Of a stretch of 64,000 bases of DNA, positions 1 to 64,000 are shown in pieces (within the stretch, counting starts at the first letter, position 1; every line of letters begins with the position of its first letter). The notes under the pieces are model-generated. The model did no database searches. It saw only the letters and a list, made by a program, of their open reading frames with translations, and was not told where the DNA came from. The stretch spans positions 62,001-126,000 of the forward strand of contig CANMCE010000005.1 in NCBI GenBank assembly GCA_947496235.1, in the 5' to 3' direction. The stretch comes from an uncultured Glaciecola sp. Lineage in GTDB: Bacteria; Pseudomonadota; Gammaproteobacteria; Enterobacterales; Alteromonadaceae. Position numbers and translations under genes: made by a program.

Positions 1-594
1 GCGGATAACTGTTCTATATTTATCAGGTGTGACGCGCCTGATATCGCTTAAATAGATTTCGTGGTGCTTTCCAGCTAGGTGGCCGCCAGATTGTGCTATG
101 GCGTTATGAACTTTTTGTATTACAGGGCCTTCTTCTGAAAAAGGTCCAAGATGTAAAATTTGCGCGCACTTTCCTTCATTAATGGTTTCAAAGGTTACTT
201 TGTTTAAGGCTTTTGGCGCATCTTTTTTATTGGCAATTGTATTGATAACAGAGGCTACTGTGTCAGCACTGACTGATTCTGGCTGCATAATCATCATGGT
301 CCATTGCCATTCATCTCGGTTGTTATTTTCAAAATCAGAAAAATCGTCAGCCCACCATAAACCTTCTAACGGCGGAACCACATAATCGAAATTCTTATGT
401 TGTTTCATCCAGAATTTAGTTTTGTAAGCTACCGGATATAGGGCATGTAAGGCTAGTTGATATTCCTCGCCTTCTGGTTTACCTTTTCCGGTAACCGTAA
501 TGTAATTTAGTGTAGGGATTTCAATAAATTCAACTTGCTTGGCACTGGGCTTATATAGATGCTTAAGCGATTTTTTATAGTCGATTTTTTGCAT
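1..594 (-). CDS. GyrI-like small-molecule-binding domain protein (C-terminus cut by window edge)
   Basis: The reading frame is open from an ATG at 594 to the left edge, giving 198 residues without a stop. The protein starts MQKIDYKKSLKHLYKPSAKQ and has the beta-rich pattern of stand-alone GyrI-like (SOUL/AraC effector-binding fold) proteins: IEIPTLNYITVTGKG, then FWMKQH and VVPPLEGLWW, and in the second half CAQILHLGPFSEEGP, the usual second GyrI half. Such proteins are normally about 200-210 residues, so only a few residues should be missing. An AAAGGA ribosome site lies just before the ATG, directly after the stop of the truncated CPBP gene, so the two are probably co-transcribed. The family binds hydrophobic small molecules, and some members hydrolyse cyclopropanoid cytotoxins. 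The ligand here is unknown. The family call is from motif recall, not a search. Confidence 0.75.
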   Translation of the reverse strand, partial: MQKIDYKKSLKHLYKPSAKQVEFIEIPTLNYITVTGKGKPEGEEYQLALHALYPVAYKTKFWMKQHKNFDYVVPPLEGLWWADDFSDFENNNRDEWQWTMMIMQPESVSADTVASVINTIANKKDAPKALNKVTFETINEGKCAQILHLGPFSEEGPVIQKVHNAIAQSGGHLAGKHHEIYLSDIRRVTPDKYRTVIR

Positions 595-605
595 GTTTTA
601 ATCCT

Positions 606-1112
606 TTAAGCACCGAGTAAAGGTTTATGAAACGAGTGGATTTGCAGTAATTTGGGAACCAAGAACCCCCTCCAGCCCAACTCTTCACCTAGGGCTCCTG
701 TAATTGCAGTTCCCAAAACACCTAAAGTTGCACTGGCTCCCACGATAAATAATATGGCTTTTGCTTCGGTCATATTGGGCATTACCGTTATTAATTCGGC
801 TACATATTCACTGTTAGGAAAGTTATTAAATATTAACCAAACTATTAGGTAAACCGGCAATAAATAAACAAGAGGAATCAAATAGCCGACGGCCAAAAAT
901 TTTGCACGACCTAAACCAATAGCGAAGGTACTTAAGGGTTCTTTGAATACAAGTTTAGTTAAAATTGCAGCTAACCCTGGACAAATCATGTAAAGGATAA
1001 TTAGTTCAATTTTACCCAAGTAATGTAAGAGGGAAAAAGCTAAAGCACTAAAAAATAACGTAATAAGCAAAAAAACAAAAACTTGCTTGTGTAGATACCG
1101 GCTGTCTTCCAT
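606..1112 (-). CDS. CPBP-family intramembrane protease, C-terminally truncated
   Basis: This 168-residue protein has about four hydrophobic segments and ends shortly after the first CPBP (Abi/Rce1-type) motif, EELGWRGF, with E143, E144 and R148. CPBP proteases are normally 220-300 residues and need later motifs (FxxxH and HxxxN/D) on further helices for activity. All of these are absent: the protein stops at residue 168, and the DNA beyond is the start of the GyrI-like gene. The stop TAA is 9 bases from the next ATG, so a deletion may have removed the C-terminal third and joined the two genes. I saw no continuation of the family motifs in another frame downstream. It is probably inactive as a protease, either a decaying gene or a remnant still translated. 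The start ATG at 1112 is the first in frame. Confidence 0.65.
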   Translation of the reverse strand: MEDSRYLHKQVFVFLLITLFFSALAFSLLHYLGKIELIILYMICPGLAAILTKLVFKEPLSTFAIGLGRAKFLAVGYLIPLVYLLPVYLIVWLIFNNFPNSEYVAELITVMPNMTEAKAILFIVGASATLGVLGTAITGALGEELGWRGFLVPKLLQIHSFHKPLLGA

Positions 1113-1257
1113 GTCTGACTAATCCTTAGCAATAAAACGCTTTTTGATAATTGAAGACTGGGAAGATAGAGTCACTAAGACTTTTGTAAAAAGTTGTAAA
1201 GTAAAACTTTAAGCTTAACTGCCAAAAATGCTTATTTTGGGACAAGCGTATTCAATT

Positions 1258-2058
1258 TTATATATTTAACAATCCAAGTTCTTTATCAGAAAGCTGTTTG
1301 CCTTCTAGGATATAGATGCTTTCTTGTTCCGGCATAACATTGTTTAGTATTAAAAATTCAGTGGATCTTTCGTTGACTGAATCGGCCGGAAAAACGTAAA
1401 GATTGAATTTAGAGGAAAGCTTATTCAGTTTGCTTGCCATTGTTTGTTCAGACTGCCCTTTGCCCAAAACCAAGGCTAAATTGAATTTGCTGTCATCCAC
1501 GTCTGCAATTAAGAAATCTGAATAGCGTTGCCAAGGCAATCGGGTAGGGCTGTTATTCACTATACTTTGAATACGCTGTTCATTCGTTTGCGATAACTTA
1601 AGTTGGGTAACCCAAACTTTGCGATCAGCATACCAGTATTGCGGCACAGAGTTTGGTTTGTATTCATCGGTGATTTCTTTATTTACAGCCCATAAATCTT
1701 GATTGAACTCGTTATCGCATTTTATTTGTTTGCGCTGCATAACAGAATTGATTACAGCCTCACCCATTGGCTCATCGCAATGAAAGAAATTTTCCACTTG
1801 TCGAGCACTGGTGTTGCCTAAAATAGGTGCCCAAAAAACGTAAACGTTATAGTTATCCAAGGTTTCTTTTTCTTTAAAAGCTTTAATGCAGTACGGACAT
1901 CTTGGATCTTTGAAAGCAATCAAGTCTGGCTTATTTGCATCATAGGGATTTAGCAGAAAAGCGGCATGCTTTTCGGGATCAGGAGAAAGCTTAGGTTCGG
2001 CGTATGCTACCTGATTAACAACTGTGACGAGAATCAATACACACAACAACCTAAGCAT
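1258..2058 (-). CDS. DsbC/DsbG-like thiol:disulfide interchange protein, periplasmic
   Basis: A 266-residue secreted protein with a signal peptide (cleavage probably after AYA, residue 20) and a thioredoxin-fold domain. The active-site motif is C54-P-Y-C57 in the context KDPRCPYC. A VP at residues 138-139 fits the cis-proline loop. A second cysteine pair, C94 and C114, has spacing close to the structural disulfide of DsbC, which supports DsbC/DsbG rather than DsbA. The N-terminal dimerisation domain of classical DsbC is not recognisable, and there is a C-terminal extension of about 100 residues of unknown role. It is the last gene of the 18.2-1.26 kb operon, five bases after the coiled-coil gene, with AAAAGGA before its ATG. 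The operon's two large secreted proteins contain many cysteines, so the inferred job is forming or isomerising their disulfides. Confidence 0.75.
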   Translation of the reverse strand: MLRLLCVLILVTVVNQVAYAEPKLSPDPEKHAAFLLNPYDANKPDLIAFKDPRCPYCIKAFKEKETLDNYNVYVFWAPILGNTSARQVENFFHCDEPMGEAVINSVMQRKQIKCDNEFNQDLWAVNKEITDEYKPNSVPQYWYADRKVWVTQLKLSQTNEQRIQSIVNNSPTRLPWQRYSDFLIADVDDSKFNLALVLGKGQSEQTMASKLNKLSSKFNLYVFPADSVNERSTEFLILNNVMPEQESIYILEGKQLSDKELGLLNI

Positions 2059-2063
2059 TTCAT

Positions 2064-2453
2064 TTATCCTTTTGAATTCTTCATATCTGCAAGTGCTTTT
2101 TGTAACACTAATTGGTCATATTTTGCCATTAGCGTTCGCATTTCTTGCTTTATCTGGTCTCGTCTAGATGGATCAGATATGTTCCTATCGTATCTGGCCA
2201 TCAATACATCCATTTCTTCTTGAACTTTAATAATCTCTTCAGAGCGCTGTTCTTCAGTAAGAGAATTGAAAACTTGCTCTTTTTCAGCCACCTTGTCGAG
2301 AATATCGTCCCCTTGCGCAATTTTGTCTGCAGTTGAATGAGAGCTTTGTGTAGATTCTATTTCTAATACTTCATTACTTTCAGACTGAGTTGTCCACCAA
2401 TACGCAAGACCAGCAAAAACCAGAACAATGATTGAAGCTATAATAACTTTCAT
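2064..2453 (-). CDS. Small membrane-anchored coiled-coil protein
   Basis: I chose the ATG at 2453 (129 residues, MKVIIASIIVL) over upstream starts. The longer frame lies inside the end of the giant gene, and a GGAG ribosome site sits just before 2453 within that gene's last codons. Residues 2-20 form one membrane segment or uncleaved signal anchor. The rest is acidic and helix-rich, with heptad-like spacing from about residue 55 to 125 (for example EEQRSEEIIKVQEEMDVLMA), so a coiled coil is likely. No family is recognised. It lies four bases after the giant gene and five bases before the DsbC-like gene. It may act as a periplasmic chaperone or tether for the giant protein, which is inference only. 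Confidence 0.7.
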   Translation of the reverse strand: MKVIIASIIVLVFAGLAYWWTTQSESNEVLEIESTQSSHSTADKIAQGDDILDKVAEKEQVFNSLTEEQRSEEIIKVQEEMDVLMARYDRNISDPSRRDQIKQEMRTLMAKYDQLVLQKALADMKNSKG

Positions 2454-2457
2454 ACTC

Positions 2458-5400
2458 TTAATCTCCGGTTGTGAAATAGCGATCCCCGAAATAAGGGTTA
2501 TTGTTAGCATAATCGAAAATACGAGATCTTATGTCAACCCTATATCGAATATTTGCATCTAAGTCGGTTGCTGGCGTAAAGGTCAAAGTCGTACCATTGA
2601 CTTGGATACTGCCTTCTACCTGAGTACTTCCGTTGAAAACAGCGATGTTAGAGTGTGACGAAATGGGCTCGTTAAACTCAAGTACAATCGTGGTATCTCT
2701 AGCTACATCCGTTTCATTTTGCGCAGGAGTAATAGTTAAAAACGCTGGAGCAACAGTATCAGGAACGTCAGAAACTGAAGTTGAGAAACTCATTATTGTG
2801 GAATTCAACGAGCTACCCGTATAGTTGCACAATCCAAAGGCTACTAAATTAAAACTACTAGCAGTCGGCAATATTGCCGTTGGTGTTAGCGTAATTACCG
2901 TCCCATTTGAACTGAGCACATTATTAGTGTCTATTGTATTTAGTCCATTGCGTAGACTAATGTTATCTACACAATTAGGTGAGATAGGTTCGTCAAAAGT
3001 CACGACGAGTCTAGTGTTTACCGGCAAATCAGTTGAACCGTCTGGTACGCTAGTATTAACGACCACTGGTGGTGTATTATCGAACTGGTCACTAGTAGTA
3101 AAACGCAAACTTCTACTATTGGACAGTCTATTACCTGCGACATCGTAGAGATAAGGGCTGTAGTTGACGTAGAGGTCATATTGTTTGTTTTCACCCAGTA
3201 AAGCGTCTGGTACAAAAGTTATTGTTTGACCATCAGAAGACACCTGTCCTTGGCCAGCTGGATAAGTTCCATTTGTGCGGTTATACAGATATATACTTCC
3301 GCCAGCGGAGTAGGTAACTACAGTGGTTGAATCAATTCTATCTGACACTTTAACACTTATAATCGCATTGCGAGGCACGTTAACAGCATTGTGCAAAATG
3401 CTGTAATTCACCACGTCATCGCGAGTGAAATCAACGGTATTAGTGGTAGTGAAATCTAGTACTAAATCGTCGTCAATCAGGTTTCCAGCGATATCTACCA
3501 CATTACTTAATGTTAATTGATAAGCCGTATCTGTTGACAGTAAGTTAACCGGTCTGACTACGATGAATGAGCGCGATTCTCCGAAGCTTACATTTATAGC
3601 TGCAGCATTCCCAAACTCATCGATTAGAGTCACATCGTCCAAACTGCTTGGATCCAACGCACCGTCAAACTCTAAACGAAGAACAGTGTTCACTGGAACA
3701 ATGTCATCCGCATTAATGTTGGCGTCGACTAACACTGGCGATTGGTTATCCTCGTCTGCGCCCAGTGTGAAGGTGGTGTATCGAGTATTGGACAACGTAT
3801 TACCACTAAAATCTCTCACACTACCTACATAGATTTGATAACGTCCATTGGCTTCAGGCGCTTCTACAGGTTGTATTGAAACAGATTGATAGCTGCTATC
3901 AATAGACACAGTGAAGGCTTCGTAATTGCCAGATTGATAATCATAGAGTCTGAAATTAGAACCCACTAAAGTTGTAGGATCAATCTGCTCTGAGAAATAG
4001 ACCTTAAAGTTATAGTTAGTGGGTATTTGCGACTCATTGTTAAGAATAGACGTCGATACCAAACTAGGTCTAACTAGGTCAGGTCCGGAAGCTGTTGTGA
4101 AGCTCACCGATTGAGCGGCCATTGTGTTACTTGCATAGTCAGAAATCTCAGGAAGATTTTCCGTAATACTCGTTTCTGCATCAAAGGCAGTTAGTCGCTC
4201 ATAGGTCAAATAGGTATCGTTTTCTGAGAGCATTAGGTTAATACGACGATCAGTGCCTGTTTCGGTCGGTAAAGACAGCAGATTTACAGGTTCATCATAG
4301 AGTACACCAAATCTCGGATTGACGCCTACCTCGGTGCTGCCATCTACTGGGCTAGCACTTACTATTACTGGTTGTCTTTCGTCAGCTTCAGCTACTTCTC
4401 CTGTGGTGAAGTATAAATAGTTATTATAATTTAACGAATCCCCATCTGTATCCAGTAATAAATAACTAATGAACAAATAGTACCTAGTATCAGCTAGCAA
4501 TAAGTCATCAGGAACCACACTAAGAATGTTGTTGGTATCGTTCAACATTGCGGTAACACTTAATTGTTGACCAGTATCTTGGTTATATAGCTGCACAGTT
4601 GATGTAGAGATTGAGTTGGAATCCATGGGTTCATTAAATTGAACCATCAACTCTACGTTTGTCGGAATATTGCCAGCGTTATTGAAGGGTGCATTTGCTG
4701 TAATATAGGGTCTGGTTCCATCTAAATCGCTTTCTTCTGGTGCTGTTCGGAAATAACCGTTGTAGTAGTTAACAGCATTTCCTTGAACATCAGTAGCATC
4801 GCTCTCTAAAATAACGCCGATTCTAGCGTTTTGGGCAAACGGCGTATCTTTAATAAACTTGATGGTTTGGTTATCAGCCAGCACTTCTATGACGCCCTGA
4901 TCATCAATCAGCATGCCGTCTTCGGTGACCCGTAACGCTGATTCAAGAGAAGCAGGATCCATAGGTTCACTTAGATACAATAGCACTTCATTCACGTCCA
5001 CCCAATTTGAAGAACCATTGGTAGGTAATTGTCTTACCACTGAAGGACGACTGTTATCAGTGTAATTGGTACCTGTGACATAGGTGCTAATAAATGGGGT
5101 AATTGGATTACCTGCGAGGTCTGTAACCTCATCAGTAATAACTACACTCACTAGGCTACCCGCTGGTTTACCCACACTAAGAGTTACTTGTTCACCAGAA
5201 GCTGAGCGTGAAACAGAAGGTCGATATACTTCGCCATTTATGTATAGCGCGATGTTGTTATTGTTCAGCGTGCTAGCATTCATCGGCTCACTAAACGTAA
5301 GTACCACATTGCTATCCGGGTTAACATCAACTGTATCGGTCGCCGGAGAAATCGCAGTAACCGCAGGCGCTACATTATCAACCAAAGATTCTGTATTGAA

Positions 5401-8400
5401 ATAGTAGTTACCACTGCTTCTTACGTTTCCTGCAAAATCAAATACTTGTGAATAGATATAAACGCGATATCTAGTGTCACCACGTAATGGGTCCGTTGGT
5501 GTAAAGGTGATTCTATTACCTTCAACAGTGATATTACCCTCAACAATATAGTTTGCATCGTAATCATATAGCTGGAAGCTACTGTCATTGGCAATATTTT
5601 CGTCGAACTCTAATATGATTGCCTGATTAACACTTACATCAGTGGCGTTCGATTCAGGAATTCGAGTCTGTAATGTTGGAGCAATTGTGTCTGCAACTTC
5701 AGCACTAGTGATGAAATTCAATGTTGTTGGAGATATTAGGTTTCCGCTGTAATCACACAAACCCTCAACATTCAACTGATAAGCTGTATTCGCCATTAAT
5801 TCTTGACTAGCAATTACATTTAACCAGCGGTTACCACTTTCAATTGATACTGAAATGGGTACCTCACCGCTACCATCAGTTAGGGTGACATCTCCCACAC
5901 ATAAGCTACTAACCCTTTCGTCCAGTAATACCCGTATTCTAGCATTTACTGGAATATTTAATGATCCTTCCGGAATATTGCTATCAGTAACTGTTGGCGC
6001 TGTGTTATCCGAGGAATCACCGGTAGTAAAATAAATACTTCTATTTGGGGTCAGACGATTTCCAGCATAATCTTGAAGGTATGGACTATAGCCTGCATAC
6101 AAATAATATCTACGTAGCGGCTCAAGTTCTGCATCGGGCGTGAAGGTTACACTCATAGCATCTTCGGACAAGGTACGAGAGCCTGAAATTCTTCTGCCTG
6201 TGACTGAATCGTACAAATAGAAAGTATCTTCAAAAATACTGGTTGAATCTATAGGCTCACCGTAGCTGAAGGTAATTTCAGGGTTTAATGCCACATCAGA
6301 GCTATTAGTAGGCATGTTTGTGCCTAAGAATGCTCCCTCTCGAATATCTACCTGATCTTTGGTCGTGAAATTAATTTCTATTGGACTATCAATTTCATTA
6401 TTGGATAGATCTTTAATGCCATCAACGGTAAGCGTGATATCAGTCAATTCAGGTAATAAGGTCTTAGGTGTTACAACTAGAACAGTGTTACCTCTTTCAT
6501 ATCGAGTATTAAATGGAATTGCTTGTCCACCCATATCAACCAAGGAAATTGTTGGTTGTTCGTTGGTATCAATAGTTTCATCAAATACCAATTTAATTCG
6601 CGTGTTTGTAGGTAGACCAATTTGACCATCTTCTACCGACTGGTCTAACAATACTGGTGCAGTCACATCTGCGTTAAAACCTGTAGTAAACGACTGATAC
6701 ACACCACTTACAGAATTTCCGCTTAAATCGTATAAGTCGTAGAAGTAAGTATCGTATTGAACGCCGACCTCTAATGGTTCTTGCGGTATCATATTGACGG
6801 TTTTGCCGTCAGTATCTAGTTCAAGTTGCATGGCTAAGTAAGTACCAGTGCTTCTTTCGTATAGATAAGAATTCGACGTCATAGCTCTTGTAGGGTCTAT
6901 GCTCTCATCATAGCTTGCTGATATCTTCGTATTAACAGGGATATCAATAGCATTCACCGGAATGTTTCGAGTAATAAACTGCGGACGTAAAATATCCGAA
7001 CCATTACCTGTATTGAAAGTAGTTTGAGTATCTACACTTGCGTTACCAGCATCATCTACAAAAGACGGCGCTTCTTCGGTTATGGCTGAATTTGCCGCCA
7101 AACTGCCTAATCTCGTGTAAGTAACCAGGGTGTTATTGTCACTAAATTGAATGTTGATGCGTCGGTCTGTCCCACTTTCAAACGGAAGACTGAGTGGGTT
7201 AACTCCTTCATCATAGCGCACTGCATATTGAGCATTGGTACCCACATTTTCAGCTCCCATAAACGGACTCTGACTAATTACCTGTGGAGGTCTCTCATCT
7301 ATGACAGCGTCACTTGAGGTGTTGAAGTAATTATTATAATAGTAAACTAAGCTATCACCGTCAGTATCGAAGATTTGAGCGCCATTTATTTCAAGATAGT
7401 AGGTGCTGCTTACTTCAAGAGACTCAGCTGGTGTAATTCTTAGCTGACGTGATTGCTCGTCATAAGCGAAATTCAATGGTATCGCATCACCTATCTCTGC
7501 GTTACCGATTTCTGCGCTTGCAACATCGATTGGACAGTCGTCATCTATACAAGGTTCGTCTATACCACCGTCATCCTGAGAACTTAATACTAATCGTATA
7601 GTTTGATCAGTGAAGGTTGTATCATCCATTGGTTCATTGAACTGTAGTATCAACAGCGGGTTCAATGGAAGATTTGATTGATTATAATTTGGGTAGTAAC
7701 TTTGTAGTTGAGGTCGCACACCTACTAAATCAGACTCAGACGGCGCTGTGTTGAAATAACCACTGTAGAAGTTTGCAGGGTTACCCTCAAGGTCGGTTGC
7801 GTTAGTTTCTAAGAATATATTGATTCGAGCATTTTCACTGAAAGGCGTATCTTTAACGAATCTAACTGTCTGGTTATCTTCTAATACTTCAACTTGCCCT
7901 AAATCATCTATCAAAATACCATTTTCAGAGACGCGAACTGCTGCTTCTAATGACGCCGCATCCATAGGCTCGTTCAAGTATAAGAGAACCTCATTAATAT
8001 CGCGCCAGTTGTTAGATCCATTTGCAGGTAATTGGCGAGATACCGAAGGACGGCTATTATCGCTATTACTACTACCTGTAGTAAAGGAGCTAATGAAAGG
8101 TGCTATCGGATTACCAGATAGGTCAGTTACGTCATCGGTAATCACTACGCTTACTAGGCTAGAGGCTGGTTTGGTCATGCTTAAGGTAACTTGTTCGCCT
8201 GTTGCCGAAGCTGATACAGAAGGCTTCTGTACAACACCATCAATATAGAAGGCAATATTATTATTGTTGATAGTACTGGTATTCATTGGTTCGCTGAATG
8301 TTAGTACAACGGTCGATGTGGGGCTTACGTCGATAGCATCTTCTACAGGAGATATTGCAACTACTGATGGGGCCATTCCATCAGCTAAAGCTTCTGTGTA

Positions 8401-11400
8401 GAAATAATAGTTGCCACTACTTCTTACATTCCCAGCAAAGTCATAAACTTGAGAATAAATGTAAACTCGGTATCTAGTGTTTCCGCGTAATGGAGAATCA
8501 GGTGTAAAGGTAATCGAATTGCCGTCTACCGTAATCTCACCTTCAACTAGTAAGTTTGCATCATAGTCATACAACTGGAATGTGCTGTCATTCGCTAGAG
8601 GTTCATTAAATTCTAAACGCACACTTTGGTTAACACTTACATCAGTTTCGTTAGTGGCAGGTGAACGTGTCTGCAGTGTAGGTGCGACATTATCTACAAG
8701 GTCGCTTCCTGTTGTGAAACTAATAAAGGTCGGCGCAATTTCATTGCCACTGTAATCACATAAGCCTTCAATATTAAGTTGATAATCAGTATTGGCGGCT
8801 AAGGTTTCGTTAGCAGTAACAGTGACCCAGCGATTGCCGTTGTCTACCGATATTGAAACTGGGACGTTATTAGTGCCGTCTGTAAGAGTAATCTCAGCTA
8901 AGCATAGGCTACTGACGCGCTCATCTAGGAGGATTCGAAGTCGTGCATTTACAGGTATGTCTGAAGCACCAGATGAAATACTAGTTGTAGTAACTTCAGG
9001 TGCAATATCATCGGAAGCATCGCCTGTGTAGAAATTAATACTGCGATTGGCACGTAGGATGTTACCTGCTATGTCTTGAAAATAAGGGCTGTAACCTGCG
9101 TACATGTAATAACGTCTAGATGGTAGTAACTCTTCATTGGCTGTGAAAATAGCCTGAGTGCCATCTTCAGATAATGTGATTGCGCCTGGAACTCGTTTTC
9201 CATTACCCGAATCGTACAGATAGTAGGTATCAGGTGTTAAAGTCGTTGGATCAATAGCTTCACTGTAGCTGAAAACAATCTCTGGATTTAGTGATACACC
9301 AGATGAGTTAGAAGGGATATTGCTGCCTAAATACTCACCTGTTTGTGTATCTGACTCGGTGCCAGAAGTAAAGCCCACTACAACTTGGCTGGTATTTAAG
9401 TTGCCACCTAAATCCTGAATTTCATTAATGACTAATTGATAACTGGTGCTCGCATTTAACACAGACGTAGGTGTTAACGTAACCAAAGTTCTGTCTGTGG
9501 AGAGAGTTCTAGTAGTCTGAATTTCATTGAAATTCGTATCTGTTAGTTTGACGCCTTTAATTGTTAGTGGATTGATGGGTTCGTTAAATCTAACGTTGAA
9601 TCTAGCATTTAGAGGAACCTCTGATTGCCCCTCTTCTACAGACATACTCGTAATTTCTGGGCCCATGAAATCGTCGTCAAAGCCAATTCTAAAACTAGCA
9701 TTGGTGCTGTACATTTGATTACCGAAAAAGTCTCGGATGTTAGTAGTTAGTACCAACAAGTAGTTACCACCAACAGTTAAGGGAGCGTTAGGAACGAAAA
9801 TGATGCCGTCGTTTGATTCATTCATCGACAGAACACCTTCAACATTACCACCAGTTGTGTAGTCGTAGACATATGCAGAGGTAGCTGTAACTGTTGCTGG
9901 ATCTACTGGTTCAGACAAGAGTGCACTAATTACTGTATTAGTAGGTACGTCTTGTGCTCCGTTTACTGGATTAGAGTAGAGCAGTGAAGGTCTAACGGTA
10001 TCCACAAAATTACCAGTAGTATAGGCAAACACATAATCGTCCATCATGTTGCCGGCTTCGTCTCGCGCGCCAGCTACAATGACTTGATAAGTAGTAAAGT
10101 CACCTAATAAATCATTTGGTACAAAAGTAACCTGAGTGTTTGCTTGGGACAGTGTAACTGAACCCGCAATTACAGGTGCTCCGTCTACTAATTCAGATAC
10201 AGTAACTGTTGTATTTGAAATAGATTTAGCATCTAACGCCTCGTTGAATACAATAACGATTGGATTTGCTTCGGGAATATCCACAGCATCAATTTCTGGA
10301 TCCGTGCTTGAAACCACGGGTTTAATTGTGTCTGGGTTAGTTGGGCTAGTGCCATTATCAACTTCGTCGCCATCTTCAATGCCATCGCCATCTGAATCTG
10401 TAGATAAAGGATTAGAACCGATTTGAACTTCATAGCCATCAGTCAATCTATCGCCATCAGTATCAGGGTTATTCAGATCCGTAAGGTAGGTATTGGCTTC
10501 TTCGTCGTCACCTAAGCCATCACCGTCAGTGTCGGGTTGGATTTCAATATTGATGGTTTCACTTGTGGTTTCGTTGCCACCTAAGTCAACCGCTATTGCA
10601 TCAATATTTAGGCCTGAGTCGCTAAACGGGACAGTTAAAACCATTGAGTAAGGAGCTGAAGTATCAACAAAGACCACTGAACCATCGATTCTAAATTGAA
10701 CTTGATCAACGGCTACGTCGTCTTGAGCGTCAGCGACTATAGTCAATCGTTCACCTTCTACAACTACTTCACCTTGTCCAGGGCTTGAAATGCTAACCGT
10801 AGGCGCAACACCGTTGTTATCATTGATATCACGGTATTGTGCGATAAAGAGTTTGGTATCGCCACTTACGCCATAATCGCGGCTTACAACATAACGTTCC
10901 TCCGTTATGTAAGCATAGCTTGCATCGAGCGCTATCCCTGTTCCTGCATAATCGCCCAAGCTAGATAAATCTATGGTGCCTTGGAATATAGGATCAAGTG
11001 GGTCAAAAATATTAACAAAAGCGACTACATTCGGGAACAACTGCTCTGCATAGAAGGCAAAGTTGCGAGTTAGTGCTACATCACGAGGTACTATGCTTCT
11101 GTCACCGCCAACTATAGTAGGTGACATAGGTTGTCTAACGTCCACAACGCGATAACCTTGGGAGTAAGCTGCAACATGCGCAAAGCCATTGTCTATTACC
11201 ACGTCTTGGACAGTACCAATATTTAGACTAGCAAGACTAATTGGGCTAGAAACATCACTAATATCTACGGTGACCAAGGCTGAACCAGCGACTGCAACTA
11301 GTAAGTCTTGCTCAATAGCAACACCGCGTACGGTTCCGTTTAATCCCAGTGTAGAACGTGAAATCAGTTGTTCTGAGTTAGAAATATCAAAAATTTCTAT

Positions 11401-12927
11401 GCCTTGGTTACCATCTGCGACTACTAAGACATCTAGCATAATCGCCAAGTCTTGAGCGACGCCAGCGGTGTCGGCGACACTAATCAATTGTGGGTTTGTA
11501 ACATCAGAGACATCTACTACAACAACGCCATTTTCACCATCAGCAATATAAGCTGTATTGCCGACAACTTTAATGTCTATGGCGACACCAGCTGTATCTA
11601 GGGTTGAAACTATAGATGGAGATGTTCTGTCTGCAACATCTACAATGGTTAAGCCTTCGGCTCCAGACGCAACAAAGGCGTAGTCGCCACTAATATCAAC
11701 ATTATTCGCATATCCAGGAATCGCTATAGCTGATTGCGCGCTGGCTTCGAATTGACGGACAGAAACATTAATGTCTACAGACTTACCAGAGTTGGAGACG
11801 GTAACAACTGCGTTGCCAGCTTGGCCACCAAATATCTCTCCAGGCACAGAACCAAAACTAGCTACAGTGAGATCAGATGATGTGTAGGAAGTATTAGCGT
11901 TGCTGGTAAGATCTAAAACCGTTCCATCTATCAGTAAGCCTGAGATGGTTACTTGAGTACTGACTTCGGTATCTATGCCGTTAAAGGTCATTACCACATT
12001 TTCAGGAGTGGATGTTAAACCCACTAAAGCAGCTTCAAAGTTGGTGTCTGAAGCATCTGTTGGATCACTGCCAACGATGATTTCGATGCCGTCACTTAGT
12101 CCGTCATTATCGGTATCTGCGGATAATGGATTGGTTTCAAAGCCATCTTCTCCAGCGTTTACTTCTTCGCCGTCTAAAATACCGTCTCCATCAGTATCAG
12201 AGAGGAAAAAGTCTGTGCCTAAATTGAACTCTTCAACGGTTGATAGGCCATCACCATCCAGATCTTCAAATGCATCCACAGGGTCATTCGGATCTAACCC
12301 GTAAGCTGTTTCTATATCGTCGGGAATGCCATCGTTATCGGCATCGCCTAAACTGAAAATGTTTATCGGTAGTACCTTAGAAACACCATCTTTGCGAATG
12401 GTAACAAGGGCAAAGCCAAGACTTCTTGACGTGATCAAACCATCTGATGATACGGTGACAATAGCGTTATTTGAAGACGTGTAGTTGGTGCCTTGACTTG
12501 CTAAAGTAACATCTTGAACTGAGTCATCGCTGTAAGTGGCCGTAACCGTCAATTGAGACGTTTCATCAATGGCAAATAAGTTGAGAGGCTCTGCAATACC
12601 ATTAAGTGATAGAGACACAGGGGTTGGTGGTTGTTCGTCTATATAAAACTCACCAACATTTACACTTTGATTTTCTCTTACAGTAAAGTATTCAGTTTGA
12701 CCTGAGACAACACCATCGTCTCTTGCACAGGTCGCTCGTGCTCTAATTGCACCCATGTTGGACGGCACATTGGGTAGCGCGAAACTTCCATCTTCTTCGG
12801 CAAAGACTGTACGGTTCAACACATTGATGACACAAGTATCATCCAATTCTAATACGTCAGCCGCAAATAATGATACGGGTGAAAATAACAAGCCGACGGT
12901 TATGCACTTAAATAGACAGTTATTCAT
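2458..12927 (-). CDS. Giant secreted Ig-repeat surface protein (3489 aa)
   Basis: The protein has a signal peptide (MNNCLFKCITVGLLF...LFAAD). Next come a BIG2-like Ig domain (about 100-190) and thrombospondin type-3-like calcium motifs such as DTDGDGILD (about 193-293). A propeller of roughly six LVIVD repeats (VVDVSDVTNP, TVDISDVSSP) covers about 400-709. One Ig-like domain (about 710-793) and a second calcium-motif block (about 793-870) follow. From about 870 to the end there are roughly 24 bacterial Ig-like (Big_5-type) domains, each with a start like P-x-x-G-x-x-D-V-P-x-N and an end like LxDxxGN...FTTG. No LPXTG, PEP-CTERM, type IX tail or autotransporter barrel is visible, so the anchoring mode is unknown. 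Expected role: adhesion, cell-cell contact or matrix. The start at 12927 has an AAGG site and gives a proper signal peptide. It is gene four of the six-gene operon. Confidence 0.85.
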   Translation of the reverse strand: MNNCLFKCITVGLLFSPVSLFAADVLELDDTCVINVLNRTVFAEEDGSFALPNVPSNMGAIRARATCARDDGVVSGQTEYFTVRENQSVNVGEFYIDEQPPTPVSLSLNGIAEPLNLFAIDETSQLTVTATYSDDSVQDVTLASQGTNYTSSNNAIVTVSSDGLITSRSLGFALVTIRKDGVSKVLPINIFSLGDADNDGIPDDIETAYGLDPNDPVDAFEDLDGDGLSTVEEFNLGTDFFLSDTDGDGILDGEEVNAGEDGFETNPLSADTDNDGLSDGIEIIVGSDPTDASDTNFEAALVGLTSTPENVVMTFNGIDTEVSTQVTISGLLIDGTVLDLTSNANTSYTSSDLTVASFGSVPGEIFGGQAGNAVVTVSNSGKSVDINVSVRQFEASAQSAIAIPGYANNVDISGDYAFVASGAEGLTIVDVADRTSPSIVSTLDTAGVAIDIKVVGNTAYIADGENGVVVVDVSDVTNPQLISVADTAGVAQDLAIMLDVLVVADGNQGIEIFDISNSEQLISRSTLGLNGTVRGVAIEQDLLVAVAGSALVTVDISDVSSPISLASLNIGTVQDVVIDNGFAHVAAYSQGYRVVDVRQPMSPTIVGGDRSIVPRDVALTRNFAFYAEQLFPNVVAFVNIFDPLDPIFQGTIDLSSLGDYAGTGIALDASYAYITEERYVVSRDYGVSGDTKLFIAQYRDINDNNGVAPTVSISSPGQGEVVVEGERLTIVADAQDDVAVDQVQFRIDGSVVFVDTSAPYSMVLTVPFSDSGLNIDAIAVDLGGNETTSETINIEIQPDTDGDGLGDDEEANTYLTDLNNPDTDGDRLTDGYEVQIGSNPLSTDSDGDGIEDGDEVDNGTSPTNPDTIKPVVSSTDPEIDAVDIPEANPIVIVFNEALDAKSISNTTVTVSELVDGAPVIAGSVTLSQANTQVTFVPNDLLGDFTTYQVIVAGARDEAGNMMDDYVFAYTTGNFVDTVRPSLLYSNPVNGAQDVPTNTVISALLSEPVDPATVTATSAYVYDYTTGGNVEGVLSMNESNDGIIFVPNAPLTVGGNYLLVLTTNIRDFFGNQMYSTNASFRIGFDDDFMGPEITSMSVEEGQSEVPLNARFNVRFNEPINPLTIKGVKLTDTNFNEIQTTRTLSTDRTLVTLTPTSVLNASTSYQLVINEIQDLGGNLNTSQVVVGFTSGTESDTQTGEYLGSNIPSNSSGVSLNPEIVFSYSEAIDPTTLTPDTYYLYDSGNGKRVPGAITLSEDGTQAIFTANEELLPSRRYYMYAGYSPYFQDIAGNILRANRSINFYTGDASDDIAPEVTTTSISSGASDIPVNARLRILLDERVSSLCLAEITLTDGTNNVPVSISVDNGNRWVTVTANETLAANTDYQLNIEGLCDYSGNEIAPTFISFTTGSDLVDNVAPTLQTRSPATNETDVSVNQSVRLEFNEPLANDSTFQLYDYDANLLVEGEITVDGNSITFTPDSPLRGNTRYRVYIYSQVYDFAGNVRSSGNYYFYTEALADGMAPSVVAISPVEDAIDVSPTSTVVLTFSEPMNTSTINNNNIAFYIDGVVQKPSVSASATGEQVTLSMTKPASSLVSVVITDDVTDLSGNPIAPFISSFTTGSSNSDNSRPSVSRQLPANGSNNWRDINEVLLYLNEPMDAASLEAAVRVSENGILIDDLGQVEVLEDNQTVRFVKDTPFSENARINIFLETNATDLEGNPANFYSGYFNTAPSESDLVGVRPQLQSYYPNYNQSNLPLNPLLILQFNEPMDDTTFTDQTIRLVLSSQDDGGIDEPCIDDDCPIDVASAEIGNAEIGDAIPLNFAYDEQSRQLRITPAESLEVSSTYYLEINGAQIFDTDGDSLVYYYNNYFNTSSDAVIDERPPQVISQSPFMGAENVGTNAQYAVRYDEGVNPLSLPFESGTDRRINIQFSDNNTLVTYTRLGSLAANSAITEEAPSFVDDAGNASVDTQTTFNTGNGSDILRPQFITRNIPVNAIDIPVNTKISASYDESIDPTRAMTSNSYLYERSTGTYLAMQLELDTDGKTVNMIPQEPLEVGVQYDTYFYDLYDLSGNSVSGVYQSFTTGFNADVTAPVLLDQSVEDGQIGLPTNTRIKLVFDETIDTNEQPTISLVDMGGQAIPFNTRYERGNTVLVVTPKTLLPELTDITLTVDGIKDLSNNEIDSPIEINFTTKDQVDIREGAFLGTNMPTNSSDVALNPEITFSYGEPIDSTSIFEDTFYLYDSVTGRRISGSRTLSEDAMSVTFTPDAELEPLRRYYLYAGYSPYLQDYAGNRLTPNRSIYFTTGDSSDNTAPTVTDSNIPEGSLNIPVNARIRVLLDERVSSLCVGDVTLTDGSGEVPISVSIESGNRWLNVIASQELMANTAYQLNVEGLCDYSGNLISPTTLNFITSAEVADTIAPTLQTRIPESNATDVSVNQAIILEFDENIANDSSFQLYDYDANYIVEGNITVEGNRITFTPTDPLRGDTRYRVYIYSQVFDFAGNVRSSGNYYFNTESLVDNVAPAVTAISPATDTVDVNPDSNVVLTFSEPMNASTLNNNNIALYINGEVYRPSVSRSASGEQVTLSVGKPAGSLVSVVITDEVTDLAGNPITPFISTYVTGTNYTDNSRPSVVRQLPTNGSSNWVDVNEVLLYLSEPMDPASLESALRVTEDGMLIDDQGVIEVLADNQTIKFIKDTPFAQNARIGVILESDATDVQGNAVNYYNGYFRTAPEESDLDGTRPYITANAPFNNAGNIPTNVELMVQFNEPMDSNSISTSTVQLYNQDTGQQLSVTAMLNDTNNILSVVPDDLLLADTRYYLFISYLLLDTDGDSLNYNNYLYFTTGEVAEADERQPVIVSASPVDGSTEVGVNPRFGVLYDEPVNLLSLPTETGTDRRINLMLSENDTYLTYERLTAFDAETSITENLPEISDYASNTMAAQSVSFTTASGPDLVRPSLVSTSILNNESQIPTNYNFKVYFSEQIDPTTLVGSNFRLYDYQSGNYEAFTVSIDSSYQSVSIQPVEAPEANGRYQIYVGSVRDFSGNTLSNTRYTTFTLGADEDNQSPVLVDANINADDIVPVNTVLRLEFDGALDPSSLDDVTLIDEFGNAAAINVSFGESRSFIVVRPVNLLSTDTAYQLTLSNVVDIAGNLIDDDLVLDFTTTNTVDFTRDDVVNYSILHNAVNVPRNAIISVKVSDRIDSTTVVTYSAGGSIYLYNRTNGTYPAGQGQVSSDGQTITFVPDALLGENKQYDLYVNYSPYLYDVAGNRLSNSRSLRFTTSDQFDNTPPVVVNTSVPDGSTDLPVNTRLVVTFDEPISPNCVDNISLRNGLNTIDTNNVLSSNGTVITLTPTAILPTASSFNLVAFGLCNYTGSSLNSTIMSFSTSVSDVPDTVAPAFLTITPAQNETDVARDTTIVLEFNEPISSHSNIAVFNGSTQVEGSIQVNGTTLTFTPATDLDANIRYRVDIRSRIFDYANNNPYFGDRYFTTGD
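2461..3407 (-). repeat. Higher-order repeat unit 3 of the giant gene (partial, three domains)
   Basis: The last three domains (residues about 3176-3489) correspond to positions 1, 2 and 3 of the nine-domain unit: NYSPYLYDVAGN, then the Cys-containing domain (SPNCVDNISL and FGLCNYTG), then the domain with VARDTTIVLEFNEPIS. The protein ends at the close of this third domain. The two domains before unit 1 (about 990-1195) resemble positions 8 and 9. Confidence 0.75.
3408..6334 (-). repeat. Higher-order repeat unit 2 of the giant gene (nine Ig-like domains)
   Basis: About 2.9 kb, residues near 2199-3175. The nine domains match those of unit 1 position by position: GTNMPTNSSDVALNPE, SSLCVGDVTL, LYDYDAN, NNNNIAL, LIDDQG and TGTDRRIN appear in the same order. 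The DNA copies are clearly homologous but diverged; near 8405-8490 versus 5402-5490 they look about four-fifths identical by eye. Domain 6 of unit 1 carries a cysteine-containing insertion (EPCIDDDCPID) that unit 2 lacks. Confidence 0.8.
6335..9342 (-). repeat. Higher-order repeat unit 1 of the giant gene (nine Ig-like domains)
   Basis: About 3.0 kb, residues near 1196-2198. The nine domains have individual signatures in fixed order, from GSNIPSNSSGVSLNPE (domain 1) through the Cys-containing domain 2, LYDYDAN domain 3, NNNNIAF domain 4, the IDDLG domain 5 and the TGTDRRIN domain 7 to domain 9 ending at FTTKDQ. The same order recurs in unit 2, so the array grew by duplicating nine-domain blocks. 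Boundaries are approximate. Confidence 0.8.
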
Positions 12928-12973
12928 GATGTCTTACCTTATGCTATTGTCCTGCCACATATTGTTTAACATG

Positions 12974-13456
12974 CTAGTATCTAACATCGCCAACTCGTTC
13001 AATCTGTGGATTTATATATATTAATGTCTTAATAACTTTTTGCATGGGAACATCCAAGTAATGCGGTACTTGATGGGATGTGCCCTGCTTATCAATCAAA
13101 AAAAACTCTTGCATCATTGTATCTTGTGCTCGACGCACAGTTCTTATCTTAACTATTTGATTAACAGGTAATTCATAATCCTGATAATCAGTAAAAAACA
13201 CTTTAATACGTTTTTCATTTATGCAAATTTTAAGCTTTCGCTTTTTGGTCAAACTTGGAATTACAGCAATCAAAATTATCAATAAACTCATTCCAGCCGT
13301 GGCCGCGTATATGTATGTGTAATAACCTTCAAATGCGCCCTTGACCAAATAATCAGTAAAAAACCAAATTGAGACCGGAAACATCAAACTAATAAAAAGC
13401 ATTTTCACACCTTTATTAATCGAGTCATTCGAGAACTCAAAAAGCTCTTTTTCCAT
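12974..13456 (-). CDS. Small two-helix membrane protein with PH-like soluble tail
   Basis: A 160-residue protein with two hydrophobic helices (about 18-36 and 48-68), then a basic stretch KKRKLK and a beta-rich tail of about 85 residues. The layout, two helices followed by a compact beta domain, resembles bacterial PH-like (bPH) membrane proteins, but I do not recognise a named family with confidence. The ATG at 13456 follows the previous gene's stop by two bases, so translation is probably coupled. It is the only multi-pass membrane protein of the operon, so it could help export or anchor the giant protein encoded 46 bases downstream. That is inference. Confidence 0.65.
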   Translation of the reverse strand: MEKELFEFSNDSINKGVKMLFISLMFPVSIWFFTDYLVKGAFEGYYTYIYAATAGMSLLIILIAVIPSLTKKRKLKICINEKRIKVFFTDYQDYELPVNQIVKIRTVRRAQDTMMQEFFLIDKQGTSHQVPHYLDVPMQKVIKTLIYINPQIERVGDVRY

Positions 13457-13458
13457 GC

Positions 13459-14577
13459 TTAATTGGTAACCTTCTGCTTATAAAGCTGTGCTATTGGTGA
13501 AGTTGTTAATACCTCTCCAACAGCAGTGCCGTATTGGCTCCAATCAAGCAGGGTTTTATTGCCCTGTTTAACAAATGGCAAAGCAATCAAATATTCATTT
13601 TGTCCTTCTAGTTTCACAACTACAAACTCGTGCTCAGAATTTTTGATCCGACTAACTTCAACTAACCTAGTAGCGTCAGCAATAAGAGAAGCAAAGACCC
13701 ATGAGGTCATCATTTCACGCTTGCCATTTGCTAATGTAACTGCTGGTATAGCTGAATTAATGTTCATATTGACTGAACACTGCTCTACAAACATTTCAGC
13801 TTCTTCTTGGGTAATGGGGCCACGAGTTTCGTCCGTAGAACGACCTTTGAAAGTAGTGGCTAACAACTTATCGCATGAAGAAGGTGTATCTAGGCCTGCT
13901 GGAGTTCCCCAATTAAGCGCGCTTATGTTAGATAAAGGTTTTTTATAAACAGGATCGCTAAACCCTATCGACAAAGGATTATTTGCGTTTAGCTGCAAAC
14001 TAGGATTCACATTGACGACTGAACCCGGCGGTTGTTCACAGGTTTTTGCTTTACTGGCTCTTACACGAATTTGTTGGAAAAACCTAGATACTAAATCTTC
14101 AGGAATTTGGGGTCTTTCCATTATATTGCTAATTTGGCACAAATTTGTGCAAAGCACAGTTTCTAACAATTTGGCTTGTCCGGAAACATGATCATAATTA
14201 GCGTAAAACATGATGTAATTACCAAAGGCAAGCATTTGTTCAGGTTCAAACCCTTTTATTCCGCTATATGAAGAAAAGAGGTCGGGCATTTCCTTTAACT
14301 GCTGCTTAATGTGCACATCACTACTATCAAGCTTGGTTACTGCTCTAAAAATGTCTTTTTCAGGATCGCTTGCTGCTTTAATGTAATTGGTTAGTGCGTT
14401 TTTCGCATTGGCGGTTTTAGATTCAGCAGCGAGTGGTAAAGCCCCCACTACCGAACCATTATCTGTGTAAGGTACACACATCTGCTGAGCATAAGAAGTG
14501 CTTGAATATACAAGCACCCCAAAGACAAGTGAAAAACTCAATTTTTGAAACTTCATTTTAGGGTTTCCCTTGCTCAT
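13459..14577 (-). CDS. Secreted protein of unknown function, operon partner of the giant surface protein
   Basis: A 372-residue protein with an N-terminal signal peptide (cleavage probably after SYA, near residue 30). The start at 14577 is supported by GGAGGG ten bases upstream; the internal ATG seven codons in has a weaker site. The mature part is mostly alpha-helical in the first 170 residues and holds about seven cysteines (QMCVPY, LCTNLC, KTCEQ, SSCDK, VEQCS), which suits a disulfide-bonded periplasmic or surface protein. I recognise no domain. It starts four bases after the 1213-residue gene and ends two bases before the small membrane-protein gene. Confidence 0.7.
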   Translation of the reverse strand: MSKGNPKMKFQKLSFSLVFGVLVYSSTSYAQQMCVPYTDNGSVVGALPLAAESKTANAKNALTNYIKAASDPEKDIFRAVTKLDSSDVHIKQQLKEMPDLFSSYSGIKGFEPEQMLAFGNYIMFYANYDHVSGQAKLLETVLCTNLCQISNIMERPQIPEDLVSRFFQQIRVRASKAKTCEQPPGSVVNVNPSLQLNANNPLSIGFSDPVYKKPLSNISALNWGTPAGLDTPSSCDKLLATTFKGRSTDETRGPITQEEAEMFVEQCSVNMNINSAIPAVTLANGKREMMTSWVFASLIADATRLVEVSRIKNSEHEFVVVKLEGQNEYLIALPFVKQGNKTLLDWSQYGTAVGEVLTTSPIAQLYKQKVTN

Positions 14578-14581
14578 CTTG

Positions 14582-17500
14582 TTAACACCCTCCTATGGTT
14601 AAACCGTCGAAGACTTTGAAAGGAGGTGAAGCTGCAGAGTAAGATATTTTCTTAAATAATATTTCCATTGACGCTTGCACGTTAAATGTAATATCAATTG
14701 GATCCAATTTGGCGCCTATACAGGTATTGCCACATTCAGGTGATGACGCATAGTTAGCACCTATAAACCCTTTCACGTTCAAGGTACCACCGCCTTTAAG
14801 TTGCACTGCGACAATGGCAGGGTTGTCATTTCCGTCACAATCAGGGTTGTTACATGCTAATAAAGCAACAGTACCATCGATTTGCGGACCAAATTTACCA
14901 TCAATATTGGCATTTAGAGTAAAGTTGCCACAGTCAGGTTCTAAGCATTCCACATCGGTGAAAGATACTTGGCCTTGTGCTTTGCCGGTTATATTTGCCC
15001 CAGCCAAAGTAGCAAAGATCTCTGCTTTCAAGGTAAATCCAAGAACCGTTTTTTGCGGCATTTCAAAAATACCACCAAACCAAGGTGGTGTAACTTTCAC
15101 ATCGAATTGCACACCTGCGCCACCAATGAACTTTTTATAGGGCTTAGGATCTGCTGATTCTGGCGTACATTCTTTACAGCATTGCTCACCAGTTTCTAAT
15201 TGAATTTCTACGAAGGGTTGGAAATCCGCTTTAAACCATGGTGTGCTTGGGAAGTTATTCTGGAAGTCTGCAATAGCTTTCACTACGAAATCGGGGCCAG
15301 TACTCTCCACAACAACTTTTTGTGTACTGGCGTTACATTGATTACCACAAGTGCCGTCTTTACAGGTATAACAAGATTGTGCGTCTGTGCCATCACCGCA
15401 AGATATGCCGTCTTCATCGTTAACAATATTACCTTCACTACAGGTTTTACATTCTTGCCCTTCTTTGGCTTTTACTGCTGCTGATTCATCTTGAGGATTA
15501 AAGCCGCCACCACAAAGAAGCTCTTTACAGTCATCTGGTTGTTGCTCATTTAATGGCTGATCTTCGTCAATAACAGGTGCACCATTTTCACAAGTGCCGC
15601 ATTCATCTGGTGGCGCATCGCCATCATTAGGTTGACTGCCTGAACACAGTTCAGTTTGACAGTTACCTGGCACCTGATTTTCAGCAGGGCGGGTAGGAAC
15701 AAACTCACATCCGCCTGGGCATCCATCAGTTTTGTTGTAGCAATAGCCGCAATCGTTGCCGCCTTCACAGCAACCACTACCACCAGGTTGACTACCACAG
15801 TGCCAACCGGCTTTTACCACACCCACTCCAATGTTTGATTTAACCACAGAGCCGTCTTCACTAACGGTACCTAAACCGATAGCGACAAACTCTTCTAAAT
15901 CATGGTCGTAAGAATACATTTCAACTTGGGCACCCGGCTGATGAGCATCTACGTTTGGTAAGCTTAATCGAGCCGGTGGATCGAACTTAGTGCCCGTAGG
16001 CTGAATGGTTACGATAAATTGAGGTTGCATCCCATTCGGCGGCGCCATAGGAACTTTCGAAGCATTTACTGGTGTGACAGATACATAACCTTCTCTTGAA
16101 CCATCAGGGAAAGTGACAGAGTCTTTTTTCATTTCCAAAGCAAAGCCAGGATAAGATTCTAACTCTAAGGTAACATCACTTAAGCCAGCATAAACCGCAT
16201 TTTCAGTGTTTAACTTAACCATATAAATCGGACTACTCATTGGGTTTTCTACACCCGCTACCGTTACAAGGTTAAAAGATAAAGTAGGATATTCGCCGTC
16301 GGTGACTATGGTTGAGCCATCGACCAGCAGATGTACAGGACCAACAGGGGCTTGCTCAATTAAGAATTTACCATTTGCATCTGTAGTAGCCTGACGGTTA
16401 GTACCCTCAACTGACACTGTAGCGTTTTCAAGAGGATTATCTTGGTTATCCAATACTATGCCACTGATACTAGTCAATGCTGCTTCTTGAGGTTGAAAAC
16501 CTGTAGCAGCAAAGCCCGCGGTAAGTAAATTTGCATTTGTATTGGATGTTATTGTTGCTGTCACTCTTTGAGCGTCAAGGCCTGCAAGATAACCTAACAC
16601 CCATTCCGCCGAAGCACGACCATCTGAATCCGTTAGTGTAGTAAAGGTAGATTGACCGTTGCCGAATTTACCCCCGCCTTTTACTATCTTAAATTCTACT
16701 TGAACGTTTTCAACTACGTTAGCACCAGCATCAGTGGCAACTACTACCAAAGGTTCAGCTAGTGGTTGACCTACACCGCCGCGTTGGTTGTTACCTGAGT
16801 TCACACTTAGTTTATTTGCCGGTTTTCCTAAAGCCGTTGCGGTAAATACCACTTCACTATTCAAACCAACCACAGAGGCTCTTACTTTTTGATTTTGTAA
16901 ACCAACACGCTGGCCTATGGCAAATTGCGTAGATGCAACACCATCATCATCAGTGTGAGCAACTATTGCGCGACCTTCAAAATCTGAGTTAACACCAACT
17001 TTGCCAGACCCTTGAACAACGCGGAAAATAACTGGTTTATTGGCGATTGGCTGGTCGGTAGCTGTTACCACTTTTACCGTAAGAGGTTGAGGTAAAAGTT
17101 CTTCTATAATCGCAGATTGGCTTTGGCCGGATACCAAGACTACTTTATCAGTGGAGGGTGGCACATAATTTAAATTAAAGGTTAATTCGCTTAAATTACC
17201 CACTTGATCTGAACTTGCGACTCTGACTTGGTTAACACCTTCAGCTAGTTCGATAGTAGCAGCATAACTACGATTGCTAACAGTTGCTGCTTCATCATTT
17301 ACGGTGACTGTTACTTGGCTGTTTTCAACAGTGCCACGAACGATGTCATTGACCAATCCAGTTATAGTGACATTAGGTGTACTGACTCTTTGCCCGTCTG
17401 TGTGAGAGTCTAGTGTTAATGTTGGTGGCGTTAAGTCTAAAGAAACAGAAATGCTATCAGTCACCTGAGTAGTACCTTCAACTGCTCTAGCAACTATTGT

Positions 17501-18223
17501 GTTGTGTCCTTCTTCTAGGTCAACTGCAGCTGAAAATAAGCCAGCGTTATCTAAGCTAATAGGTACACCATTCAGAGTTAGTGTGACTGGGTTTAAATAA
17601 GGGTTGCCGTTTGCATCAGTCACTGAACCTGTAACATTAACTGGGGACACACCTAAAGTTGAAAGTGAATCCGGTGTGAGAATTTTAACAGAGAAACTGG
17701 GTGGAATAATAAGATCCTCACCATCACAATCTTCATCTACACCGTTATTAGGGATTTCTGTAGCGCCAGGATAAACCGTTGCGTCATTGTCATTACAGTC
17801 GCCTGCTTCTAAAGTGACACCATCACCGTCATTATCAGTGCCAACAGGCTCTTCGACTTCTTCAAAAGTGAAGTCATACACAAAATTATCAAAGTTAAGC
17901 TGACCACGTCTATTTTGGCGTATTTTTAAATACTGATTGGCGACTGCAATTTCGCCAGGGGTCAGATTTTTAATTGTAAGATTACCCTCAAGCACAGTGG
18001 TCATTGGGTCAGCGTTGGTAATATTGACTTTTACGTTTTGTTTAGAAGTGTCTAGATTTACCACGTGAACTTCGTATTCGATTTCGAAATCGGTTCGGCT
18101 GACCCTAGTAGCACTAATTTGCCGGAGCTCTTGGAGTTGAACTTCGGCATTTGCTTGGGTGGGTATAAGAGTGAATAAAGATAAGAATAGAACTGCTACT
18201 AGAGAGTTAACAATATTTCGCAT
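14582..18223 (-). CDS. Large secreted cysteine-rich Ig/carboxypeptidase-regulatory-domain protein (1213 aa)
   Basis: Residues 1-26 are a signal peptide (ending QANA). A MopE-type metal-binding motif follows near 130-165 ([22 protein letters not shown]). After it come Ig-like domains (about 175-350), two invasin/Big_1-like domains (about 355-585) and a carboxypeptidase-regulatory-like domain (about 590-650). A segment ending [10 protein letters not shown] (about 660-850) is typical of the N-terminal part of large Rhs-like surface proteins. Then a cysteine-rich stretch (about 850-1010, near 20 Cys) leads to a beta-rich C-terminal domain that ends exactly in Cys. About 30 cysteines lie in the C-terminal third. 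No YD repeats or toxin domain follow, so it is not an Rhs toxin. It is the first gene of the operon, probably a surface or secreted structural protein. Confidence 0.8.
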
Positions 18224-18261
18224 GTTGTTATCCTAGGCCGACCCTTATTTAGGTTCAGCAT

Positions 18262-18302
18262 AAAAAGGCTTGTTGAGATGTAATACTAGTTTTAAACAAG
18301 CC
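18262..18302 (-). terminator. Hairpin plus T-tract in the leader of the giant-protein operon
   Basis: On the minus strand GGCTTGTT (18295-18302) pairs with AACAAGCC (18267-18274) across a 20-base loop and is followed by TTTTT (complement of 18262-18266). It lies 39 bases before the operon's first ATG. It could terminate the transcript of the PEP-CTERM-like gene or act as an attenuator in the operon's own leader. The large loop lowers confidence. Confidence 0.45.
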
Positions 18303-18368
18303 CAAGTTTTGCAAATTCACAGTAACACTATCGGCGAAGGATAACCTGTGGACCCATCAATGTTTTAC

Positions 18369-18396
18369 GTCCATTTAATTTACAAATTAGATGGAC
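18369..18396 (-). terminator. Long hairpin after the PEP-CTERM-like gene
   Basis: GTCCAT at 18369-18374 pairs with ATGGAC at 18391-18396, and the AT-rich sequence between extends the stem to about 11 pairs with one G-T pair. It sits a few bases after the stop of the 18402-18998 gene. There is no T-tract on the minus strand, so it may be a transcript-end hairpin rather than a classical terminator. Confidence 0.35.
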
Positions 18397-18401
18397 TTAT
18401 T

Positions 18402-18998
18402 TTATCGCTTAAAACGACGAGAAGAAGCTAAAAACGCAGCCGATAAAAGCATCAAAAACAGTGCTGACGGACTAGCTACACTATTTGTTGGTGTTACGTT
18501 AGTGCCTAATATGGAGTCGACTAAATCATAATTGTAATCGAAAATATCCAAGTACAGCTGCGGGGCGTTTGTGGCAGATAAAGAAGAATCAAAAACCGAG
18601 AATGTTAGGCCACTAAAACTTGTAGTAGAGCTAAACCCAGCAATTGATGAGTAATCTTCATAAATACTGACTGTCACTGGGAAGATTGTTCCTCCAAGAT
18701 TCAATGTGTCAAAAAGTTCAAAGAACCAAAGAGAATCTGAAGTGCCATATTCAGTTAAACTGGAAGATGTGTTGGTCATATTGATTTGGTGTGAAAAGGG
18801 CAACCAAATTTCAAAGAACCATTCATTATTATCGCCATCAGAGGCTTCGCCAATAATTTCCATATTGTAGTCTATAACACCTGCGCTACTTCCTTGTTCA
18901 ACTGTGTATTCTAAAATGACAGCATTAGATGAAAAAGATGCGACAAGCAAACAAACCGTTAGTACAACTGTTGCAGCTAAAGTTGAGATACGAAACAT
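18402..18998 (-). CDS. PEP-CTERM-like exported protein
   Basis: I place the start at ATG 18998 (198 residues, MFRISTLAATVVLTVCLL), which gives a clean signal peptide; the longer upstream frame adds 18 residues that do not look like one. The mature part is acidic and beta-rich with few charged clusters. The C-terminus has the layout of a PEP-CTERM sorting tail: a short motif (VASPSAL, in place of VPEP), a hydrophobic helix (FLMLLSAAFLAS) and a basic end (SRRFKR). Such tails are normally processed by an exosortase encoded elsewhere; none is in this window. Function unknown, perhaps matrix-associated. It lies upstream of the giant-protein operon in the same orientation but is separated by 178 bases and hairpins. 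Confidence 0.65.
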   Translation of the reverse strand: MFRISTLAATVVLTVCLLVASFSSNAVILEYTVEQGSSAGVIDYNMEIIGEASDGDNNEWFFEIWLPFSHQINMTNTSSSLTEYGTSDSLWFFELFDTLNLGGTIFPVTVSIYEDYSSIAGFSSTTSFSGLTFSVFDSSLSATNAPQLYLDIFDYNYDLVDSILGTNVTPTNSVASPSALFLMLLSAAFLASSRRFKR

Positions 18999-19314
18999 AA
19001 CTAGAAATCCATTCAATTTATAAAGCAAGTGTAGATGCAAAACAAATAACATGCCAGTTAAGATGGAAATACATAACGTATTGAAAAATATATATTATTT
19101 GATATTCATACAATTGATAGGTTTATTTTATGTAAAAAAAGCTGACAATACGGATTTTCTTCGAAAAAGGATCAATAATCGTAAAAACAATAGCTTAGCA
19201 ATAATGTGAAAAAAATGTAAACGATATCAATTAGACTTAAATATGATAATTTTATTGACAGTTGTCAAGTTTGTATAAATTTGTCATTCTCTGTTCCCTT
19301 GTGGATACAGATTA
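18999..19314. other. Divergent AT-rich intergenic region with a palindrome
   Basis: This 316-base AT-rich region separates the minus-strand PEP-CTERM-like gene from the plus-strand FG-GAP gene. It contains a perfect inverted repeat TTGACA-GT-TGTCAA (19255-19268), about 47 bases before the FG-GAP start, that could be an operator. TTGACA could also act as a -35, but no -10 lies at 16-18 bases. I see no gene and no confident promoter pair. Confidence 0.4.
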
Positions 19315-22300
19315 ATGCGACATGGAATGAACAGCTTATCTTTTCACTTAAAAGCTTTAATATGGTGCATGGCAACGCCGTTCATGTTGCAAGTGCATAC
19401 TAGCTATGCTCAAGTAGTTTCTCCAGAATTTGTACCGCCAAATTTACACCAATCGAAGATTGAAAACCTTACCTTAGAATCTATTAGTGCCAGATATGGT
19501 ATTTTTGCTAGGCATAAGTATTCATCGAGTAAAATTAGTTCGATCAAAGAAACTATAAGTGCGAGCGCTTGTGTACTTGATGTCAACAACGATGGGTTTC
19601 AAGATCTCTTAACCCTAAGCGGTGGCGGATTCCAAAGGGAATTCGGTCGTCCAGCATGGTGGGCAAAACCTAGCACTTATACATTGCATCTTAATGTGCA
19701 AGGCCGATACTTTAAATCAGTAGCCATTGAAAACACGAGTTTGGCCAATCAAGAAGGTATTAACTGTCATGCGGCTGATCTAAATGATGATGGTTTTCAG
19801 GATATAGTCATTACCCACCTTTCTGGTCACCAAATCCTTTTAAATAACACAATCCTTGATACACAAAGCAACTCGCCTTTTGTTGATGACCAGTTTATTG
19901 CTACAGGAGAAAAAAGTTTTCCCATTCACGCCTTAGTCGCCGATTTTAATGATGACGGTTTTCTTGATATCTACAGTAGTCATTTTATTAATTACACAAA
20001 GGGCCAAAAGACAGAACAATCTGAACAAGGTTTTTCTATTCAAAATCAAGTCAATTTTAAAGCGGCTTTATTTGATTCCCAACCCAATAAAATGTTCTTC
20101 CAAGACCCTAAGCAACCTTTGAATTTCCAACTTGCAGATGATCCCGTGTTTACCAGTGGTGTTGGACGTAGTTTATCCAGCTATTTCGTCGATCTAAATT
20201 TTGATGGCAAGCGAGATATCATTGTAACCAATGCCTTCGATTCTAGGAGTAGGGTTTTTTTAGCGGCAAGAAATAGCTACTCAGAAGCCTTAGGTGATTA
20301 TCGTTTATTTTTTGCTGATAACACACCTTTGATGATTTTTTCTAAACCCTATGTTTCAGATAAAAGGGCTAATATGCAGGCTTATTTAGGTAGAAAATCC
20401 GGAACTGCTAGCCAACTCAATTTTTTTAATACTGAAACTAAGCTATGGGAGACTGTCGCCAGTGAAGTAACGGATAGACGACTATCAATTCAAACCAATG
20501 AATGGGGAGGTGCAGCTGCAGATTTGGATGGAAATGGACTCTCGGACTACTTCATTGGCGCTGGGGGAATAATGCCAATGTCAGATAGTGGTCATTTTGT
20601 TATTGGGCAAGCGAATCGAATTTTACTGCAAACTGAATTAAATGTATTCGTTGAAAAATCTACAGAACAGTCAGCCTTTCTCCCTCAATCTTCTAGAGGA
20701 GCAGGATTTATTGATGTTGATAATGATGGGAGTTTAGAGCTAATAACAGCGAATAATAACGGCCCATTTTTACTGCAAAAAACCAGTTTTCCAGCCCCTG
20801 AGTTTTGGATTGGATTGCAGTTGCCTCGATCTGCTAAATTCGACCAAGCATTAGTAACTTTGGTCGCTGGAGAAAATCAGCTTAAGCAACAAAATGGCTT
20901 CGCAAAAAATGGCTTTTTGCAAAGTGATGGTCGATTATTATTTGTGTTGCCAAAAACTAGCGCTTGGATCTTACAAATTACATTGTCTAGTGGTGAATCT
21001 TTGGATTTTACCCTCACAGATCTTAATCAGTATTACTTGGTTACCCAAGAAGGTAATTTAGAGCAGATAGCAAAAACTCAACCTATGTCGGTCAATTATG
21101 GACCTCTAAAGGATTTACAAGAGATTCAAGGTTTACCTCAAGATAAACAACTGGCTTGGTTAGATATGCAAAACCCCAGTGCAGAAGTTTTTATACCTCT
21201 GCTTGATCAAGTGTGGAAATTTTTAAGTCCTGAAACTAAAACAGCGTTGTTTGATCGATATACCATAAATCCTTATTGGCTAAATCTGTACATAATAGAA
21301 AAGAGCTTACAGTATGACAGTGACATCTTGTCACAAAGCTTGATCCAATATTTGCAATCTATTGAACCTGAATATGCAGAACGTTGGGTTCTTCCATTTA
21401 TTGAGGGTTTACAGGGAGAAGCTTTGTGCAGGAGCATGGACGCCTTCAAAGCTATTTTTCATGAAGAAGAAGCTATGGTTTTGAGTAAGCAGCTGTTAGT
21501 GGCACCTTTGATAAAACAATTCAGAAGAGCGAATAATGCGGACAAACTTTGTATTCTTAACGCATTAGGTGAAGCGGAAAATCGGCGTATAACAGTTCAA
21601 CTTTTAAGTAGTTTAGCCCAGGAAAGTTCGAAGGAAGTAAAGGCTGCGATTATAAATACCCTTGGAAATATTAGAGATTCCAGAGCTAAACCAATCTTAG
21701 ATGATATTCTTGAAACATCCATGGAATCGGCGTTAATTGCGGAAAGTTTGATTGCACTTAAACGAATGCAATCTTTGGATTTAGCATCAGCTTTGCAATC
21801 TATTACTATTCGTTTAGACAAAAAGAAGAGGATTTCTGTGGTCAGCTACATAGTGACCAAAAACGATTACGCGGTATTTCTTGCCGAAGATCGCCGTCAA
21901 TTAAGAGAGTTTTTTAATCAGGCAACGCCATTTGAGCTGGAGGGGACTAGCGTAGTTGAATTGTTAATGGCGAACTTAGTTCAAACAGCTAATTCAGATT
22001 TGATATCAAATTATTTATCCAGTGAAGACACAAAGGTAAGAGTACTGGCTGCCTATATGTTGCAAAGCCAACTAAAAAATGGAAAAAATTCTTCTAGATA
22101 CAGCCAAATAATAGCGCAAGAACTTACTCCCGAATCCTTGTCATTGATTGACAAAACAGGTTTAAAAAGCGGCTTTAATTTAACACCTCCTCAAGTAAAC
22201 TTATTGCTTAACCGCTGGCTCGACAACTATGATGACTCTCAATTCGCTAGTTTATTCAAGCGTCTGACTCATCTAGAAATTTCGACATTTTTATTGGCTA

Positions 22301-22821
22301 ATTCAGAGCAAGGCATAAAAATATTGAAAAGCCTTAATGGTGGTCAATTGCATTGGCCAAGCATAGTCAATGGACTGGATAAAATGCAGTCAGAACAAAA
22401 ACAAGCATTATTGAGCCTATGGTATCAAGACTGTCCAAGTCTTTGTCAGTCAGCTTCGGACTCCACTACTTCTATCTCGCAAAAAATACGTTTAATATTG
22501 AACCAGCTATATTCTTCCGTGGATGAGCCCAATGAAAGCCAGATTCTATTGCTTGAGAGGGCTGCAGAAAACGATTGGCAGGTGGTGATAGGAATTCTTG
22601 ATCAGAAGTTATCTAAATTAACAGAAGGCCAAGTTTTACGTGTGATAAGGAAGCTTCCTTGGTCTCAGTTGAATGATCATAAACCGTTTTTAGAAAAAAT
22701 TAGAGCGATCATTCGAACTGTAAATGGCAGAGCTAGCAATTATGAAAGTGCGACATTTGACCAAAAGTGGTTTATGTTTGAACAGCAATTGTGGGCCGAA
22801 TACATAAGCGCAGAGGAATGA
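19315..22821 (+). CDS. Secreted FG-GAP/VCBS and HEAT-repeat protein
   Basis: A 1168-residue protein with a signal peptide (ending SYAQ, near residue 33). Residues about 80-500 hold at least six calcium-binding FG-GAP/VCBS motifs: DVNNDGFQD, DLNDDGFQD, DFNDDGFLD, DLNFDGKRD, DLDGNGLSD and DVDNDGSLE. They form an integrin-like beta propeller. A short region with ASPIC-like character follows (about 510-590). The C-terminal half is alpha-helical, with HEAT-type repeats around 700-860 (for example SSKEVKAAIINTLGNIRD). The next gene, a multiheme cytochrome, starts 18 bases later, so they form an operon. I infer an extracytoplasmic scaffold working with that cytochrome; the substrate is unknown. A second ATG at 19327 is possible, but the first has the better-spaced upstream purines. 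Confidence 0.75.
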   Translation: MRHGMNSLSFHLKALIWCMATPFMLQVHTSYAQVVSPEFVPPNLHQSKIENLTLESISARYGIFARHKYSSSKISSIKETISASACVLDVNNDGFQDLLTLSGGGFQREFGRPAWWAKPSTYTLHLNVQGRYFKSVAIENTSLANQEGINCHAADLNDDGFQDIVITHLSGHQILLNNTILDTQSNSPFVDDQFIATGEKSFPIHALVADFNDDGFLDIYSSHFINYTKGQKTEQSEQGFSIQNQVNFKAALFDSQPNKMFFQDPKQPLNFQLADDPVFTSGVGRSLSSYFVDLNFDGKRDIIVTNAFDSRSRVFLAARNSYSEALGDYRLFFADNTPLMIFSKPYVSDKRANMQAYLGRKSGTASQLNFFNTETKLWETVASEVTDRRLSIQTNEWGGAAADLDGNGLSDYFIGAGGIMPMSDSGHFVIGQANRILLQTELNVFVEKSTEQSAFLPQSSRGAGFIDVDNDGSLELITANNNGPFLLQKTSFPAPEFWIGLQLPRSAKFDQALVTLVAGENQLKQQNGFAKNGFLQSDGRLLFVLPKTSAWILQITLSSGESLDFTLTDLNQYYLVTQEGNLEQIAKTQPMSVNYGPLKDLQEIQGLPQDKQLAWLDMQNPSAEVFIPLLDQVWKFLSPETKTALFDRYTINPYWLNLYIIEKSLQYDSDILSQSLIQYLQSIEPEYAERWVLPFIEGLQGEALCRSMDAFKAIFHEEEAMVLSKQLLVAPLIKQFRRANNADKLCILNALGEAENRRITVQLLSSLAQESSKEVKAAIINTLGNIRDSRAKPILDDILETSMESALIAESLIALKRMQSLDLASALQSITIRLDKKKRISVVSYIVTKNDYAVFLAEDRRQLREFFNQATPFELEGTSVVELLMANLVQTANSDLISNYLSSEDTKVRVLAAYMLQSQLKNGKNSSRYSQIIAQELTPESLSLIDKTGLKSGFNLTPPQVNLLLNRWLDNYDDSQFASLFKRLTHLEISTFLLANSEQGIKILKSLNGGQLHWPSIVNGLDKMQSEQKQALLSLWYQDCPSLCQSASDSTTSISQKIRLILNQLYSSVDEPNESQILLLERAAENDWQVVIGILDQKLSKLTEGQVLRVIRKLPWSQLNDHKPFLEKIRAIIRTVNGRASNYESATFDQKWFMFEQQLWAEYISAEE

Positions 22822-22839
22822 GTTTTATGGACAACAATC

Positions 22840-24906
22840 ATGTTTGCCGTTAAAAACCTTTTACAATCCGAACAAAGATTGTCGAAGTGGATGAATGCCA
22901 CCATGTTGGCCTCATTCATTACGGGGTTAGTTGCTTGGATTATAGATCTGCATAATGTTTATACCCAAATAAACTCTCTTGTCCATATTCTGATTGGCAC
23001 CTTCTTTTTTGTACTAGCAACGCCCTACTTTTATGTCCATTTTAGACGCACTTTAGCCTTTCGGCGAGCTGGGCTTATTTTCAGTGGATTATGCTTGTTG
23101 GCTCTATGGTTGGTCTTAATTTATACCGGTTTTTACATCGCTATTTTTGGACTCAGCGAATCTACTGGATACGTTTTACAGGTTCACTTGGTCAGTGTCT
23201 TAAGTTTTGTTGCAGTACTTATTCTGCATATTTTGGTACATGTGGTCTTTTTTCCTAAAAATCGCCAAAAAAGTACTTCAGGACAATTTCCTAGTTACAC
23301 CAAGGGGAGTAAGTCTCTGTTATTGAAAGTAAATATTGCCGTTCAAGCTAGCATGTTGCTGGTGGTTTTGGGATTCGCAATAGCAACACCTGAAAAAACA
23401 CCCACACAAGCAATTATCCAACCTTATCAGTATAATTATGGCGAGCATAAATTTCGCCCCGCACAAACTGAAACCCATGATGATCAGTTTGTTCGTTATG
23501 AAGATATTGCCAAGTCGCAAAAATGTGTGAACTGCCATACCGAATTAGGTGAACAGTGGATGTCATCTATCCATAGGATGGCGGCAGCCGATCCCGCTTA
23601 TGTGACTAACATAGATTTATTGACCAAAAATAAAGGTATGTCAGCAGCGCGTTATTGTGAAGGTTGTCATGCTCCAATTGCATTGCTTACTGGCCAGTTG
23701 ACCGAAGGTGGGTTCCATGGCGGTACTATCAATACTCAGGCCCATGCCGAAGGTATTTCCTGCATGAGTTGTCACGGTATTCAATCTTTGAGTCACGAGA
23801 AAGGCAATGGTAGCTATGTATTTGCCCCTAGTACTGATTATCTGTTTGCTGAAACATCAAATGCAATGTTGGAATGGATAAATGAACGTTTAATTAAAGT
23901 AAATCCAGCCCAACATCGTAAAGAAATGGCAAATCCATTGATACAAGATCCAAAAATGTGTGCATCCTGCCACTCACAGTTTATGGATAAGGAAATGAAT
24001 AGTTGGGGTTGGCTTAAAATGCAGGATGAATATTCTGCCTGGGTAGATAGTCCTTATGCTCAACATCATGATAGAGAATTCGCAAATGCTGATTATACTC
24101 GATGTCAGGATTGTCATATGCCCCTTGTTGATGCCAAAGATCCTTCCGCCAATACAGATGGCAAAGCCAGAAGTCACAGATTTATTGGCGCCAATACCTT
24201 TGTGCCTGTTATGCGAAACGATAAAACCCAGTTTGAACTAACCAAGAAATTTTTACAGACTAATAAAATTCGATTGGATATTGACGAACCAAATCGACAA
24301 GATGCTTATCATTCAGAATTTCACTTGGATGAGTCCTTAAGAGATTTAACCGAAGCACCATTTTTCTTTTACTTAGGAGAAACGGCTAAGCTAGATGTGG
24401 TAGTAACAAATGTTGGGGTCGGTCACGATTTTCCTGGTGGGACAATTGATATCAACCAAGTCTGGTTAGAGTTTAAAGTAGTGGATGCTCACGGAGAGGT
24501 GGTATATCACAGTGGTGATATCGATGAGCAAGGTTTTGTGGATCAAGATGCTTATTTTTACCGCTCAAAACCAGTCGACAGGTTTGGCAATCATGTGTGG
24601 AAACATGATTTGTTTAATATGGTGGGGCGCTCATTCAAACGCACTATTCCAGCCGGTAAGTCAGATATTGTTAATTATAGTTTTGATGTCCCAATGTGGG
24701 TAGAACCACCGCTCACAGCAACTGTTAGGTTGCGATATCGCAAACTAAATAATCAGTATGCGACTTGGGCCCTCAAAGAACAGTATTTTGCATTACCAAT
24801 AGTGGATATGGCTTGGGAATCTTTAGATATTCCAATTGAGTTAGTGCCCAAAGTAATAGATCACAATGCTTCTAACAAAGGAGATACTGGAAACGTATCC
24901 CCTTAG
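22840..24906 (+). CDS. Membrane-anchored pentaheme c-type cytochrome
   Basis: A 688-residue protein. Residues 1-190 contain about five membrane helices with several histidines in or near them (H38, H49, H67, H116, H130, H134). A periplasmic domain follows with five CXXCH heme c motifs at about 229 (CVNCH), 273 (CEGCH), 308 (CMSCH), 374 (CASCH) and 422 (CQDCH). The heme spacing and the HMPLVDAKD context resemble cytochrome c554/multiheme-family domains. The last 200 residues are beta-rich, with an Ig-like part (VVVTNVGVGHDFPGG). The membrane histidines could bind heme b or take electrons from quinol, but that is inference. The electron acceptor or substrate is unknown. It is co-transcribed with the FG-GAP/HEAT protein. 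Confidence 0.8.
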   Translation: MFAVKNLLQSEQRLSKWMNATMLASFITGLVAWIIDLHNVYTQINSLVHILIGTFFFVLATPYFYVHFRRTLAFRRAGLIFSGLCLLALWLVLIYTGFYIAIFGLSESTGYVLQVHLVSVLSFVAVLILHILVHVVFFPKNRQKSTSGQFPSYTKGSKSLLLKVNIAVQASMLLVVLGFAIATPEKTPTQAIIQPYQYNYGEHKFRPAQTETHDDQFVRYEDIAKSQKCVNCHTELGEQWMSSIHRMAAADPAYVTNIDLLTKNKGMSAARYCEGCHAPIALLTGQLTEGGFHGGTINTQAHAEGISCMSCHGIQSLSHEKGNGSYVFAPSTDYLFAETSNAMLEWINERLIKVNPAQHRKEMANPLIQDPKMCASCHSQFMDKEMNSWGWLKMQDEYSAWVDSPYAQHHDREFANADYTRCQDCHMPLVDAKDPSANTDGKARSHRFIGANTFVPVMRNDKTQFELTKKFLQTNKIRLDIDEPNRQDAYHSEFHLDESLRDLTEAPFFFYLGETAKLDVVVTNVGVGHDFPGGTIDINQVWLEFKVVDAHGEVVYHSGDIDEQGFVDQDAYFYRSKPVDRFGNHVWKHDLFNMVGRSFKRTIPAGKSDIVNYSFDVPMWVEPPLTATVRLRYRKLNNQYATWALKEQYFALPIVDMAWESLDIPIELVPKVIDHNASNKGDTGNVSP
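24878..24904. terminator. Hairpin at the convergent end of the cytochrome and antiporter genes
   Basis: AAGGAGATAC (24878-24887) pairs with GTATCCCCTT (24895-24904), with one mismatch and a 7-base loop. It spans the last codons of the cytochrome gene, seven bases from the stop of the convergent antiporter gene. No T-tract follows, so this is only a possible transcript-end structure. Confidence 0.3.
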
Positions 24907-24913
24907 AAGCGTC

Positions 24914-26698
24914 TTATAGCGGTAAAATCAAACTGACAATGGACTTGATCTGTAAATCGTCAAGTTCGCTTTCGTCTCGCACCGGTATAATTTTGTTTTT
25001 ATCCGTCCTTACTATCAATGGAATATATTTTCCAGCATTGGTGTTTTGATAATCTTTAAAACTATATTCTTCGGTGAGTTTAGTACTCTTGATCTCTGCT
25101 CCTTCACGCATTAAAGAGGCTAACTCCGAATATGTATGACCACTGAATAACCCTAGACTCTGGCGATATTTTTGATTCGGCTGGTGGGCTTGCATGCCAC
25201 TATTTTCACCATATGACAGACCGGTGACTTTATTGTTTCCTAGTTCATGTTGAAAATGATGAGTGACCAAAGAATTAGCATATCGATAGGGAGACACTAT
25301 CAATACCTGACCAATACCGGTTAAATCCATGGTGCGCTGAGCATGTTCAGAACTTGGATTACCATAATAGGTGTTGATACCGTCCATGCGCGCGATAGAA
25401 ATAGATTCCCAGTTAGTATCAGCGACCAAAACCTTTACTTCCGATTTTGTCAGTTCCTTGGCCAGAGCTCTAGCAAACTCATTCGCACCAAAGAGTAAGA
25501 AACCTTTAGCAGTAGGGGCTTGAACACCTAACCAGGCAGCAATAGGTTTCGCGCTAATACTTTGCAATAACACGGTCGAGATAATAATGAAAAAAACCAA
25601 GGATACGATTAACTCAGCATTTTCATAACCTTGTTGCTGTAATTTTAATGCAAATAATGCGCTTACAGCCGCTGCTACAATTCCCCTTGGCGCTATCCAA
25701 TTGATCAGTACTTTTTCTTTCCAGTGAATATCGGTTCCTTGAGTAGCTATCATCACCGCTAGTGGACGAGCCACTAGAAACATGATTGCTAAAATGATGC
25801 CCGCGCCAGTTGCCAAGTCAGCAACTTGAGATAAATCGACTCTGGCCGCAAGTATAATGAATAAGCCAGAAATCAATAATACACTCAATGTTTCTTTAAA
25901 TTCTAAGATACCTTCAACGTCTACATTTTTACTATTGGCTAACCAAATCCCCATGATAGTCACAGTGATTAAGCCTGATTCGTGGGCCACAATATTTGAT
26001 AACTGAAAAGCACCTAAAACCGTTGAAAAGACTAGGGTATTCACTAAGTACTCGGGTACTAAATGACGTTTCAACACCCATCCGAGGATAAAGCCACAAA
26101 GGACACCAACAACGGAACCCGCGACTACAGTTTTACCAAAGGTAAACAGGGTAAATAAAAACGCATTTTGAGAAGCCAAGATAAATTCAAATACCAGTAC
26201 TGCTAGTATCGCACCTATAGGATCGATAATGATGCCTTCCCATCGCAGTACTTGTGAAATGTTGTGGCTGGGTCGCACTGATCGTAACAACGGCATTATC
26301 ACCGTTGGCCCAGTGACTGTTACTATGGCACTAAAAAGAAAGGCCATCTGCCAAGATAAATCTAAAATATAATGAGCGGCAGGGGCTACCACTATCCAGG
26401 AGATAAAAACGCCTATAGTACATAAGCTTGTTACCACCTTGCCATGAGCTCCAAGCTCTTTAAAATTAAGTGTTAATGCGCCTTCAAACAAAATAATGGC
26501 AACTGCCAAGGACACAAAAGGAAACAATAAATCGCCAAACAAGGCATCACTGTCGAGTATACCTGTCACCGGGCCCACCAGAATCCCAATTAATAACAAG
26601 GGTAGAATTGCAGGAAGACGAACTTTAGTCGCGATGAGCTGGCAGGTAATGGATAAAACACCGATCATTACCAATTGAAACGAGGGATCTTGTAGCAT
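24914..26698 (-). CDS. Cation:proton antiporter (CPA family) with TrkA-N/RCK-like domain
   Basis: A 594-residue inner-membrane protein. Residues 1-390 have about 12 hydrophobic helices with the monovalent cation:proton antiporter pattern, for example FEGALTLNFKELG and AIVTVTGPTVIMPLLR. The C-terminal 190 residues form a nucleotide-binding TrkA-N-like domain (GFLLFGANEFARALAKEL, then VADTNWESISIARMDG) as in potassium- or sodium-linked antiporters. It should exchange Na+ or K+ for protons in pH and salt homeostasis, fitting a marine cell. It stands alone, convergent with the cytochrome gene and divergent from rimK across 209 bases. The ion specificity cannot be read from the sequence. Confidence 0.85.
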   Translation of the reverse strand: MLQDPSFQLVMIGVLSITCQLIATKVRLPAILPLLLIGILVGPVTGILDSDALFGDLLFPFVSLAVAIILFEGALTLNFKELGAHGKVVTSLCTIGVFISWIVVAPAAHYILDLSWQMAFLFSAIVTVTGPTVIMPLLRSVRPSHNISQVLRWEGIIIDPIGAILAVLVFEFILASQNAFLFTLFTFGKTVVAGSVVGVLCGFILGWVLKRHLVPEYLVNTLVFSTVLGAFQLSNIVAHESGLITVTIMGIWLANSKNVDVEGILEFKETLSVLLISGLFIILAARVDLSQVADLATGAGIILAIMFLVARPLAVMIATQGTDIHWKEKVLINWIAPRGIVAAAVSALFALKLQQQGYENAELIVSLVFFIIISTVLLQSISAKPIAAWLGVQAPTAKGFLLFGANEFARALAKELTKSEVKVLVADTNWESISIARMDGINTYYGNPSSEHAQRTMDLTGIGQVLIVSPYRYANSLVTHHFQHELGNNKVTGLSYGENSGMQAHQPNQKYRQSLGLFSGHTYSELASLMREGAEIKSTKLTEEYSFKDYQNTNAGKYIPLIVRTDKNKIIPVRDESELDDLQIKSIVSLILPL

Positions 26699-26907
26699 CA
26701 GCTTCCTTATTATTTATTCTGCCTATCGCAACTTTGTTTATATGGCGCGATTGGAGGGAGTGATCACTTTTATTCTGTACAAGCAAACTCACTCTACCCT
26801 AATTTGCTGGATTTGATAAAAAATTTTTACCTGTTAGGCTAAATTTTAATGACGGAAGCAAAATTTCGTGAAACTATCTATGCCAACTCAATAAAAAGGT
26901 CACTATT

Positions 26908-27813
26908 GTGAAAATCGGAATCCTTTCTCGAAACAAAAATCTGTATTCAACCAAACGCTTAGTCGAGGCGGGTGAAGCCAGAGGTCACGAAGTAGATGTG
27001 ATAGATACCCTACATTGCTACATGGATATTACCAGCTCGCGACCAGCGGTAAGGTTTAAAGGTGTTCAACTGCCAGAATATGATGCCATTATTCCTCGTA
27101 TTGGCGCTAGCATAACTTTTTATGGCACGGCAGTTGTTCGTCAATTTGAAATGATGGGTTCATTCAGTGTGAATGAATCTGTCGCTATTAGTCGTTCCAG
27201 AGATAAATTACGCTCGATGCAACTATTATCAAGAAAAGGTATTGGCTTGCCGAGAACTGGATTTGCCCACAGCCCTGACAATGTTAAAGATCTTATTAAA
27301 AATGTCGGCGGAGCCCCGGTTGTCATCAAACTACTTGAAGGTACTCAAGGTATCGGTGTAGTGCTAGCTGAAACAAACAAAGCGGCAGAAAGTATCATTG
27401 AAGCCTTCATGGGAATCAAAGCTAACATTTTAGTACAAGAATTTATAAAAGAAGCTGGTGGTTCAGATATACGTTGTTTTGTTATCGGTGGTAAGGTGGT
27501 TGCCGCGATGAAACGACAAGGCGCAGAAGGTGAATTCCGTAGTAATTTGCACCGCGGTGGTACAGCTGTGTTAACTAAAATTTCCGCCAAAGAAAGAGCC
27601 ACAGCCATTGCTGCAGCTAAAGCTATGGGGTTAAACGTGTGCGGAGTTGATTTACTTAGAGCAAGCAGTGGACCTGTAGTTATGGAAGTGAATTCTTCCC
27701 CAGGACTAGAAGGGATAGAAGCTGCGACTTCGAAAGACGTTGCTTCTATGATCTATCAATTTATTGAAAAAAATGCCAAACCTTATCGTACCAAAACAAA
27801 AGGAAGAGGATAA
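26908..27813 (+). CDS. rimK: Ribosomal protein S6--L-glutamate ligase RimK (ATP-grasp)
   Basis: 301 residues, the usual RimK length, with an N-terminal pre-ATP-grasp domain ([20 protein letters not shown]), then ATP-grasp motifs: [14 protein letters not shown] (ATP loop), [20 protein letters not shown], and the metal-binding end [15 protein letters not shown]. RimK adds glutamate residues to the C-terminus of S6 and can make poly-alpha-glutamate, tuning the ribosome and translation. The start is GTG at 26908 with AAAAAGGT seven bases upstream. The aspartoacylase-type gene begins 3 bases after its stop and a retropepsin-type hydrolase follows, so this is a RimK operon. Confidence 0.93.
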
Positions 27814-27816
27814 CGG

Positions 27817-28869
27817 GTGAGTAAACATTCGGAAGTATTAAAGATCGGGCAACACAAGATTTTGCCAGGTCAGCGTGTAAAGCTGCAATTACCGGTTGCG
27901 AAGCTTTATACAAATACAGAAATGTCTATTCCTGTAGAAGTGATTCGCGCCAAGAAACCTGGCCCTGTGGTATTTTTAAGTGCGGCTATTCATGGCGATG
28001 AGCTAAATGGTATAGAGACAATTCGTCGATTGTTAGCGATGAAAACTTATCGCTTGGCAGCGGGGACTATTATTGCTGTGCCCATAGTAAACGTGTACGG
28101 CATGTTAAACCAAAGCAGATATATGCCCGATAGACGCGATCTTAATCGTTGTTTTCCAGGCTCTCCGAAAGGCTCGTTGGCAGGAAGATTAGCGCACTTA
28201 TTTTTAAATGAAATCGTCAAAAAATGCGATTATGGCATCGATTTTCATACGGGCGCTATTCACCGTAGTAATTTGCCCCAAATTCGCGCAAATTTAAGTG
28301 ATGAAGAAACCAATGAATTAGCTAAGTCCTTTGGTGTTCCAGTATTGTTAAATGCAGATTTACGTGACGGTTCTTTGCGCGAAAGTGCTTTAGAGATGGG
28401 AGTTAAAATTCTACTCTATGAAGCAGGACAGGCACTGCGCTTTGACGAATTATCGATTCGCTTAGGCATTCGGGGAATTTTAAATGTATTGAGTCATCTG
28501 GAAATGGTGAAATTACGTAAGAAGCGCCGAACACACCCCAAAACTGAACCCTTTACAGCTAATAAGTCAACATGGATTAGAGCGACTTGCAGTGGAACAG
28601 TAAGAGACATGAAACATCTAGGGGATCACGTTAAAAAAGGGCAGGTACTTGCTGAAATTTGCAGTCCAACGGGTGATTTTGTTGAAAAACTCAAAGTGCC
28701 CTTTGGTGGTGTTATTATTGGTAAGCAAAATATTCCTTTGGTGCAAGAAGGTGATGCAATGTATCACATCGCTATGTTTGAAGAGCCTGGTGAAGTTGCT
28801 GAACACATAGAGTTAATGCAAGACAAAATTAATCTAGATGCAGAAGTGGATGAAATCAAAACGATTTGA
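27817..28869 (+). CDS. Succinylglutamate desuccinylase/aspartoacylase family zinc hydrolase
   Basis: 350 residues. The zinc-site motif HGDELNGIE and the later DFHTGAIHRSN fit the M14-like AstE/AspA family. The C-terminal part (ATCSGTVRDMKHLGDHVKKG) is the biotinyl-lipoyl-like beta domain common in this subgroup. The start is GTG at 27817, with GAGGA seven bases upstream. It lies directly after rimK and before the retropepsin-like gene. A plausible role is trimming of amide-linked glutamate or related acyl-amino acids made by RimK; this is inferred from context and the true substrate is unknown. Confidence 0.85.
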   Translation: MSKHSEVLKIGQHKILPGQRVKLQLPVAKLYTNTEMSIPVEVIRAKKPGPVVFLSAAIHGDELNGIETIRRLLAMKTYRLAAGTIIAVPIVNVYGMLNQSRYMPDRRDLNRCFPGSPKGSLAGRLAHLFLNEIVKKCDYGIDFHTGAIHRSNLPQIRANLSDEETNELAKSFGVPVLLNADLRDGSLRESALEMGVKILLYEAGQALRFDELSIRLGIRGILNVLSHLEMVKLRKKRRTHPKTEPFTANKSTWIRATCSGTVRDMKHLGDHVKKGQVLAEICSPTGDFVEKLKVPFGGVIIGKQNIPLVQEGDAMYHIAMFEEPGEVAEHIELMQDKINLDAEVDEIKTI

Positions 28870-28887
28870 TTGAGTTTGGAGAATTAA

Positions 28888-29328
28888 ATGTCAGAAAAAA
28901 ATCTAGCTTTGGATGATGCATTGATCATAGGTGCAATCGAAACTATCGATTTGCCCGATTTAGGGTTAGCGGCTATTACTACGCGTATTGACACTGGCGC
29001 TCAGACCTCGGCCTTACATGTGGATCACATCCAATTAAAAGATCGTGGCGGCATTATCGAATTTGAATTTCATCCAGATTTCCACGAAGTAAAGAAAACC
29101 ATTAAATGCAGCGCTCAGCTTCACGACACCCGTTGGGTGAAAAGCTCTAATGGGGAAAGAGAACGACGGTACGTGATCAAAACTACCGCCACTCTAGGAG
29201 TAAAAACTTGGGAGATTGAGCTAACATTAACCAATCGCTCGGGGATGAATCATCTAATGTTGCTTGGTAGAGAGGCTATGCAAGACGGCTTTTTAGTGCA
29301 TCCTGGCGAGAGCTTCTTAGCATCATAG
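28888..29328 (+). CDS. RimK-associated retropepsin-like ("ATP-dependent zinc") protease
   Basis: 146 residues, with the aspartic protease-like motif RIDTGAQTSALH near the N-terminus and the second conserved region MLLGREAMQDGFLVHP near the C-terminus. This is the PF05618-type family often annotated as ATP-dependent zinc protease. Members next to RimK have been called RimB and linked to S6 glutamylation control in Pseudomonas. The gene follows the aspartoacylase-type gene by 18 bases, with GGAG before the ATG, so it is the third gene of the operon. It is likely an accessory regulator of RimK activity. I leave the symbol blank because RimB identity rests on context. Confidence 0.85.
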   Translation: MSEKNLALDDALIIGAIETIDLPDLGLAAITTRIDTGAQTSALHVDHIQLKDRGGIIEFEFHPDFHEVKKTIKCSAQLHDTRWVKSSNGERERRYVIKTTATLGVKTWEIELTLTNRSGMNHLMLLGREAMQDGFLVHPGESFLAS

Positions 29329-29444
29329 ACCTACTAGTTTTATCTTATTGTTATTTAATTTTACTGGTTAAACCAAGTTGTTAATTAAATTAAATACTAT
29401 AGGGATTTGGTTGTTTATTTATAATTTAATTAAAAGGTTATTAT

Positions 29445-30569
29445 ATGCCTAACTTAGAAGCCCTGGCTTCCTTCGAAGATTTTAGAGCAGCGGCAAAACG
29501 TGCGCTTCCCAGAATATTATTTGATTACATAGACGGTGGTTCATACTCTGAGACCACTTTGAAGCGCAACGTGAATGCGTTTCAAGATTTGACTCTTGAT
29601 CAGCGAGTCATGTTGGACATGTCGAACATTTCTAGCGAGATTGAATTATTTGGCGAAAAACTTGCCGCCCCTATCATTTTAGCCCCCGTTGGTTTTTCTG
29701 GTATGTATGCGAAACGTGGCGAAGTGCAAGCAGCAAAAGCAGCCTATTCTCATAACCTTCCATTTTGTTTATCAACTGTTGGCATTTGCTCAATTGATGA
29801 AGTGACTCAAGATGCTGGGAAAGCACCTTGGTTTCAGCTGTATATGATTAAAGACAGAGCTTGCATAGCAGATTTGCTAGCAAAAGCGCAGGACAATGGT
29901 AGCAAAGTGTTAGTGCTAACGGCTGATTTGCAAACGCCTGGTGCCCGCTATCGAGATGTACGTTCGGGCATGATGCGTAAACTAAGTGTAGTTGAGTATA
30001 TGAAACGCGGCTTAGAAGGCGTGATGAAAGCGCATTGGAGCTATAACGTCATGCTCAAGGGACGTCCACATACGTTTGGCAATTTACAGGGCGTATTACC
30101 AGAAAATGCCAGTTTTGATGAAGCTTGGAAATGGATAAGCCAGAATTTTGATCCTTCGGTAAATTGGGATGATTTGGCCTTCATTCGAGAACATTGGAAG
30201 GGGCCTATTGTGTTAAAGGGTATTATGACTGCCGAAGATGCAAAATTAGCAGTAGAGCATGAGTTAGATGGCATAGTGGTTTCAAATCATGGGGGACGGC
30301 AGTTAGATGGTGCGCCAACAAGTGTTAGCGTGTTACCTGAAATTGTAGAAGTAGTAGATAAAAAACTAAAGGTGTTATTAGACTCTGGCGTTCGCACAGG
30401 ATTGGACGTACTTAAAGCTCGCCAATTAGGCGCGGACGCGTGTTTAATAGGAAGACCCTGGGCGTTTGCATTAGCAGCTGGTGGTCAACAAGGCGTAGAT
30501 AGATTGCTGACATTGATGAAAGCAGAATTGAGAACGGCACAAGTACTTAGTGGGATTTCAAGTTGTTAG
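29445..30569 (+). CDS. lldD: FMN-dependent L-lactate dehydrogenase / alpha-hydroxy-acid dehydrogenase
   Basis: 374 residues covering the whole TIM-barrel FMN family. Visible motifs are ILFDYIDGGSYSE near the start, the flavin region PIILAPVGFSGMYAKRGE, QLYMIKDR, LTADLQTPGARYRD, and the active-site His-Gly-Gly-Arg segment VSNHGGRQLDGAPTS, followed by LLDSGVRTGLDVLKA and GRPWAFA. It should oxidise L-lactate to pyruvate at the membrane, passing electrons to quinone. A related 2-hydroxy acid is possible, since the family is broad. AAAAGGT precedes the ATG. No lactate permease gene is adjacent. Confidence 0.8.
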   Translation: MPNLEALASFEDFRAAAKRALPRILFDYIDGGSYSETTLKRNVNAFQDLTLDQRVMLDMSNISSEIELFGEKLAAPIILAPVGFSGMYAKRGEVQAAKAAYSHNLPFCLSTVGICSIDEVTQDAGKAPWFQLYMIKDRACIADLLAKAQDNGSKVLVLTADLQTPGARYRDVRSGMMRKLSVVEYMKRGLEGVMKAHWSYNVMLKGRPHTFGNLQGVLPENASFDEAWKWISQNFDPSVNWDDLAFIREHWKGPIVLKGIMTAEDAKLAVEHELDGIVVSNHGGRQLDGAPTSVSVLPEIVEVVDKKLKVLLDSGVRTGLDVLKARQLGADACLIGRPWAFALAAGGQQGVDRLLTLMKAELRTAQVLSGISSC

Positions 30570-30677
30570 CTTGATCTGGAGCATATTATTCTAGTTGATA
30601 TATTGTGCAAGATAAGCAGATAAATTGTACAATAGTATAAATTTTCGATTAATCATTTATTTGGGGTCAACTTCTGA

Positions 30678-31490
30678 ATGAAAATACGCTGGATCCTCGG
30701 ATGTTTTTGCGCAGTAGTCTCAGTATTAACAAGTGCTAGTGACAAGGCTAAGCAAGAAGTTGTGATGTATACTGAATCTCAGTATCGTCCGTACAGCTAT
30801 ATTGAAGATGGTCAGTTAAAAGGCATTTATATTGACCTCATTGCGCGAATGAACCAAGAATTGCCAGAGTATAAAATCACAACCTACGCAATGCCATGGT
30901 TCGAAGCCCTCAACAACGTTAAGAAAGCCAAAGGCGATGCAATCTTAGGGACATATTTTTTAGGCAAATCCCGACCCCAGATTTATCCCTATAGCATGCC
31001 AATTTATAAAGAAGAAATCATTCTGGTTTGCAGTGACAAAACCATCCCTAAAGGTGATTATAATTTTCCCCAAGATTTTCAAGGCAAAGTCATTGCTAAC
31101 GTAAAAGGTTACGAAGCTTGGCGTCGTGATGCGGTTAAAAATATCAGCTATGAATCCTACTTCCGCTTTTTCTAAGTGCCCAGTACTGATATAGCCTTAG
31201 CTATGGTAGTGAAGGATAATATTGATTGTGCCTTGTTTGAGAGTCTGGCTTTTCAAAGTTCTTTTCAACATTTAAAGCAAGTGGGAAAATACGTGCTTGA
31301 TGCTGATTTAACCCCTGTAGTAGTGCATACCATGAGTGTTGAAGATGTATATGTTGGTTTTTCATGGCGCGCCTTTCATGATCCAGAAAAAGTTTATCTA
31401 AATGATTTTAAACGTAAGTTTGACAACCTTTTACATGACCTTCAAAAAAGTGGTGAATTGCAAAAGATAGTAAATCAGTATGTCGAGTAA
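30678..31490 (+). pseudogene. Periplasmic solute-binding protein (SBP_bac_3-like) interrupted by an in-frame TAA
   Basis: The frame 30678-31490 would code for 270 residues, the normal size of this family. It has a signal peptide (MKIRWILGCFCAVVSVLTSAS) and the typical start VVMYTESQYRPYSYIEDGQLKGIYIDL. Codon 166 (31173-31175) is TAA, between ESYFRFF and VPSTDIALAMVVKDNIDCAL, and the same frame continues to the normal C-terminus (LQKIVNQYVE). The second half starts with GTG but has no ribosome site. One base change would restore the gene, so this is a recent nonsense mutation or a sequence error. Intact relatives bind amino acids or similar small molecules; a subgroup stands alone without an ABC transporter, as here. 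Confidence 0.8.
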
Positions 31491-31531
31491 AACCTATTGA
31501 AATACGCCGCCGCTTCTAAAAAAATTATTTA

Positions 31532-31561
31532 AAAAAAAGCCCGTTCATAACGGGCTTTTTA
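31532..31561. terminator. Bidirectional intrinsic terminator
   Basis: AAAAAGCCCGTT (31534-31545) and AACGGGCTTTTT (31549-31560) form a perfect 12-pair stem with a CAT loop. An A-run precedes and a T-run follows, so it works in both directions. It lies between the solute-binding pseudogene and the convergent TonB receptor gene. Confidence 0.92.
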
Positions 31562-31585
31562 CTAAAACATGATTAGAAATATCCT

Positions 31586-34375
31586 TTACATTCTATATCG
31601 AACACCTACAGCAAAGGTGCGGCTCACAAGAGCGCTGCCAAAATTGTGGGTGTTAGGATACTGATAATAGGACTGATATATCTCATCGGTGATATTAGTT
31701 GCATCAAATGTAAACATCAGATTTTCAGTTGCTTCATAGCTCAACTGAAAGTTCAAACTCTCTTCAGGGCGTCGATATACAGGTCGTGGGTTTGCAAAAA
31801 GCGCAGCTTCATAATTATTGATAAAATCATCTCGCCACACATATGAAAGACGCATATCAAAATTGTCTTTTTCATATATACCAACAATACTGTAAGAATT
31901 ATCAGATACGCCAAACATGCTTCTTTCAAGTTCTGCCGACAAGAATATATCACCGTTAGCATCTACATCATATTCGCGAATAATTTGGTTAGAATCTAGC
32001 AATGTATAACTGGCCTGAACACCAATGCCATCTAAAATATCCGGCAGGCCATCAGGGAAATAAACTGCACCGAATTCCCACCCTTGTAACTTACCGTCGG
32101 AAGTATTTCCAGGTTGAGTTAATACATACTGAGTCGGTTGCTCATCTTCTGGACCTTGCAGAGTTGCAAGGCGGCGCTGGTCAAAAACAAAACCTTCTAT
32201 GTCCCGTTGGAACCAAGCTGCATAAACTGAACTCTCAGGGGCAAAATACCATTCAAGGGATAGGTCAATATTCACTGATTCTACAGGCCCTAAATCGGGA
32301 TTCCCTTGACCTGCAGTTTTGAGATCTAGACCGGTTAGATTCGAGCCATAGTTAATTGTCGGATTTAATGCTGCGAAATCTGGTCGGCGTACAGTTTCAG
32401 TGTATGCGATACGCGCCAATAAATCCTCGCTTAAGTGATATCTGACAACTAAACTTGGGAGCACAGAAGTACTTGAGCCTTCTCCTTCTGTACCATCAAA
32501 GAACATTTCTCTGTCAGCACTTTCTATCCGAACCCCCACTTGCCCATCTATTTTCTTGCCAGCAAGTGTGGTATTGAAGTCTGCCTCGAAATAAGCTTCC
32601 GTAGATACTTCTTCAATATCAAAATTTAAGGTTGGTGTTTGATCGGTAACATCGTCGTAGCCGTGTAACGCTCTGATTTCTTGCCGATTATTGGCAATGT
32701 ACTCGGCATCTATTCCAGCCCAAGAAGAAGGAAAATATGCGTTTCCATCCATGAAATTTGTGTTTAAAAATACAAAATCAGCAGCGAAATCCGAAAGTGG
32801 AGCTCCAATATTTCCGCCCGGACCTAAATAATCATAGTCTTGAGCAGTTCTTTTGTCATATCGAAAGCCATACGCAATTTTTTCGAAAATTCCAAATTCT
32901 ACATATTGCTCTGCGTCTATGGTAAAAGTCAGCGCATCCCCTTCACCTAGATAGTTATTATCGTATAAGCTGTTGGTTAGCCAATTCGACGGATTTGTTA
33001 TATCTGATTCATCGATTCCTGCTGTTGCAGGATTGTCTAGAATTTCCAATGAAGGCAGTCCATCTCCTGCATTGAAATCAAAATTTAGAATACCTTGTAA
33101 TGAAGCCGGTGTGCCTCGCATTGCGAAAAACCAATTAGAATATTCGCTAGTTTGATATACGACTTCAGATTCGACACGTAAATTATCGGTAAAATCCCAT
33201 CTACCCCCTAAAGCATACAGATAACCATCCGTTTTACCTGTAAAAAAGTCTGAGCTTGAGAAATTATTTCCAATATTTTGAGAATCAAGGGCTGACCCCG
33301 CTTTTACAATATTCGTCCCTTCAAACAAATATAAGGGGGTATCAGGAGGCAATAAATAACCATATTCTACGTTTTTAAACAGCATTGTAGTTTTATTATC
33401 TGTTCTAAAACCGTTATAAAACGCTTCAAACAGATATTCCGACCAATCATTTGGCGCCCATTGAAAAGACACACTTGTTGCAGGTCTTTTTCGGTCACCA
33501 TACGTGTCTATTCCAAATATTGCGTCTCTAGATAGGTAGTACTCAGCGTTTTCACCATTGATATCTAGGGTAGCGCCTGCATCAAAAGACAAACCCTCTT
33601 CTAAACCCGCGGTCCAGAAATCCCCTGGAACACGTCTTAACATTCGATATGTTTCGGGTGGATTTTTTGTAAAATAGGGTAACATTGCACCTGCTGTTAA
33701 GGATTGGTCTCTAAACCTAGTTCTAGCATAAGCGACGTTCAATAGGGCGCCGAATTCACCAAGGTCTGTGTCCCATCTCGTGCTCACTAGGAAGCTGACA
33801 TTGGGATCAATATCGCCTTGTTGTTCTTGCTCGATTCCGCGGGCAGCAAACACCATTGTAGTATCGTCAAAATTAAAGGGGCGCTGAGTGGAAACGTCTA
33901 TTTGGCCCGCCAATCCACTACCAAGTTGTGATGCTGAACGCGTTTTATACACACTGGCACTTTCAAGTAAAGCTGCAGGGATATCAGCTAAGGCAATAGA
34001 CCTGCCTACCGAGGTAAAAATGTTTCTTCCGTTTACTGTAGTTGTAACATCAGTTAAACCACGAATACTGACTGTACTGACTTCACCGCCCGTTCTATCG
34101 GTTACTTGGACGCCAGAAACCCGTTGCAAGGCCTCTACGACATTGTTATCAGGAAACTTACCTATGTCCTCAGCAACAATTGCATCAACTATTTGAATAT
34201 TCTGGCGTTTAATATTAATTGCTTTGTTTAAACTAGCACGAATGCCTGTGACCTCAATAACTTCAACATTATCGTCGTTTTCTGAGATTGAAGTGTCAGT
34301 CTCTTCCTGAGCTTGCAGTAGGCTACTGCTCAAGGCAATTATTACTGCAGTTGCTAGTTGCTTCTTCTTAAACAT
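31586..34375 (-). CDS. TonB-dependent receptor, carbohydrate-associated type
   Basis: 929 residues from the ATG at 34375, chosen because GGAGG lies eight bases upstream and a signal peptide (MFKKKQLATAVIIALSSSLLQAQ) follows at once. Next come a TonB-box-like stretch (VEVIEVTGIRAS), the plug domain (VVEALQRVSGVQVTDR...VSIRGL) and an outer-membrane beta barrel ending in aromatic FAVGVRYRM. The plug signature is that of the TonB receptors of Xanthomonas/Caulobacter/Alteromonas that import plant or algal sugar oligomers. It is divergent from two GH43 genes, so it probably imports arabino-oligosaccharides. The promoter is readable (see 34496-34524). Confidence 0.9.
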   Translation of the reverse strand: MFKKKQLATAVIIALSSSLLQAQEETDTSISENDDNVEVIEVTGIRASLNKAINIKRQNIQIVDAIVAEDIGKFPDNNVVEALQRVSGVQVTDRTGGEVSTVSIRGLTDVTTTVNGRNIFTSVGRSIALADIPAALLESASVYKTRSASQLGSGLAGQIDVSTQRPFNFDDTTMVFAARGIEQEQQGDIDPNVSFLVSTRWDTDLGEFGALLNVAYARTRFRDQSLTAGAMLPYFTKNPPETYRMLRRVPGDFWTAGLEEGLSFDAGATLDINGENAEYYLSRDAIFGIDTYGDRKRPATSVSFQWAPNDWSEYLFEAFYNGFRTDNKTTMLFKNVEYGYLLPPDTPLYLFEGTNIVKAGSALDSQNIGNNFSSSDFFTGKTDGYLYALGGRWDFTDNLRVESEVVYQTSEYSNWFFAMRGTPASLQGILNFDFNAGDGLPSLEILDNPATAGIDESDITNPSNWLTNSLYDNNYLGEGDALTFTIDAEQYVEFGIFEKIAYGFRYDKRTAQDYDYLGPGGNIGAPLSDFAADFVFLNTNFMDGNAYFPSSWAGIDAEYIANNRQEIRALHGYDDVTDQTPTLNFDIEEVSTEAYFEADFNTTLAGKKIDGQVGVRIESADREMFFDGTEGEGSSTSVLPSLVVRYHLSEDLLARIAYTETVRRPDFAALNPTINYGSNLTGLDLKTAGQGNPDLGPVESVNIDLSLEWYFAPESSVYAAWFQRDIEGFVFDQRRLATLQGPEDEQPTQYVLTQPGNTSDGKLQGWEFGAVYFPDGLPDILDGIGVQASYTLLDSNQIIREYDVDANGDIFLSAELERSMFGVSDNSYSIVGIYEKDNFDMRLSYVWRDDFINNYEAALFANPRPVYRRPEESLNFQLSYEATENLMFTFDATNITDEIYQSYYQYPNTHNFGSALVSRTFAVGVRYRM

Positions 34376-34495
34376 TCGGTAAACCTCCATTACTGGGAAC
34401 AATTTTAGCTTCAGCCAGTAACCGTTGTGTGTTGTGTTAACTATTCAATTTGTAAGATTGTTATTTTTCATAACTGAACGATGAAATATCGCTAA

Positions 34496-34524
34496 ATATT
34501 ATTGTATGATTTAATCGGTGTCAA
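34496..34524 (-). promoter_or_regulatory. Promoter of the TonB receptor gene
   Basis: On the minus strand a perfect -35 TTGACA (34519-34524) is followed, after exactly 17 bases, by a -10 TAATAT (34496-34501). The predicted leader is about 114 bases. Confidence 0.6.
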
Positions 34525-34531
34525 CAGCCTG

Positions 34532-34548
34532 TGTTAAAACTATTAACA
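34532..34548. promoter_or_regulatory. Candidate operator upstream of the TonB receptor promoter
   Basis: The perfect inverted repeat TGTTAA-N5-TTAACA starts 7 bases upstream of the receptor -35. The same half-site recurs at 34435-34440 and 34653-34658. The region is AT-rich, so chance is not excluded. Confidence 0.4.
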
Positions 34549-34667
34549 ATTATTTACATTTGTCTCGATTGTAGCGGTGAAAATAATAAAACGTAATGGC
34601 ATAATGAATTAAATAATTATAAAAAACAGATAGATATAAAATTTTAATCGAATTAACATTACAATAG

Positions 34668-34675
34668 TGTTAACA
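34668..34675. promoter_or_regulatory. Candidate operator upstream of the GH43 promoter
   Basis: The palindrome TGTTAACA ends 5 bases before the GH43 gene's -35 and shares half-sites with the repeat near the divergent receptor promoter. This suggests one regulator for both directions. No regulator gene is in the locus. Confidence 0.4.
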
Positions 34676-34680
34676 ACAGA

Positions 34681-34709
34681 TTTACATAGTATATACTCGA
34701 TGTTATATT
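34681..34709 (+). promoter_or_regulatory. Promoter of the GH43 lipoprotein gene
   Basis: -35 TTTACA (34681-34686), a 17-base spacer and -10 TATATT (34704-34709) lie 38 bases before the ATG, with GAGG at 34736-34739 as ribosome site. The rest of the 34376-34747 intergenic stretch is AT-rich and holds no gene. Confidence 0.55.
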
Positions 34710-34747
34710 AAATTAGTCATACAATATTACTTTGATGAGGTTTAACC

Positions 34748-37700
34748 ATGAGATGGAACAAAGTGTTGTTATCCGCAGGAGTAGCTGCTGTGTTATTTGG
34801 CTGCGGAGACGGAACACAACAAGAAGTTGGAGGTGCGGTTCAAGCGCCTGAAAATACGCCACCGGTAATTGTACCCGATCCCACTTTCCCAACCGATGTC
34901 ACTTTTACGGAAGTTGGCGTACACGACCCTTCAGTGATTCGCTTGGACGACGGCACTTTCTATATATTTGGCTCTCATATGGCCTTCGCCAGTTCCACTG
35001 ATCTTTTTAACTGGACACAATTAAACCCTAGTGCAGCAAGTAACGAAGAAGCTGCTGCAAACACGCCTTTATTTAATACTTATGAAACACAAGCTGCTGA
35101 AGGTATTTCTTGGGTGGGTGGCCATATTGGGTCTTGGGCGTCCGATGTTATCCAACTCGCTGATGGTAAATACTATTTCTATTATAATCATTGCGCTTTG
35201 CCCTCAACAGGGAATTGTGTCTCTCGTTCTTATTTGGGCGTTGCTGTATCTGATGATATAGAAGGGCCTTATGAAAATCTGGGATTGATATTAACAACTG
35301 GACACGAAGGTGCTGAGAATCCCGGAATTAACGGAGAAGACTACGATGGTAATGTGCATCCTAATGCAATAGATCCTGATGTCTTTTTCGATAAAGAAGG
35401 GCGTTTATGGATGGTATATGGTTCATATTCTGGCGGTATATGGATTATGGAGCTTGACCCTGATACGGGTATGGCATTACCGGAACAAGGTTATGGCACT
35501 AAGCTTATGGGCGGCTTCTACAGCGCTATAGAAGGGCCATTCATGTTGTATAGTCCTGAGACGGATTATTACTACTTATTTACTTCTTTTGGTGGGTTTG
35601 CTGCCGCAGATGGTTATAACATGAGAATTTCGCGTTCTCGAAATCCTGACGGGCCTTTTTTAGATAGCCAAGGTCAAGATATGATCGGAGCTTCCGGTGC
35701 TTGGTCAGCCATAGAACCTTATGGTAACAAAATAATGGGCGGGTTCATGTATGACGTAAACCCTGGGGAGTCGGGTTCAGATAATGGATATATGGCACCT
35801 GGGCACAATTCTGCCTATTATGACGAATCTACCGGTCAATATTTCAATATTTTTCATACTCGTTTCCCCAATAGTGGAGAGATTCACAACGTGCGAGTTC
35901 ATGAAATGTTTATGAATCAAGATGATTGGTTGGTAGTCGCGCCACATCGCTACGTGCCAATTGAGGGTGAGAACATAGTCGATGAAGCTGATTTGTTCGG
36001 CACATTTAAATTAATAAACCACGGCAGTGATATTAATCGTGAAGCTGCACTTTCAGGTTATATTACACTTGAAGATTACAACGAGATTTCAGGGGAGTAT
36101 ACGGGGTTATGGTATTACGAAGCAGATAACATTGTACGTTTATACATCGATGGATTGGGTGATTTTAGAGGCGTAGCTTCTTGGCAATATAATGAAAATG
36201 CGCAAGCTTTTGTGCCCACCTTTAGTGCCATCGATGAGGAAGGTGTAGCTATTTGGGGCAGTAAATTACTGATTGACGACGATACAGTAGCGCTAACAAA
36301 TACATTAGATGCTATGACATTTCCTGAAATGACGACTTTTAATTTGTCACTCCCAGCCATAGGGGCTAACGGTGCTGAAATTACTTGGACTAGTAGCCAT
36401 CCCGATTACCTAGAAGTGACTGGGGTACCAGAGCAACCCAATGCGAGTTATTTGGGGGTAGTAACGCGACCTAACGTGGGCAGTGGTGATGCTGAAGTAT
36501 CAATTACCGCCACGGCAACACTTAACGGTGTTTCACAATCCAGAACCTATACAATAGGTATTCCTGCAAGAGTAGCCTACAACAGAGTTGCCCATTATAG
36601 CTTCGAAGGCGAATTAAACGATGAGCTATCAAACTATGCTGCAGCAACTCAAACAGGTGATAGACCAGATAATACTGGTACAGTTTCCTATGCGGTTGGT
36701 CAAAATGGTCAAGCTGTGATGTTAGATGGCACTAACGGCGTAAGATTACCCGATGGCATCATAAATTCTTATGATTACACCGTTTCTATGTGGTTAAATG
36801 CAGATGCTTTAAACACCTTTACCACAGCATTTTTTGGAGACGCAGGTGCTGACGGTTGGATGAGCTTGGTACCGCAAAGTTGGGACGGCAACATAATGCT
36901 TTGGAGTAATTCAGCTTTAAAAGGTTCGAATCCGTGGTTTGATGGCATAACGGGTGTTCCAATGATGTTAGATACATGGACTCACGTAGCATTTTCGGTT
37001 AATAAAGGGGTTGTTAAGATCTACATCGATGGTGTTCAGACAACTGAAACCGGCGGTTTGCCTGATATGTTTACGGGTAAAGAGGCAGTATTTACCCTTG
37101 GCGTGAACCCGTTCGATATTCCGTTTATCGGCATGATCGATGAGCTAAAATTCTATGATACTGCATTAACCGAAGGCGAAATTCGAAATCTAGATGTTAC
37201 GCCATTAACCGATCAAGAGTTACTTGCTTCTGCTGCCGATATTTTGGATTTAGGCGACCTCTCAGCGGTAGTGTCTAACTTGCCAATGTCTCCGTCTGGT
37301 CCTTACGCTTCGGCTATTGAGTGGACATCATCAAACCCAGCAGTAGTTAGTACTAAAGGCGTTGTGACACGCCCTGCAAACGGCGAAAATGACGCTTTGG
37401 TAACCTTAACTGCCAATATTTCATTGAATGGTTCAACGACTACTAAGACCTTTGAAGCAACAGTTAGAGCCTTAGGCTTACCAGACCCAGTGGTTCATTA
37501 TAGTTTCGATAATGATGACTTAACTGAAACCTCAGGTATGTATGATGCTGGTGTAGTCACTGGCGCCAATTTAGGTGCGGCGACCGAAGAATCTGCGTTT
37601 AGTGAGGGTGTAGTGGGCCGAGCATTAGATATGTCGGGCAATTATGGCATTCAATTACCCGATAACCTGATTGGCGATAACACCTATGCTATATCGGTTT

Positions 37701-38116
37701 GGTTTAATGCCAATGCACTTACCAGCTACACACCTGTATTCTTCGGTTATGAAAATGGAGATAGTTGGATCAGCATGATCCCTGGCGGTCACCAGGCTTC
37801 TCCTAACGCTATGGTTTGGTCAGGTACGGCTTGGTATGACGCCTTCACCGACCAGCAACTGGAAACAGGGACTTGGTATCATATGGTAATGGTAAACAAC
37901 CAAGGGGCTATGACGATTTACTTAAATGGACAAATAGCGTTTGAAGGCGCTGGCTTCCCTGATGTGTTTAGTCCAGCACCATTAACTTCCTTTACCTTAG
38001 GGGCAAACTTCTGGGATGCTGCATTTAACGGCATGATCGATGAAGTTTATGTTTTCGATGACACATTAAATCAAACGGATGTGACGCAGATTTATGAGTC
38101 TCAACGTCCTGAATAA
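34748..38116 (+). CDS. GH43 arabinanase-type lipoprotein with two Ig-LamG modules
   Basis: 1122 residues with a lipoprotein signal (lipobox VLFGC, Cys19), predicted to sit in the outer membrane. The GH43 five-bladed propeller covers about 55-370. Likely catalytic residues are base D60 (VHDPSV), D209 (AIDPDV) and acid E262 (SAIEGPF), the usual GH43 triad pattern. A GH43-associated C-terminal domain (about 390-510) follows, then two copies of an Ig-like plus LamG pair (about 520-800 and 820-1120) with motifs ITWTSSHP/IEWTSSNP and VAHYSFEG/VVHYSFDN. The LamG domains probably bind glycans. The best guess is an endo- or exo-arabinanase acting on arabinan at the cell surface, feeding the divergent TonB receptor. 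Exact specificity cannot be read from the sequence. Confidence 0.85.
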   Translation: MRWNKVLLSAGVAAVLFGCGDGTQQEVGGAVQAPENTPPVIVPDPTFPTDVTFTEVGVHDPSVIRLDDGTFYIFGSHMAFASSTDLFNWTQLNPSAASNEEAAANTPLFNTYETQAAEGISWVGGHIGSWASDVIQLADGKYYFYYNHCALPSTGNCVSRSYLGVAVSDDIEGPYENLGLILTTGHEGAENPGINGEDYDGNVHPNAIDPDVFFDKEGRLWMVYGSYSGGIWIMELDPDTGMALPEQGYGTKLMGGFYSAIEGPFMLYSPETDYYYLFTSFGGFAAADGYNMRISRSRNPDGPFLDSQGQDMIGASGAWSAIEPYGNKIMGGFMYDVNPGESGSDNGYMAPGHNSAYYDESTGQYFNIFHTRFPNSGEIHNVRVHEMFMNQDDWLVVAPHRYVPIEGENIVDEADLFGTFKLINHGSDINREAALSGYITLEDYNEISGEYTGLWYYEADNIVRLYIDGLGDFRGVASWQYNENAQAFVPTFSAIDEEGVAIWGSKLLIDDDTVALTNTLDAMTFPEMTTFNLSLPAIGANGAEITWTSSHPDYLEVTGVPEQPNASYLGVVTRPNVGSGDAEVSITATATLNGVSQSRTYTIGIPARVAYNRVAHYSFEGELNDELSNYAAATQTGDRPDNTGTVSYAVGQNGQAVMLDGTNGVRLPDGIINSYDYTVSMWLNADALNTFTTAFFGDAGADGWMSLVPQSWDGNIMLWSNSALKGSNPWFDGITGVPMMLDTWTHVAFSVNKGVVKIYIDGVQTTETGGLPDMFTGKEAVFTLGVNPFDIPFIGMIDELKFYDTALTEGEIRNLDVTPLTDQELLASAADILDLGDLSAVVSNLPMSPSGPYASAIEWTSSNPAVVSTKGVVTRPANGENDALVTLTANISLNGSTTTKTFEATVRALGLPDPVVHYSFDNDDLTETSGMYDAGVVTGANLGAATEESAFSEGVVGRALDMSGNYGIQLPDNLIGDNTYAISVWFNANALTSYTPVFFGYENGDSWISMIPGGHQASPNAMVWSGTAWYDAFTDQQLETGTWYHMVMVNNQGAMTIYLNGQIAFEGAGFPDVFSPAPLTSFTLGANFWDAAFNGMIDEVYVFDDTLNQTDVTQIYESQRPE

Positions 38117-38138
38117 GGTTAATTTAAGTTAAATTATG

Positions 38139-38165
38139 CCGGCATCTAAAAGGTGCCGGTTTTTT
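38139..38165 (+). terminator. Intrinsic terminator after the GH43 lipoprotein gene
   Basis: CCGGCATCT (38139-38147), an AAA loop and AGGTGCCGG (38151-38159) form a nine-pair stem with one G-T pair, followed by six T. It lies before the second GH43 gene, so read-through to that gene is at least reduced. Confidence 0.85.
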
Positions 38166-38209
38166 CATTTTTACCCATTTTTAAATTAAGTATTAGCATA
38201 GGAAACATT

Positions 38210-39172
38210 ATGCGAGTAAGAAGTTTATTTCCAATTTTAGCAACAGTAATTGCGACAGCGTCTTGGGCTAATAATCCTATTATAACGGACGTATTCACCG
38301 CAGACCCAGCAGCGCTTGTGCATGAAGATAGGGTTTATTTGTATACAGGACATGATGAAGCACCTAATAATAATGTATTTTTTGAAATGCATGATTGGCT
38401 GGCGTTCAGTTCTACTGACATGGTGAACTGGACAGCTCATGGCCCTATAATGAAAGCGATTGATTTTAAATGGGCAAAAGGTGATGCGTGGGCGTCACAT
38501 ATGGTAGAAAAAGACGGTAAATTTTATTTTTATACTACCGTTAGGCACAAAGATGATAAACCCGGCTTTGCCATTGGTGTGGCCACTTCAGATTCACCAA
38601 CAGGGCCATTCAAAGATGCCATAGGCAAAGCCTTAGTCACCGATGACATGACTAAACAGACGCCCAATGACTGGGATGATATAGATCCAGCAATCTTCAT
38701 TGAAGAAAATGGCGACACCTACATGTTCTTTGGTAACTTGATGCCCAAATTCGTCAAGTTGAAAGATAATATGCTTGAACTAGATGGTGAAATCAAAACA
38801 CTTGATTTACCAAGATTTACCGAAGCGGCTTGGGTGCATAAAAAGGGGGATAATTATTATCTTAGCTATGCTTGTGAATTCCCAGAAAAAATTTGTTATG
38901 CAATGAGTAAAAGTATTCATGGCCCTTGGGAATTCAAAGGTATTTTGAATGAAATAGCGGGCAATACTGAAACTAATCACCAATCCATAATCGAGTTTAA
39001 AGGACAAGATTATTTTATTTACCATACCGGAGCAATACCACCGAAAGAAGGTCAAGAAAGCGGCGGAAGATTTCGACGTTCGGTGGCTATTGACCATCTT
39101 TATTATAACGATGACGGGACTTTGAAACGAGTCATTATGACCACGGAAGGTATCCAAAAACCAGTGGAGTAG
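38210..39172 (+). CDS. Secreted GH43 glycoside hydrolase (arabinofuranosidase/xylosidase type)
   Basis: 320 residues from the ATG at 38210, which has AGGA seven bases upstream and begins a signal peptide (MRVRSLFPILATVIATASWA). The upstream ATG-type starts lie in the terminator and are rejected. It is a single GH43 propeller with base D32 (FTADPAALV), a second Asp in DDIDPAIF and the likely acid Glu in RFTEAAWVHKKG. The motif VYLYTGHDEA is typical of GH43 enzymes that release arabinose or xylose from oligomers. It has no lipobox, so it is probably periplasmic and trims what the TonB receptor imports. Confidence 0.85.
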   Translation: MRVRSLFPILATVIATASWANNPIITDVFTADPAALVHEDRVYLYTGHDEAPNNNVFFEMHDWLAFSSTDMVNWTAHGPIMKAIDFKWAKGDAWASHMVEKDGKFYFYTTVRHKDDKPGFAIGVATSDSPTGPFKDAIGKALVTDDMTKQTPNDWDDIDPAIFIEENGDTYMFFGNLMPKFVKLKDNMLELDGEIKTLDLPRFTEAAWVHKKGDNYYLSYACEFPEKICYAMSKSIHGPWEFKGILNEIAGNTETNHQSIIEFKGQDYFIYHTGAIPPKEGQESGGRFRRSVAIDHLYYNDDGTLKRVIMTTEGIQKPVE

Positions 39173-39181
39173 CTCAGGAAT

Positions 39182-39210
39182 GGGCGTCAACTTTTACTGT
39201 TTTGACGCCC
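39182..39210. terminator. Hairpin between convergent GH43 and YdcH-like genes
   Basis: GGGCGTCAA (39182-39190) and TTGACGCCC (39202-39210) form a perfect nine-pair stem with an 11-base loop. It sits exactly between two converging stops. No T-tract follows on either strand, so termination is likely but not classical. Confidence 0.5.
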
Positions 39211-39219
39211 CTAAATGAT

Positions 39220-39471
39220 TTACTGTAAGGCTTCTTCTTTTTTCACCATTGCAAATAACTTATCTTTTAACTGCACACGTAATAATTTCTGCTGTTCCAA
39301 ATATTCATCCGAAGATGGATGGTCACCAGATTCAATATTGTATATCTCGTTATCTATTTCTGTGTATTCATCTAGCGTGCGCGCAAAATGTGCATCGTTC
39401 ATTTTTAAATGACGAATAGTGTGATGATGTTCTGGAAATTCTTTTAGTAAACCATGTTTTTCAAGTGACAT
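39220..39471 (-). CDS. YdcH/DUF465 family small protein
   Basis: 83 residues, helical, with the family's start pattern (HGLLKEFPEHHHTIRHLKMNDAHFARTLDEY) and a C-terminal LKDKLFAMVKKEE. DUF465 proteins are small cytoplasmic helical-hairpin proteins of unknown role, common in Proteobacteria. It is monocistronic, divergent from the AlkC-type gene. Confidence 0.88.
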   Translation of the reverse strand: MSLEKHGLLKEFPEHHHTIRHLKMNDAHFARTLDEYTEIDNEIYNIESGDHPSSDEYLEQQKLLRVQLKDKLFAMVKKEEALQ

Positions 39472-39632
39472 GCGTTTTTCCTTTATGTGTTAATTGTTGA
39501 AATCTTTAGTAACAGTATGGCACTACCAGTTAGCTTGTTTTTGATCTTGATCAGAATACTATATTGATACTAAATTTTTGTGCGTATGAACGCATAAATG
39601 TTTAATAATTAATTAGTAGGTGGGTGAACTAG

Positions 39633-40763
39633 ATGCCAGAAGCGTTTAAAGAAAAATTTTCGATCTCCTTGATTCGAACAATTGCGGATGGCATTGCTGC
39701 GCAAGCCAAAGGGTTTAACGCAGCGGCTTTTGTAGGTACAGCTTCAGAAAATCTTTCGAATTTAGAACTCAAGCAACGTTCTACTCAAATTACGCTAGCA
39801 TTGGACCAACATTTACAAGGCGATTTTAGCGAGCTTTGTGATCATCTGGTAGCTACGCTTACCCCTATGCAATCTCATGATGACTTAATGCCCGATCAAG
39901 CACAGAGTATTGATGGTTGGGCGATTATGCCTATGGCAGATTTTATCACTTTACGTGGATTACGTCAGCCAAGTATAGATAAAGCCTTGTGGGCTCTGCA
40001 GCAAATGACCAAGCGGTTTACAGCAGAATTTGCCATTCGCCCTTTCTTACTTGAAAGGACATCCGAAACGCTAGAAAAGTTACAACAGTGGGTTGTAGAT
40101 CCAAGTCATCATGTCAGAAGACTCGTCAGCGAAGGGACTCGTCCACGGTTGCCTTGGGGCATTCAGTTAACTGACTTTGTACGAGAACCCGGTCCAGTAT
40201 TAAGTCTGCTTTCCCAGTTAAAGGACGATAACTCAGAATATGTGCGTAGGTCAGTTGCCAATAACCTTAATGATATAGGTAAAGATCACCCCGAACGTTT
40301 GATTGAAACCGCTAGGCTTTGGAATAAGAAGACTACCCCTTTTCGTCAGAAATTAGTCCGCCATGCTTGCCGAACGCTGTTAAAAAAAGGCAATCCAGAG
40401 GTACTTGATATTTTTGGATATGCCCCACCTCAGTTGAAAAATGTCAGTATTACACTGTCTAAAAAGAAAGTCTGTCAGGGCGATGACTTACTAATTACGT
40501 TAAAAGCAGATTCGAGAATTGATCAAGAACAATCATTGATGATCGATTATCGGGTATACCATAAAAAAGCCAATGGACAGCTATCGCCCAAGGTGTTCAA
40601 GTGGAAAATTTTGAATTTGGCAGCGAATGGGAAGTTATCAGCCAGCAAAAAGCATAGCTTTAAACCTGTTACTACAAGAAAATACTATGCTGGTGAACAT
40701 AAAATAGCAGTGTTAATAAATGGCGTTGAATATTCGGCCAATACTTTTTATCTTGAGGAGTAA
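39633..40763 (+). CDS. AlkC-type DNA alkylation repair protein (HEAT-like repeats plus Ig-like domain)
   Basis: 376 residues. Residues 1-260 are alpha-helical with HEAT-like repeats, including MPMADFITLRGL, TAEFAIRPFLLE and DPSHHVRRLVSEGTRPRLPW, the core pattern of the AlkC/AlkD glycosylase superfamily. Residues about 275-376 form a beta-rich Ig-like domain (VSITLSKKKVCQGDDLLITL), a known extension of one AlkC branch. AlkC enzymes excise positively charged alkylated bases such as 3-methyladenine without base flipping. A GGTGGG site precedes the ATG. The DUF2252 gene begins within ten bases of the stop, so they are likely co-transcribed. Confidence 0.8.
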   Translation: MPEAFKEKFSISLIRTIADGIAAQAKGFNAAAFVGTASENLSNLELKQRSTQITLALDQHLQGDFSELCDHLVATLTPMQSHDDLMPDQAQSIDGWAIMPMADFITLRGLRQPSIDKALWALQQMTKRFTAEFAIRPFLLERTSETLEKLQQWVVDPSHHVRRLVSEGTRPRLPWGIQLTDFVREPGPVLSLLSQLKDDNSEYVRRSVANNLNDIGKDHPERLIETARLWNKKTTPFRQKLVRHACRTLLKKGNPEVLDIFGYAPPQLKNVSITLSKKKVCQGDDLLITLKADSRIDQEQSLMIDYRVYHKKANGQLSPKVFKWKILNLAANGKLSASKKHSFKPVTTRKYYAGEHKIAVLINGVEYSANTFYLEE

Positions 40764-40769
40764 AATGTG

Positions 40770-42098
40770 ATGACTAGAAGACGCTTGATTGACAACGAAT
40801 TAGGCAGAATTGATGGCTGCTTTCCGGGAAGCCAATTTCCTAAACACCAAAAAATGTGTACTAGTCCCTTTGTTTTTTATCGAGGTTCATCCCAACTCTT
40901 TTATGCTGATTTAGCCTCGGGGCATTTATCTTTGCCTAGTGTACAAAATATTCCGTTAACCACAATTATGGGCGACTGTCATACCTCAAATTTTGGCTTT
41001 TTCACTGAAGAAGGCTCCCATGCAGAACGCATCGTGTTTTCCATCAATGATTTTGATGATGCTTGTATAGGGCATGGCGTATGGGACCTCATCAGGTTAC
41101 TTGTTAGTTTGCCGTTAGTAGCCGACCATTGTGATGGCGTGGTTAAAGGTATTTATAGTTCTGAAAAAGACTATTCAAACAAGCTTGTTGTGAACGAACA
41201 AAATGTGCTTAACGCCATGGAAACATTACTCGATAGTTATTTATTAGTACTGCAACAAGGATTGGCTCGAAAATCCAATGAAGAGAATTTTTTGGATTTA
41301 ACCTTTGAAGACTTTGCAACGCCTTCACCTTTGCAAAAACGTTATCAAAAAGCCGCTAGATTAATTTTAGGTGGTGATAAGTTTTTACAAAAAAGTGCGC
41401 TGGCTAAAGCGGTTGATTTGACCCAGTTTCCCCTTACTTTTCGAGATAGACCGACAAAATTTAAAGGCCTTACAAAAGATAAAGAGACCAGCTTACGACA
41501 TGCATTAGCTCCTTATTTTTTCCAAGACATTTTAGACATAGTGGCGAGAGTTGGCTCAGGTACTGGTTCTGTCAATATGGATAGATACTATGCACTTATT
41601 GGACCTAAAAACATACACCACATGTCTCAGATTGGACTCTGTCATGTAGTAGAGGTAAAGCAACAAAGGGTGGCGGCACCTATTTATTACTTTCCTGATA
41701 TTCACCATCAAAATCAACTAAATCCTGCACACTTAACGGTTAAATGTCAGAGACGGATTCAGCGTCGAACGGATTATGTATTAGATGAAGCATTTTTTGA
41801 TCAGGAACACTGGTTGGTGCGTTCAAGACATCACGCAAAAGTTGGAATTGACCCAGAACATATTGGTATTGGTGAAGTGAATCGACACCAAGGTGGATTA
41901 GCTTTTTACGCCAGTGCCTGCGCTCAAGAGCTGGCCAGAGCCCATTGTCGAGGCGATAGGTTTTCCCTAGATTATGAAAAATCTATGGCAAAATATATTG
42001 AAGATCACAAAGTCGCCTTGCTTGATAGTGCCCAATCTTATGCTCAACAAGTGATAAAAGATTGGCAATATCTATGCGAAAGAGAGGGCTGTAGTTAA
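40770..42098 (+). CDS. DUF2252 family protein
   Basis: 442 residues, with the DUF2252 marks FVFYRGSSQLFYADL, MGDCHTSNFGFF, SINDFDDACIGHGVWDLIRL and RVGSGTGSVNMDRYYALI. The fold is related to HipA/aminoglycoside-kinase-like phosphotransferases: GDCHTSNFG resembles the catalytic loop and INDFDDA the metal-binding Asp region. Substrate unknown. GAGGAG at 40755-40760 serves either GTG 40767 or ATG 40770; I chose the ATG. It directly follows the AlkC-type gene. Confidence 0.85.
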   Translation: MTRRRLIDNELGRIDGCFPGSQFPKHQKMCTSPFVFYRGSSQLFYADLASGHLSLPSVQNIPLTTIMGDCHTSNFGFFTEEGSHAERIVFSINDFDDACIGHGVWDLIRLLVSLPLVADHCDGVVKGIYSSEKDYSNKLVVNEQNVLNAMETLLDSYLLVLQQGLARKSNEENFLDLTFEDFATPSPLQKRYQKAARLILGGDKFLQKSALAKAVDLTQFPLTFRDRPTKFKGLTKDKETSLRHALAPYFFQDILDIVARVGSGTGSVNMDRYYALIGPKNIHHMSQIGLCHVVEVKQQRVAAPIYYFPDIHHQNQLNPAHLTVKCQRRIQRRTDYVLDEAFFDQEHWLVRSRHHAKVGIDPEHIGIGEVNRHQGGLAFYASACAQELARAHCRGDRFSLDYEKSMAKYIEDHKVALLDSAQSYAQQVIKDWQYLCEREGCS

Positions 42099-42107
42099 TC
42101 AGCCCTC
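42084..42107. terminator. Hairpin between convergent DUF2252 and gamma-glutamyltransferase genes
   Basis: GAGGGCTG (42084-42091) and CAGCCCTC (42100-42107) form a perfect eight-pair stem with an eight-base loop that includes the DUF2252 stop. There is no clear T-tract. Confidence 0.5.
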
Positions 42108-42113
42108 AAATGC

Positions 42114-43832
42114 TTAGTGCAAATTAAACATCTTGCCAAACCAGTCGGTACGCATCACTCTAGCTTCACCTCTACCATTCGATTCAGATGCTGCTTGTAA
42201 GTCACCATCGCGCACGATAATTACATGAAGATCGCCAAATCGACTTTGTCGGGTGGTATAACCCATAGCTTCTAGCTCAGCTAAAACGTCTTTTGCAAAG
42301 CCACTATGATAGCGAATTTCGTTTTTGGGCAATAATTGATGATGGAATCGTGGCGAATCTACCACTTTTTGGACGGGTAAATTAAATTCTAATGCATTTA
42401 AAATACTTTGATAAACAGACGTCAGTATTGTTGTACCACCTGGAGAGCCAGTAACCATTTTTATTTTATTGCCTTCCAATACTATTGTTGGCGTCATTGA
42501 ACTTAACATTCTCTTATGTGGCTGTATTTCGTTGGCCACACCACCAATAGCACCAAAGAAGTTTGGAACACCGGGTTTGGCACTAAAATCGTCCATTTCG
42601 TCATTCAATAGGAAACCTGCACCATCGACAACCATGCCGCTACCAAAGCCTAAATTAATGGTAGTTGTGTTAGACACAGCATTACCAAATTTATCGACAA
42701 TTGAAAAATGCGTTGTATCTTCACTTTCTGGTAATCCTGGCTTAACCTCTTCGGTAACCGATATGGAATCTAATGAAACTTCTTCGGCCCGCTGAGCTAA
42801 ATAGTCATCAGTTAATAATGCAGCACTTGGCACGGTGTAAAAATCAGGATCGCCCAAATACTCACCTCTATCGGCAAATACGCGTTTACCAATCTCAGAC
42901 AACACGTGGGTATAAAGTAAATCGTTATGCTTGAACTCAATACCTTTGTCTTTAACTAAGTCATACATTTGTAACCACTGATTAATCGCTATGCCACCAG
43001 AAGAGGGGGGTGCGGCGCTGACTAGGGTATATCCACGCCAAGTTGACTTAATAGGTTCACGCCATTTTGCTTCGTAGCCGGCTAGATCTGCTTCGGTAAT
43101 TAATCCATCATGTTCAAGCATAAACTGGCTAATTAAACGGGCAGTTTCTCCTTTGTAGAAACCATCGCGGCCAGCGTTTTGAATGCGTTTAAGTGTTTCA
43201 GCTAAAGCAGGCTGTTTAAATACTTTGTTCGCTTGGGCATGAGCAAAATATTTGGCAAAATTGACCTCAATGTTGTTTTGCTTTAAACGGCTTATGTAGC
43301 CAATGATATGCGCCTCAAGTTTATCAGGTACCACAAAGCCTTCTTCTGCAAGCTTGATGGCTGGAGCGACTAGATCTTCCCAAGGCAGAGAGCCATATTT
43401 TTCGTGCGCCGCCCACATACCAGCGACAGTGCCTGGAACACCAGAAGCTAAGGCACCAAAAATCGATTTATAAGGGTCAACTTCACCATTTTCGTTGATG
43501 TACATATCGGTAAATGCTGCTGCTGGCGCCTGTTCACGATAATCTAAGAAATCGCTCTTTCCTTCATAGTGCACTACCATAAATCCGCCGCCACCAATGT
43601 TGCCAGCTTCTGGAAAAGTAACTGCAAGACTAAATTGTGCAGCAATGGCTGCATCTATGGCATTTCCGCCTTTATCTAATATCTGTTCGGCTACATCTGC
43701 TGCAAACTTATCCGGCATAGCAACTGCCTGTTGTTGCTTTTTAATCGGGTTTTTAAGTGGCGATTGAGGGTGATGAGAACATCCAACTACAAATAGAATG
43801 AGAAACAGTGCGATAAAAGATTGTAATGACAT
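42114..43832 (-). CDS. ggt: Gamma-glutamyltransferase, lipoprotein type
   Basis: 572 residues from the ATG at 43832; a TTG three codons earlier is less likely. The lipobox FVVGC puts Cys at residue 18. Family motifs run in order: ADVAEQILDKGGNAIDAAIAAQ, EAGNIGGGGFMVV, DYREQAPAAA and GVPGTVAGM. The autocleavage site is DTTHFSIVD, where a Thr becomes the N-terminal nucleophile of the small subunit. GGFLLNDEMDDF-type and TGSPGGTTI motifs follow. It cleaves gamma-glutamyl amides such as glutathione in the periplasm, supplying amino acids. It stands alone. Confidence 0.92.
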   Translation of the reverse strand: MSLQSFIALFLILFVVGCSHHPQSPLKNPIKKQQQAVAMPDKFAADVAEQILDKGGNAIDAAIAAQFSLAVTFPEAGNIGGGGFMVVHYEGKSDFLDYREQAPAAAFTDMYINENGEVDPYKSIFGALASGVPGTVAGMWAAHEKYGSLPWEDLVAPAIKLAEEGFVVPDKLEAHIIGYISRLKQNNIEVNFAKYFAHAQANKVFKQPALAETLKRIQNAGRDGFYKGETARLISQFMLEHDGLITEADLAGYEAKWREPIKSTWRGYTLVSAAPPSSGGIAINQWLQMYDLVKDKGIEFKHNDLLYTHVLSEIGKRVFADRGEYLGDPDFYTVPSAALLTDDYLAQRAEEVSLDSISVTEEVKPGLPESEDTTHFSIVDKFGNAVSNTTTINLGFGSGMVVDGAGFLLNDEMDDFSAKPGVPNFFGAIGGVANEIQPHKRMLSSMTPTIVLEGNKIKMVTGSPGGTTILTSVYQSILNALEFNLPVQKVVDSPRFHHQLLPKNEIRYHSGFAKDVLAELEAMGYTTRQSRFGDLHVIIVRDGDLQAASESNGRGEARVMRTDWFGKMFNLH

Positions 43833-43924
43833 GCTGTGCAACTTATAAATATTTTGGCATTACAGTAGCAGTGGGCGCTTAAAGGTTCAACATTTACAGA
43901 CCATTTGCCCATATAAATCTTGTG

Positions 43925-44527
43925 CTATAACCAGCCTTTTTGTTTGGCAATTCGATAAGCATCTATGCGATTAGTTGCGTTTAGTTTCGCAATAGCATCG
44001 GATAAGTAGTTGCGGACGGTGCCTTCAGATAAAAACAGTTTTTGTGAAATCTCCTGTGTTTTTACGCCCTGACCGGCTAATTCGAGCGCTCGCCCTTCTT
44101 TGGTAGATAATGGATTTTTGTCTTCAAGTGCCATCATGGCAAGTTCAGGATCGACCACTTTTTTACCAGAAATTACTTTTTTTATACTGGCAATTAGATA
44201 GTCGCTATTTGCTTCTTTTAAAATGAAACCAGAAACGCCGAGTTTTAGGGAGCGGCTAATATACCCTGGTTTTGCAAAAGTGGTCATTATAATCACCTTG
44301 GTGTCATAGCTTGATAGCACTTGCTCAGCTAATGCAATGCCTGATACATGGGGCATTTCAATATCGGTTAAGATAATATCGGGGCAGGTATTTTGTTCTA
44401 ACCAGTCAATGGCTTCTTGCCCATTTGAACATTTCCCAATCACTGTCAGATCATCTTCCAAAGATAATAGGGTAGCTATTGCATCTCTCACCAGCACCTG
44501 ATCTTCAACCACCAAAATCTTCGTCAT
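43925..44527 (-). CDS. LuxR/NarL-type response regulator (DesR-like)
   Basis: 200 residues: a receiver domain (ILVVEDQ, phosphoacceptor D55 in IILTDIEMPHVSG, conserved T/K region TTFAKPG) and a C-terminal LuxR HTH (LSTKEGRALELAGQG...LSEGTVRNYLSDAIAKL). Its ATG overlaps the kinase gene's stop by four bases (ATGA), so the two are translated together. The target genes are not evident; the upstream membrane gene in the same operon is one candidate. Confidence 0.9.
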   Translation of the reverse strand: MTKILVVEDQVLVRDAIATLLSLEDDLTVIGKCSNGQEAIDWLEQNTCPDIILTDIEMPHVSGIALAEQVLSSYDTKVIIMTTFAKPGYISRSLKLGVSGFILKEANSDYLIASIKKVISGKKVVDPELAMMALEDKNPLSTKEGRALELAGQGVKTQEISQKLFLSEGTVRNYLSDAIAKLNATNRIDAYRIAKQKGWL

Positions 44528-45648
44528 GCTTTAACCTCCAGATTATTTTTTGTATCTAGTTGCAAACATAAGTACATCCCGTTGTTTACCTCGATAGATA
44601 GTTCACCGCCCAACAATTGCGCCCGTTCTTGCATGCCTTTAATGCCATTGCCAGCTATGAAGTCATCTAATTTTCCGTTGTCTTTGATTCCAAGTCGCAA
44701 GCCTTGATTTTCGCGATTCAATTGAACCCAAACTTGATCTCCGTCGCTATGACGCAAGATATTAGTTACCGCTTCTTTTAAAAAAAGTGCTAGGTTAGTT
44801 TCTTCATATGGGGTTAATTGAGAAATTATCTCAGACGCTATATCAACGGTAGTGCTAAAGCCTTTCTCCTTTAATAATTGAACAGCTTTATCGATTTCAT
44901 TTTCTAAACTGAGGCGTTTCATATCAGAAACCGCTTGTCGAATTTCGCTTAATAAACTTTGAGAAAGTTGCACTAAATCTTTGAGTTCCGCTTTAACATC
45001 GTCGTATCTTTGCTTTTCCAGCATTTTATTGGCCACTTGTGCTTTTAACGATATACCACTCAGCGCATGCCCAGCCAAATCATGTAAATCTCGACCTATT
45101 CGCTCCCTTTCGGCTACTGTACTTAAGCGCGCCATTGCCTCTTGAGTTTGAGCGTCTTTTTGTCTGTGAATAGTTTCATTGCGTTCCATAAAGCCGAAAC
45201 CGAACATCACTAGTACATTAATTGCCGCTACACCTACGAAATAAACCTGCGTTTGAAGGTTGGAGAAGTACAGCATCACTAACCAAGCAAGAATTGCTAA
45301 ATTTATCGGTATAGCAATAGATGGCTTGTAGTAATAACCGCTAATAAAACTCGCAAAGGCAAATAAAAAAGCACCGCCTAAATTGAACCAACTGGCAATA
45401 CAAATAAGACAAAATAATGGTACTAGACCGTATTTTAGCTTGTTAAAACTTAGATGAATGCAAATCAAATAACCAACAATAAAACCTGAATAAAATACCA
45501 AAGCGAGAATAATGTCATTGACCTCCACCTTTGGCATAAAAAACAGGGGTACAAAATAAAACAGAGAAAATATCAGCGATGAATAGGACCACTTTTTCTT
45601 TACTCCTTTACCCAAAAGAGGGGGGTGAAAGTTAGTTGTCATTGTCAT
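44524..45648 (-). CDS. Sensor histidine kinase (HisKA_3, DesK-like)
   Basis: 374 residues. The first 160 hold about five membrane helices with almost no periplasmic loop, as in DesK-type sensors of membrane state. A linker (about 165-185) leads to the HisKA_3 dimerisation site ERERIGRDLHDLAGHALSG, with the phosphoryl His in DLHD. The HATPase domain has an N-box near NILRHSDGDQVWV and a G-box near GNGIKGMQERAQLLGGEL. It pairs with the overlapping response regulator. The signal is probably within or at the membrane. Confidence 0.88.
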   Translation of the reverse strand: MTMTTNFHPPLLGKGVKKKWSYSSLIFSLFYFVPLFFMPKVEVNDIILALVFYSGFIVGYLICIHLSFNKLKYGLVPLFCLICIASWFNLGGAFLFAFASFISGYYYKPSIAIPINLAILAWLVMLYFSNLQTQVYFVGVAAINVLVMFGFGFMERNETIHRQKDAQTQEAMARLSTVAERERIGRDLHDLAGHALSGISLKAQVANKMLEKQRYDDVKAELKDLVQLSQSLLSEIRQAVSDMKRLSLENEIDKAVQLLKEKGFSTTVDIASEIISQLTPYEETNLALFLKEAVTNILRHSDGDQVWVQLNRENQGLRLGIKDNGKLDDFIAGNGIKGMQERAQLLGGELSIEVNNGMYLCLQLDTKNNLEVKA

Positions 45649-45687
45649 CGCTTGCTAATACTCCCAAGTTTTTAAGCTAGAAATGGA

Positions 45688-46290
45688 TTAATTTGTCTGC
45701 TCTAGCATATTGTTTTGATGCTGATTACTGGCATTGTGCTCGCGTCTTACTTTGCGATAACGCCTTTCTAGGGCAACTAAACTAACAATATAAATTAAAA
45801 CAATTACCAGAGAAATAGCTTCATATCTGTGCTCAGGAAATAAGAACCATGCGCCCAAAACCAATAGAGTTCTCGCTACAGTATGGAAATAACCAACCCA
45901 ATGTTGAATTGCCCAAGATAACGGCATCCACATCAGCCCCGTTAAAATACCTACACTCAATGGAATGGTTGTGTGATCTATAGTCCCTACAGGGATAGCA
46001 ATAGCAAATACCATAAGTGACATAATCATGCCGACATAAAAAAGACCGTCAAAGGATGTTTTAGCATTCCCTTTGTCAAAGAAACGTTCTCCAGTAATGT
46101 AGGACAAAGCGGCGCCTATATAAAAAATCGACCCTGTGCCTATATACAAGATCCAAACTTTCAAGAAATCACTGATAAAGGGAGATACTAATCCAATACC
46201 CGCCCAAACCAAAGTACCGGCGATAGGCATTGCGATAAAGCGTTTTTGTTTAAATATCTCTCTTTGTTGTTCCAAGGTTAATGTTTGCAT
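45688..46290 (-). CDS. Six-helix membrane protein, DUF7010-like
   Basis: 200 residues with about six hydrophobic helices and a basic C-terminal tail (RRYRKVRREHN). It starts LTLEQQREIFKQKRFIAMPIAG, and I associate the pattern with the DUF7010 family, from memory only. It is the first gene of the operon with the histidine kinase (39 bases) and response regulator, so it may modulate the sensor or be its output. Function unknown. The 278-base stretch upstream has no gene and no promoter I can name confidently. Confidence 0.7.
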   Translation of the reverse strand: MQTLTLEQQREIFKQKRFIAMPIAGTLVWAGIGLVSPFISDFLKVWILYIGTGSIFYIGAALSYITGERFFDKGNAKTSFDGLFYVGMIMSLMVFAIAIPVGTIDHTTIPLSVGILTGLMWMPLSWAIQHWVGYFHTVARTLLVLGAWFLFPEHRYEAISLVIVLIYIVSLVALERRYRKVRREHNASNQHQNNMLEQTN

Positions 46291-46568
46291 ATCTGAATGT
46301 CCAAGCTAATCAAGTGAGCTAAATTGTCCAGTTTTTCGATTTAAAAATGTATTCACAAAGATCAGTTTTTTCATATGACAAATGTCATGAATTATCTGCT
46401 TGGCTGGTGGTACCTCATTTTGTAAATTTTTCGATAGTGCATGTAGATTTCACAAGGATAAGGTATTTAATTCTTAATGATTATTAAATTAAGCCAATTA
46501 AATCAATTGGTTAATCATTGGCATGTTAGTTGTTTAATAAAAAGTACCAAACATTAAGGAGAACCAGC

Positions 46569-46727
46569 ATGGATTTGATCAGAATTATTTTCGCCATCTT
46601 ACTACCCCCTCTTGGCGTGTTCCTTCAAGTGGGATTAACCGGTCAATTTTGGCTAAATATTCTACTGACGATTTTGGGATATATCCCTGGAATCATTCAC
46701 GCGATTTACATCATTGGTAAACGCTAA
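46569..46727 (+). CDS. YqaE/Pmp3 family membrane protein
   Basis: 52 residues from the ATG at 46569, with AAGGAGA eight bases upstream; the longer frame adds 13 residues without family likeness. It has two hydrophobic helices with the family signature IIFAILLPPLGVFLQVG and the end PGIIHAIYII. Pmp3 proteins are small stress-induced membrane peptides linked to salt and cold tolerance and membrane potential. It lies 58 bases before the YqjD-like gene, in the same direction. Confidence 0.92.
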   Translation: MDLIRIIFAILLPPLGVFLQVGLTGQFWLNILLTILGYIPGIIHAIYIIGKR

Positions 46728-46785
46728 GTTCATGCTACCCATCCAGTAATTGATTTTAAATTGTTTTCTATAAAAGGAGAGAACC

Positions 46786-47112
46786 ATGAGTGCTGCAACT
46801 GAAAAAAATGCAACTACAAACCCTAAAATTAAGCCAAAGGTAACGCAAAATGAGCATCCAGTATCTGACTCAGTACGCGAAACCTTACACAAGTCTGTTG
46901 ATGCATTAGCTGAGAAAGCTGCCTACGCTGAAACTTCTATGCGCAATGGTGCCGCTCGCGGAAGCGAATCTATTGTCGAAGGGAAGGAACGTGCAACTAA
47001 GGCATGGAAAGAATCAGCTATTAAACGCTACGCAACAGAAAATCCAGTAGCAACCGCGGGTATCGCATTTGCTCTAGGTGCTATGGCAGCTTCGCTGATT
47101 CGTCGTAAATAA
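46786..47112 (+). CDS. YqjD/ElaB (DUF883)-like protein
   Basis: 108 residues: a charged helical N-terminal 80 residues (VSDSVRETLHKSVDALAEKAAYAETSM) and a C-terminal membrane anchor with a Gly-rich helix ending in Arg-Arg-Lys (PVATAGIAFALGAMAASLIRRK). This is the layout of YqjD/ElaB proteins, inner-membrane proteins that bind ribosomes in stationary phase in E. coli. AAAAGGAGAG precedes the ATG. It is followed by YqjE- and YqjK-like genes as in the enteric yqjCDEK cluster. Confidence 0.82.
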   Translation: MSAATEKNATTNPKIKPKVTQNEHPVSDSVRETLHKSVDALAEKAAYAETSMRNGAARGSESIVEGKERATKAWKESAIKRYATENPVATAGIAFALGAMAASLIRRK

Positions 47113-47136
47113 TTTGTCCACGTCAAGGTATTAGAA

Positions 47137-47637
47137 ATGACCAGCGACGAGCGTAAAAAAGTAACGCAGCAAACGGCCGCAGACGCGGCCTTTGCTTCTG
47201 CTGATGAAAACCCAGAAAATTCTCGTTCTAAAGTAGATCCGTCTTCCGCAAACGTAAACAGCGCAGATACCTTGGGCTTAATCGACGTGATAGACAGCAT
47301 TGTGGAAGTGTTTGACGCAAAACTCAATCAGTTGGATAAATTCCGCGGATTAGTGGCTCGTGAGAGTCGACTGGCGTTTAATTCATTCATTGCGACCTTG
47401 AGCTTGTTAATGGGCGCATTGATAGCAGGCATTATGGGATGGTTTTTAATTAACGCGTTGGCAGTTTCGTTAATTGCCTTATACATTTCCCATCCGTGGG
47501 CAATCTCTATTGTTTTACTTATAAACGTCACCTTGTGCTACTGGTTTGTGCGCAAAGCAAAACAGTATTTTGCGTTGTGTAAAATGCGAGAGTCTCGCCG
47601 ACTCTTATCTGGCCAATCTGCTAGTGAAACTCAATAA
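47137..47637 (+). CDS. YqjE-like (holin-superfamily) membrane protein
   Basis: 166 residues: a hydrophilic, acidic first 50 residues, then an amphipathic helix (DVIDSIVEVFDAKLNQLDKF) and two membrane helices (about 84-108 and 112-132), ending in a basic tail. This is the YqjE pattern, annotated as phage-holin family by homology only; nothing suggests a phage. It lies between YqjD-like and YqjK-like genes. Confidence 0.8.
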   Translation: MTSDERKKVTQQTAADAAFASADENPENSRSKVDPSSANVNSADTLGLIDVIDSIVEVFDAKLNQLDKFRGLVARESRLAFNSFIATLSLLMGALIAGIMGWFLINALAVSLIALYISHPWAISIVLLINVTLCYWFVRKAKQYFALCKMRESRRLLSGQSASETQ

Positions 47638-47657
47638 TCAAATTTGGAGGTGTAGCC

Positions 47658-47909
47658 ATGTTTTCGAAAGTCAAACAACAGAAAAAAGCAGTCCATCAAG
47701 ATTCACTGGAATACGCCAAATCAGCAGTCGCGTATAAAGCTAAGCTAGCGGATGCAAAACAAAAAACCAAAGACTATATTGTTTCGCCGCGAGGACTTCT
47801 ACTTGCGTTTGGTTTAGGTGCAGCCAAGCAGCTTACTTCACCAGATTCTCGCAAAAAAGCACGGCACAGGCTTGTGCGGCGTTTAATCTTTCCCATTTTG
47901 CCCTTTTAA
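47658..47909 (+). CDS. YqjK-like small basic protein
   Basis: 83 residues, basic, helical, with a weakly hydrophobic C-terminal half (SPRGLLLAFGLGAAKQL). It is the third gene of the yqjD-yqjE-like set; position and size match YqjK, but similarity is too weak to be certain. GGAGGTG precedes the ATG. Its stop is two bases from the stop of the convergent M16 gene. Confidence 0.7.
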   Translation: MFSKVKQQKKAVHQDSLEYAKSAVAYKAKLADAKQKTKDYIVSPRGLLLAFGLGAAKQLTSPDSRKKARHRLVRRLIFPILPF

Positions 47910-47910
47910 T

Positions 47911-50772
47911 TTAATCTGTCTCGGCTTCAAGTCCTTCTTCGCTGCTGATTTCAGGGGTTAGCGTTGCAATGTAACCATCGGTATATTGCAAATGGCGTTT
48001 TGCCGCAGCATTTAAATCTTCCGCGCTGATGTTATCCACTAATGTTTCATATTCGTTAATGGGCAATACTGGCGAGCGCGGATTAAATCTACTCGCTAAA
48101 TAATTGAACCAAAAACCATTGTCTTTTAGATATCGTTCTCGGGTTGCTTGAGCGTAAGATTTATAGTTTTCAACATGTTCCTGTGGGAAGCCGCCTTCAC
48201 GATAATTGGCGAAAATCGTTTGCACCTCACCAATTAATTCATCGACTCTTTCAGGATCACAAGTAAAGCTCACCGACAGCGAAAATTCCTCGTAGGGCCA
48301 GAGTTCAAAATTTCCGTAAACATTTACCGAATAAACGCCAGAAAGTTCTTCCCGAAGGCGGTTGCGAAGAGTTTGGCGCAAGCTATAGATTAAGCCATGA
48401 AAAGCAAGGTTATTTTTTTGCGACCATTCGGCTTGTTCCCATTGTTGCATGATCACAGTGGCTTTTGGTTCAGCGCCTTTTTTCACGTTAACTTTGGCAA
48501 CGCCCTTGTGGTCATAATCAGGCAATGCTTTTAGAGGGTCCAAAATATCAGAAGCTGGGAGACTGGCGATATAGGTTTTCACCAACTCTTCTAACGTCTC
48601 TAAGTTTAGATCGCCGACTATAATAAAATTAAAGTCTGCAGCATTTTCAAATGCTCTTTTACGGGTATTAAAGGTGGTATTAAAATCCTGCTGTTCGAGT
48701 TTTTCCAAGTCAAGTTCAACAAATCTGGGATTTTCTGAAGTAATAGCTTCTCGAATCTTTTTATAGAAATAGGCAGTGGGATTGTTCAAGCGTTTTTCAA
48801 TGTCAGGGCGATACAATTCGCGGATCCAATTAAATCGCTCTTCGTCTGGTCTGGGAGCTACAAAATTGGCATGAAAAACTTGTAAAAAATCGTCCAATTG
48901 CTCGTTATCTGTAAAACCACTTATGCTTTCAGAATAACTGTCTAGTTTAGTCGTGATTCTAAATCGCTTATCTTGCATGTACTGATTAAATTGTTCGGCA
49001 TCTAATTGCCCAAGCCCTAGCGAGCCTATACTGGTCATCATGCCAAAGCTTTTTAAATATTCTTCGTCAGTTATCATTGAGTAACCGCCTTTACTCACTG
49101 CTTGGATCAGTATTTGATTGTCTTTGAAATCCGTTTTTTTAACATACACTGTAGCGCCGTTGGATAGTTGCCATTCATGCACTTCAAGGGTTTCGTCAAA
49201 ATCGGTTGCTACGATTTCTCCCGGGGTTGGTGGCGCAGGCAAAGGAGAATCAGGAATTTCTTCGAATTCAACATCCGCTATTTGTTCTTGTTTTGTATTA
49301 TTCCAAAGTAAGGCTAGTTGTTGCTCAGAAGGAATACTGGCAGCAGATTCATCTGGTGCAGTTATCATCACGACAGCATCATTTTTGTTGGTTCTTTCAA
49401 CAAAAGATTCAGTAATATCCTCATAATCTATGTCCTGAAGAATATTATTGACGATGCCAAAATATTGGGTTTGACTGGCAATGCCTGTGCCCTTTAAAAA
49501 GTGATTTATATATTGTTGGGCGAAGGCCCTGCTATCCGTAGTTTTTTCTTTTTTAATGGCGTTAACCATATCATTGATTAACAATTGTTTTTGCCTTTGC
49601 GCTTCTTGTTCACTAAACCCATGTTGGTGAATGCGGCGTATTTCATTCAAAATGGCTTGGTAAGCGGCATCTATTTGTCCATCTTTTGGTGTGAATCGGA
49701 CCGAATAAACATATTGTTGGCCCATCGGGTATTGGCCCACATTGAAGGTAGTAAAAGAATTTTCCTGTTGCCAAATAAGCTTACTCAAACGCTCTGATAC
49801 AATGCTAGAGGCCAAGGTATCGATAATTTCTTGGCGAAAACTACCGATGTCTGTTATGTGCTGTCGATCGACTCGGAAATTTATATTTACATGAGGACTA
49901 GTGAGTTCTTCATCGGTGAAAATAATAAATTCAGGGGCAGCATATTGAGTGAATATTTGCGGTTTCTTAGTAACCTCTGTATCAGGATTTTGGATTGCAG
50001 AAAATTCCTGTTTAATCAAGGTTTCTATTTCTTCCGGTACTATGTCGCCCACTACAACCACGGCCATACTATCAGGACGGTACCAGGTATCATAAAATCG
50101 AATGAGGTCTTCATGGGTACCATTTTCGATGATATCGGCAAGTCCAATGGGGAGCCTGTTGGGATAGTCTGTGCCAGCAAAATTAACCGGAATACTGGCA
50201 TTTTGGATGCGCTCTCCAACCCCTTTTCTGGAGCGCCATTCCTCTAGAACTACGCCTCTTTCCTGATCGATATCTAAGGCATCGAAGGATATTTTATGCG
50301 CCCAATTTTCAAGGATCTTCATGCCAGTTCGAATATTTTCAGGATTTTCTGTGGGTATAGACAGCTGATAAACCGTTTCATCAAAACTAGTGTAGGCATT
50401 CAAATGTGCACCAAATTGCATGCCTATGGATTCAACAAACTCTATGATTTGTTGCTTTTCAAAATCCTCAGTACCGTTAAATGCCATGTGTTCTGCGAAA
50501 TGGGCAAAACCTCTTTGTGCTTCCTCTTCTTGAATTGACCCAGCCTTAATTACGAGTCTTAGCTCGACATAATCTTCTGGTCTATCATTTTTATGAACAT
50601 AATAGGCTAATCCATTGTCCAAAGTTCCTCTAACTACCTCATCTCGCTCCGGTAATAGCCAGTCTGGGTCAAGGTATAAGACTTCCGAATTGCCCTGATT
50701 AGCTGTTGAAGTGCAAGATTGAAGTACCAAAACTGAAAGTGATAACAAGATAATAGAAAACGTTTTTGACAT
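47911..50772 (-). CDS. M16 family zinc metallopeptidase, lipoprotein
   Basis: 953 residues with a lipobox (LVLQSC, Cys20). Two insulinase-type halves are visible. The active half has the inverted zinc motif HFAEHMAFNGTEDF near residue 91-104, with the distal Glu supplied near LEEWRSRKG. The second half is the inactive partner (about 540-930). Length and layout match periplasmic Zn proteases of the PqqL/pitrilysin type, which degrade peptides in the periplasm. It is convergent with the YqjK-like gene and divergent from the RND operon. Confidence 0.9.
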   Translation of the reverse strand: MSKTFSIILLSLSVLVLQSCTSTANQGNSEVLYLDPDWLLPERDEVVRGTLDNGLAYYVHKNDRPEDYVELRLVIKAGSIQEEEAQRGFAHFAEHMAFNGTEDFEKQQIIEFVESIGMQFGAHLNAYTSFDETVYQLSIPTENPENIRTGMKILENWAHKISFDALDIDQERGVVLEEWRSRKGVGERIQNASIPVNFAGTDYPNRLPIGLADIIENGTHEDLIRFYDTWYRPDSMAVVVVGDIVPEEIETLIKQEFSAIQNPDTEVTKKPQIFTQYAAPEFIIFTDEELTSPHVNINFRVDRQHITDIGSFRQEIIDTLASSIVSERLSKLIWQQENSFTTFNVGQYPMGQQYVYSVRFTPKDGQIDAAYQAILNEIRRIHQHGFSEQEAQRQKQLLINDMVNAIKKEKTTDSRAFAQQYINHFLKGTGIASQTQYFGIVNNILQDIDYEDITESFVERTNKNDAVVMITAPDESAASIPSEQQLALLWNNTKQEQIADVEFEEIPDSPLPAPPTPGEIVATDFDETLEVHEWQLSNGATVYVKKTDFKDNQILIQAVSKGGYSMITDEEYLKSFGMMTSIGSLGLGQLDAEQFNQYMQDKRFRITTKLDSYSESISGFTDNEQLDDFLQVFHANFVAPRPDEERFNWIRELYRPDIEKRLNNPTAYFYKKIREAITSENPRFVELDLEKLEQQDFNTTFNTRKRAFENAADFNFIIVGDLNLETLEELVKTYIASLPASDILDPLKALPDYDHKGVAKVNVKKGAEPKATVIMQQWEQAEWSQKNNLAFHGLIYSLRQTLRNRLREELSGVYSVNVYGNFELWPYEEFSLSVSFTCDPERVDELIGEVQTIFANYREGGFPQEHVENYKSYAQATRERYLKDNGFWFNYLASRFNPRSPVLPINEYETLVDNISAEDLNAAAKRHLQYTDGYIATLTPEISSEEGLEAETD

Positions 50773-50831
50773 TAGACCAGCTCGTTTGAATATGATTAAA
50801 AATGACAGATGATGATTAAAAGAGTAAAATC

Positions 50832-50861
50832 TTGAGTTTAATGATCAATCATAACTATATT
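50832..50861 (+). promoter_or_regulatory. Candidate promoter of the RND efflux operon
   Basis: TTGAGT (50832-50837), an 18-base spacer and TATATT (50856-50861) precede the adaptor ATG by 86 bases. The match is moderate, and a TTGACA on the other strand at 50861-50866 could serve the divergent M16 gene. Confidence 0.3.
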
Positions 50862-50947
50862 GTCAAGAAAACGATATAAAATCAGGCCTGATCTAGTCAG
50901 CCCCCCACACCGTATCCCGATAGTAGCAACAAAGGGCACTTATTTAC

Positions 50948-52006
50948 ATGAATCGAGCGTTATTATTTTCAACTTTACTGCTGGTTAGTCAAATCACTTT
51001 AGCACAGATGTCTCCACGAGCATCAAAAGTGCTAGTAGAGCCTTTAAGCTTTGAAAGTGCTTTATTGGAAATAGAGGCTGTTGGTACAGCTGAAGCTGTC
51101 CGCTCTGTGACTTTGTATCCAGCAGTTGCCGATCGTGTTACTAAAATAAACTTTGTACCAGGTCAGCAGGTCGGCGAAGGTGACATCCTGCTTGAGTTAG
51201 ACAATAGACGTCAACGTATCGCTATTGAACGGGCGAAAATTGAACTACAAGATGCCAAGCGCAATTTTAATCGGATTAAAGAAAGTTTAGATAGAGGAGC
51301 GGTTACTCAAAGCCAGTTAGATGACACCGAAACCTTGGTGAAATTAGCAGAAATTGCGTTAGAGCAAGCGCAGACAGAACTTGATGACCGTATTTTAAGA
51401 GCTCCTTTTGCTGGAATTGTCGGTTTTACCGAGATTGAAGTAGGAGATCGCATCAACATTCAAACTCCCGTCACCACCCTAGATGACAGAAGTGCTTTGT
51501 ATGTGAATTTTGCTGCGCCAGAAGCATCTATAGTGGAATTAAATAACGACCCTGAAGTTGTGTTGCAACCATGGTCAAATAGAAACGAAAGCATCATTGC
51601 TAATATTGCCCAATTAGATTCTCGAATATCCGAAGAAGATAGAACGCTGCGCGTTAGGGCTATTTTTGAAAACACAGAAGACGCTTTTAGACCGGGTATG
51701 AGTTTCCGGGTGAAACTTAGCGCTGAAGGTGAGCGTTTTGTGTCAGTACCAGAAGCAGCGCTCGCATGGGGAACAAACGGTGCTTACGTATGGTTGGCGG
51801 TTGATGGTCAAGCGCAAAAAGTATCGGTGCAAGTTCAACAAAGGTTGCGAGGACGCATTCTAGTTTCAGGTGAACTATTACAAGGCCAAATGCTTATTGC
51901 TGAAGGCATTCAACGTTTGAGAGAAGGACAGGAGGTCGATGCGGAAGTCATCGCGAAAGCTGCGCCACTATCGCGTGCGCGCCTGAATGAGGCCACAAGC
52001 GGATGA
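50948..52006 (+). CDS. RND efflux periplasmic adaptor (membrane fusion protein)
   Basis: 352 residues with a signal peptide (MNRALLFSTLLLVSQITLAQ) and no lipobox. A lipoyl half-motif (VTLYPAVADRVTKINFVPGQQVGEGDILLELD), a helical hairpin (about 90-145) and the second lipoyl half (ILRAPFAGIVGFTEIEVGDRI) are visible, then a beta barrel. It links the permease to an outer-membrane channel encoded elsewhere. Its stop overlaps the permease start by four bases (ATGA). Confidence 0.9.
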   Translation: MNRALLFSTLLLVSQITLAQMSPRASKVLVEPLSFESALLEIEAVGTAEAVRSVTLYPAVADRVTKINFVPGQQVGEGDILLELDNRRQRIAIERAKIELQDAKRNFNRIKESLDRGAVTQSQLDDTETLVKLAEIALEQAQTELDDRILRAPFAGIVGFTEIEVGDRINIQTPVTTLDDRSALYVNFAAPEASIVELNNDPEVVLQPWSNRNESIIANIAQLDSRISEEDRTLRVRAIFENTEDAFRPGMSFRVKLSAEGERFVSVPEAALAWGTNGAYVWLAVDGQAQKVSVQVQQRLRGRILVSGELLQGQMLIAEGIQRLREGQEVDAEVIAKAAPLSRARLNEATSG

Positions 52007-55000
52007 TGGAAACCAATGACAAGGGTAATGATCTACCTTCCTTAAGTATTCGCCGTCCGGTCCTTATTGTTGTTCTAAATCTACTGATTATTATTGCTGG
52101 TATATCCGCTATTATGGGTGTTGAGGTTCGGGAACTCCCCGACGTTGATAGACCTGTAGTGTCAGTCAGAGCTAATTATCCTGGCGGCTCTCCTGAAACC
52201 GTTGATTCAGAAGTTACAAGCAGACTTGAAGGCGCTGTCGCTAGGGTCAGCGGTGTTAAAAGTATTCGGGCAAATAGTGAAGAAGGCAATTCCAGAGTTC
52301 GAGTTGAATTTAGACCTGGGGTTAATATTGAAGATGCTGCCAATGAAACTCGAGAAGCGGTAAGTCGAGTACAGCGAGAATTACCAGCAGATGTTGAACA
52401 ATTATCCATCGTAAAAGCTGACGACGATGCTCAAGGAGTTGTTGACCTCGCAGTATCAAGCCCGTTTTTGGATCTAGAAACCTTAACTGAGCGCTTAGAA
52501 ACTGACCTTGCCCCTTTATTTTTGAGTATTCCTGGCGTCGCTGATGTCCAATTAGATGGTGCTAGACAACGCATTTTGCGCGTGACGGTGGATCCACTTA
52601 GGTTAACAAGCTTTAATTTGTCCATGACCGAAGTTGCTCAGGCCCTTGAATTAGCCCCCTTTGATGTCCCTGCTGGAAGTCTTCGCTCCAGCGATCAACA
52701 GCTTATCGTTAGGGCTGACGCTTCCTCAACTCAAGCTTCAGAGATTGCAAACATAGTGATCAGAGGCGACACCAAAATAGGCGATGTTGCCACAGTATAT
52801 TTTGGACCCGATGACCCTGGCAGTTACGTGCGTTTAAATGGAACGCCGGTGATCGGTGTGAGTATTATTCGACAAGCGAAATCTAACACCATTGAAATCT
52901 CCGATGCAGTATTGGCAATGGTAGATGAAATAGATGATCGGTTCAGTGATCTAGAGATTTCCGTGACCAATGACGATGCTCAATTCATTCGTAGTTCAGT
53001 TACCGAAGTACTGGTTTCTCTAGGGTTGACTGTAGTGCTGGTGGTATTAACCTTGTGGCTGTTTATCGGCTCAGGAAGAGCGACTATAGTGCCGGCCTTT
53101 TCAATACCAGTGTCTTTGATCGGTGCTTTGGCAATTATTTGGGCGCTCGGATTTTCCATTAATATATTAACCTTACTCGCATTGGTATTAGCCACAGGCT
53201 TAATTGTTGATGATGCCATTGTTGTCACCGAAAATATTCAACGTCGACGTTCAATGGGACTGGGCGCGAGAGCTGCAGCTGTCATTGGTACTAGAGAAGT
53301 ATTTTTCGCAGTTGTGGCGACTACAGCGGTCTTGGTTGCTGTGTTCGTACCCATAGCCTTTGTGCCATCTACCGCAGGAATGTTATTTAGGGAATTTGGC
53401 GGTGTATTAGCAGGCGCAGTAATTATTTCTTCCTTTGTAGCCCTGTCTTTAGTACCCGCGTTAACGGCAAAGCTTCCGATCAAGAAATCAAAAGATAGAG
53501 TCATATTTAATAAGCTGGCGGGTATAGGTCAGTGGTTTCAATCTGGTTATGATAAAAGTTTACAACTGGCGCTCAAATTTAACTGGTTAATTATAGTGTT
53601 GTCACTTGCAATTGCTGGTGGTGCGTACTTTTTGACAGACGCCATAGAAAACGAACTTTTACCACCAGAAGACCGAGGATCAGTGAGAGTCTTTGCAAGA
53701 GGTCCGGACGGAGTCGGCATAGAGTTTATGGATCGCCAAGCCATGTACTTAGAAGATCGGCTGCTTCCCTTTGTTGAAGATGGCACTATTGAAAGTATTT
53801 ATACAGTTGTGGGCCGATGGGATCCAAACATCGTATTTATACAGGCACCTTTGGCGGCTTGGGAAGAGCGTACCCTGAGCCAACAAGAAATTATCAATAA
53901 ATTACGACCCGGGTTAGACCAGGTGCCAGGTGCACCAGGGCGAGCTTTTGGGTCTAATAGTTTAAATTTACGTGGGCAAGGAGGCGGATTCCAATTTGCC
54001 TTGACTGGACCTGATTATGAACAAATTTACGCAGCCTCGTTAAATTTTGCAAAGGTCATAGAGGAAACATTACCTGAATTAGGCTCGGTGGATATCTCCT
54101 ATCAACCCACCCAACCTCAACTACGAATAAACATTGATCGTACCAGAGCTGAAGAACTTGGTGTTCCCTTTAGCGATATTAGCAGAACTTTAAGAGCTGC
54201 TGTGCAAGGGGATGACTTGGGTGATTTAAATGTGGGAGATCAAGCTGTACCTATCATTTTACAATCGAGCACCAAGTACACAGGAAGCGCAAGTGACTTG
54301 ACCAGTCTTTATGTGAGAACCAACAACAACGGTTTGGTACCCTTATCAAGCATCGCATACATTAGCGAAGAAGGCGTTGCCGCTGAATTAGAAAGACACG
54401 CCCAACGTCGAGCGATTCAGTTAGAAGTTGAACTTCCGGATACTATAGCCATTAATACAGCAGTGGAAGAAATCAGAAGTCTGGCCCAAGCGAATCTGCC
54501 GGACAATATAGGATTAGTATTTTTAGGCGAAGCACAAACGTTTGAAGAAACTTCTCAACAAGTTACCATGACTTACATACTGGCATTTGTCATCGTCTTT
54601 TTAGTATTGGCAGCCCAATTTGAAAGTGTCATGAGCGCATTAGTGGTTATCTTAACGGTTCCCTTTGGCATAGCTGCAGCAGTGTATGCCCTTTATCTCA
54701 CTGGTACATCCATAAACGTCTATTCTCAGATTGGATTAATTTTGTTGATTGGATTGTTAGCCAAAAACTCGATACTTTTGGTAGAGTTTGCCGATCAGCT
54801 TCGAGACAAAGGCGAAGATATTCATTCTGCAATAATCAACGCAGGCAAGGTGAGGTTTAGGCCCATCATGATGACACTTATTTCTACGGTGTTAGGTGGT
54901 CTGCCTTTAATTCTATCTACAGGAGCTGGTGCAGAAGCACGTAACGCCATCGGTTGGGTGGTGTTTGGTGGGTTAGGCATAGCAGTTGTATTTACGTTGT

Positions 55001-55119
55001 TTTTAACACCTGTGCTTTATTCGTTATTAGTGCGCTTTGTGAAACCTAGAGCTGATGAAGCTTTACGATTGGAAAACGAATTACAACAGGCCGACCGAGA
55101 ATTAACCAAATTAGGGTGA
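52003..55119 (+). CDS. RND efflux permease (HAE-1/AcrB type)
   Basis: 1038 residues, full length, with 12 expected helices and two large periplasmic loops. The proton-relay Asp pair of helix 4 is visible in LATGLIVDDAIVVTENI, and the C-terminal half has LVLAAQFESVMSALVVILTVPFG and LLIGLLAKNSILLVEFA. It exports small amphiphilic compounds using the proton gradient; the substrate is unknown. It forms one operon with the adaptor upstream and the alcohol dehydrogenase 3 bases downstream. Confidence 0.92.
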   Translation: MMETNDKGNDLPSLSIRRPVLIVVLNLLIIIAGISAIMGVEVRELPDVDRPVVSVRANYPGGSPETVDSEVTSRLEGAVARVSGVKSIRANSEEGNSRVRVEFRPGVNIEDAANETREAVSRVQRELPADVEQLSIVKADDDAQGVVDLAVSSPFLDLETLTERLETDLAPLFLSIPGVADVQLDGARQRILRVTVDPLRLTSFNLSMTEVAQALELAPFDVPAGSLRSSDQQLIVRADASSTQASEIANIVIRGDTKIGDVATVYFGPDDPGSYVRLNGTPVIGVSIIRQAKSNTIEISDAVLAMVDEIDDRFSDLEISVTNDDAQFIRSSVTEVLVSLGLTVVLVVLTLWLFIGSGRATIVPAFSIPVSLIGALAIIWALGFSINILTLLALVLATGLIVDDAIVVTENIQRRRSMGLGARAAAVIGTREVFFAVVATTAVLVAVFVPIAFVPSTAGMLFREFGGVLAGAVIISSFVALSLVPALTAKLPIKKSKDRVIFNKLAGIGQWFQSGYDKSLQLALKFNWLIIVLSLAIAGGAYFLTDAIENELLPPEDRGSVRVFARGPDGVGIEFMDRQAMYLEDRLLPFVEDGTIESIYTVVGRWDPNIVFIQAPLAAWEERTLSQQEIINKLRPGLDQVPGAPGRAFGSNSLNLRGQGGGFQFALTGPDYEQIYAASLNFAKVIEETLPELGSVDISYQPTQPQLRINIDRTRAEELGVPFSDISRTLRAAVQGDDLGDLNVGDQAVPIILQSSTKYTGSASDLTSLYVRTNNNGLVPLSSIAYISEEGVAAELERHAQRRAIQLEVELPDTIAINTAVEEIRSLAQANLPDNIGLVFLGEAQTFEETSQQVTMTYILAFVIVFLVLAAQFESVMSALVVILTVPFGIAAAVYALYLTGTSINVYSQIGLILLIGLLAKNSILLVEFADQLRDKGEDIHSAIINAGKVRFRPIMMTLISTVLGGLPLILSTGAGAEARNAIGWVVFGGLGIAVVFTLFLTPVLYSLLVRFVKPRADEALRLENELQQADRELTKLG

Positions 55120-55122
55120 GCC

Positions 55123-56277
55123 ATGTCATCATTTTCTTTTGCGACAACGCCACGAATCGTCAGTGGCGTTGAAAGTCTGGGTGAGTTACCCACATATCTT
55201 GCTGCCATAAATGCTATAAAAATTCTTATTGTCTCAGACAGAGGGATCGAAAGCGTTGGTTTACTTAAAACTCTGACTGAATCTCTTTCGGGCTTTGAAT
55301 ACGAATGCTTTTTGGATGTTCAGGCAGATCCTAGCGAGGCTGTTGTGCTATCAGCCACCCAGCAGGCGATTGCGTTTGGCGCACAAGCCATAATAGGTTA
55401 TGGCGGCGGAAGTTCAATGGATACCGCTAAAGTAGTCTCAGTGCTAATGCAACAGCGACAAGGGTTAGCAGATATTTATGGGGTCAACCAAGTTGCTATT
55501 GGACGAACTCCCTTGATTCTGATTCCTACTACCGCAGGCACAGGTTCAGAAGTAACGCCAATTTCGATTATTACCACAGGGGAAACCACCAAAGCCGGTA
55601 TAGTCTCTCCCGTATTGCTACCAGATATTGCGATTTTGGATGCGAGTTTGACCATTGGGTTACCTCCACAGGTAACGGCTGCTACTGGCATTGATGCTAT
55701 GGTACATGCAATAGAAGCTTACACCAGTAAACTTAAGAAAAATGAATACTCTGACATGCTGGCGTGTAAGGCTCTAACATTATTATCTGACAATATTCAT
55801 CAGGCCACTCACAATGGCAAGGATTTAGCTGCACGCCAAGCCATGTTGTTCGGTGCCTGTCTTGCCGGACAAGCCTTTGCAAATGCTCCCGTTGCAGCTG
55901 TGCACGCTTTAGCATATCCATTAGGCGGACACTTTCATATTCCACATGGTTTGAGTAATTCGCTGGTTTTGCCTCATGTTATGCGCTTTAACGCTGATGC
56001 TTGTTTAGACTTGTATGCTGAAATTGCCAATTTATTACTACCCGATGTAAATACAGATGCGAGTAAAGAAGATTTAACTCGAAGCTTGATCCTCTATCTT
56101 GAAACTCTTATTGAGTCTCTTGGTTTACCCAGCACATTGTCTGAAATGGGTATTAGCCGCAATGATTTACCGAAGTTAGCTGAAGATGCAATGTTGCAAC
56201 AAAGATTGCTAGTGAATAATCCAAAAGAAGTCACTTATGTGGATGCGTTAGCCATTTATGAGAGGGCGTTCGAATGA
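55123..56277 (+). CDS. Iron-containing (group III) alcohol dehydrogenase
   Basis: 384 residues. The NAD-binding motif is GYGGGSSMDTAKV and the TTAGTGSEVTP motif is present. The metal site includes Asp/His in IDAMVHAIEAYTS and the His-rich ALAYPLGGHFHIPHG, where two His bind iron. It should interconvert an alcohol and an aldehyde or ketone with NAD(P)H. It begins 3 bases after the RND permease stop and overlaps the thioesterase gene by four bases, so it is part of the efflux operon. Confidence 0.9.
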   Translation: MSSFSFATTPRIVSGVESLGELPTYLAAINAIKILIVSDRGIESVGLLKTLTESLSGFEYECFLDVQADPSEAVVLSATQQAIAFGAQAIIGYGGGSSMDTAKVVSVLMQQRQGLADIYGVNQVAIGRTPLILIPTTAGTGSEVTPISIITTGETTKAGIVSPVLLPDIAILDASLTIGLPPQVTAATGIDAMVHAIEAYTSKLKKNEYSDMLACKALTLLSDNIHQATHNGKDLAARQAMLFGACLAGQAFANAPVAAVHALAYPLGGHFHIPHGLSNSLVLPHVMRFNADACLDLYAEIANLLLPDVNTDASKEDLTRSLILYLETLIESLGLPSTLSEMGISRNDLPKLAEDAMLQQRLLVNNPKEVTYVDALAIYERAFE

Positions 56278-56723
56278 ACAAACCTAAGTTATTAACGCTG
56301 TCGGATTTTCCTGTGCATTATCCGTTAACCACTCGGTGGCACGACAACGATATTTATGGTCATGTGAATAATGTGGTTTATTACAGTTATTTTGATTCAG
56401 TGGTGAATCGGTTTTTAATTGAAAAAGGCGAGCTGGATATCCATAATGGTAAGACCATTGGGGTTTTGGTACATAGCGAGTGTAACTATCACAGCAGTTT
56501 GGCTTATCCGGATGAGATTATTGGCGGATTAGGTATTCTAAAACTTGGCAACTCGTCGGTAAAATATCAACTTGGTGTGTTCAAACAAGGTTCAGAACAA
56601 CCTAGTGCGATAGGTAATATGACCCACGTCTTTGTTGACAGATTGAGCAATAAACCTGTGCCTATTGCAGATAAGATGCGTTCAGTTTTGAGCGAAATAA
56701 TGATGAAGACGGATATAGTGTAA
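56274..56723 (+). CDS. Hotdog-fold acyl-CoA thioesterase (4-hydroxybenzoyl-CoA thioesterase type)
   Basis: 149 residues with the family core TRWHDNDIYGHVNNVVYYSYFD, where the Asp is the probable catalytic residue. The substrate may be a short or aromatic acyl-CoA. It is the last gene of the RND-ADH operon, overlapping the dehydrogenase by ATGA. Confidence 0.88.
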   Translation: MNKPKLLTLSDFPVHYPLTTRWHDNDIYGHVNNVVYYSYFDSVVNRFLIEKGELDIHNGKTIGVLVHSECNYHSSLAYPDEIIGGLGILKLGNSSVKYQLGVFKQGSEQPSAIGNMTHVFVDRLSNKPVPIADKMRSVLSEIMMKTDIV

Positions 56724-56735
56724 ATGAACGGACAA

Positions 56736-56764
56736 AAACGCTGAAGTAAATGGCTTCAGCGTTT
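56736..56764. terminator. Bidirectional hairpin between convergent thioesterase and FAH genes
   Basis: AAACGCTGAAG (56736-56746) and CTTCAGCGTTT (56754-56764) form a perfect 11-pair stem with a seven-base loop. A-rich and T-rich flanks fit termination in both directions. Confidence 0.75.
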
Positions 56765-56785
56765 CTTGTTACCTATATTTGATAC

Positions 56786-57793
56786 TTAGTTTTTTACTAC
56801 AGTTTGTGAAATTTCGCCAAAGATGGATTGCCCATCAGCATTAAGCATTTCGATAGAAATATGATCACCAAACTTCATAAATAGTGTACTTGGCTGACCG
56901 TTTTCAATTGTCTCAATCATTCTAATTTCGGCGATACAGCTATAACCAACACCACCTTCTGATAAAGGTTTTCCGGGACCGCCGTCAAGCTTGTTGGATA
57001 CGGTTCCTGAACCAATAATAGTGCCTGCCTGCAAGGGTCTAGTACGAGCAGCGTGGGCAATTAGCTGACCGAAATTAAACGTCATATCAACGCCGGCTTG
57101 AGGTTCACCGAACTTTTCACCGTTGAGGGTTGATATGAGAGGTAGATGTAATTTTCCTTCTTGCCAAGCATCGCCTAGTTCCGACGGGGTAACAGCCACA
57201 GGGCTAAAAGCACTCGATGGTTTGGATTGGAAAAATCCAAAGCCTTTGGCCAATTCTCCGGGAATTAAACCACGTAGAGAAACATCATTTACAATCATAA
57301 TGAGTCTAACGTAAGACAATGCATCATCAGCACTAACGCCCATGGGCACATCGCCTGTAATCACAGCGACTTCCGCTTCGAAGTCTATCCCGAAGCCTTC
57401 ATCTTGAGGCATTTTAATATCTTCATGTGGGGCTAAAAAGCTATCTGAACCACCTTGATACATGAGAGGATCAGTCCAAAAACTGGCTGGCATTTCTGCT
57501 CCTCTGGCTTTTCTCACTAGTTCTACGTGATTTACATAGGCACTGCCATCCGCCCATTGAAAAGCTCTAGGTAACGGAGAAGCGCACTTTGTTTGGTCAA
57601 AATCTTCCCCAGCGATTTCACCAGAGTTTAGTTGGTTATACCGTTGTTGAAGCTTGTCGCTAACTTTGTCCCAGTTGTCTAATGCATATTGTAGAGTCGG
57701 CGCTACGTCTTGCGCGGGTACCATTTTAGTTAACTGATGGTTTACTACTACAAGTTGGCCATCGCGCTCTTTGTGTAAACTAGCTAATTTCAT
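56786..57793 (-). CDS. Fumarylacetoacetate hydrolase family protein
   Basis: 335 residues. FAH-fold motifs are visible: GFGIDFEAEVAVITGDVP (metal-binding acidic cluster), IMIVNDVSLRGLIPGEL, and GTIIGSGTVSNKL. It should split fumarylacetoacetate into fumarate and acetoacetate, the last step of tyrosine degradation. The ATG overlaps the VOC gene's stop (ATGA), so it is the third gene of the HPPD operon. Confidence 0.9.
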   Translation of the reverse strand: MKLASLHKERDGQLVVVNHQLTKMVPAQDVAPTLQYALDNWDKVSDKLQQRYNQLNSGEIAGEDFDQTKCASPLPRAFQWADGSAYVNHVELVRKARGAEMPASFWTDPLMYQGGSDSFLAPHEDIKMPQDEGFGIDFEAEVAVITGDVPMGVSADDALSYVRLIMIVNDVSLRGLIPGELAKGFGFFQSKPSSAFSPVAVTPSELGDAWQEGKLHLPLISTLNGEKFGEPQAGVDMTFNFGQLIAHAARTRPLQAGTIIGSGTVSNKLDGGPGKPLSEGGVGYSCIAEIRMIETIENGQPSTLFMKFGDHISIEMLNADGQSIFGEISQTVVKN

Positions 57794-58353
57794 TTATCGT
57801 TTCCTGTAGATGTCGCACCTTTAAATCCTTCCCCATTGTGCAACCATTCAGCGTGTTTTGGTGCTTTTTTGGTTTTAGACCACTCGTCTAACATAGCTGG
57901 CGCTACACGTTTAAGTTCAGCCATCATCTCTGGCGTACCCGTGTTTGCTGCTAGCTCTATACGGTGGCCATTTGGATCAAAGAAATAAATCGATTTGAAG
58001 ATACCGTGATCAGTTGGTCCTAAGACTTTTATATTGTTGTTTTCCAACTTTTCTTTTGCGCCTAATAAATCATCCATAGATTCCACTTCAAACGCTATAT
58101 GCTGCACCCATGCAGGCGTATTTTCATCTTTACCCATTTCAGGAGAATTGGGCAGTTCAAAAAAGGCCAATACATTACCATTCCCAGCATCTAAAAAGAC
58201 ATGCATATAAGGATCTGGCGCTTGTGTAGAGGGTACCTTATCTTCGGCAATAGCAAGTTGAAAATCCATGTTCAACATCTGCTGATAAAATTCCACTGTC
58301 TGTTTTGCATCCTTGCAACGATAAGCGACGTGATGAATGCGAGACAGTTTCAT
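57790..58353 (-). CDS. VOC (glyoxalase/dioxygenase-fold) family protein
   Basis: 187 residues with two beta-alpha-beta-beta-beta halves: HHVAYRCKDAKQTVEFYQQML and, in the second, WVQHIAFEVESMDD...FDPNGHRIEL. Possible metal ligands are H8, a His near VQHIAF and the Glu in HRIEL. Its ATG overlaps the HPPD stop (TAATG), and FAH follows, so it acts in tyrosine or homogentisate breakdown. The reaction is not known. Confidence 0.85.
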   Translation of the reverse strand: MKLSRIHHVAYRCKDAKQTVEFYQQMLNMDFQLAIAEDKVPSTQAPDPYMHVFLDAGNGNVLAFFELPNSPEMGKDENTPAWVQHIAFEVESMDDLLGAKEKLENNNIKVLGPTDHGIFKSIYFFDPNGHRIELAANTGTPEMMAELKRVAPAMLDEWSKTKKAPKHAEWLHNGEGFKGATSTGNDK

Positions 58354-59444
58354 TATGCAGATTCCTCTTTCTTATTAATGACGCCGCGCGCAACCTGATC
58401 TCGTTCAATGGATTCAAATAGAGCTTTGAAGTTACCTTCACCAAACCCTTGGTCTTCTTTACGTTGAATGAACTCAAAAAATACTGGACCTAACATGGTG
58501 TCGGAGAAAATCTGCAGCAACAATCTAGGGGTACCATCAGCGGTTGTGCCATCAAGAAGTATTCCTCTTGATTGCAGTTCATGTGTTGGTTCGCCATGCC
58601 CAGGCAATCTCTCTTCTAGCATTTCGTAGTAAGTATCTGGTGGTGCCGTCATAAACTTCATACCATTGGCTTTCAAACGATCCCAACAAGCGGGAAGATC
58701 ATCACAAGCAAAAGCAATGTGTTGAATACCCTCACCATTGTACTTCATTAGGAATTCTTCGATTTGACCACCACCGCCGCCGCCAGCTTCTTCATTTAAT
58801 GGAATGCGGATTTTGCCGTCTGGCGCTGTCATGGCTTTTGATAATAACCCTGTGTACTCACCTTTAATGTCAAAATAGCGAATTTCTCTAAAATTGAATA
58901 AGTTTTCATAGAATTTCGCCCAGTAGTTCATGCGACCGCGATAGACGTTGTGTGTAAGGTGATCCAAGGTGTGAAAACCACAACCTTCGGGGTGTTTTTC
59001 CACGCCTTCAAGCCATTTAAAATCTATGTCATAAATGGTGTCATTGCCTTTATATCGATCTATAAGATACAAAGCTGCTCCACCGATACCTTTGATTGCT
59101 GGTAAACGCAGTTCCATTGGGCCAGTGTCTATTTCCATTGGTTGAGCACCGCGCTCTAACACTTCGTTATAGGCAAACTGTGCATCTTTAACGCGAAATG
59201 CCATTCCACAAGCGGAAGGGCCATGCTCGATAGCATAATAATATGCTGGGCTATATTTTTCGTAATTGGTAATAAAATTAATGTCGCCTTGTCGCCACAG
59301 CGTTACGTCTTTGGAACGATGGACAGCTACTTTGGTAAATCCCATGGCAGTAAAAACAGGCTCTAAGATGCCTTTTTCGGGTGCAGTAAATTCAACAAAC
59401 TCAAATCCATCTAAGCCTATTGGGTTGTCAAATAAGTCAGCCAT
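58353..59444 (-). CDS. hppD: 4-hydroxyphenylpyruvate dioxygenase
   Basis: 363 residues, the usual length. Iron ligands are placed at H162 ([11 protein letters not shown]), H242 ([10 protein letters not shown]) and E324 ([18 protein letters not shown]). It converts 4-hydroxyphenylpyruvate to homogentisate in tyrosine catabolism. Six glycines in a row (221-226) lie in the loop before QIEEFL, an oddly simple stretch in a position that is variable in the family. It is the first gene of the operon with the VOC and FAH genes. Homogentisate dioxygenase and maleylacetoacetate isomerase are not in this window. Confidence 0.95.
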
Positions 59445-59466
59445 TATATTTTCCTAAACACATAAA

Positions 59467-59508
59467 GTTGCAATCGCAACTAAAGTAGTTGCAAATGCAA
59501 CTAAAGTC
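59467..59508 (-). promoter_or_regulatory. Tandem palindromic operators over the hppD promoter
   Basis: Two 21-base direct repeats lie side by side (59467-59487 and 59488-59508). Each contains a palindrome: GTTGC-AATC-GCAAC and GTTGC-AAAT-GCAAC. The 21-base period is two DNA turns, so two regulator dimers would bind on one face. A minus-strand -35 TTGACT (59505-59510) and weak -10 TACTTT (59482-59487), 17 bases apart, overlap the sites, which fits repression. The rest of 59509-59759 is AT-rich with no gene and no promoter I can name for the ATP-grasp operon. Confidence 0.65.
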
Positions 59509-59759
59509 AAGATTAGTAACATACAATTTACAAACTCACTGGAGCTTGAAAAGAGTTTAAAAAAAAACGTGACTTTTGCATTTTTTATTGAGATAGCGCC
59601 AAAAATACGCAGAATTTGGTGTTTTTATTGGCAAAATTGGGTTTATACTGGGATTTATCCTAGTGAATTGAGGTTGTATTTATAAAAATCTGCTTATGGG
59701 AAACTTTTTTCTAGTTCGCTGGGTAGAAACATAATAAGCAATAAAAAATAGGGAAGCAT

Positions 59760-61211
59760 ATGGCGATTCGATGGGGCAGCTACAAAGTAAAAGGTTTGCA
59801 TGATGAGTTGTTAAGAGCAACGGGTAAGCCACGTGAATATTCCGAAATTCTGTGTAACTATTTAAAGAATCTGTCTGAACGAGAGATAGGTGAATTCAAA
59901 GCAGCGGCAGAATCTGCCATTCAAACCATGGGCATTACCTTTAGGGTCTACAATGAAGAAGAGGGCTCTATAGACCGCACTTGGCCGTTTGATATTATTC
60001 CCCGCTTGATTGATAAAAAAGAATGGGATGAAGTAGAACGCGGTTTAAAACAACGTGTTAAAGCATTAAACATGTTCATCGACGATTTATATAATGATCA
60101 AAATATTATAAAAGACGGTGTTTTCCCGGCTAGCTTACTGAAAAAATCCAAAAACTTCCTTCACGAATGTAAAGGCTTTAGCCCCAAAAATGGGGTTTGG
60201 GCACATATATGCGGCACTGATTTAGTTAGAGATAATGACGGTCAAATCTATGTGCTAGAAGACAACCTTAGAGTGCCATCTGGTGTCTCATATATGCTGG
60301 AAAACCGGCATGTAATGAAACGTGTCTTCCCAGAAATGTTCGCCGAATATAGTATCTTGCCTGTGGATGATTATCCGTCACAGCTTTATGACATGCTTGC
60401 AGAGTTATCTCCGCGAAATATTGAAGAACCTGAAATTGTAGTGCTGTCCCCAGGTATCTACAATTCAGCCTATTTTGAACATGCCTATCTAGCCCAACAA
60501 ATGGGTGCCGAATTAGTCATTGGTACAGACTTAGTAGTAAAAGACGATGACTGTGTTTATATGCGCACCGTCAGTGGGCTTGCGAGAGTCGACGTTATTT
60601 ATAGACGTATCGACGATTGGTTTATTGATCCTGAAGTGTTTAATCCAGATTCGGTGCTGGGCATAAAAGGTATTATTCGAGCTTGGAAAGCGGGCAATGT
60701 AGCCCTAGCTAATGCGCCAGGATCAGGGGTTGCAGACGACAAAGTTGTGTATGCCTATGTGCCTGAAATTATAAAATATTATTTAAAAGAAGAGGCAATT
60801 TTACCGAATGTGCCTACATACAAATGCAACAATAAAAAAGAGCGCGAATACGTGCTTGAAAATATTGAGAACATGGTAGTTAAACCGGCGAACGAATCTG
60901 GTGGTTACGGTATGCTGATTGGTCCTCATGCTACTACAAGCGAGCATGAAAAATTCCGTAAACTTATCCAAGATGATCCTAGGAATTATGTTGCACAACC
61001 CATGTTAACCCTGTCAACTGCACCAACTCTGATTGACAAAAAGGTCGAACCAAGACACTTGGATTTACGCCCCTTTATTCTCAGTGGCAAGGACATTCAG
61101 GTTACCACAGGGGGGTTAACTCGAGTCGCCTTGGTGAAAGGCTCTATGGTCGTTAACTCTTCTCAAGGTGGTGGAAGTAAAGACACCTGGATAGTGGATA
61201 TGGAGGGTTAA
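59760..61211 (+). CDS. Circularly permuted type 2 ATP-grasp protein (Anbu cluster)
   Basis: 483 residues matching the COG2308 type: an N-terminal helical part (GKPREYSEILCNYLKNLSE), then KNFLHECKGFSPKNGVWAHICGTDLVRD and EDNLRVPSGVSYMLENRH, and near the end VVKPANESGGYGML and RHLDLRPFILSG. These proteins are predicted amide ligases and occur with alpha-E and proteasome-like Anbu genes. The alpha-E gene follows 2 bases later, and together they may attach a peptide or amino acid tag. The product is unknown. TAGGGA sits six bases before the ATG. Confidence 0.9.
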   Translation: MAIRWGSYKVKGLHDELLRATGKPREYSEILCNYLKNLSEREIGEFKAAAESAIQTMGITFRVYNEEEGSIDRTWPFDIIPRLIDKKEWDEVERGLKQRVKALNMFIDDLYNDQNIIKDGVFPASLLKKSKNFLHECKGFSPKNGVWAHICGTDLVRDNDGQIYVLEDNLRVPSGVSYMLENRHVMKRVFPEMFAEYSILPVDDYPSQLYDMLAELSPRNIEEPEIVVLSPGIYNSAYFEHAYLAQQMGAELVIGTDLVVKDDDCVYMRTVSGLARVDVIYRRIDDWFIDPEVFNPDSVLGIKGIIRAWKAGNVALANAPGSGVADDKVVYAYVPEIIKYYLKEEAILPNVPTYKCNNKKEREYVLENIENMVVKPANESGGYGMLIGPHATTSEHEKFRKLIQDDPRNYVAQPMLTLSTAPTLIDKKVEPRHLDLRPFILSGKDIQVTTGGLTRVALVKGSMVVNSSQGGGSKDTWIVDMEG

Positions 61212-61213
61212 TA

Positions 61214-62140
61214 ATGAGCATGTTATCTAGAGTTGCAAACAATCTTTATTGGATGGCCCGTTATTTAGAACGAGTGGAAAATACTGCCCGTTTGGTCAAT
61301 GTAAATGGACACCTTTTATTAGACTTACCAACACGTGTGAAATTAGGATGGGAGCCTATCGTTGATATCCTATCGTTTAGAAATTTGTTTTATGAAATGT
61401 ATGACGAGGCGGATGAAAAGAGTGTCATAAAATTTATGATTGCTGAAGAAACCAATCCAGGTTCAATTTTAAGCTCACTTAAGTATGCGCGGGAAAATGC
61501 GCGTACAATAAAAGAGATTATTCCCCAAGAAGCTTGGGAACAAATCAATAAGTTATTTCTACACGTAACCGAAAATAAATCCGAGGCCTTCCACAGACGT
61601 AGTCGATATGGATTTTTGAATCAAATTATCCAGTTAAACCAATCCATTACTGGTTTACTTGCGGGTACTATGACCCATGATGATGCTTATGCATTTGTGC
61701 GCATTGGAAGAAATTTAGAAAGAGCTGATATGTCCACGCGTATCATAGATGTAAGATCCGCGTCCTTACTACCTGAGGTTTCCGAAGATTCCTACGCATT
61801 TGCTAACATTCAATGGATGAGCGTACTTAAATCGATGTCGGCTTATCAGATGTATCGAAGAGAAGTGAAGGTACGAGTAAACAGAGAAGATGTACTGGAG
61901 TTTTTGATGTTAGATTCTCGTTTTCCGCGATCTTTGTTACACACATTAGAGCAAATAGAGTATTCAACGGCGCAGTTACCTAACAATAAGCCTGTAATAG
62001 ATAAAACGCGTCAAATTCGGAATTATTTGTTGAATGCGCATCCATCGAAGTTGACTCAGCAAAAGCTGCATGAATTTATAGATGATACTCAAATTGGAAT
62101 AAATGAAATCAATGATCAATTAAATGCAGTATACTTTTAA
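61214..62140 (+). CDS. Alpha-E domain protein (COG2307)
   Basis: 308 residues, almost all alpha-helical, starting MLSRVANNLYWMARYLERVENTARL, the family signature, with ARTIKEIIPQEAWEQIN and RIGRNLERADMSTRIID further on. It always occurs beside the circularly permuted ATP-grasp protein and probably forms a complex with it. Its catalytic role is unknown. It is the second gene of the operon. Confidence 0.9.
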   Translation: MSMLSRVANNLYWMARYLERVENTARLVNVNGHLLLDLPTRVKLGWEPIVDILSFRNLFYEMYDEADEKSVIKFMIAEETNPGSILSSLKYARENARTIKEIIPQEAWEQINKLFLHVTENKSEAFHRRSRYGFLNQIIQLNQSITGLLAGTMTHDDAYAFVRIGRNLERADMSTRIIDVRSASLLPEVSEDSYAFANIQWMSVLKSMSAYQMYRREVKVRVNREDVLEFLMLDSRFPRSLLHTLEQIEYSTAQLPNNKPVIDKTRQIRNYLLNAHPSKLTQQKLHEFIDDTQIGINEINDQLNAVYF

Positions 62141-62170
62141 TTAAACGTATATAAATTTTAAGACAGAACA

Positions 62171-63268
62171 TTGAAAAATTTTAATTGTAGCTGTGGTAAT
62201 CGGGTTAATTACCAGAATTATCAGTGTGTCAGCTGTAATGCAGAATTAGGATTCCAACCGGATAGTCTAGAGATAACCGACTTTCATCCTGTGGAAGAGG
62301 GTCTTTATCGCGCGTCTAATTCTGACCGTTTGTATAAAAAGTGTGCAAATTATAGCCATTATAATGTTTGTAATTGGTTAGTAGACGCCGATGATGACGA
62401 TGATCTTTGTTTGTCCTGTCGAATGACACAGGCGATTCCGAATTTAAATATCGAGGGAAATCTAAAACTCTGGTATCGCATGGAAGATGCGAAACGACGT
62501 TTGCTGTATTCACTGATGAAATTGGAGCTACCCTTTGAAGGCGTGGCTAAGCATGGTAATCATAAATTGGGTTTTGCTTTTCTAGAAGATCAGGTAGCAG
62601 ACGAATACGGCAACGAACTAACGGTCAAAGATTATGTATCAACAGGTCATAGTCATGGTCTTATTACCATTAATTTGGATGAAGCCGACCCATCAAAAAG
62701 GCTAAAAATGCGTGAACAACTCCAAGAACGCTACAGAACGCTACTTGGTCATTTTAGGCATGAGTCTGGCCATTTTTTCTGGGATTTATTAATTAACAAT
62801 TCAGATTTCCTCGAGGAATTTAGGTCACTCTTCGGTGATGAACGACTAGATTATCAGGCTGCTTTACAAAACTATTATCAATCTGGACCTGCTCCTGAAT
62901 GGGAAAAAGTTTGGATCAGTGCTTATGCTAGTATGCACCCTTGGGAAGACTGGGCTGAAACCTGGGCCCATTATTTACACATGGTAGATACCTTAGAAAC
63001 AGCTAACAATATGGAATTTAGTATTGGTGAAAACCTTTTACTAAACCCTTTGAAGAAGCATGATCATAAGGTAGAGCAACAGGAAGAAACCATCTTTGAT
63101 CAAATGTTCGATGATTGGTGCACCTTATCCATCACTCTAAATGCATTGAATCGCAGCATGGGATTAGACGATGCATATCCCTTTGTGATTTCAAGCTCAG
63201 CCATCAATAAGCTGCACTTTGTTCACAGAGTGATTGAATCGTCTGCGGTAGCTAATATTAAGTATTAG
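62171..63268 (+). CDS. Putative zinc-binding metallopeptidase (DUF2248-like)
   Basis: 365 residues from a TTG at 62171. An in-frame stop lies four codons upstream and no ATG precedes the zinc ribbon, so TTG is the only good start. The N-terminus has a rubredoxin-like zinc ribbon (CSCGN...CVSC, then CANY...CNWL...CLSC). The catalytic domain carries HESGHFFWDLL, an HExxH site, and a downstream Glu candidate in DWAETWAHYLHM. It follows the alpha-E gene by 30 bases and overlaps the convergent Anbu gene by 11 bases. A transglutaminase-like gene usually holds this place in such clusters; here this peptidase does. Confidence 0.85.
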   Translation: MKNFNCSCGNRVNYQNYQCVSCNAELGFQPDSLEITDFHPVEEGLYRASNSDRLYKKCANYSHYNVCNWLVDADDDDDLCLSCRMTQAIPNLNIEGNLKLWYRMEDAKRRLLYSLMKLELPFEGVAKHGNHKLGFAFLEDQVADEYGNELTVKDYVSTGHSHGLITINLDEADPSKRLKMREQLQERYRTLLGHFRHESGHFFWDLLINNSDFLEEFRSLFGDERLDYQAALQNYYQSGPAPEWEKVWISAYASMHPWEDWAETWAHYLHMVDTLETANNMEFSIGENLLLNPLKKHDHKVEQQEETIFDQMFDDWCTLSITLNALNRSMGLDDAYPFVISSSAINKLHFVHRVIESSAVANIKY

Positions 63269-64000
63269 GTTTCTTTTCCCACTCAAATCTTGGCAAACGT
63301 TTGAAGGCTCTTTTGAGGCCTTCATTCCATTGTTTTTGCAGTGATTTGTACAGAGGGGAATTCACAGTATAGGTATTAGTGAAGCACTCAGTAAAATTGT
63401 TATTAGTGTGTATTGCTAATTCTATAGGAGGCCCTACTGAGATATTACTGCGAATAGTTGAATCCAGCGATACCAAAGCACACCTTGCTGCATCCTCTAA
63501 CGAAGTTGCTGGGGTAATAACGCGATCCAAAATAGGTTTACCGTATTTGTTTTCGCCTATTTGGAGATAAGGCGTTTCAGTAGAAGCTTCAATAAAATTA
63601 CCTTGAGGATAAACATGGAAAATAGCACAAGGCCTGCCTGCGATTTGTCCGCCCACTAAAAAACTCGATTCCGCACTCATTTTACTGTGGGTCATTGCTT
63701 CCTCGTGTTTCTTCTGTTCAATTTGGCTTAACTGTCCCACATATTCAGCAATTTGATGGATGTATTTGGCTTTTTTGAGGTTAAATTCTGCATCTTCTTC
63801 AAGATCCATTTGAATCTTGTGAATTACAGCTTGAGACGTTGCTAAACTGCCAGCGGTAAGAATAAATAAACTGCGATCTTCAGGAAACAAGAAGCTGTGC
63901 ATTTTACTTTGGGTAGCAACATAATCAACACCCGCGTTAGTTCTGGAATCAGAGGCGAAAATAATCCCTTTATTCACTTTTATCGCAAGACAGTAAGTCA
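63258..64000 (-). CDS. Anbu-type proteasome-like protease (N-terminus at window edge)
   Basis: The frame reads back to the right edge as TYCLAIKVNKGIIFASDSRTN; the last visible bases TG fit an ATG whose A lies just outside (position 64001). The complete protein would thus have about 247 residues, with Thr2 as the nucleophile after Met removal. FASDSRTNAGVDY, LFILTAGSLATSQAVIHKI and AESSFLVGGQI are typical of the proteasome-type (COG3484) family. Anbu assembles into open helical particles related to 20S proteasomes and HslV. It is convergent with the metallopeptidase gene. Confidence 0.88.
   Translation of the reverse strand, partial: TYCLAIKVNKGIIFASDSRTNAGVDYVATQSKMHSFLFPEDRSLFILTAGSLATSQAVIHKIQMDLEEDAEFNLKKAKYIHQIAEYVGQLSQIEQKKHEEAMTHSKMSAESSFLVGGQIAGRPCAIFHVYPQGNFIEASTETPYLQIGENKYGKPILDRVITPATSLEDAARCALVSLDSTIRSNISVGPPIELAIHTNNNFTECFTNTYTVNSPLYKSLQKQWNEGLKRAFKRLPRFEWEKKPNT

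Follow-up and report, generated by a model that had tools for sequence, protein, structure and literature searches.

Some envelope structures are served by a further Dsb-type enzyme. TrbB of the F plasmid is a Dsb enzyme tied to one structure, and the Salmonella DsbA of the Pef pili is presumably the enzyme named SrgA. This DsbA, printed as SrgF in the available part of PMC5403849, is needed for these plasmid-encoded pili. Among proteins with Ig-like repeats, the bacterial teneurin-like YD proteins (available part of PMC6425310) combine such repeats with a TTR-like domain, an NHL propeller and a YD shell, and delivery into other cells is given as their likely role. Here a locus in a 64,000-nucleotide stretch of DNA from an uncultured Glaciecola sp. 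(the window) is compared with these and other systems. A description of this locus was not found in the open-licence literature, whose partial coverage makes this weak evidence of absence, and the locus looks like a conserved but uncharacterised cluster encoding a self-contained cell-envelope system. It links giant Ig-like proteins from a range of bacteria, marine and methane-oxidising ones included, to a defined and recurring gene set with a thiol oxidoreductase and a multiheme cytochrome.

Gene content and conservation of the locus

The first-pass annotation had described six co-directional genes separated by gaps of 4, 2, 46, 4 and 5 bases. This was confirmed from the ORF coordinates, with all six ORFs on the minus strand and of the lengths then given. 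P1 (14582..18223, 1213 aa) is followed by P2 (13459..14577, 372 aa, 6 Cys), P3 (12974..13456, 160 aa), the giant P4 (2458..12927, 3489 aa), P5 (2064..2453, about 129 aa) and, 5 bases further, P6 (1258..2058, 266 aa). The longest ORF of P5 spans 2064-2510 (148 aa); a start at the ATG at 2453, four bases past the P4 stop, fits the 4-base gap. Promoter and terminator scans of the window gave results no better than shuffles. The unit proved larger than first annotated, with three additional genes: the PEP-CTERM-like P8 (18402..19052, minus strand, 216 aa), and the divergent P9 (19315..22821, plus strand, 1168 aa), an FG-GAP and HEAT protein, and CYT (22840..24906, plus strand, 688 aa), a membrane cytochrome. 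Across loci, the P9 and CYT genes are usually divergent and the PEP-CTERM-like gene is often present. PEP-CTERM signals are common at the ends of P8 relatives in the corresponding position (TIGR02595 over cut-off in six of the nine scanned, the window P8 giving no match), and an exosortase is present in the window's genome.

The smaller proteins are less informative, as P2, P3 and P5 matched no Pfam family above cut-off, and P2 and P3 are poorly conserved and split or absent in some loci. Two hydrophobic stretches in P3, and a hydrophobic N-terminus followed by a coiled-coil-like remainder in the Cys-free P5, were recognised by eye; the labels “secreted”, “two-helix” and “coiled-coil” of the first-pass annotation had similarly been read off the sequence and not computed. 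SID-1 and retron matches of P5 and P3 were below cut-off.

The expectation that gene order would be conserved held: the order P1..P4-(P5)-P6 or close variants of it were found in the window, G020, G024, G059, G061, G085, G174 and L034 as well as in eight named-genome loci read to the 3′ end, and recurred in several other genera and families, while a search for scattered homologues found no such pattern. Of the 36 P1 loci whose sequence extended 3.5 kb or more on the downstream side, 34 had the N-terminal module of P4 there. On the other side, 33 P1 loci offered 5.5 kb or more of upstream sequence; P9 was in view in 24 of these and CYT in 23 (out of view in nine and ten, respectively), and one of the missing CYT genes, that of L038, was found just beyond the stretch first read. 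In a sample of 394 genomes from the order, strong matches to P6 (E<1e-50) occurred in five and to the P1 head in six; all five lay within the six, and in each of them the two genes shared a contig, P6 lying some 11-14 kb to the 3′ side of the P1 head. Catenovulum and Alteromonas halophila are among the marine strains that bear the locus. The co-occurrence of P1 and P6 is more than chance (hypergeometric about 8e-11, kinship ignored). Full-length CYT (E<1e-200) was present in six of the 394, namely the five genomes with P1 and P6 plus G347, where P9 and P1 share the contig with CYT. More distant CYT relatives were seen in G082, G106 and G339, and the 16 kb before and around the gene of G339 contained no P1 or P4 match.

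The rarity of the P1 head within the order, together with 12 other genomes of the genus in which P2 and the P1 tail are absent and P6 has one weak match, would fit a patchy horizontally transferred island holding unrelated genes without a common function. This is a very improbable explanation given that the same set of genes turns up in several families, with long branches in the P1 tree, and that one enzyme type takes the place of the other inside the group, as described below. The antiporter adjoining the locus was found in six of the 12 genomes (E<1e-100), but the other five flanking proteins were all missing from the six stretches around it, so that insertion into an empty site could not be demonstrated.

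Large Ig-like proteins and the cytochrome

The presence of two large Ig proteins was borne out by Ig-like domains in P1 and 24 Big_5 stretches (Pfam) in P4. Following a signal-peptide-like start, P1 contains a MopE-like motif, Glucodextran_B, Big-type Ig-like and carboxypeptidase-regulatory (TTR-like) domains. Its conserved head (15788..17701, minus strand, aa 175-812) is common to relatives running into YD/RHS repeats, and its Cys-rich tail (14585..15811, minus strand, 409 aa) starts at about residue 805, 30 of the 32 Cys of the protein lying from residue 809 on. Sixteen Cys columns of the tail were invariant in 14 aligned sequences; Cys counts after residue 30 of P1 were odd in G059 (27) and G085 (25). 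The tail model (mean pLDDT 64; 63-87 per ten-residue block from residue 161, mostly <50 before residue 140) showed long beta strands in its second half with no confident fold match, the best Foldseek E-value being 0.024 and TM-scores ≤0.15 among the 50 matches listed; hits to pore proteins were attributed to noise caused by long hairpins. Since the L012 and L015 homologues lack the MopE-like motif, copper binding by this motif was rejected as a general feature of P1.

As in the teneurin-like proteins described in the available part of PMC6425310, the P1 head passes from Ig-like repeats to a TTR-like (CarboxypepD_reg) domain, and P1 relatives in loci of this type bear YD/RHS repeats, the same head continuing into them in L060, L061 (which carries a P5-type gene at the contig end), L065 and perhaps L066 (three motif hits). 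Unlike these proteins, the window P1 gave no NHL, RHS or YD match in Pfam or NCBIfam, has a Cys-rich tail and is accompanied at its locus by a thiol enzyme, a cytochrome and a giant Ig-like protein; a teneurin-like head is used both with and without YD repeats. The YD/RHS continuations, the variation of P1 tails between loci and the likely delivery role noted above for teneurin-like proteins all favour a contact-dependent delivery or competition system made up of P1-P4, with P1 a YD/RHS-type protein whose shell has been swapped for another tail. We consider this unlikely, since no toxin family exceeded the cut-off in the window proteins (Pfam, NCBIfam), no immunity gene was recognised, albeit without a dedicated search, and a conserved cytochrome would be unexpected in such a system.

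P4 holds a long-range repeat of about 1000 aa and matches to LVIVD and TSP3, and its conserved N-terminal module includes a Cys pair 35 residues apart, a spacing found for the first Cys pair in 32 of 39 P4 sequences. The window P4 has 10 Cys after residue 30, and the corresponding number was even in all seven sequences counted. Tandem Ig-like repeats over thousands of residues are shared with the giant fibrillar adhesins of PMC10619420 and PMC8877628 (in the parts available), from which P4 differs by its N-terminal LVIVD/TSP3 module and by the lack of a recognised anchor or adhesive tip, none of that kind being found in the window proteins with Pfam and NCBIfam. No outer-membrane exporter was recognised at the locus.

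CYT is composed of an N-terminal hydrophobic region with four invariant His and a conserved C-terminal part, and five CXXCH motifs lie in its cytochrome c554/MtrC-like part. It resembles MtrC/F- or c554-type multiheme cytochromes in these motifs and in its Pfam matches over cut-off (Cytochrome_C554 and MtrC/F), and differs from them in the membrane-like region with its four His and in that full-length matches in the order sample occurred only beside P1.

Two enzyme families in one gene cluster

P6, previously annotated as DsbC/DsbG-like, has a thioredoxin fold (Thioredoxin_2 over the Pfam cut-off) with a CPYC motif, a DsbC-like catalytic domain and an extra C-terminal alpha/beta region. The top Foldseek hits of its model were DsbC (E 3e-4; TM 0.37 by query and 0.65 by target). 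CPYC or CGYC was present in all six P6 sequences, as were Cys94 and Cys114, a second invariant pair that may be the counterpart of the structural disulfide pair of the DsbC catalytic domain. The likeness to DsbC/DsbG stops at this domain: the DsbC_N dimerisation domain (PF10411) is absent, the predicted model entering the thioredoxin fold directly. The residue preceding the cis-proline, which matters in DsbC/DsbG, is Val in six of six P6 sequences and Thr in wild-type DsbG and Vibrio DsbC chains. Judged from these features, P6 is not a true DsbC or DsbG, because it lacks the dimerisation domain and has Val before the cis-proline; its C-terminal region and the restriction of strong matches in the order sample to this locus also set it apart.

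Over 37 locus genomes, the P6 family was encoded in 17 and a different, DsbA-type family in nine, and the two were never seen together at a locus; three further loci read past the P4 end had neither enzyme and eight were not judgeable. Both families have the thioredoxin fold, and Thioredoxin_2 is matched over cut-off by the DsbA-type protein of G058 as well, but the alignment between the two profiles was limited to 18 columns at the CXXC (27% probability). The DsbA-type enzyme has a coiled-coil-like stretch of its own. Two Microbulbifer species with sister P1 proteins (100/100) have different enzyme types in the same slot, and in the P1 tree each enzyme label needs two changes, forced by supported branches. 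In this genus, M. rhizosphaerae has the DsbA type and M. harenosus the P6 type. An ordinary DsbC with DsbC_N was encoded elsewhere in all 17 P6 genomes. Strong comparative support for the earlier suggestion of a dedicated thiol-disulfide enzyme, which would be tied to this locus, comes from the substitution of another family for P6 within the cluster and from the ordinary DsbC present in addition to P6.

The association is not universal, as L038 (Grimontia, with a 23-Cys P1 tail), L058 (11-Cys tail) and L045 had neither enzyme type with P4 read to its end. Neither profile matched anywhere in the genomes of L036, L049, L055 and L059, whose contigs end inside P4. L034 and L067 have an enzyme though their P1 tails contain only 6 and 8 Cys.

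Compared with the Pef-pili DsbA (available part of PMC5403849) and TrbB, the locus would similarly supply a further Dsb-type enzyme to one envelope structure; it departs from them in having two enzyme families at one kind of locus and presumed substrates that are not pilins. The exchange is a natural experiment on the task required of the enzyme and makes directly testable why, with DsbC already present, a structure of the envelope should require a disulfide enzyme of its own.

Proposed role of the system

Gene content, order, co-occurrence, the two enzyme families and the Cys patterns are best explained by an envelope system in which a locus-specific enzyme makes or corrects the disulfides of P1 and P4 and to which CYT and P9 also belong. 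We hold this reading to be probable; export, substrates, assembly, surface location and electron transfer are what we infer in it. Counting against it are the loci and genomes without either enzyme type, the enzymes beside Cys-poor P1 tails, the odd Cys counts in two P1 proteins, the poor conservation of P2 and P3, the loci with P9 or CYT out of view, and the lack of a recognised surface anchor or outer-membrane exporter. P1, with its Ig/TTR head and Cys-rich tail, and P4 would be exported through the Sec pathway, and the thiol oxidoreductase (P6, encoded directly after the anchored coiled-coil-like P5, or elsewhere the DsbA-type protein) would act on their disulfides in the periplasm before the two proteins become part of an elongated structure in the envelope or at the surface.

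The enzymes could instead mainly serve the multiheme CYT by keeping its CXXCH thiols reduced, as might be suggested by the presence of CYT at most loci and by the missing dimerisation domain of P6. The positions of the genes make this quite improbable: every enzyme gene seen at a locus falls in the P1-P4 group and none in the P9-CYT group. In G058 the 44 kb read contain a DsbA-type gene and neither CYT nor P9; in L071 such a gene follows on the 3′ side of P4 (confirmed on the contig), with no CYT in the 8 kb upstream; L038, conversely, has CYT with no enzyme at the locus. Moreover, no CcmG-type family matched P6 in Pfam or NCBIfam.

Within the envelope system acting on P1 and P4, CYT and the FG-GAP/HEAT protein may provide a redox function or a redox partner. 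A more specific form, put forward tentatively and as a minority view, is an undescribed class of envelope machine that would join a membrane cytochrome, supplied from the quinone pool, to a giant Ig-like structure with a Cys-rich partner folded by the system-specific enzyme, the P1 tails and enzyme families being interchangeable. For P9, an FG-GAP (CRTAC1) gene located between hydrazine-synthase-like genes in the available part of PMC12758564 offers a parallel only.

The six-gene locus and its distribution

ORF coordinates confirmed the six genes of the first-pass annotation as real, closely packed in one shared direction and with the gaps that it had reported. In Pfam searches P1, made up of an Ig/TTR head and a Cys-rich tail, exceeded the cut-off for Glucodextran_B and for the carboxypeptidase-regulatory (TTR-like) domain and fell slightly short of it for Big_1, the giant Ig-like P4 contained LVIVD, TSP3 and 24 Big_5 stretches, and the thioredoxin-fold enzyme P6 matched Thioredoxin_2; no Pfam family was found above cut-off in P2, P3 and P5. 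The best account of these genes, which we regard as fairly probable, is an envelope structure that is exported and served by its own thiol oxidoreductase; adhesion, competition and electron transfer are candidate roles. No description of this gene set was found in the literature searched.

Among 118 relatives, P2 was present in three genomes (window, G020 and G058), the P1 tail in five (window, G020, G058, G059 and G092) and P6 in 12, with E<1e-30 in six of them (window, G020, G024, G059, G061 and G085); reading the loci around the matches placed P6 close to P1 and P4 in the five relatives among these six. Of 394 genomes from the order, five had a strong match to P6, and all five also had a strong P1 head, a sixth strong P1-head match being in G092. 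The remaining 15 matches to P6 were weak, with E-values of 8e-9 to 8e-4. A P1-head scan of named genomes gave 51 loci, of which four duplicate the above relatives (L027 = G061, L029 = G020, L062 = G059 and L064 = G085) and to which six genomes contribute more than one locus each; the organisms include Alteromonas, Catenovulum, Gayadomonas, Pseudomaricurvus, Grimontia, Microbulbifer, Methylomonas, Methylobacter, Paraglaciecola and Parvularcula. Among the 36 loci offering 3.5 kb or more downstream of P1, the P4 N-terminal module followed there in 34, the exceptions being L052 and L068. The middle genes were variable: G024 had no P3-like gene, two shorter genes occupied the P2 position in G061, G085 and Catenovulum, and L034 had no gene between P1 and P4. 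Pseudomaricurvus alcaniphilus showed adjoining P1 and P4 copies on the same contig (L028 and L072), and the single P6 found there lies last in the array. Two contigs (L033 and L037) belong to a MAG labelled Deltaproteobacteria, and their P1 grouped with gammaproteobacterial P1 on the tree, reflecting either transfer or a binning error.

Two thiol enzyme families in one kind of locus

The locus carried the P6 type of enzyme in 17 genomes and a DsbA type, from a different family, in nine. P6 came after P4, with or without an intervening P5, in the window, G020, G024, G059, G061, G085 and L034 and in nine further 3' stretches (G174, G118-G124 and G143), with no P5 recognised beside it in the stretch from G121. 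In Microbulbifer harenosus (L040) a P6-type gene lay directly before P4 (profile E-value 3e-28), its protein giving only a sub-threshold DSBA match in Pfam. In G058, G092, L041, L042, L044, L057, L067 and L074 a DsbA-type gene separated P1 from the giant gene, whereas in L071 it lay 3' of P4; the proteins from G058 and L041 matched Thioredoxin_4 and DSBA over cut-off. Profiles of the two types could be aligned over 18 columns only, at the CXXC. The P1 tree retained 52 of 59 rows after removal of seven short ones, with 26 rows unlabelled for enzyme type. Supported branches forced two changes per enzyme label, and two sister Microbulbifer species (100/100) carried different enzyme types, both directly before P4. 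P6, termed DsbC/DsbG-like in the first-pass annotation, differs from DsbC/DsbG in the absence of DsbC_N and in a Val before the cis-Pro; all 17 P6 genomes had a DsbC_N gene elsewhere. Since a coiled-coil-like stretch is found at the start of the DsbA-type proteins and in P5, beside P6, and is absent from P6 itself, P5 may play for P6 the part that the N-terminal stretch plays for the DsbA type.

The association of enzyme and locus was strong, not universal. P1 was followed by P4 in 37 genomes (counting G092, where P1 precedes a giant ORF unmatched by P4 profiles), 26 with an enzyme, three without one when read beyond the end of P4 and eight with DNA ending inside or just behind P4. The three were L038 (Grimontia celer), with no thiol enzyme at the locus when read through the FG-GAP/HEAT gene P9, the cytochrome gene CYT and beyond, L058, in which about 10 kb beyond P4 matched neither P6 nor the DsbA type, and L045, in which no enzyme was found in about 2.4 kb beyond P4. 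For the eight, genome-wide searches found neither enzyme type for L036, L049, L055 and L059 and no P6 for L056, L061, L069 and L070; in L061 there is a P5-type gene behind P4, with 141 bases left to the contig end. An enzyme was present in L034 and L067 although their P1 tails are Cys-poor.

Cysteines and tails of the large proteins

Of the 32 Cys in P1, 30 lie at or beyond residue 809. P4 has 10 Cys past residue 30 (32/67, 1342/1390, 1793/1798, 2343/2391 and 3319/3367), and a repeat at offset 1001, 72% identical in its best 300 residues, accounts for part of this spacing. Past residue 30, the number of Cys was also even in each of six further P4 sequences (8 to 14 Cys) and odd in P1 from G059 (27) and G085 (25). 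In a pattern search the first P4 Cys pair was 35 residues apart in 32 of 39 P4 starts, the pattern missing the second Cys or both in the remaining seven.

Most P1 tails had 5-10% Cys, with lower values in L034, L046, L055, L058, L067 and L069 and 0.1-0.8% in L060, L061, L065 and L066. The P1 head ran on into YD/RHS repeats in L060, L061 and L065, the L066 tail giving only three motif hits; L061 had no gene between P1 and P4 and kept P5. Bacterial teneurin-like proteins, according to PMC6425310, have Ig-like repeats and a TTR-like domain, a head that P1 shares; window P1 differs from the proteins described there in having no shell match.

Cytochrome and other neighbouring genes

The locus extends beyond the six genes first annotated. 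With at least 5.5 kb upstream of P1 available, P9 was in view in 24 and CYT in 23 of 33 loci. CYT, a conserved membrane cytochrome and the least explained part of the locus, was 41-55% identical to the window copy in five relatives, with five CXXCH motifs. Its hydrophobic N-terminal region has four invariant His (49, 67, 116 and 130), which would correspond to two b-type hemes. Full-length CYT (E<1e-200) occurred in six of 394 genomes, namely the five with P1 and P6 plus G347, where P9 and P1 share a contig. In G061, CYT and P9 lie on a separate short contig and P1 begins at a contig edge, so that adjacency is likely. G092 had P1, the DsbA-type gene and the giant ORF on one contig, and on another (C15, L131) a decayed copy of the locus with a 104-aa CYT remnant beside a 548-aa P1 fragment; an ORF near this copy, seen in L022, appeared transposase-like by eye. 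In Grimontia celer (L038 and L142), P4 is short (1098 aa), and P9 and CYT have been relocated to its 3' side, on the same strand. The locus of an Oleiphilus MAG (G124) is rearranged: two CYT genes lie directly 3' of P6 on the opposite strand (L114), and the 8 kb preceding P1 (L032) showed no CYT.

The 51 loci included 12 recognised genes of the PEP-CTERM-like P8 type, and eight of these have a PEP triplet close to their end. The PEP-CTERM model scored over cut-off in six of nine P8 relatives scanned and not in window P8; an exosortase is present in the window genome. Elsewhere in the window, reading of positions 31586-39172 by eye only suggested a TonB-receptor-like ORF together with two ORFs of secreted type resembling carbohydrate-active proteins.
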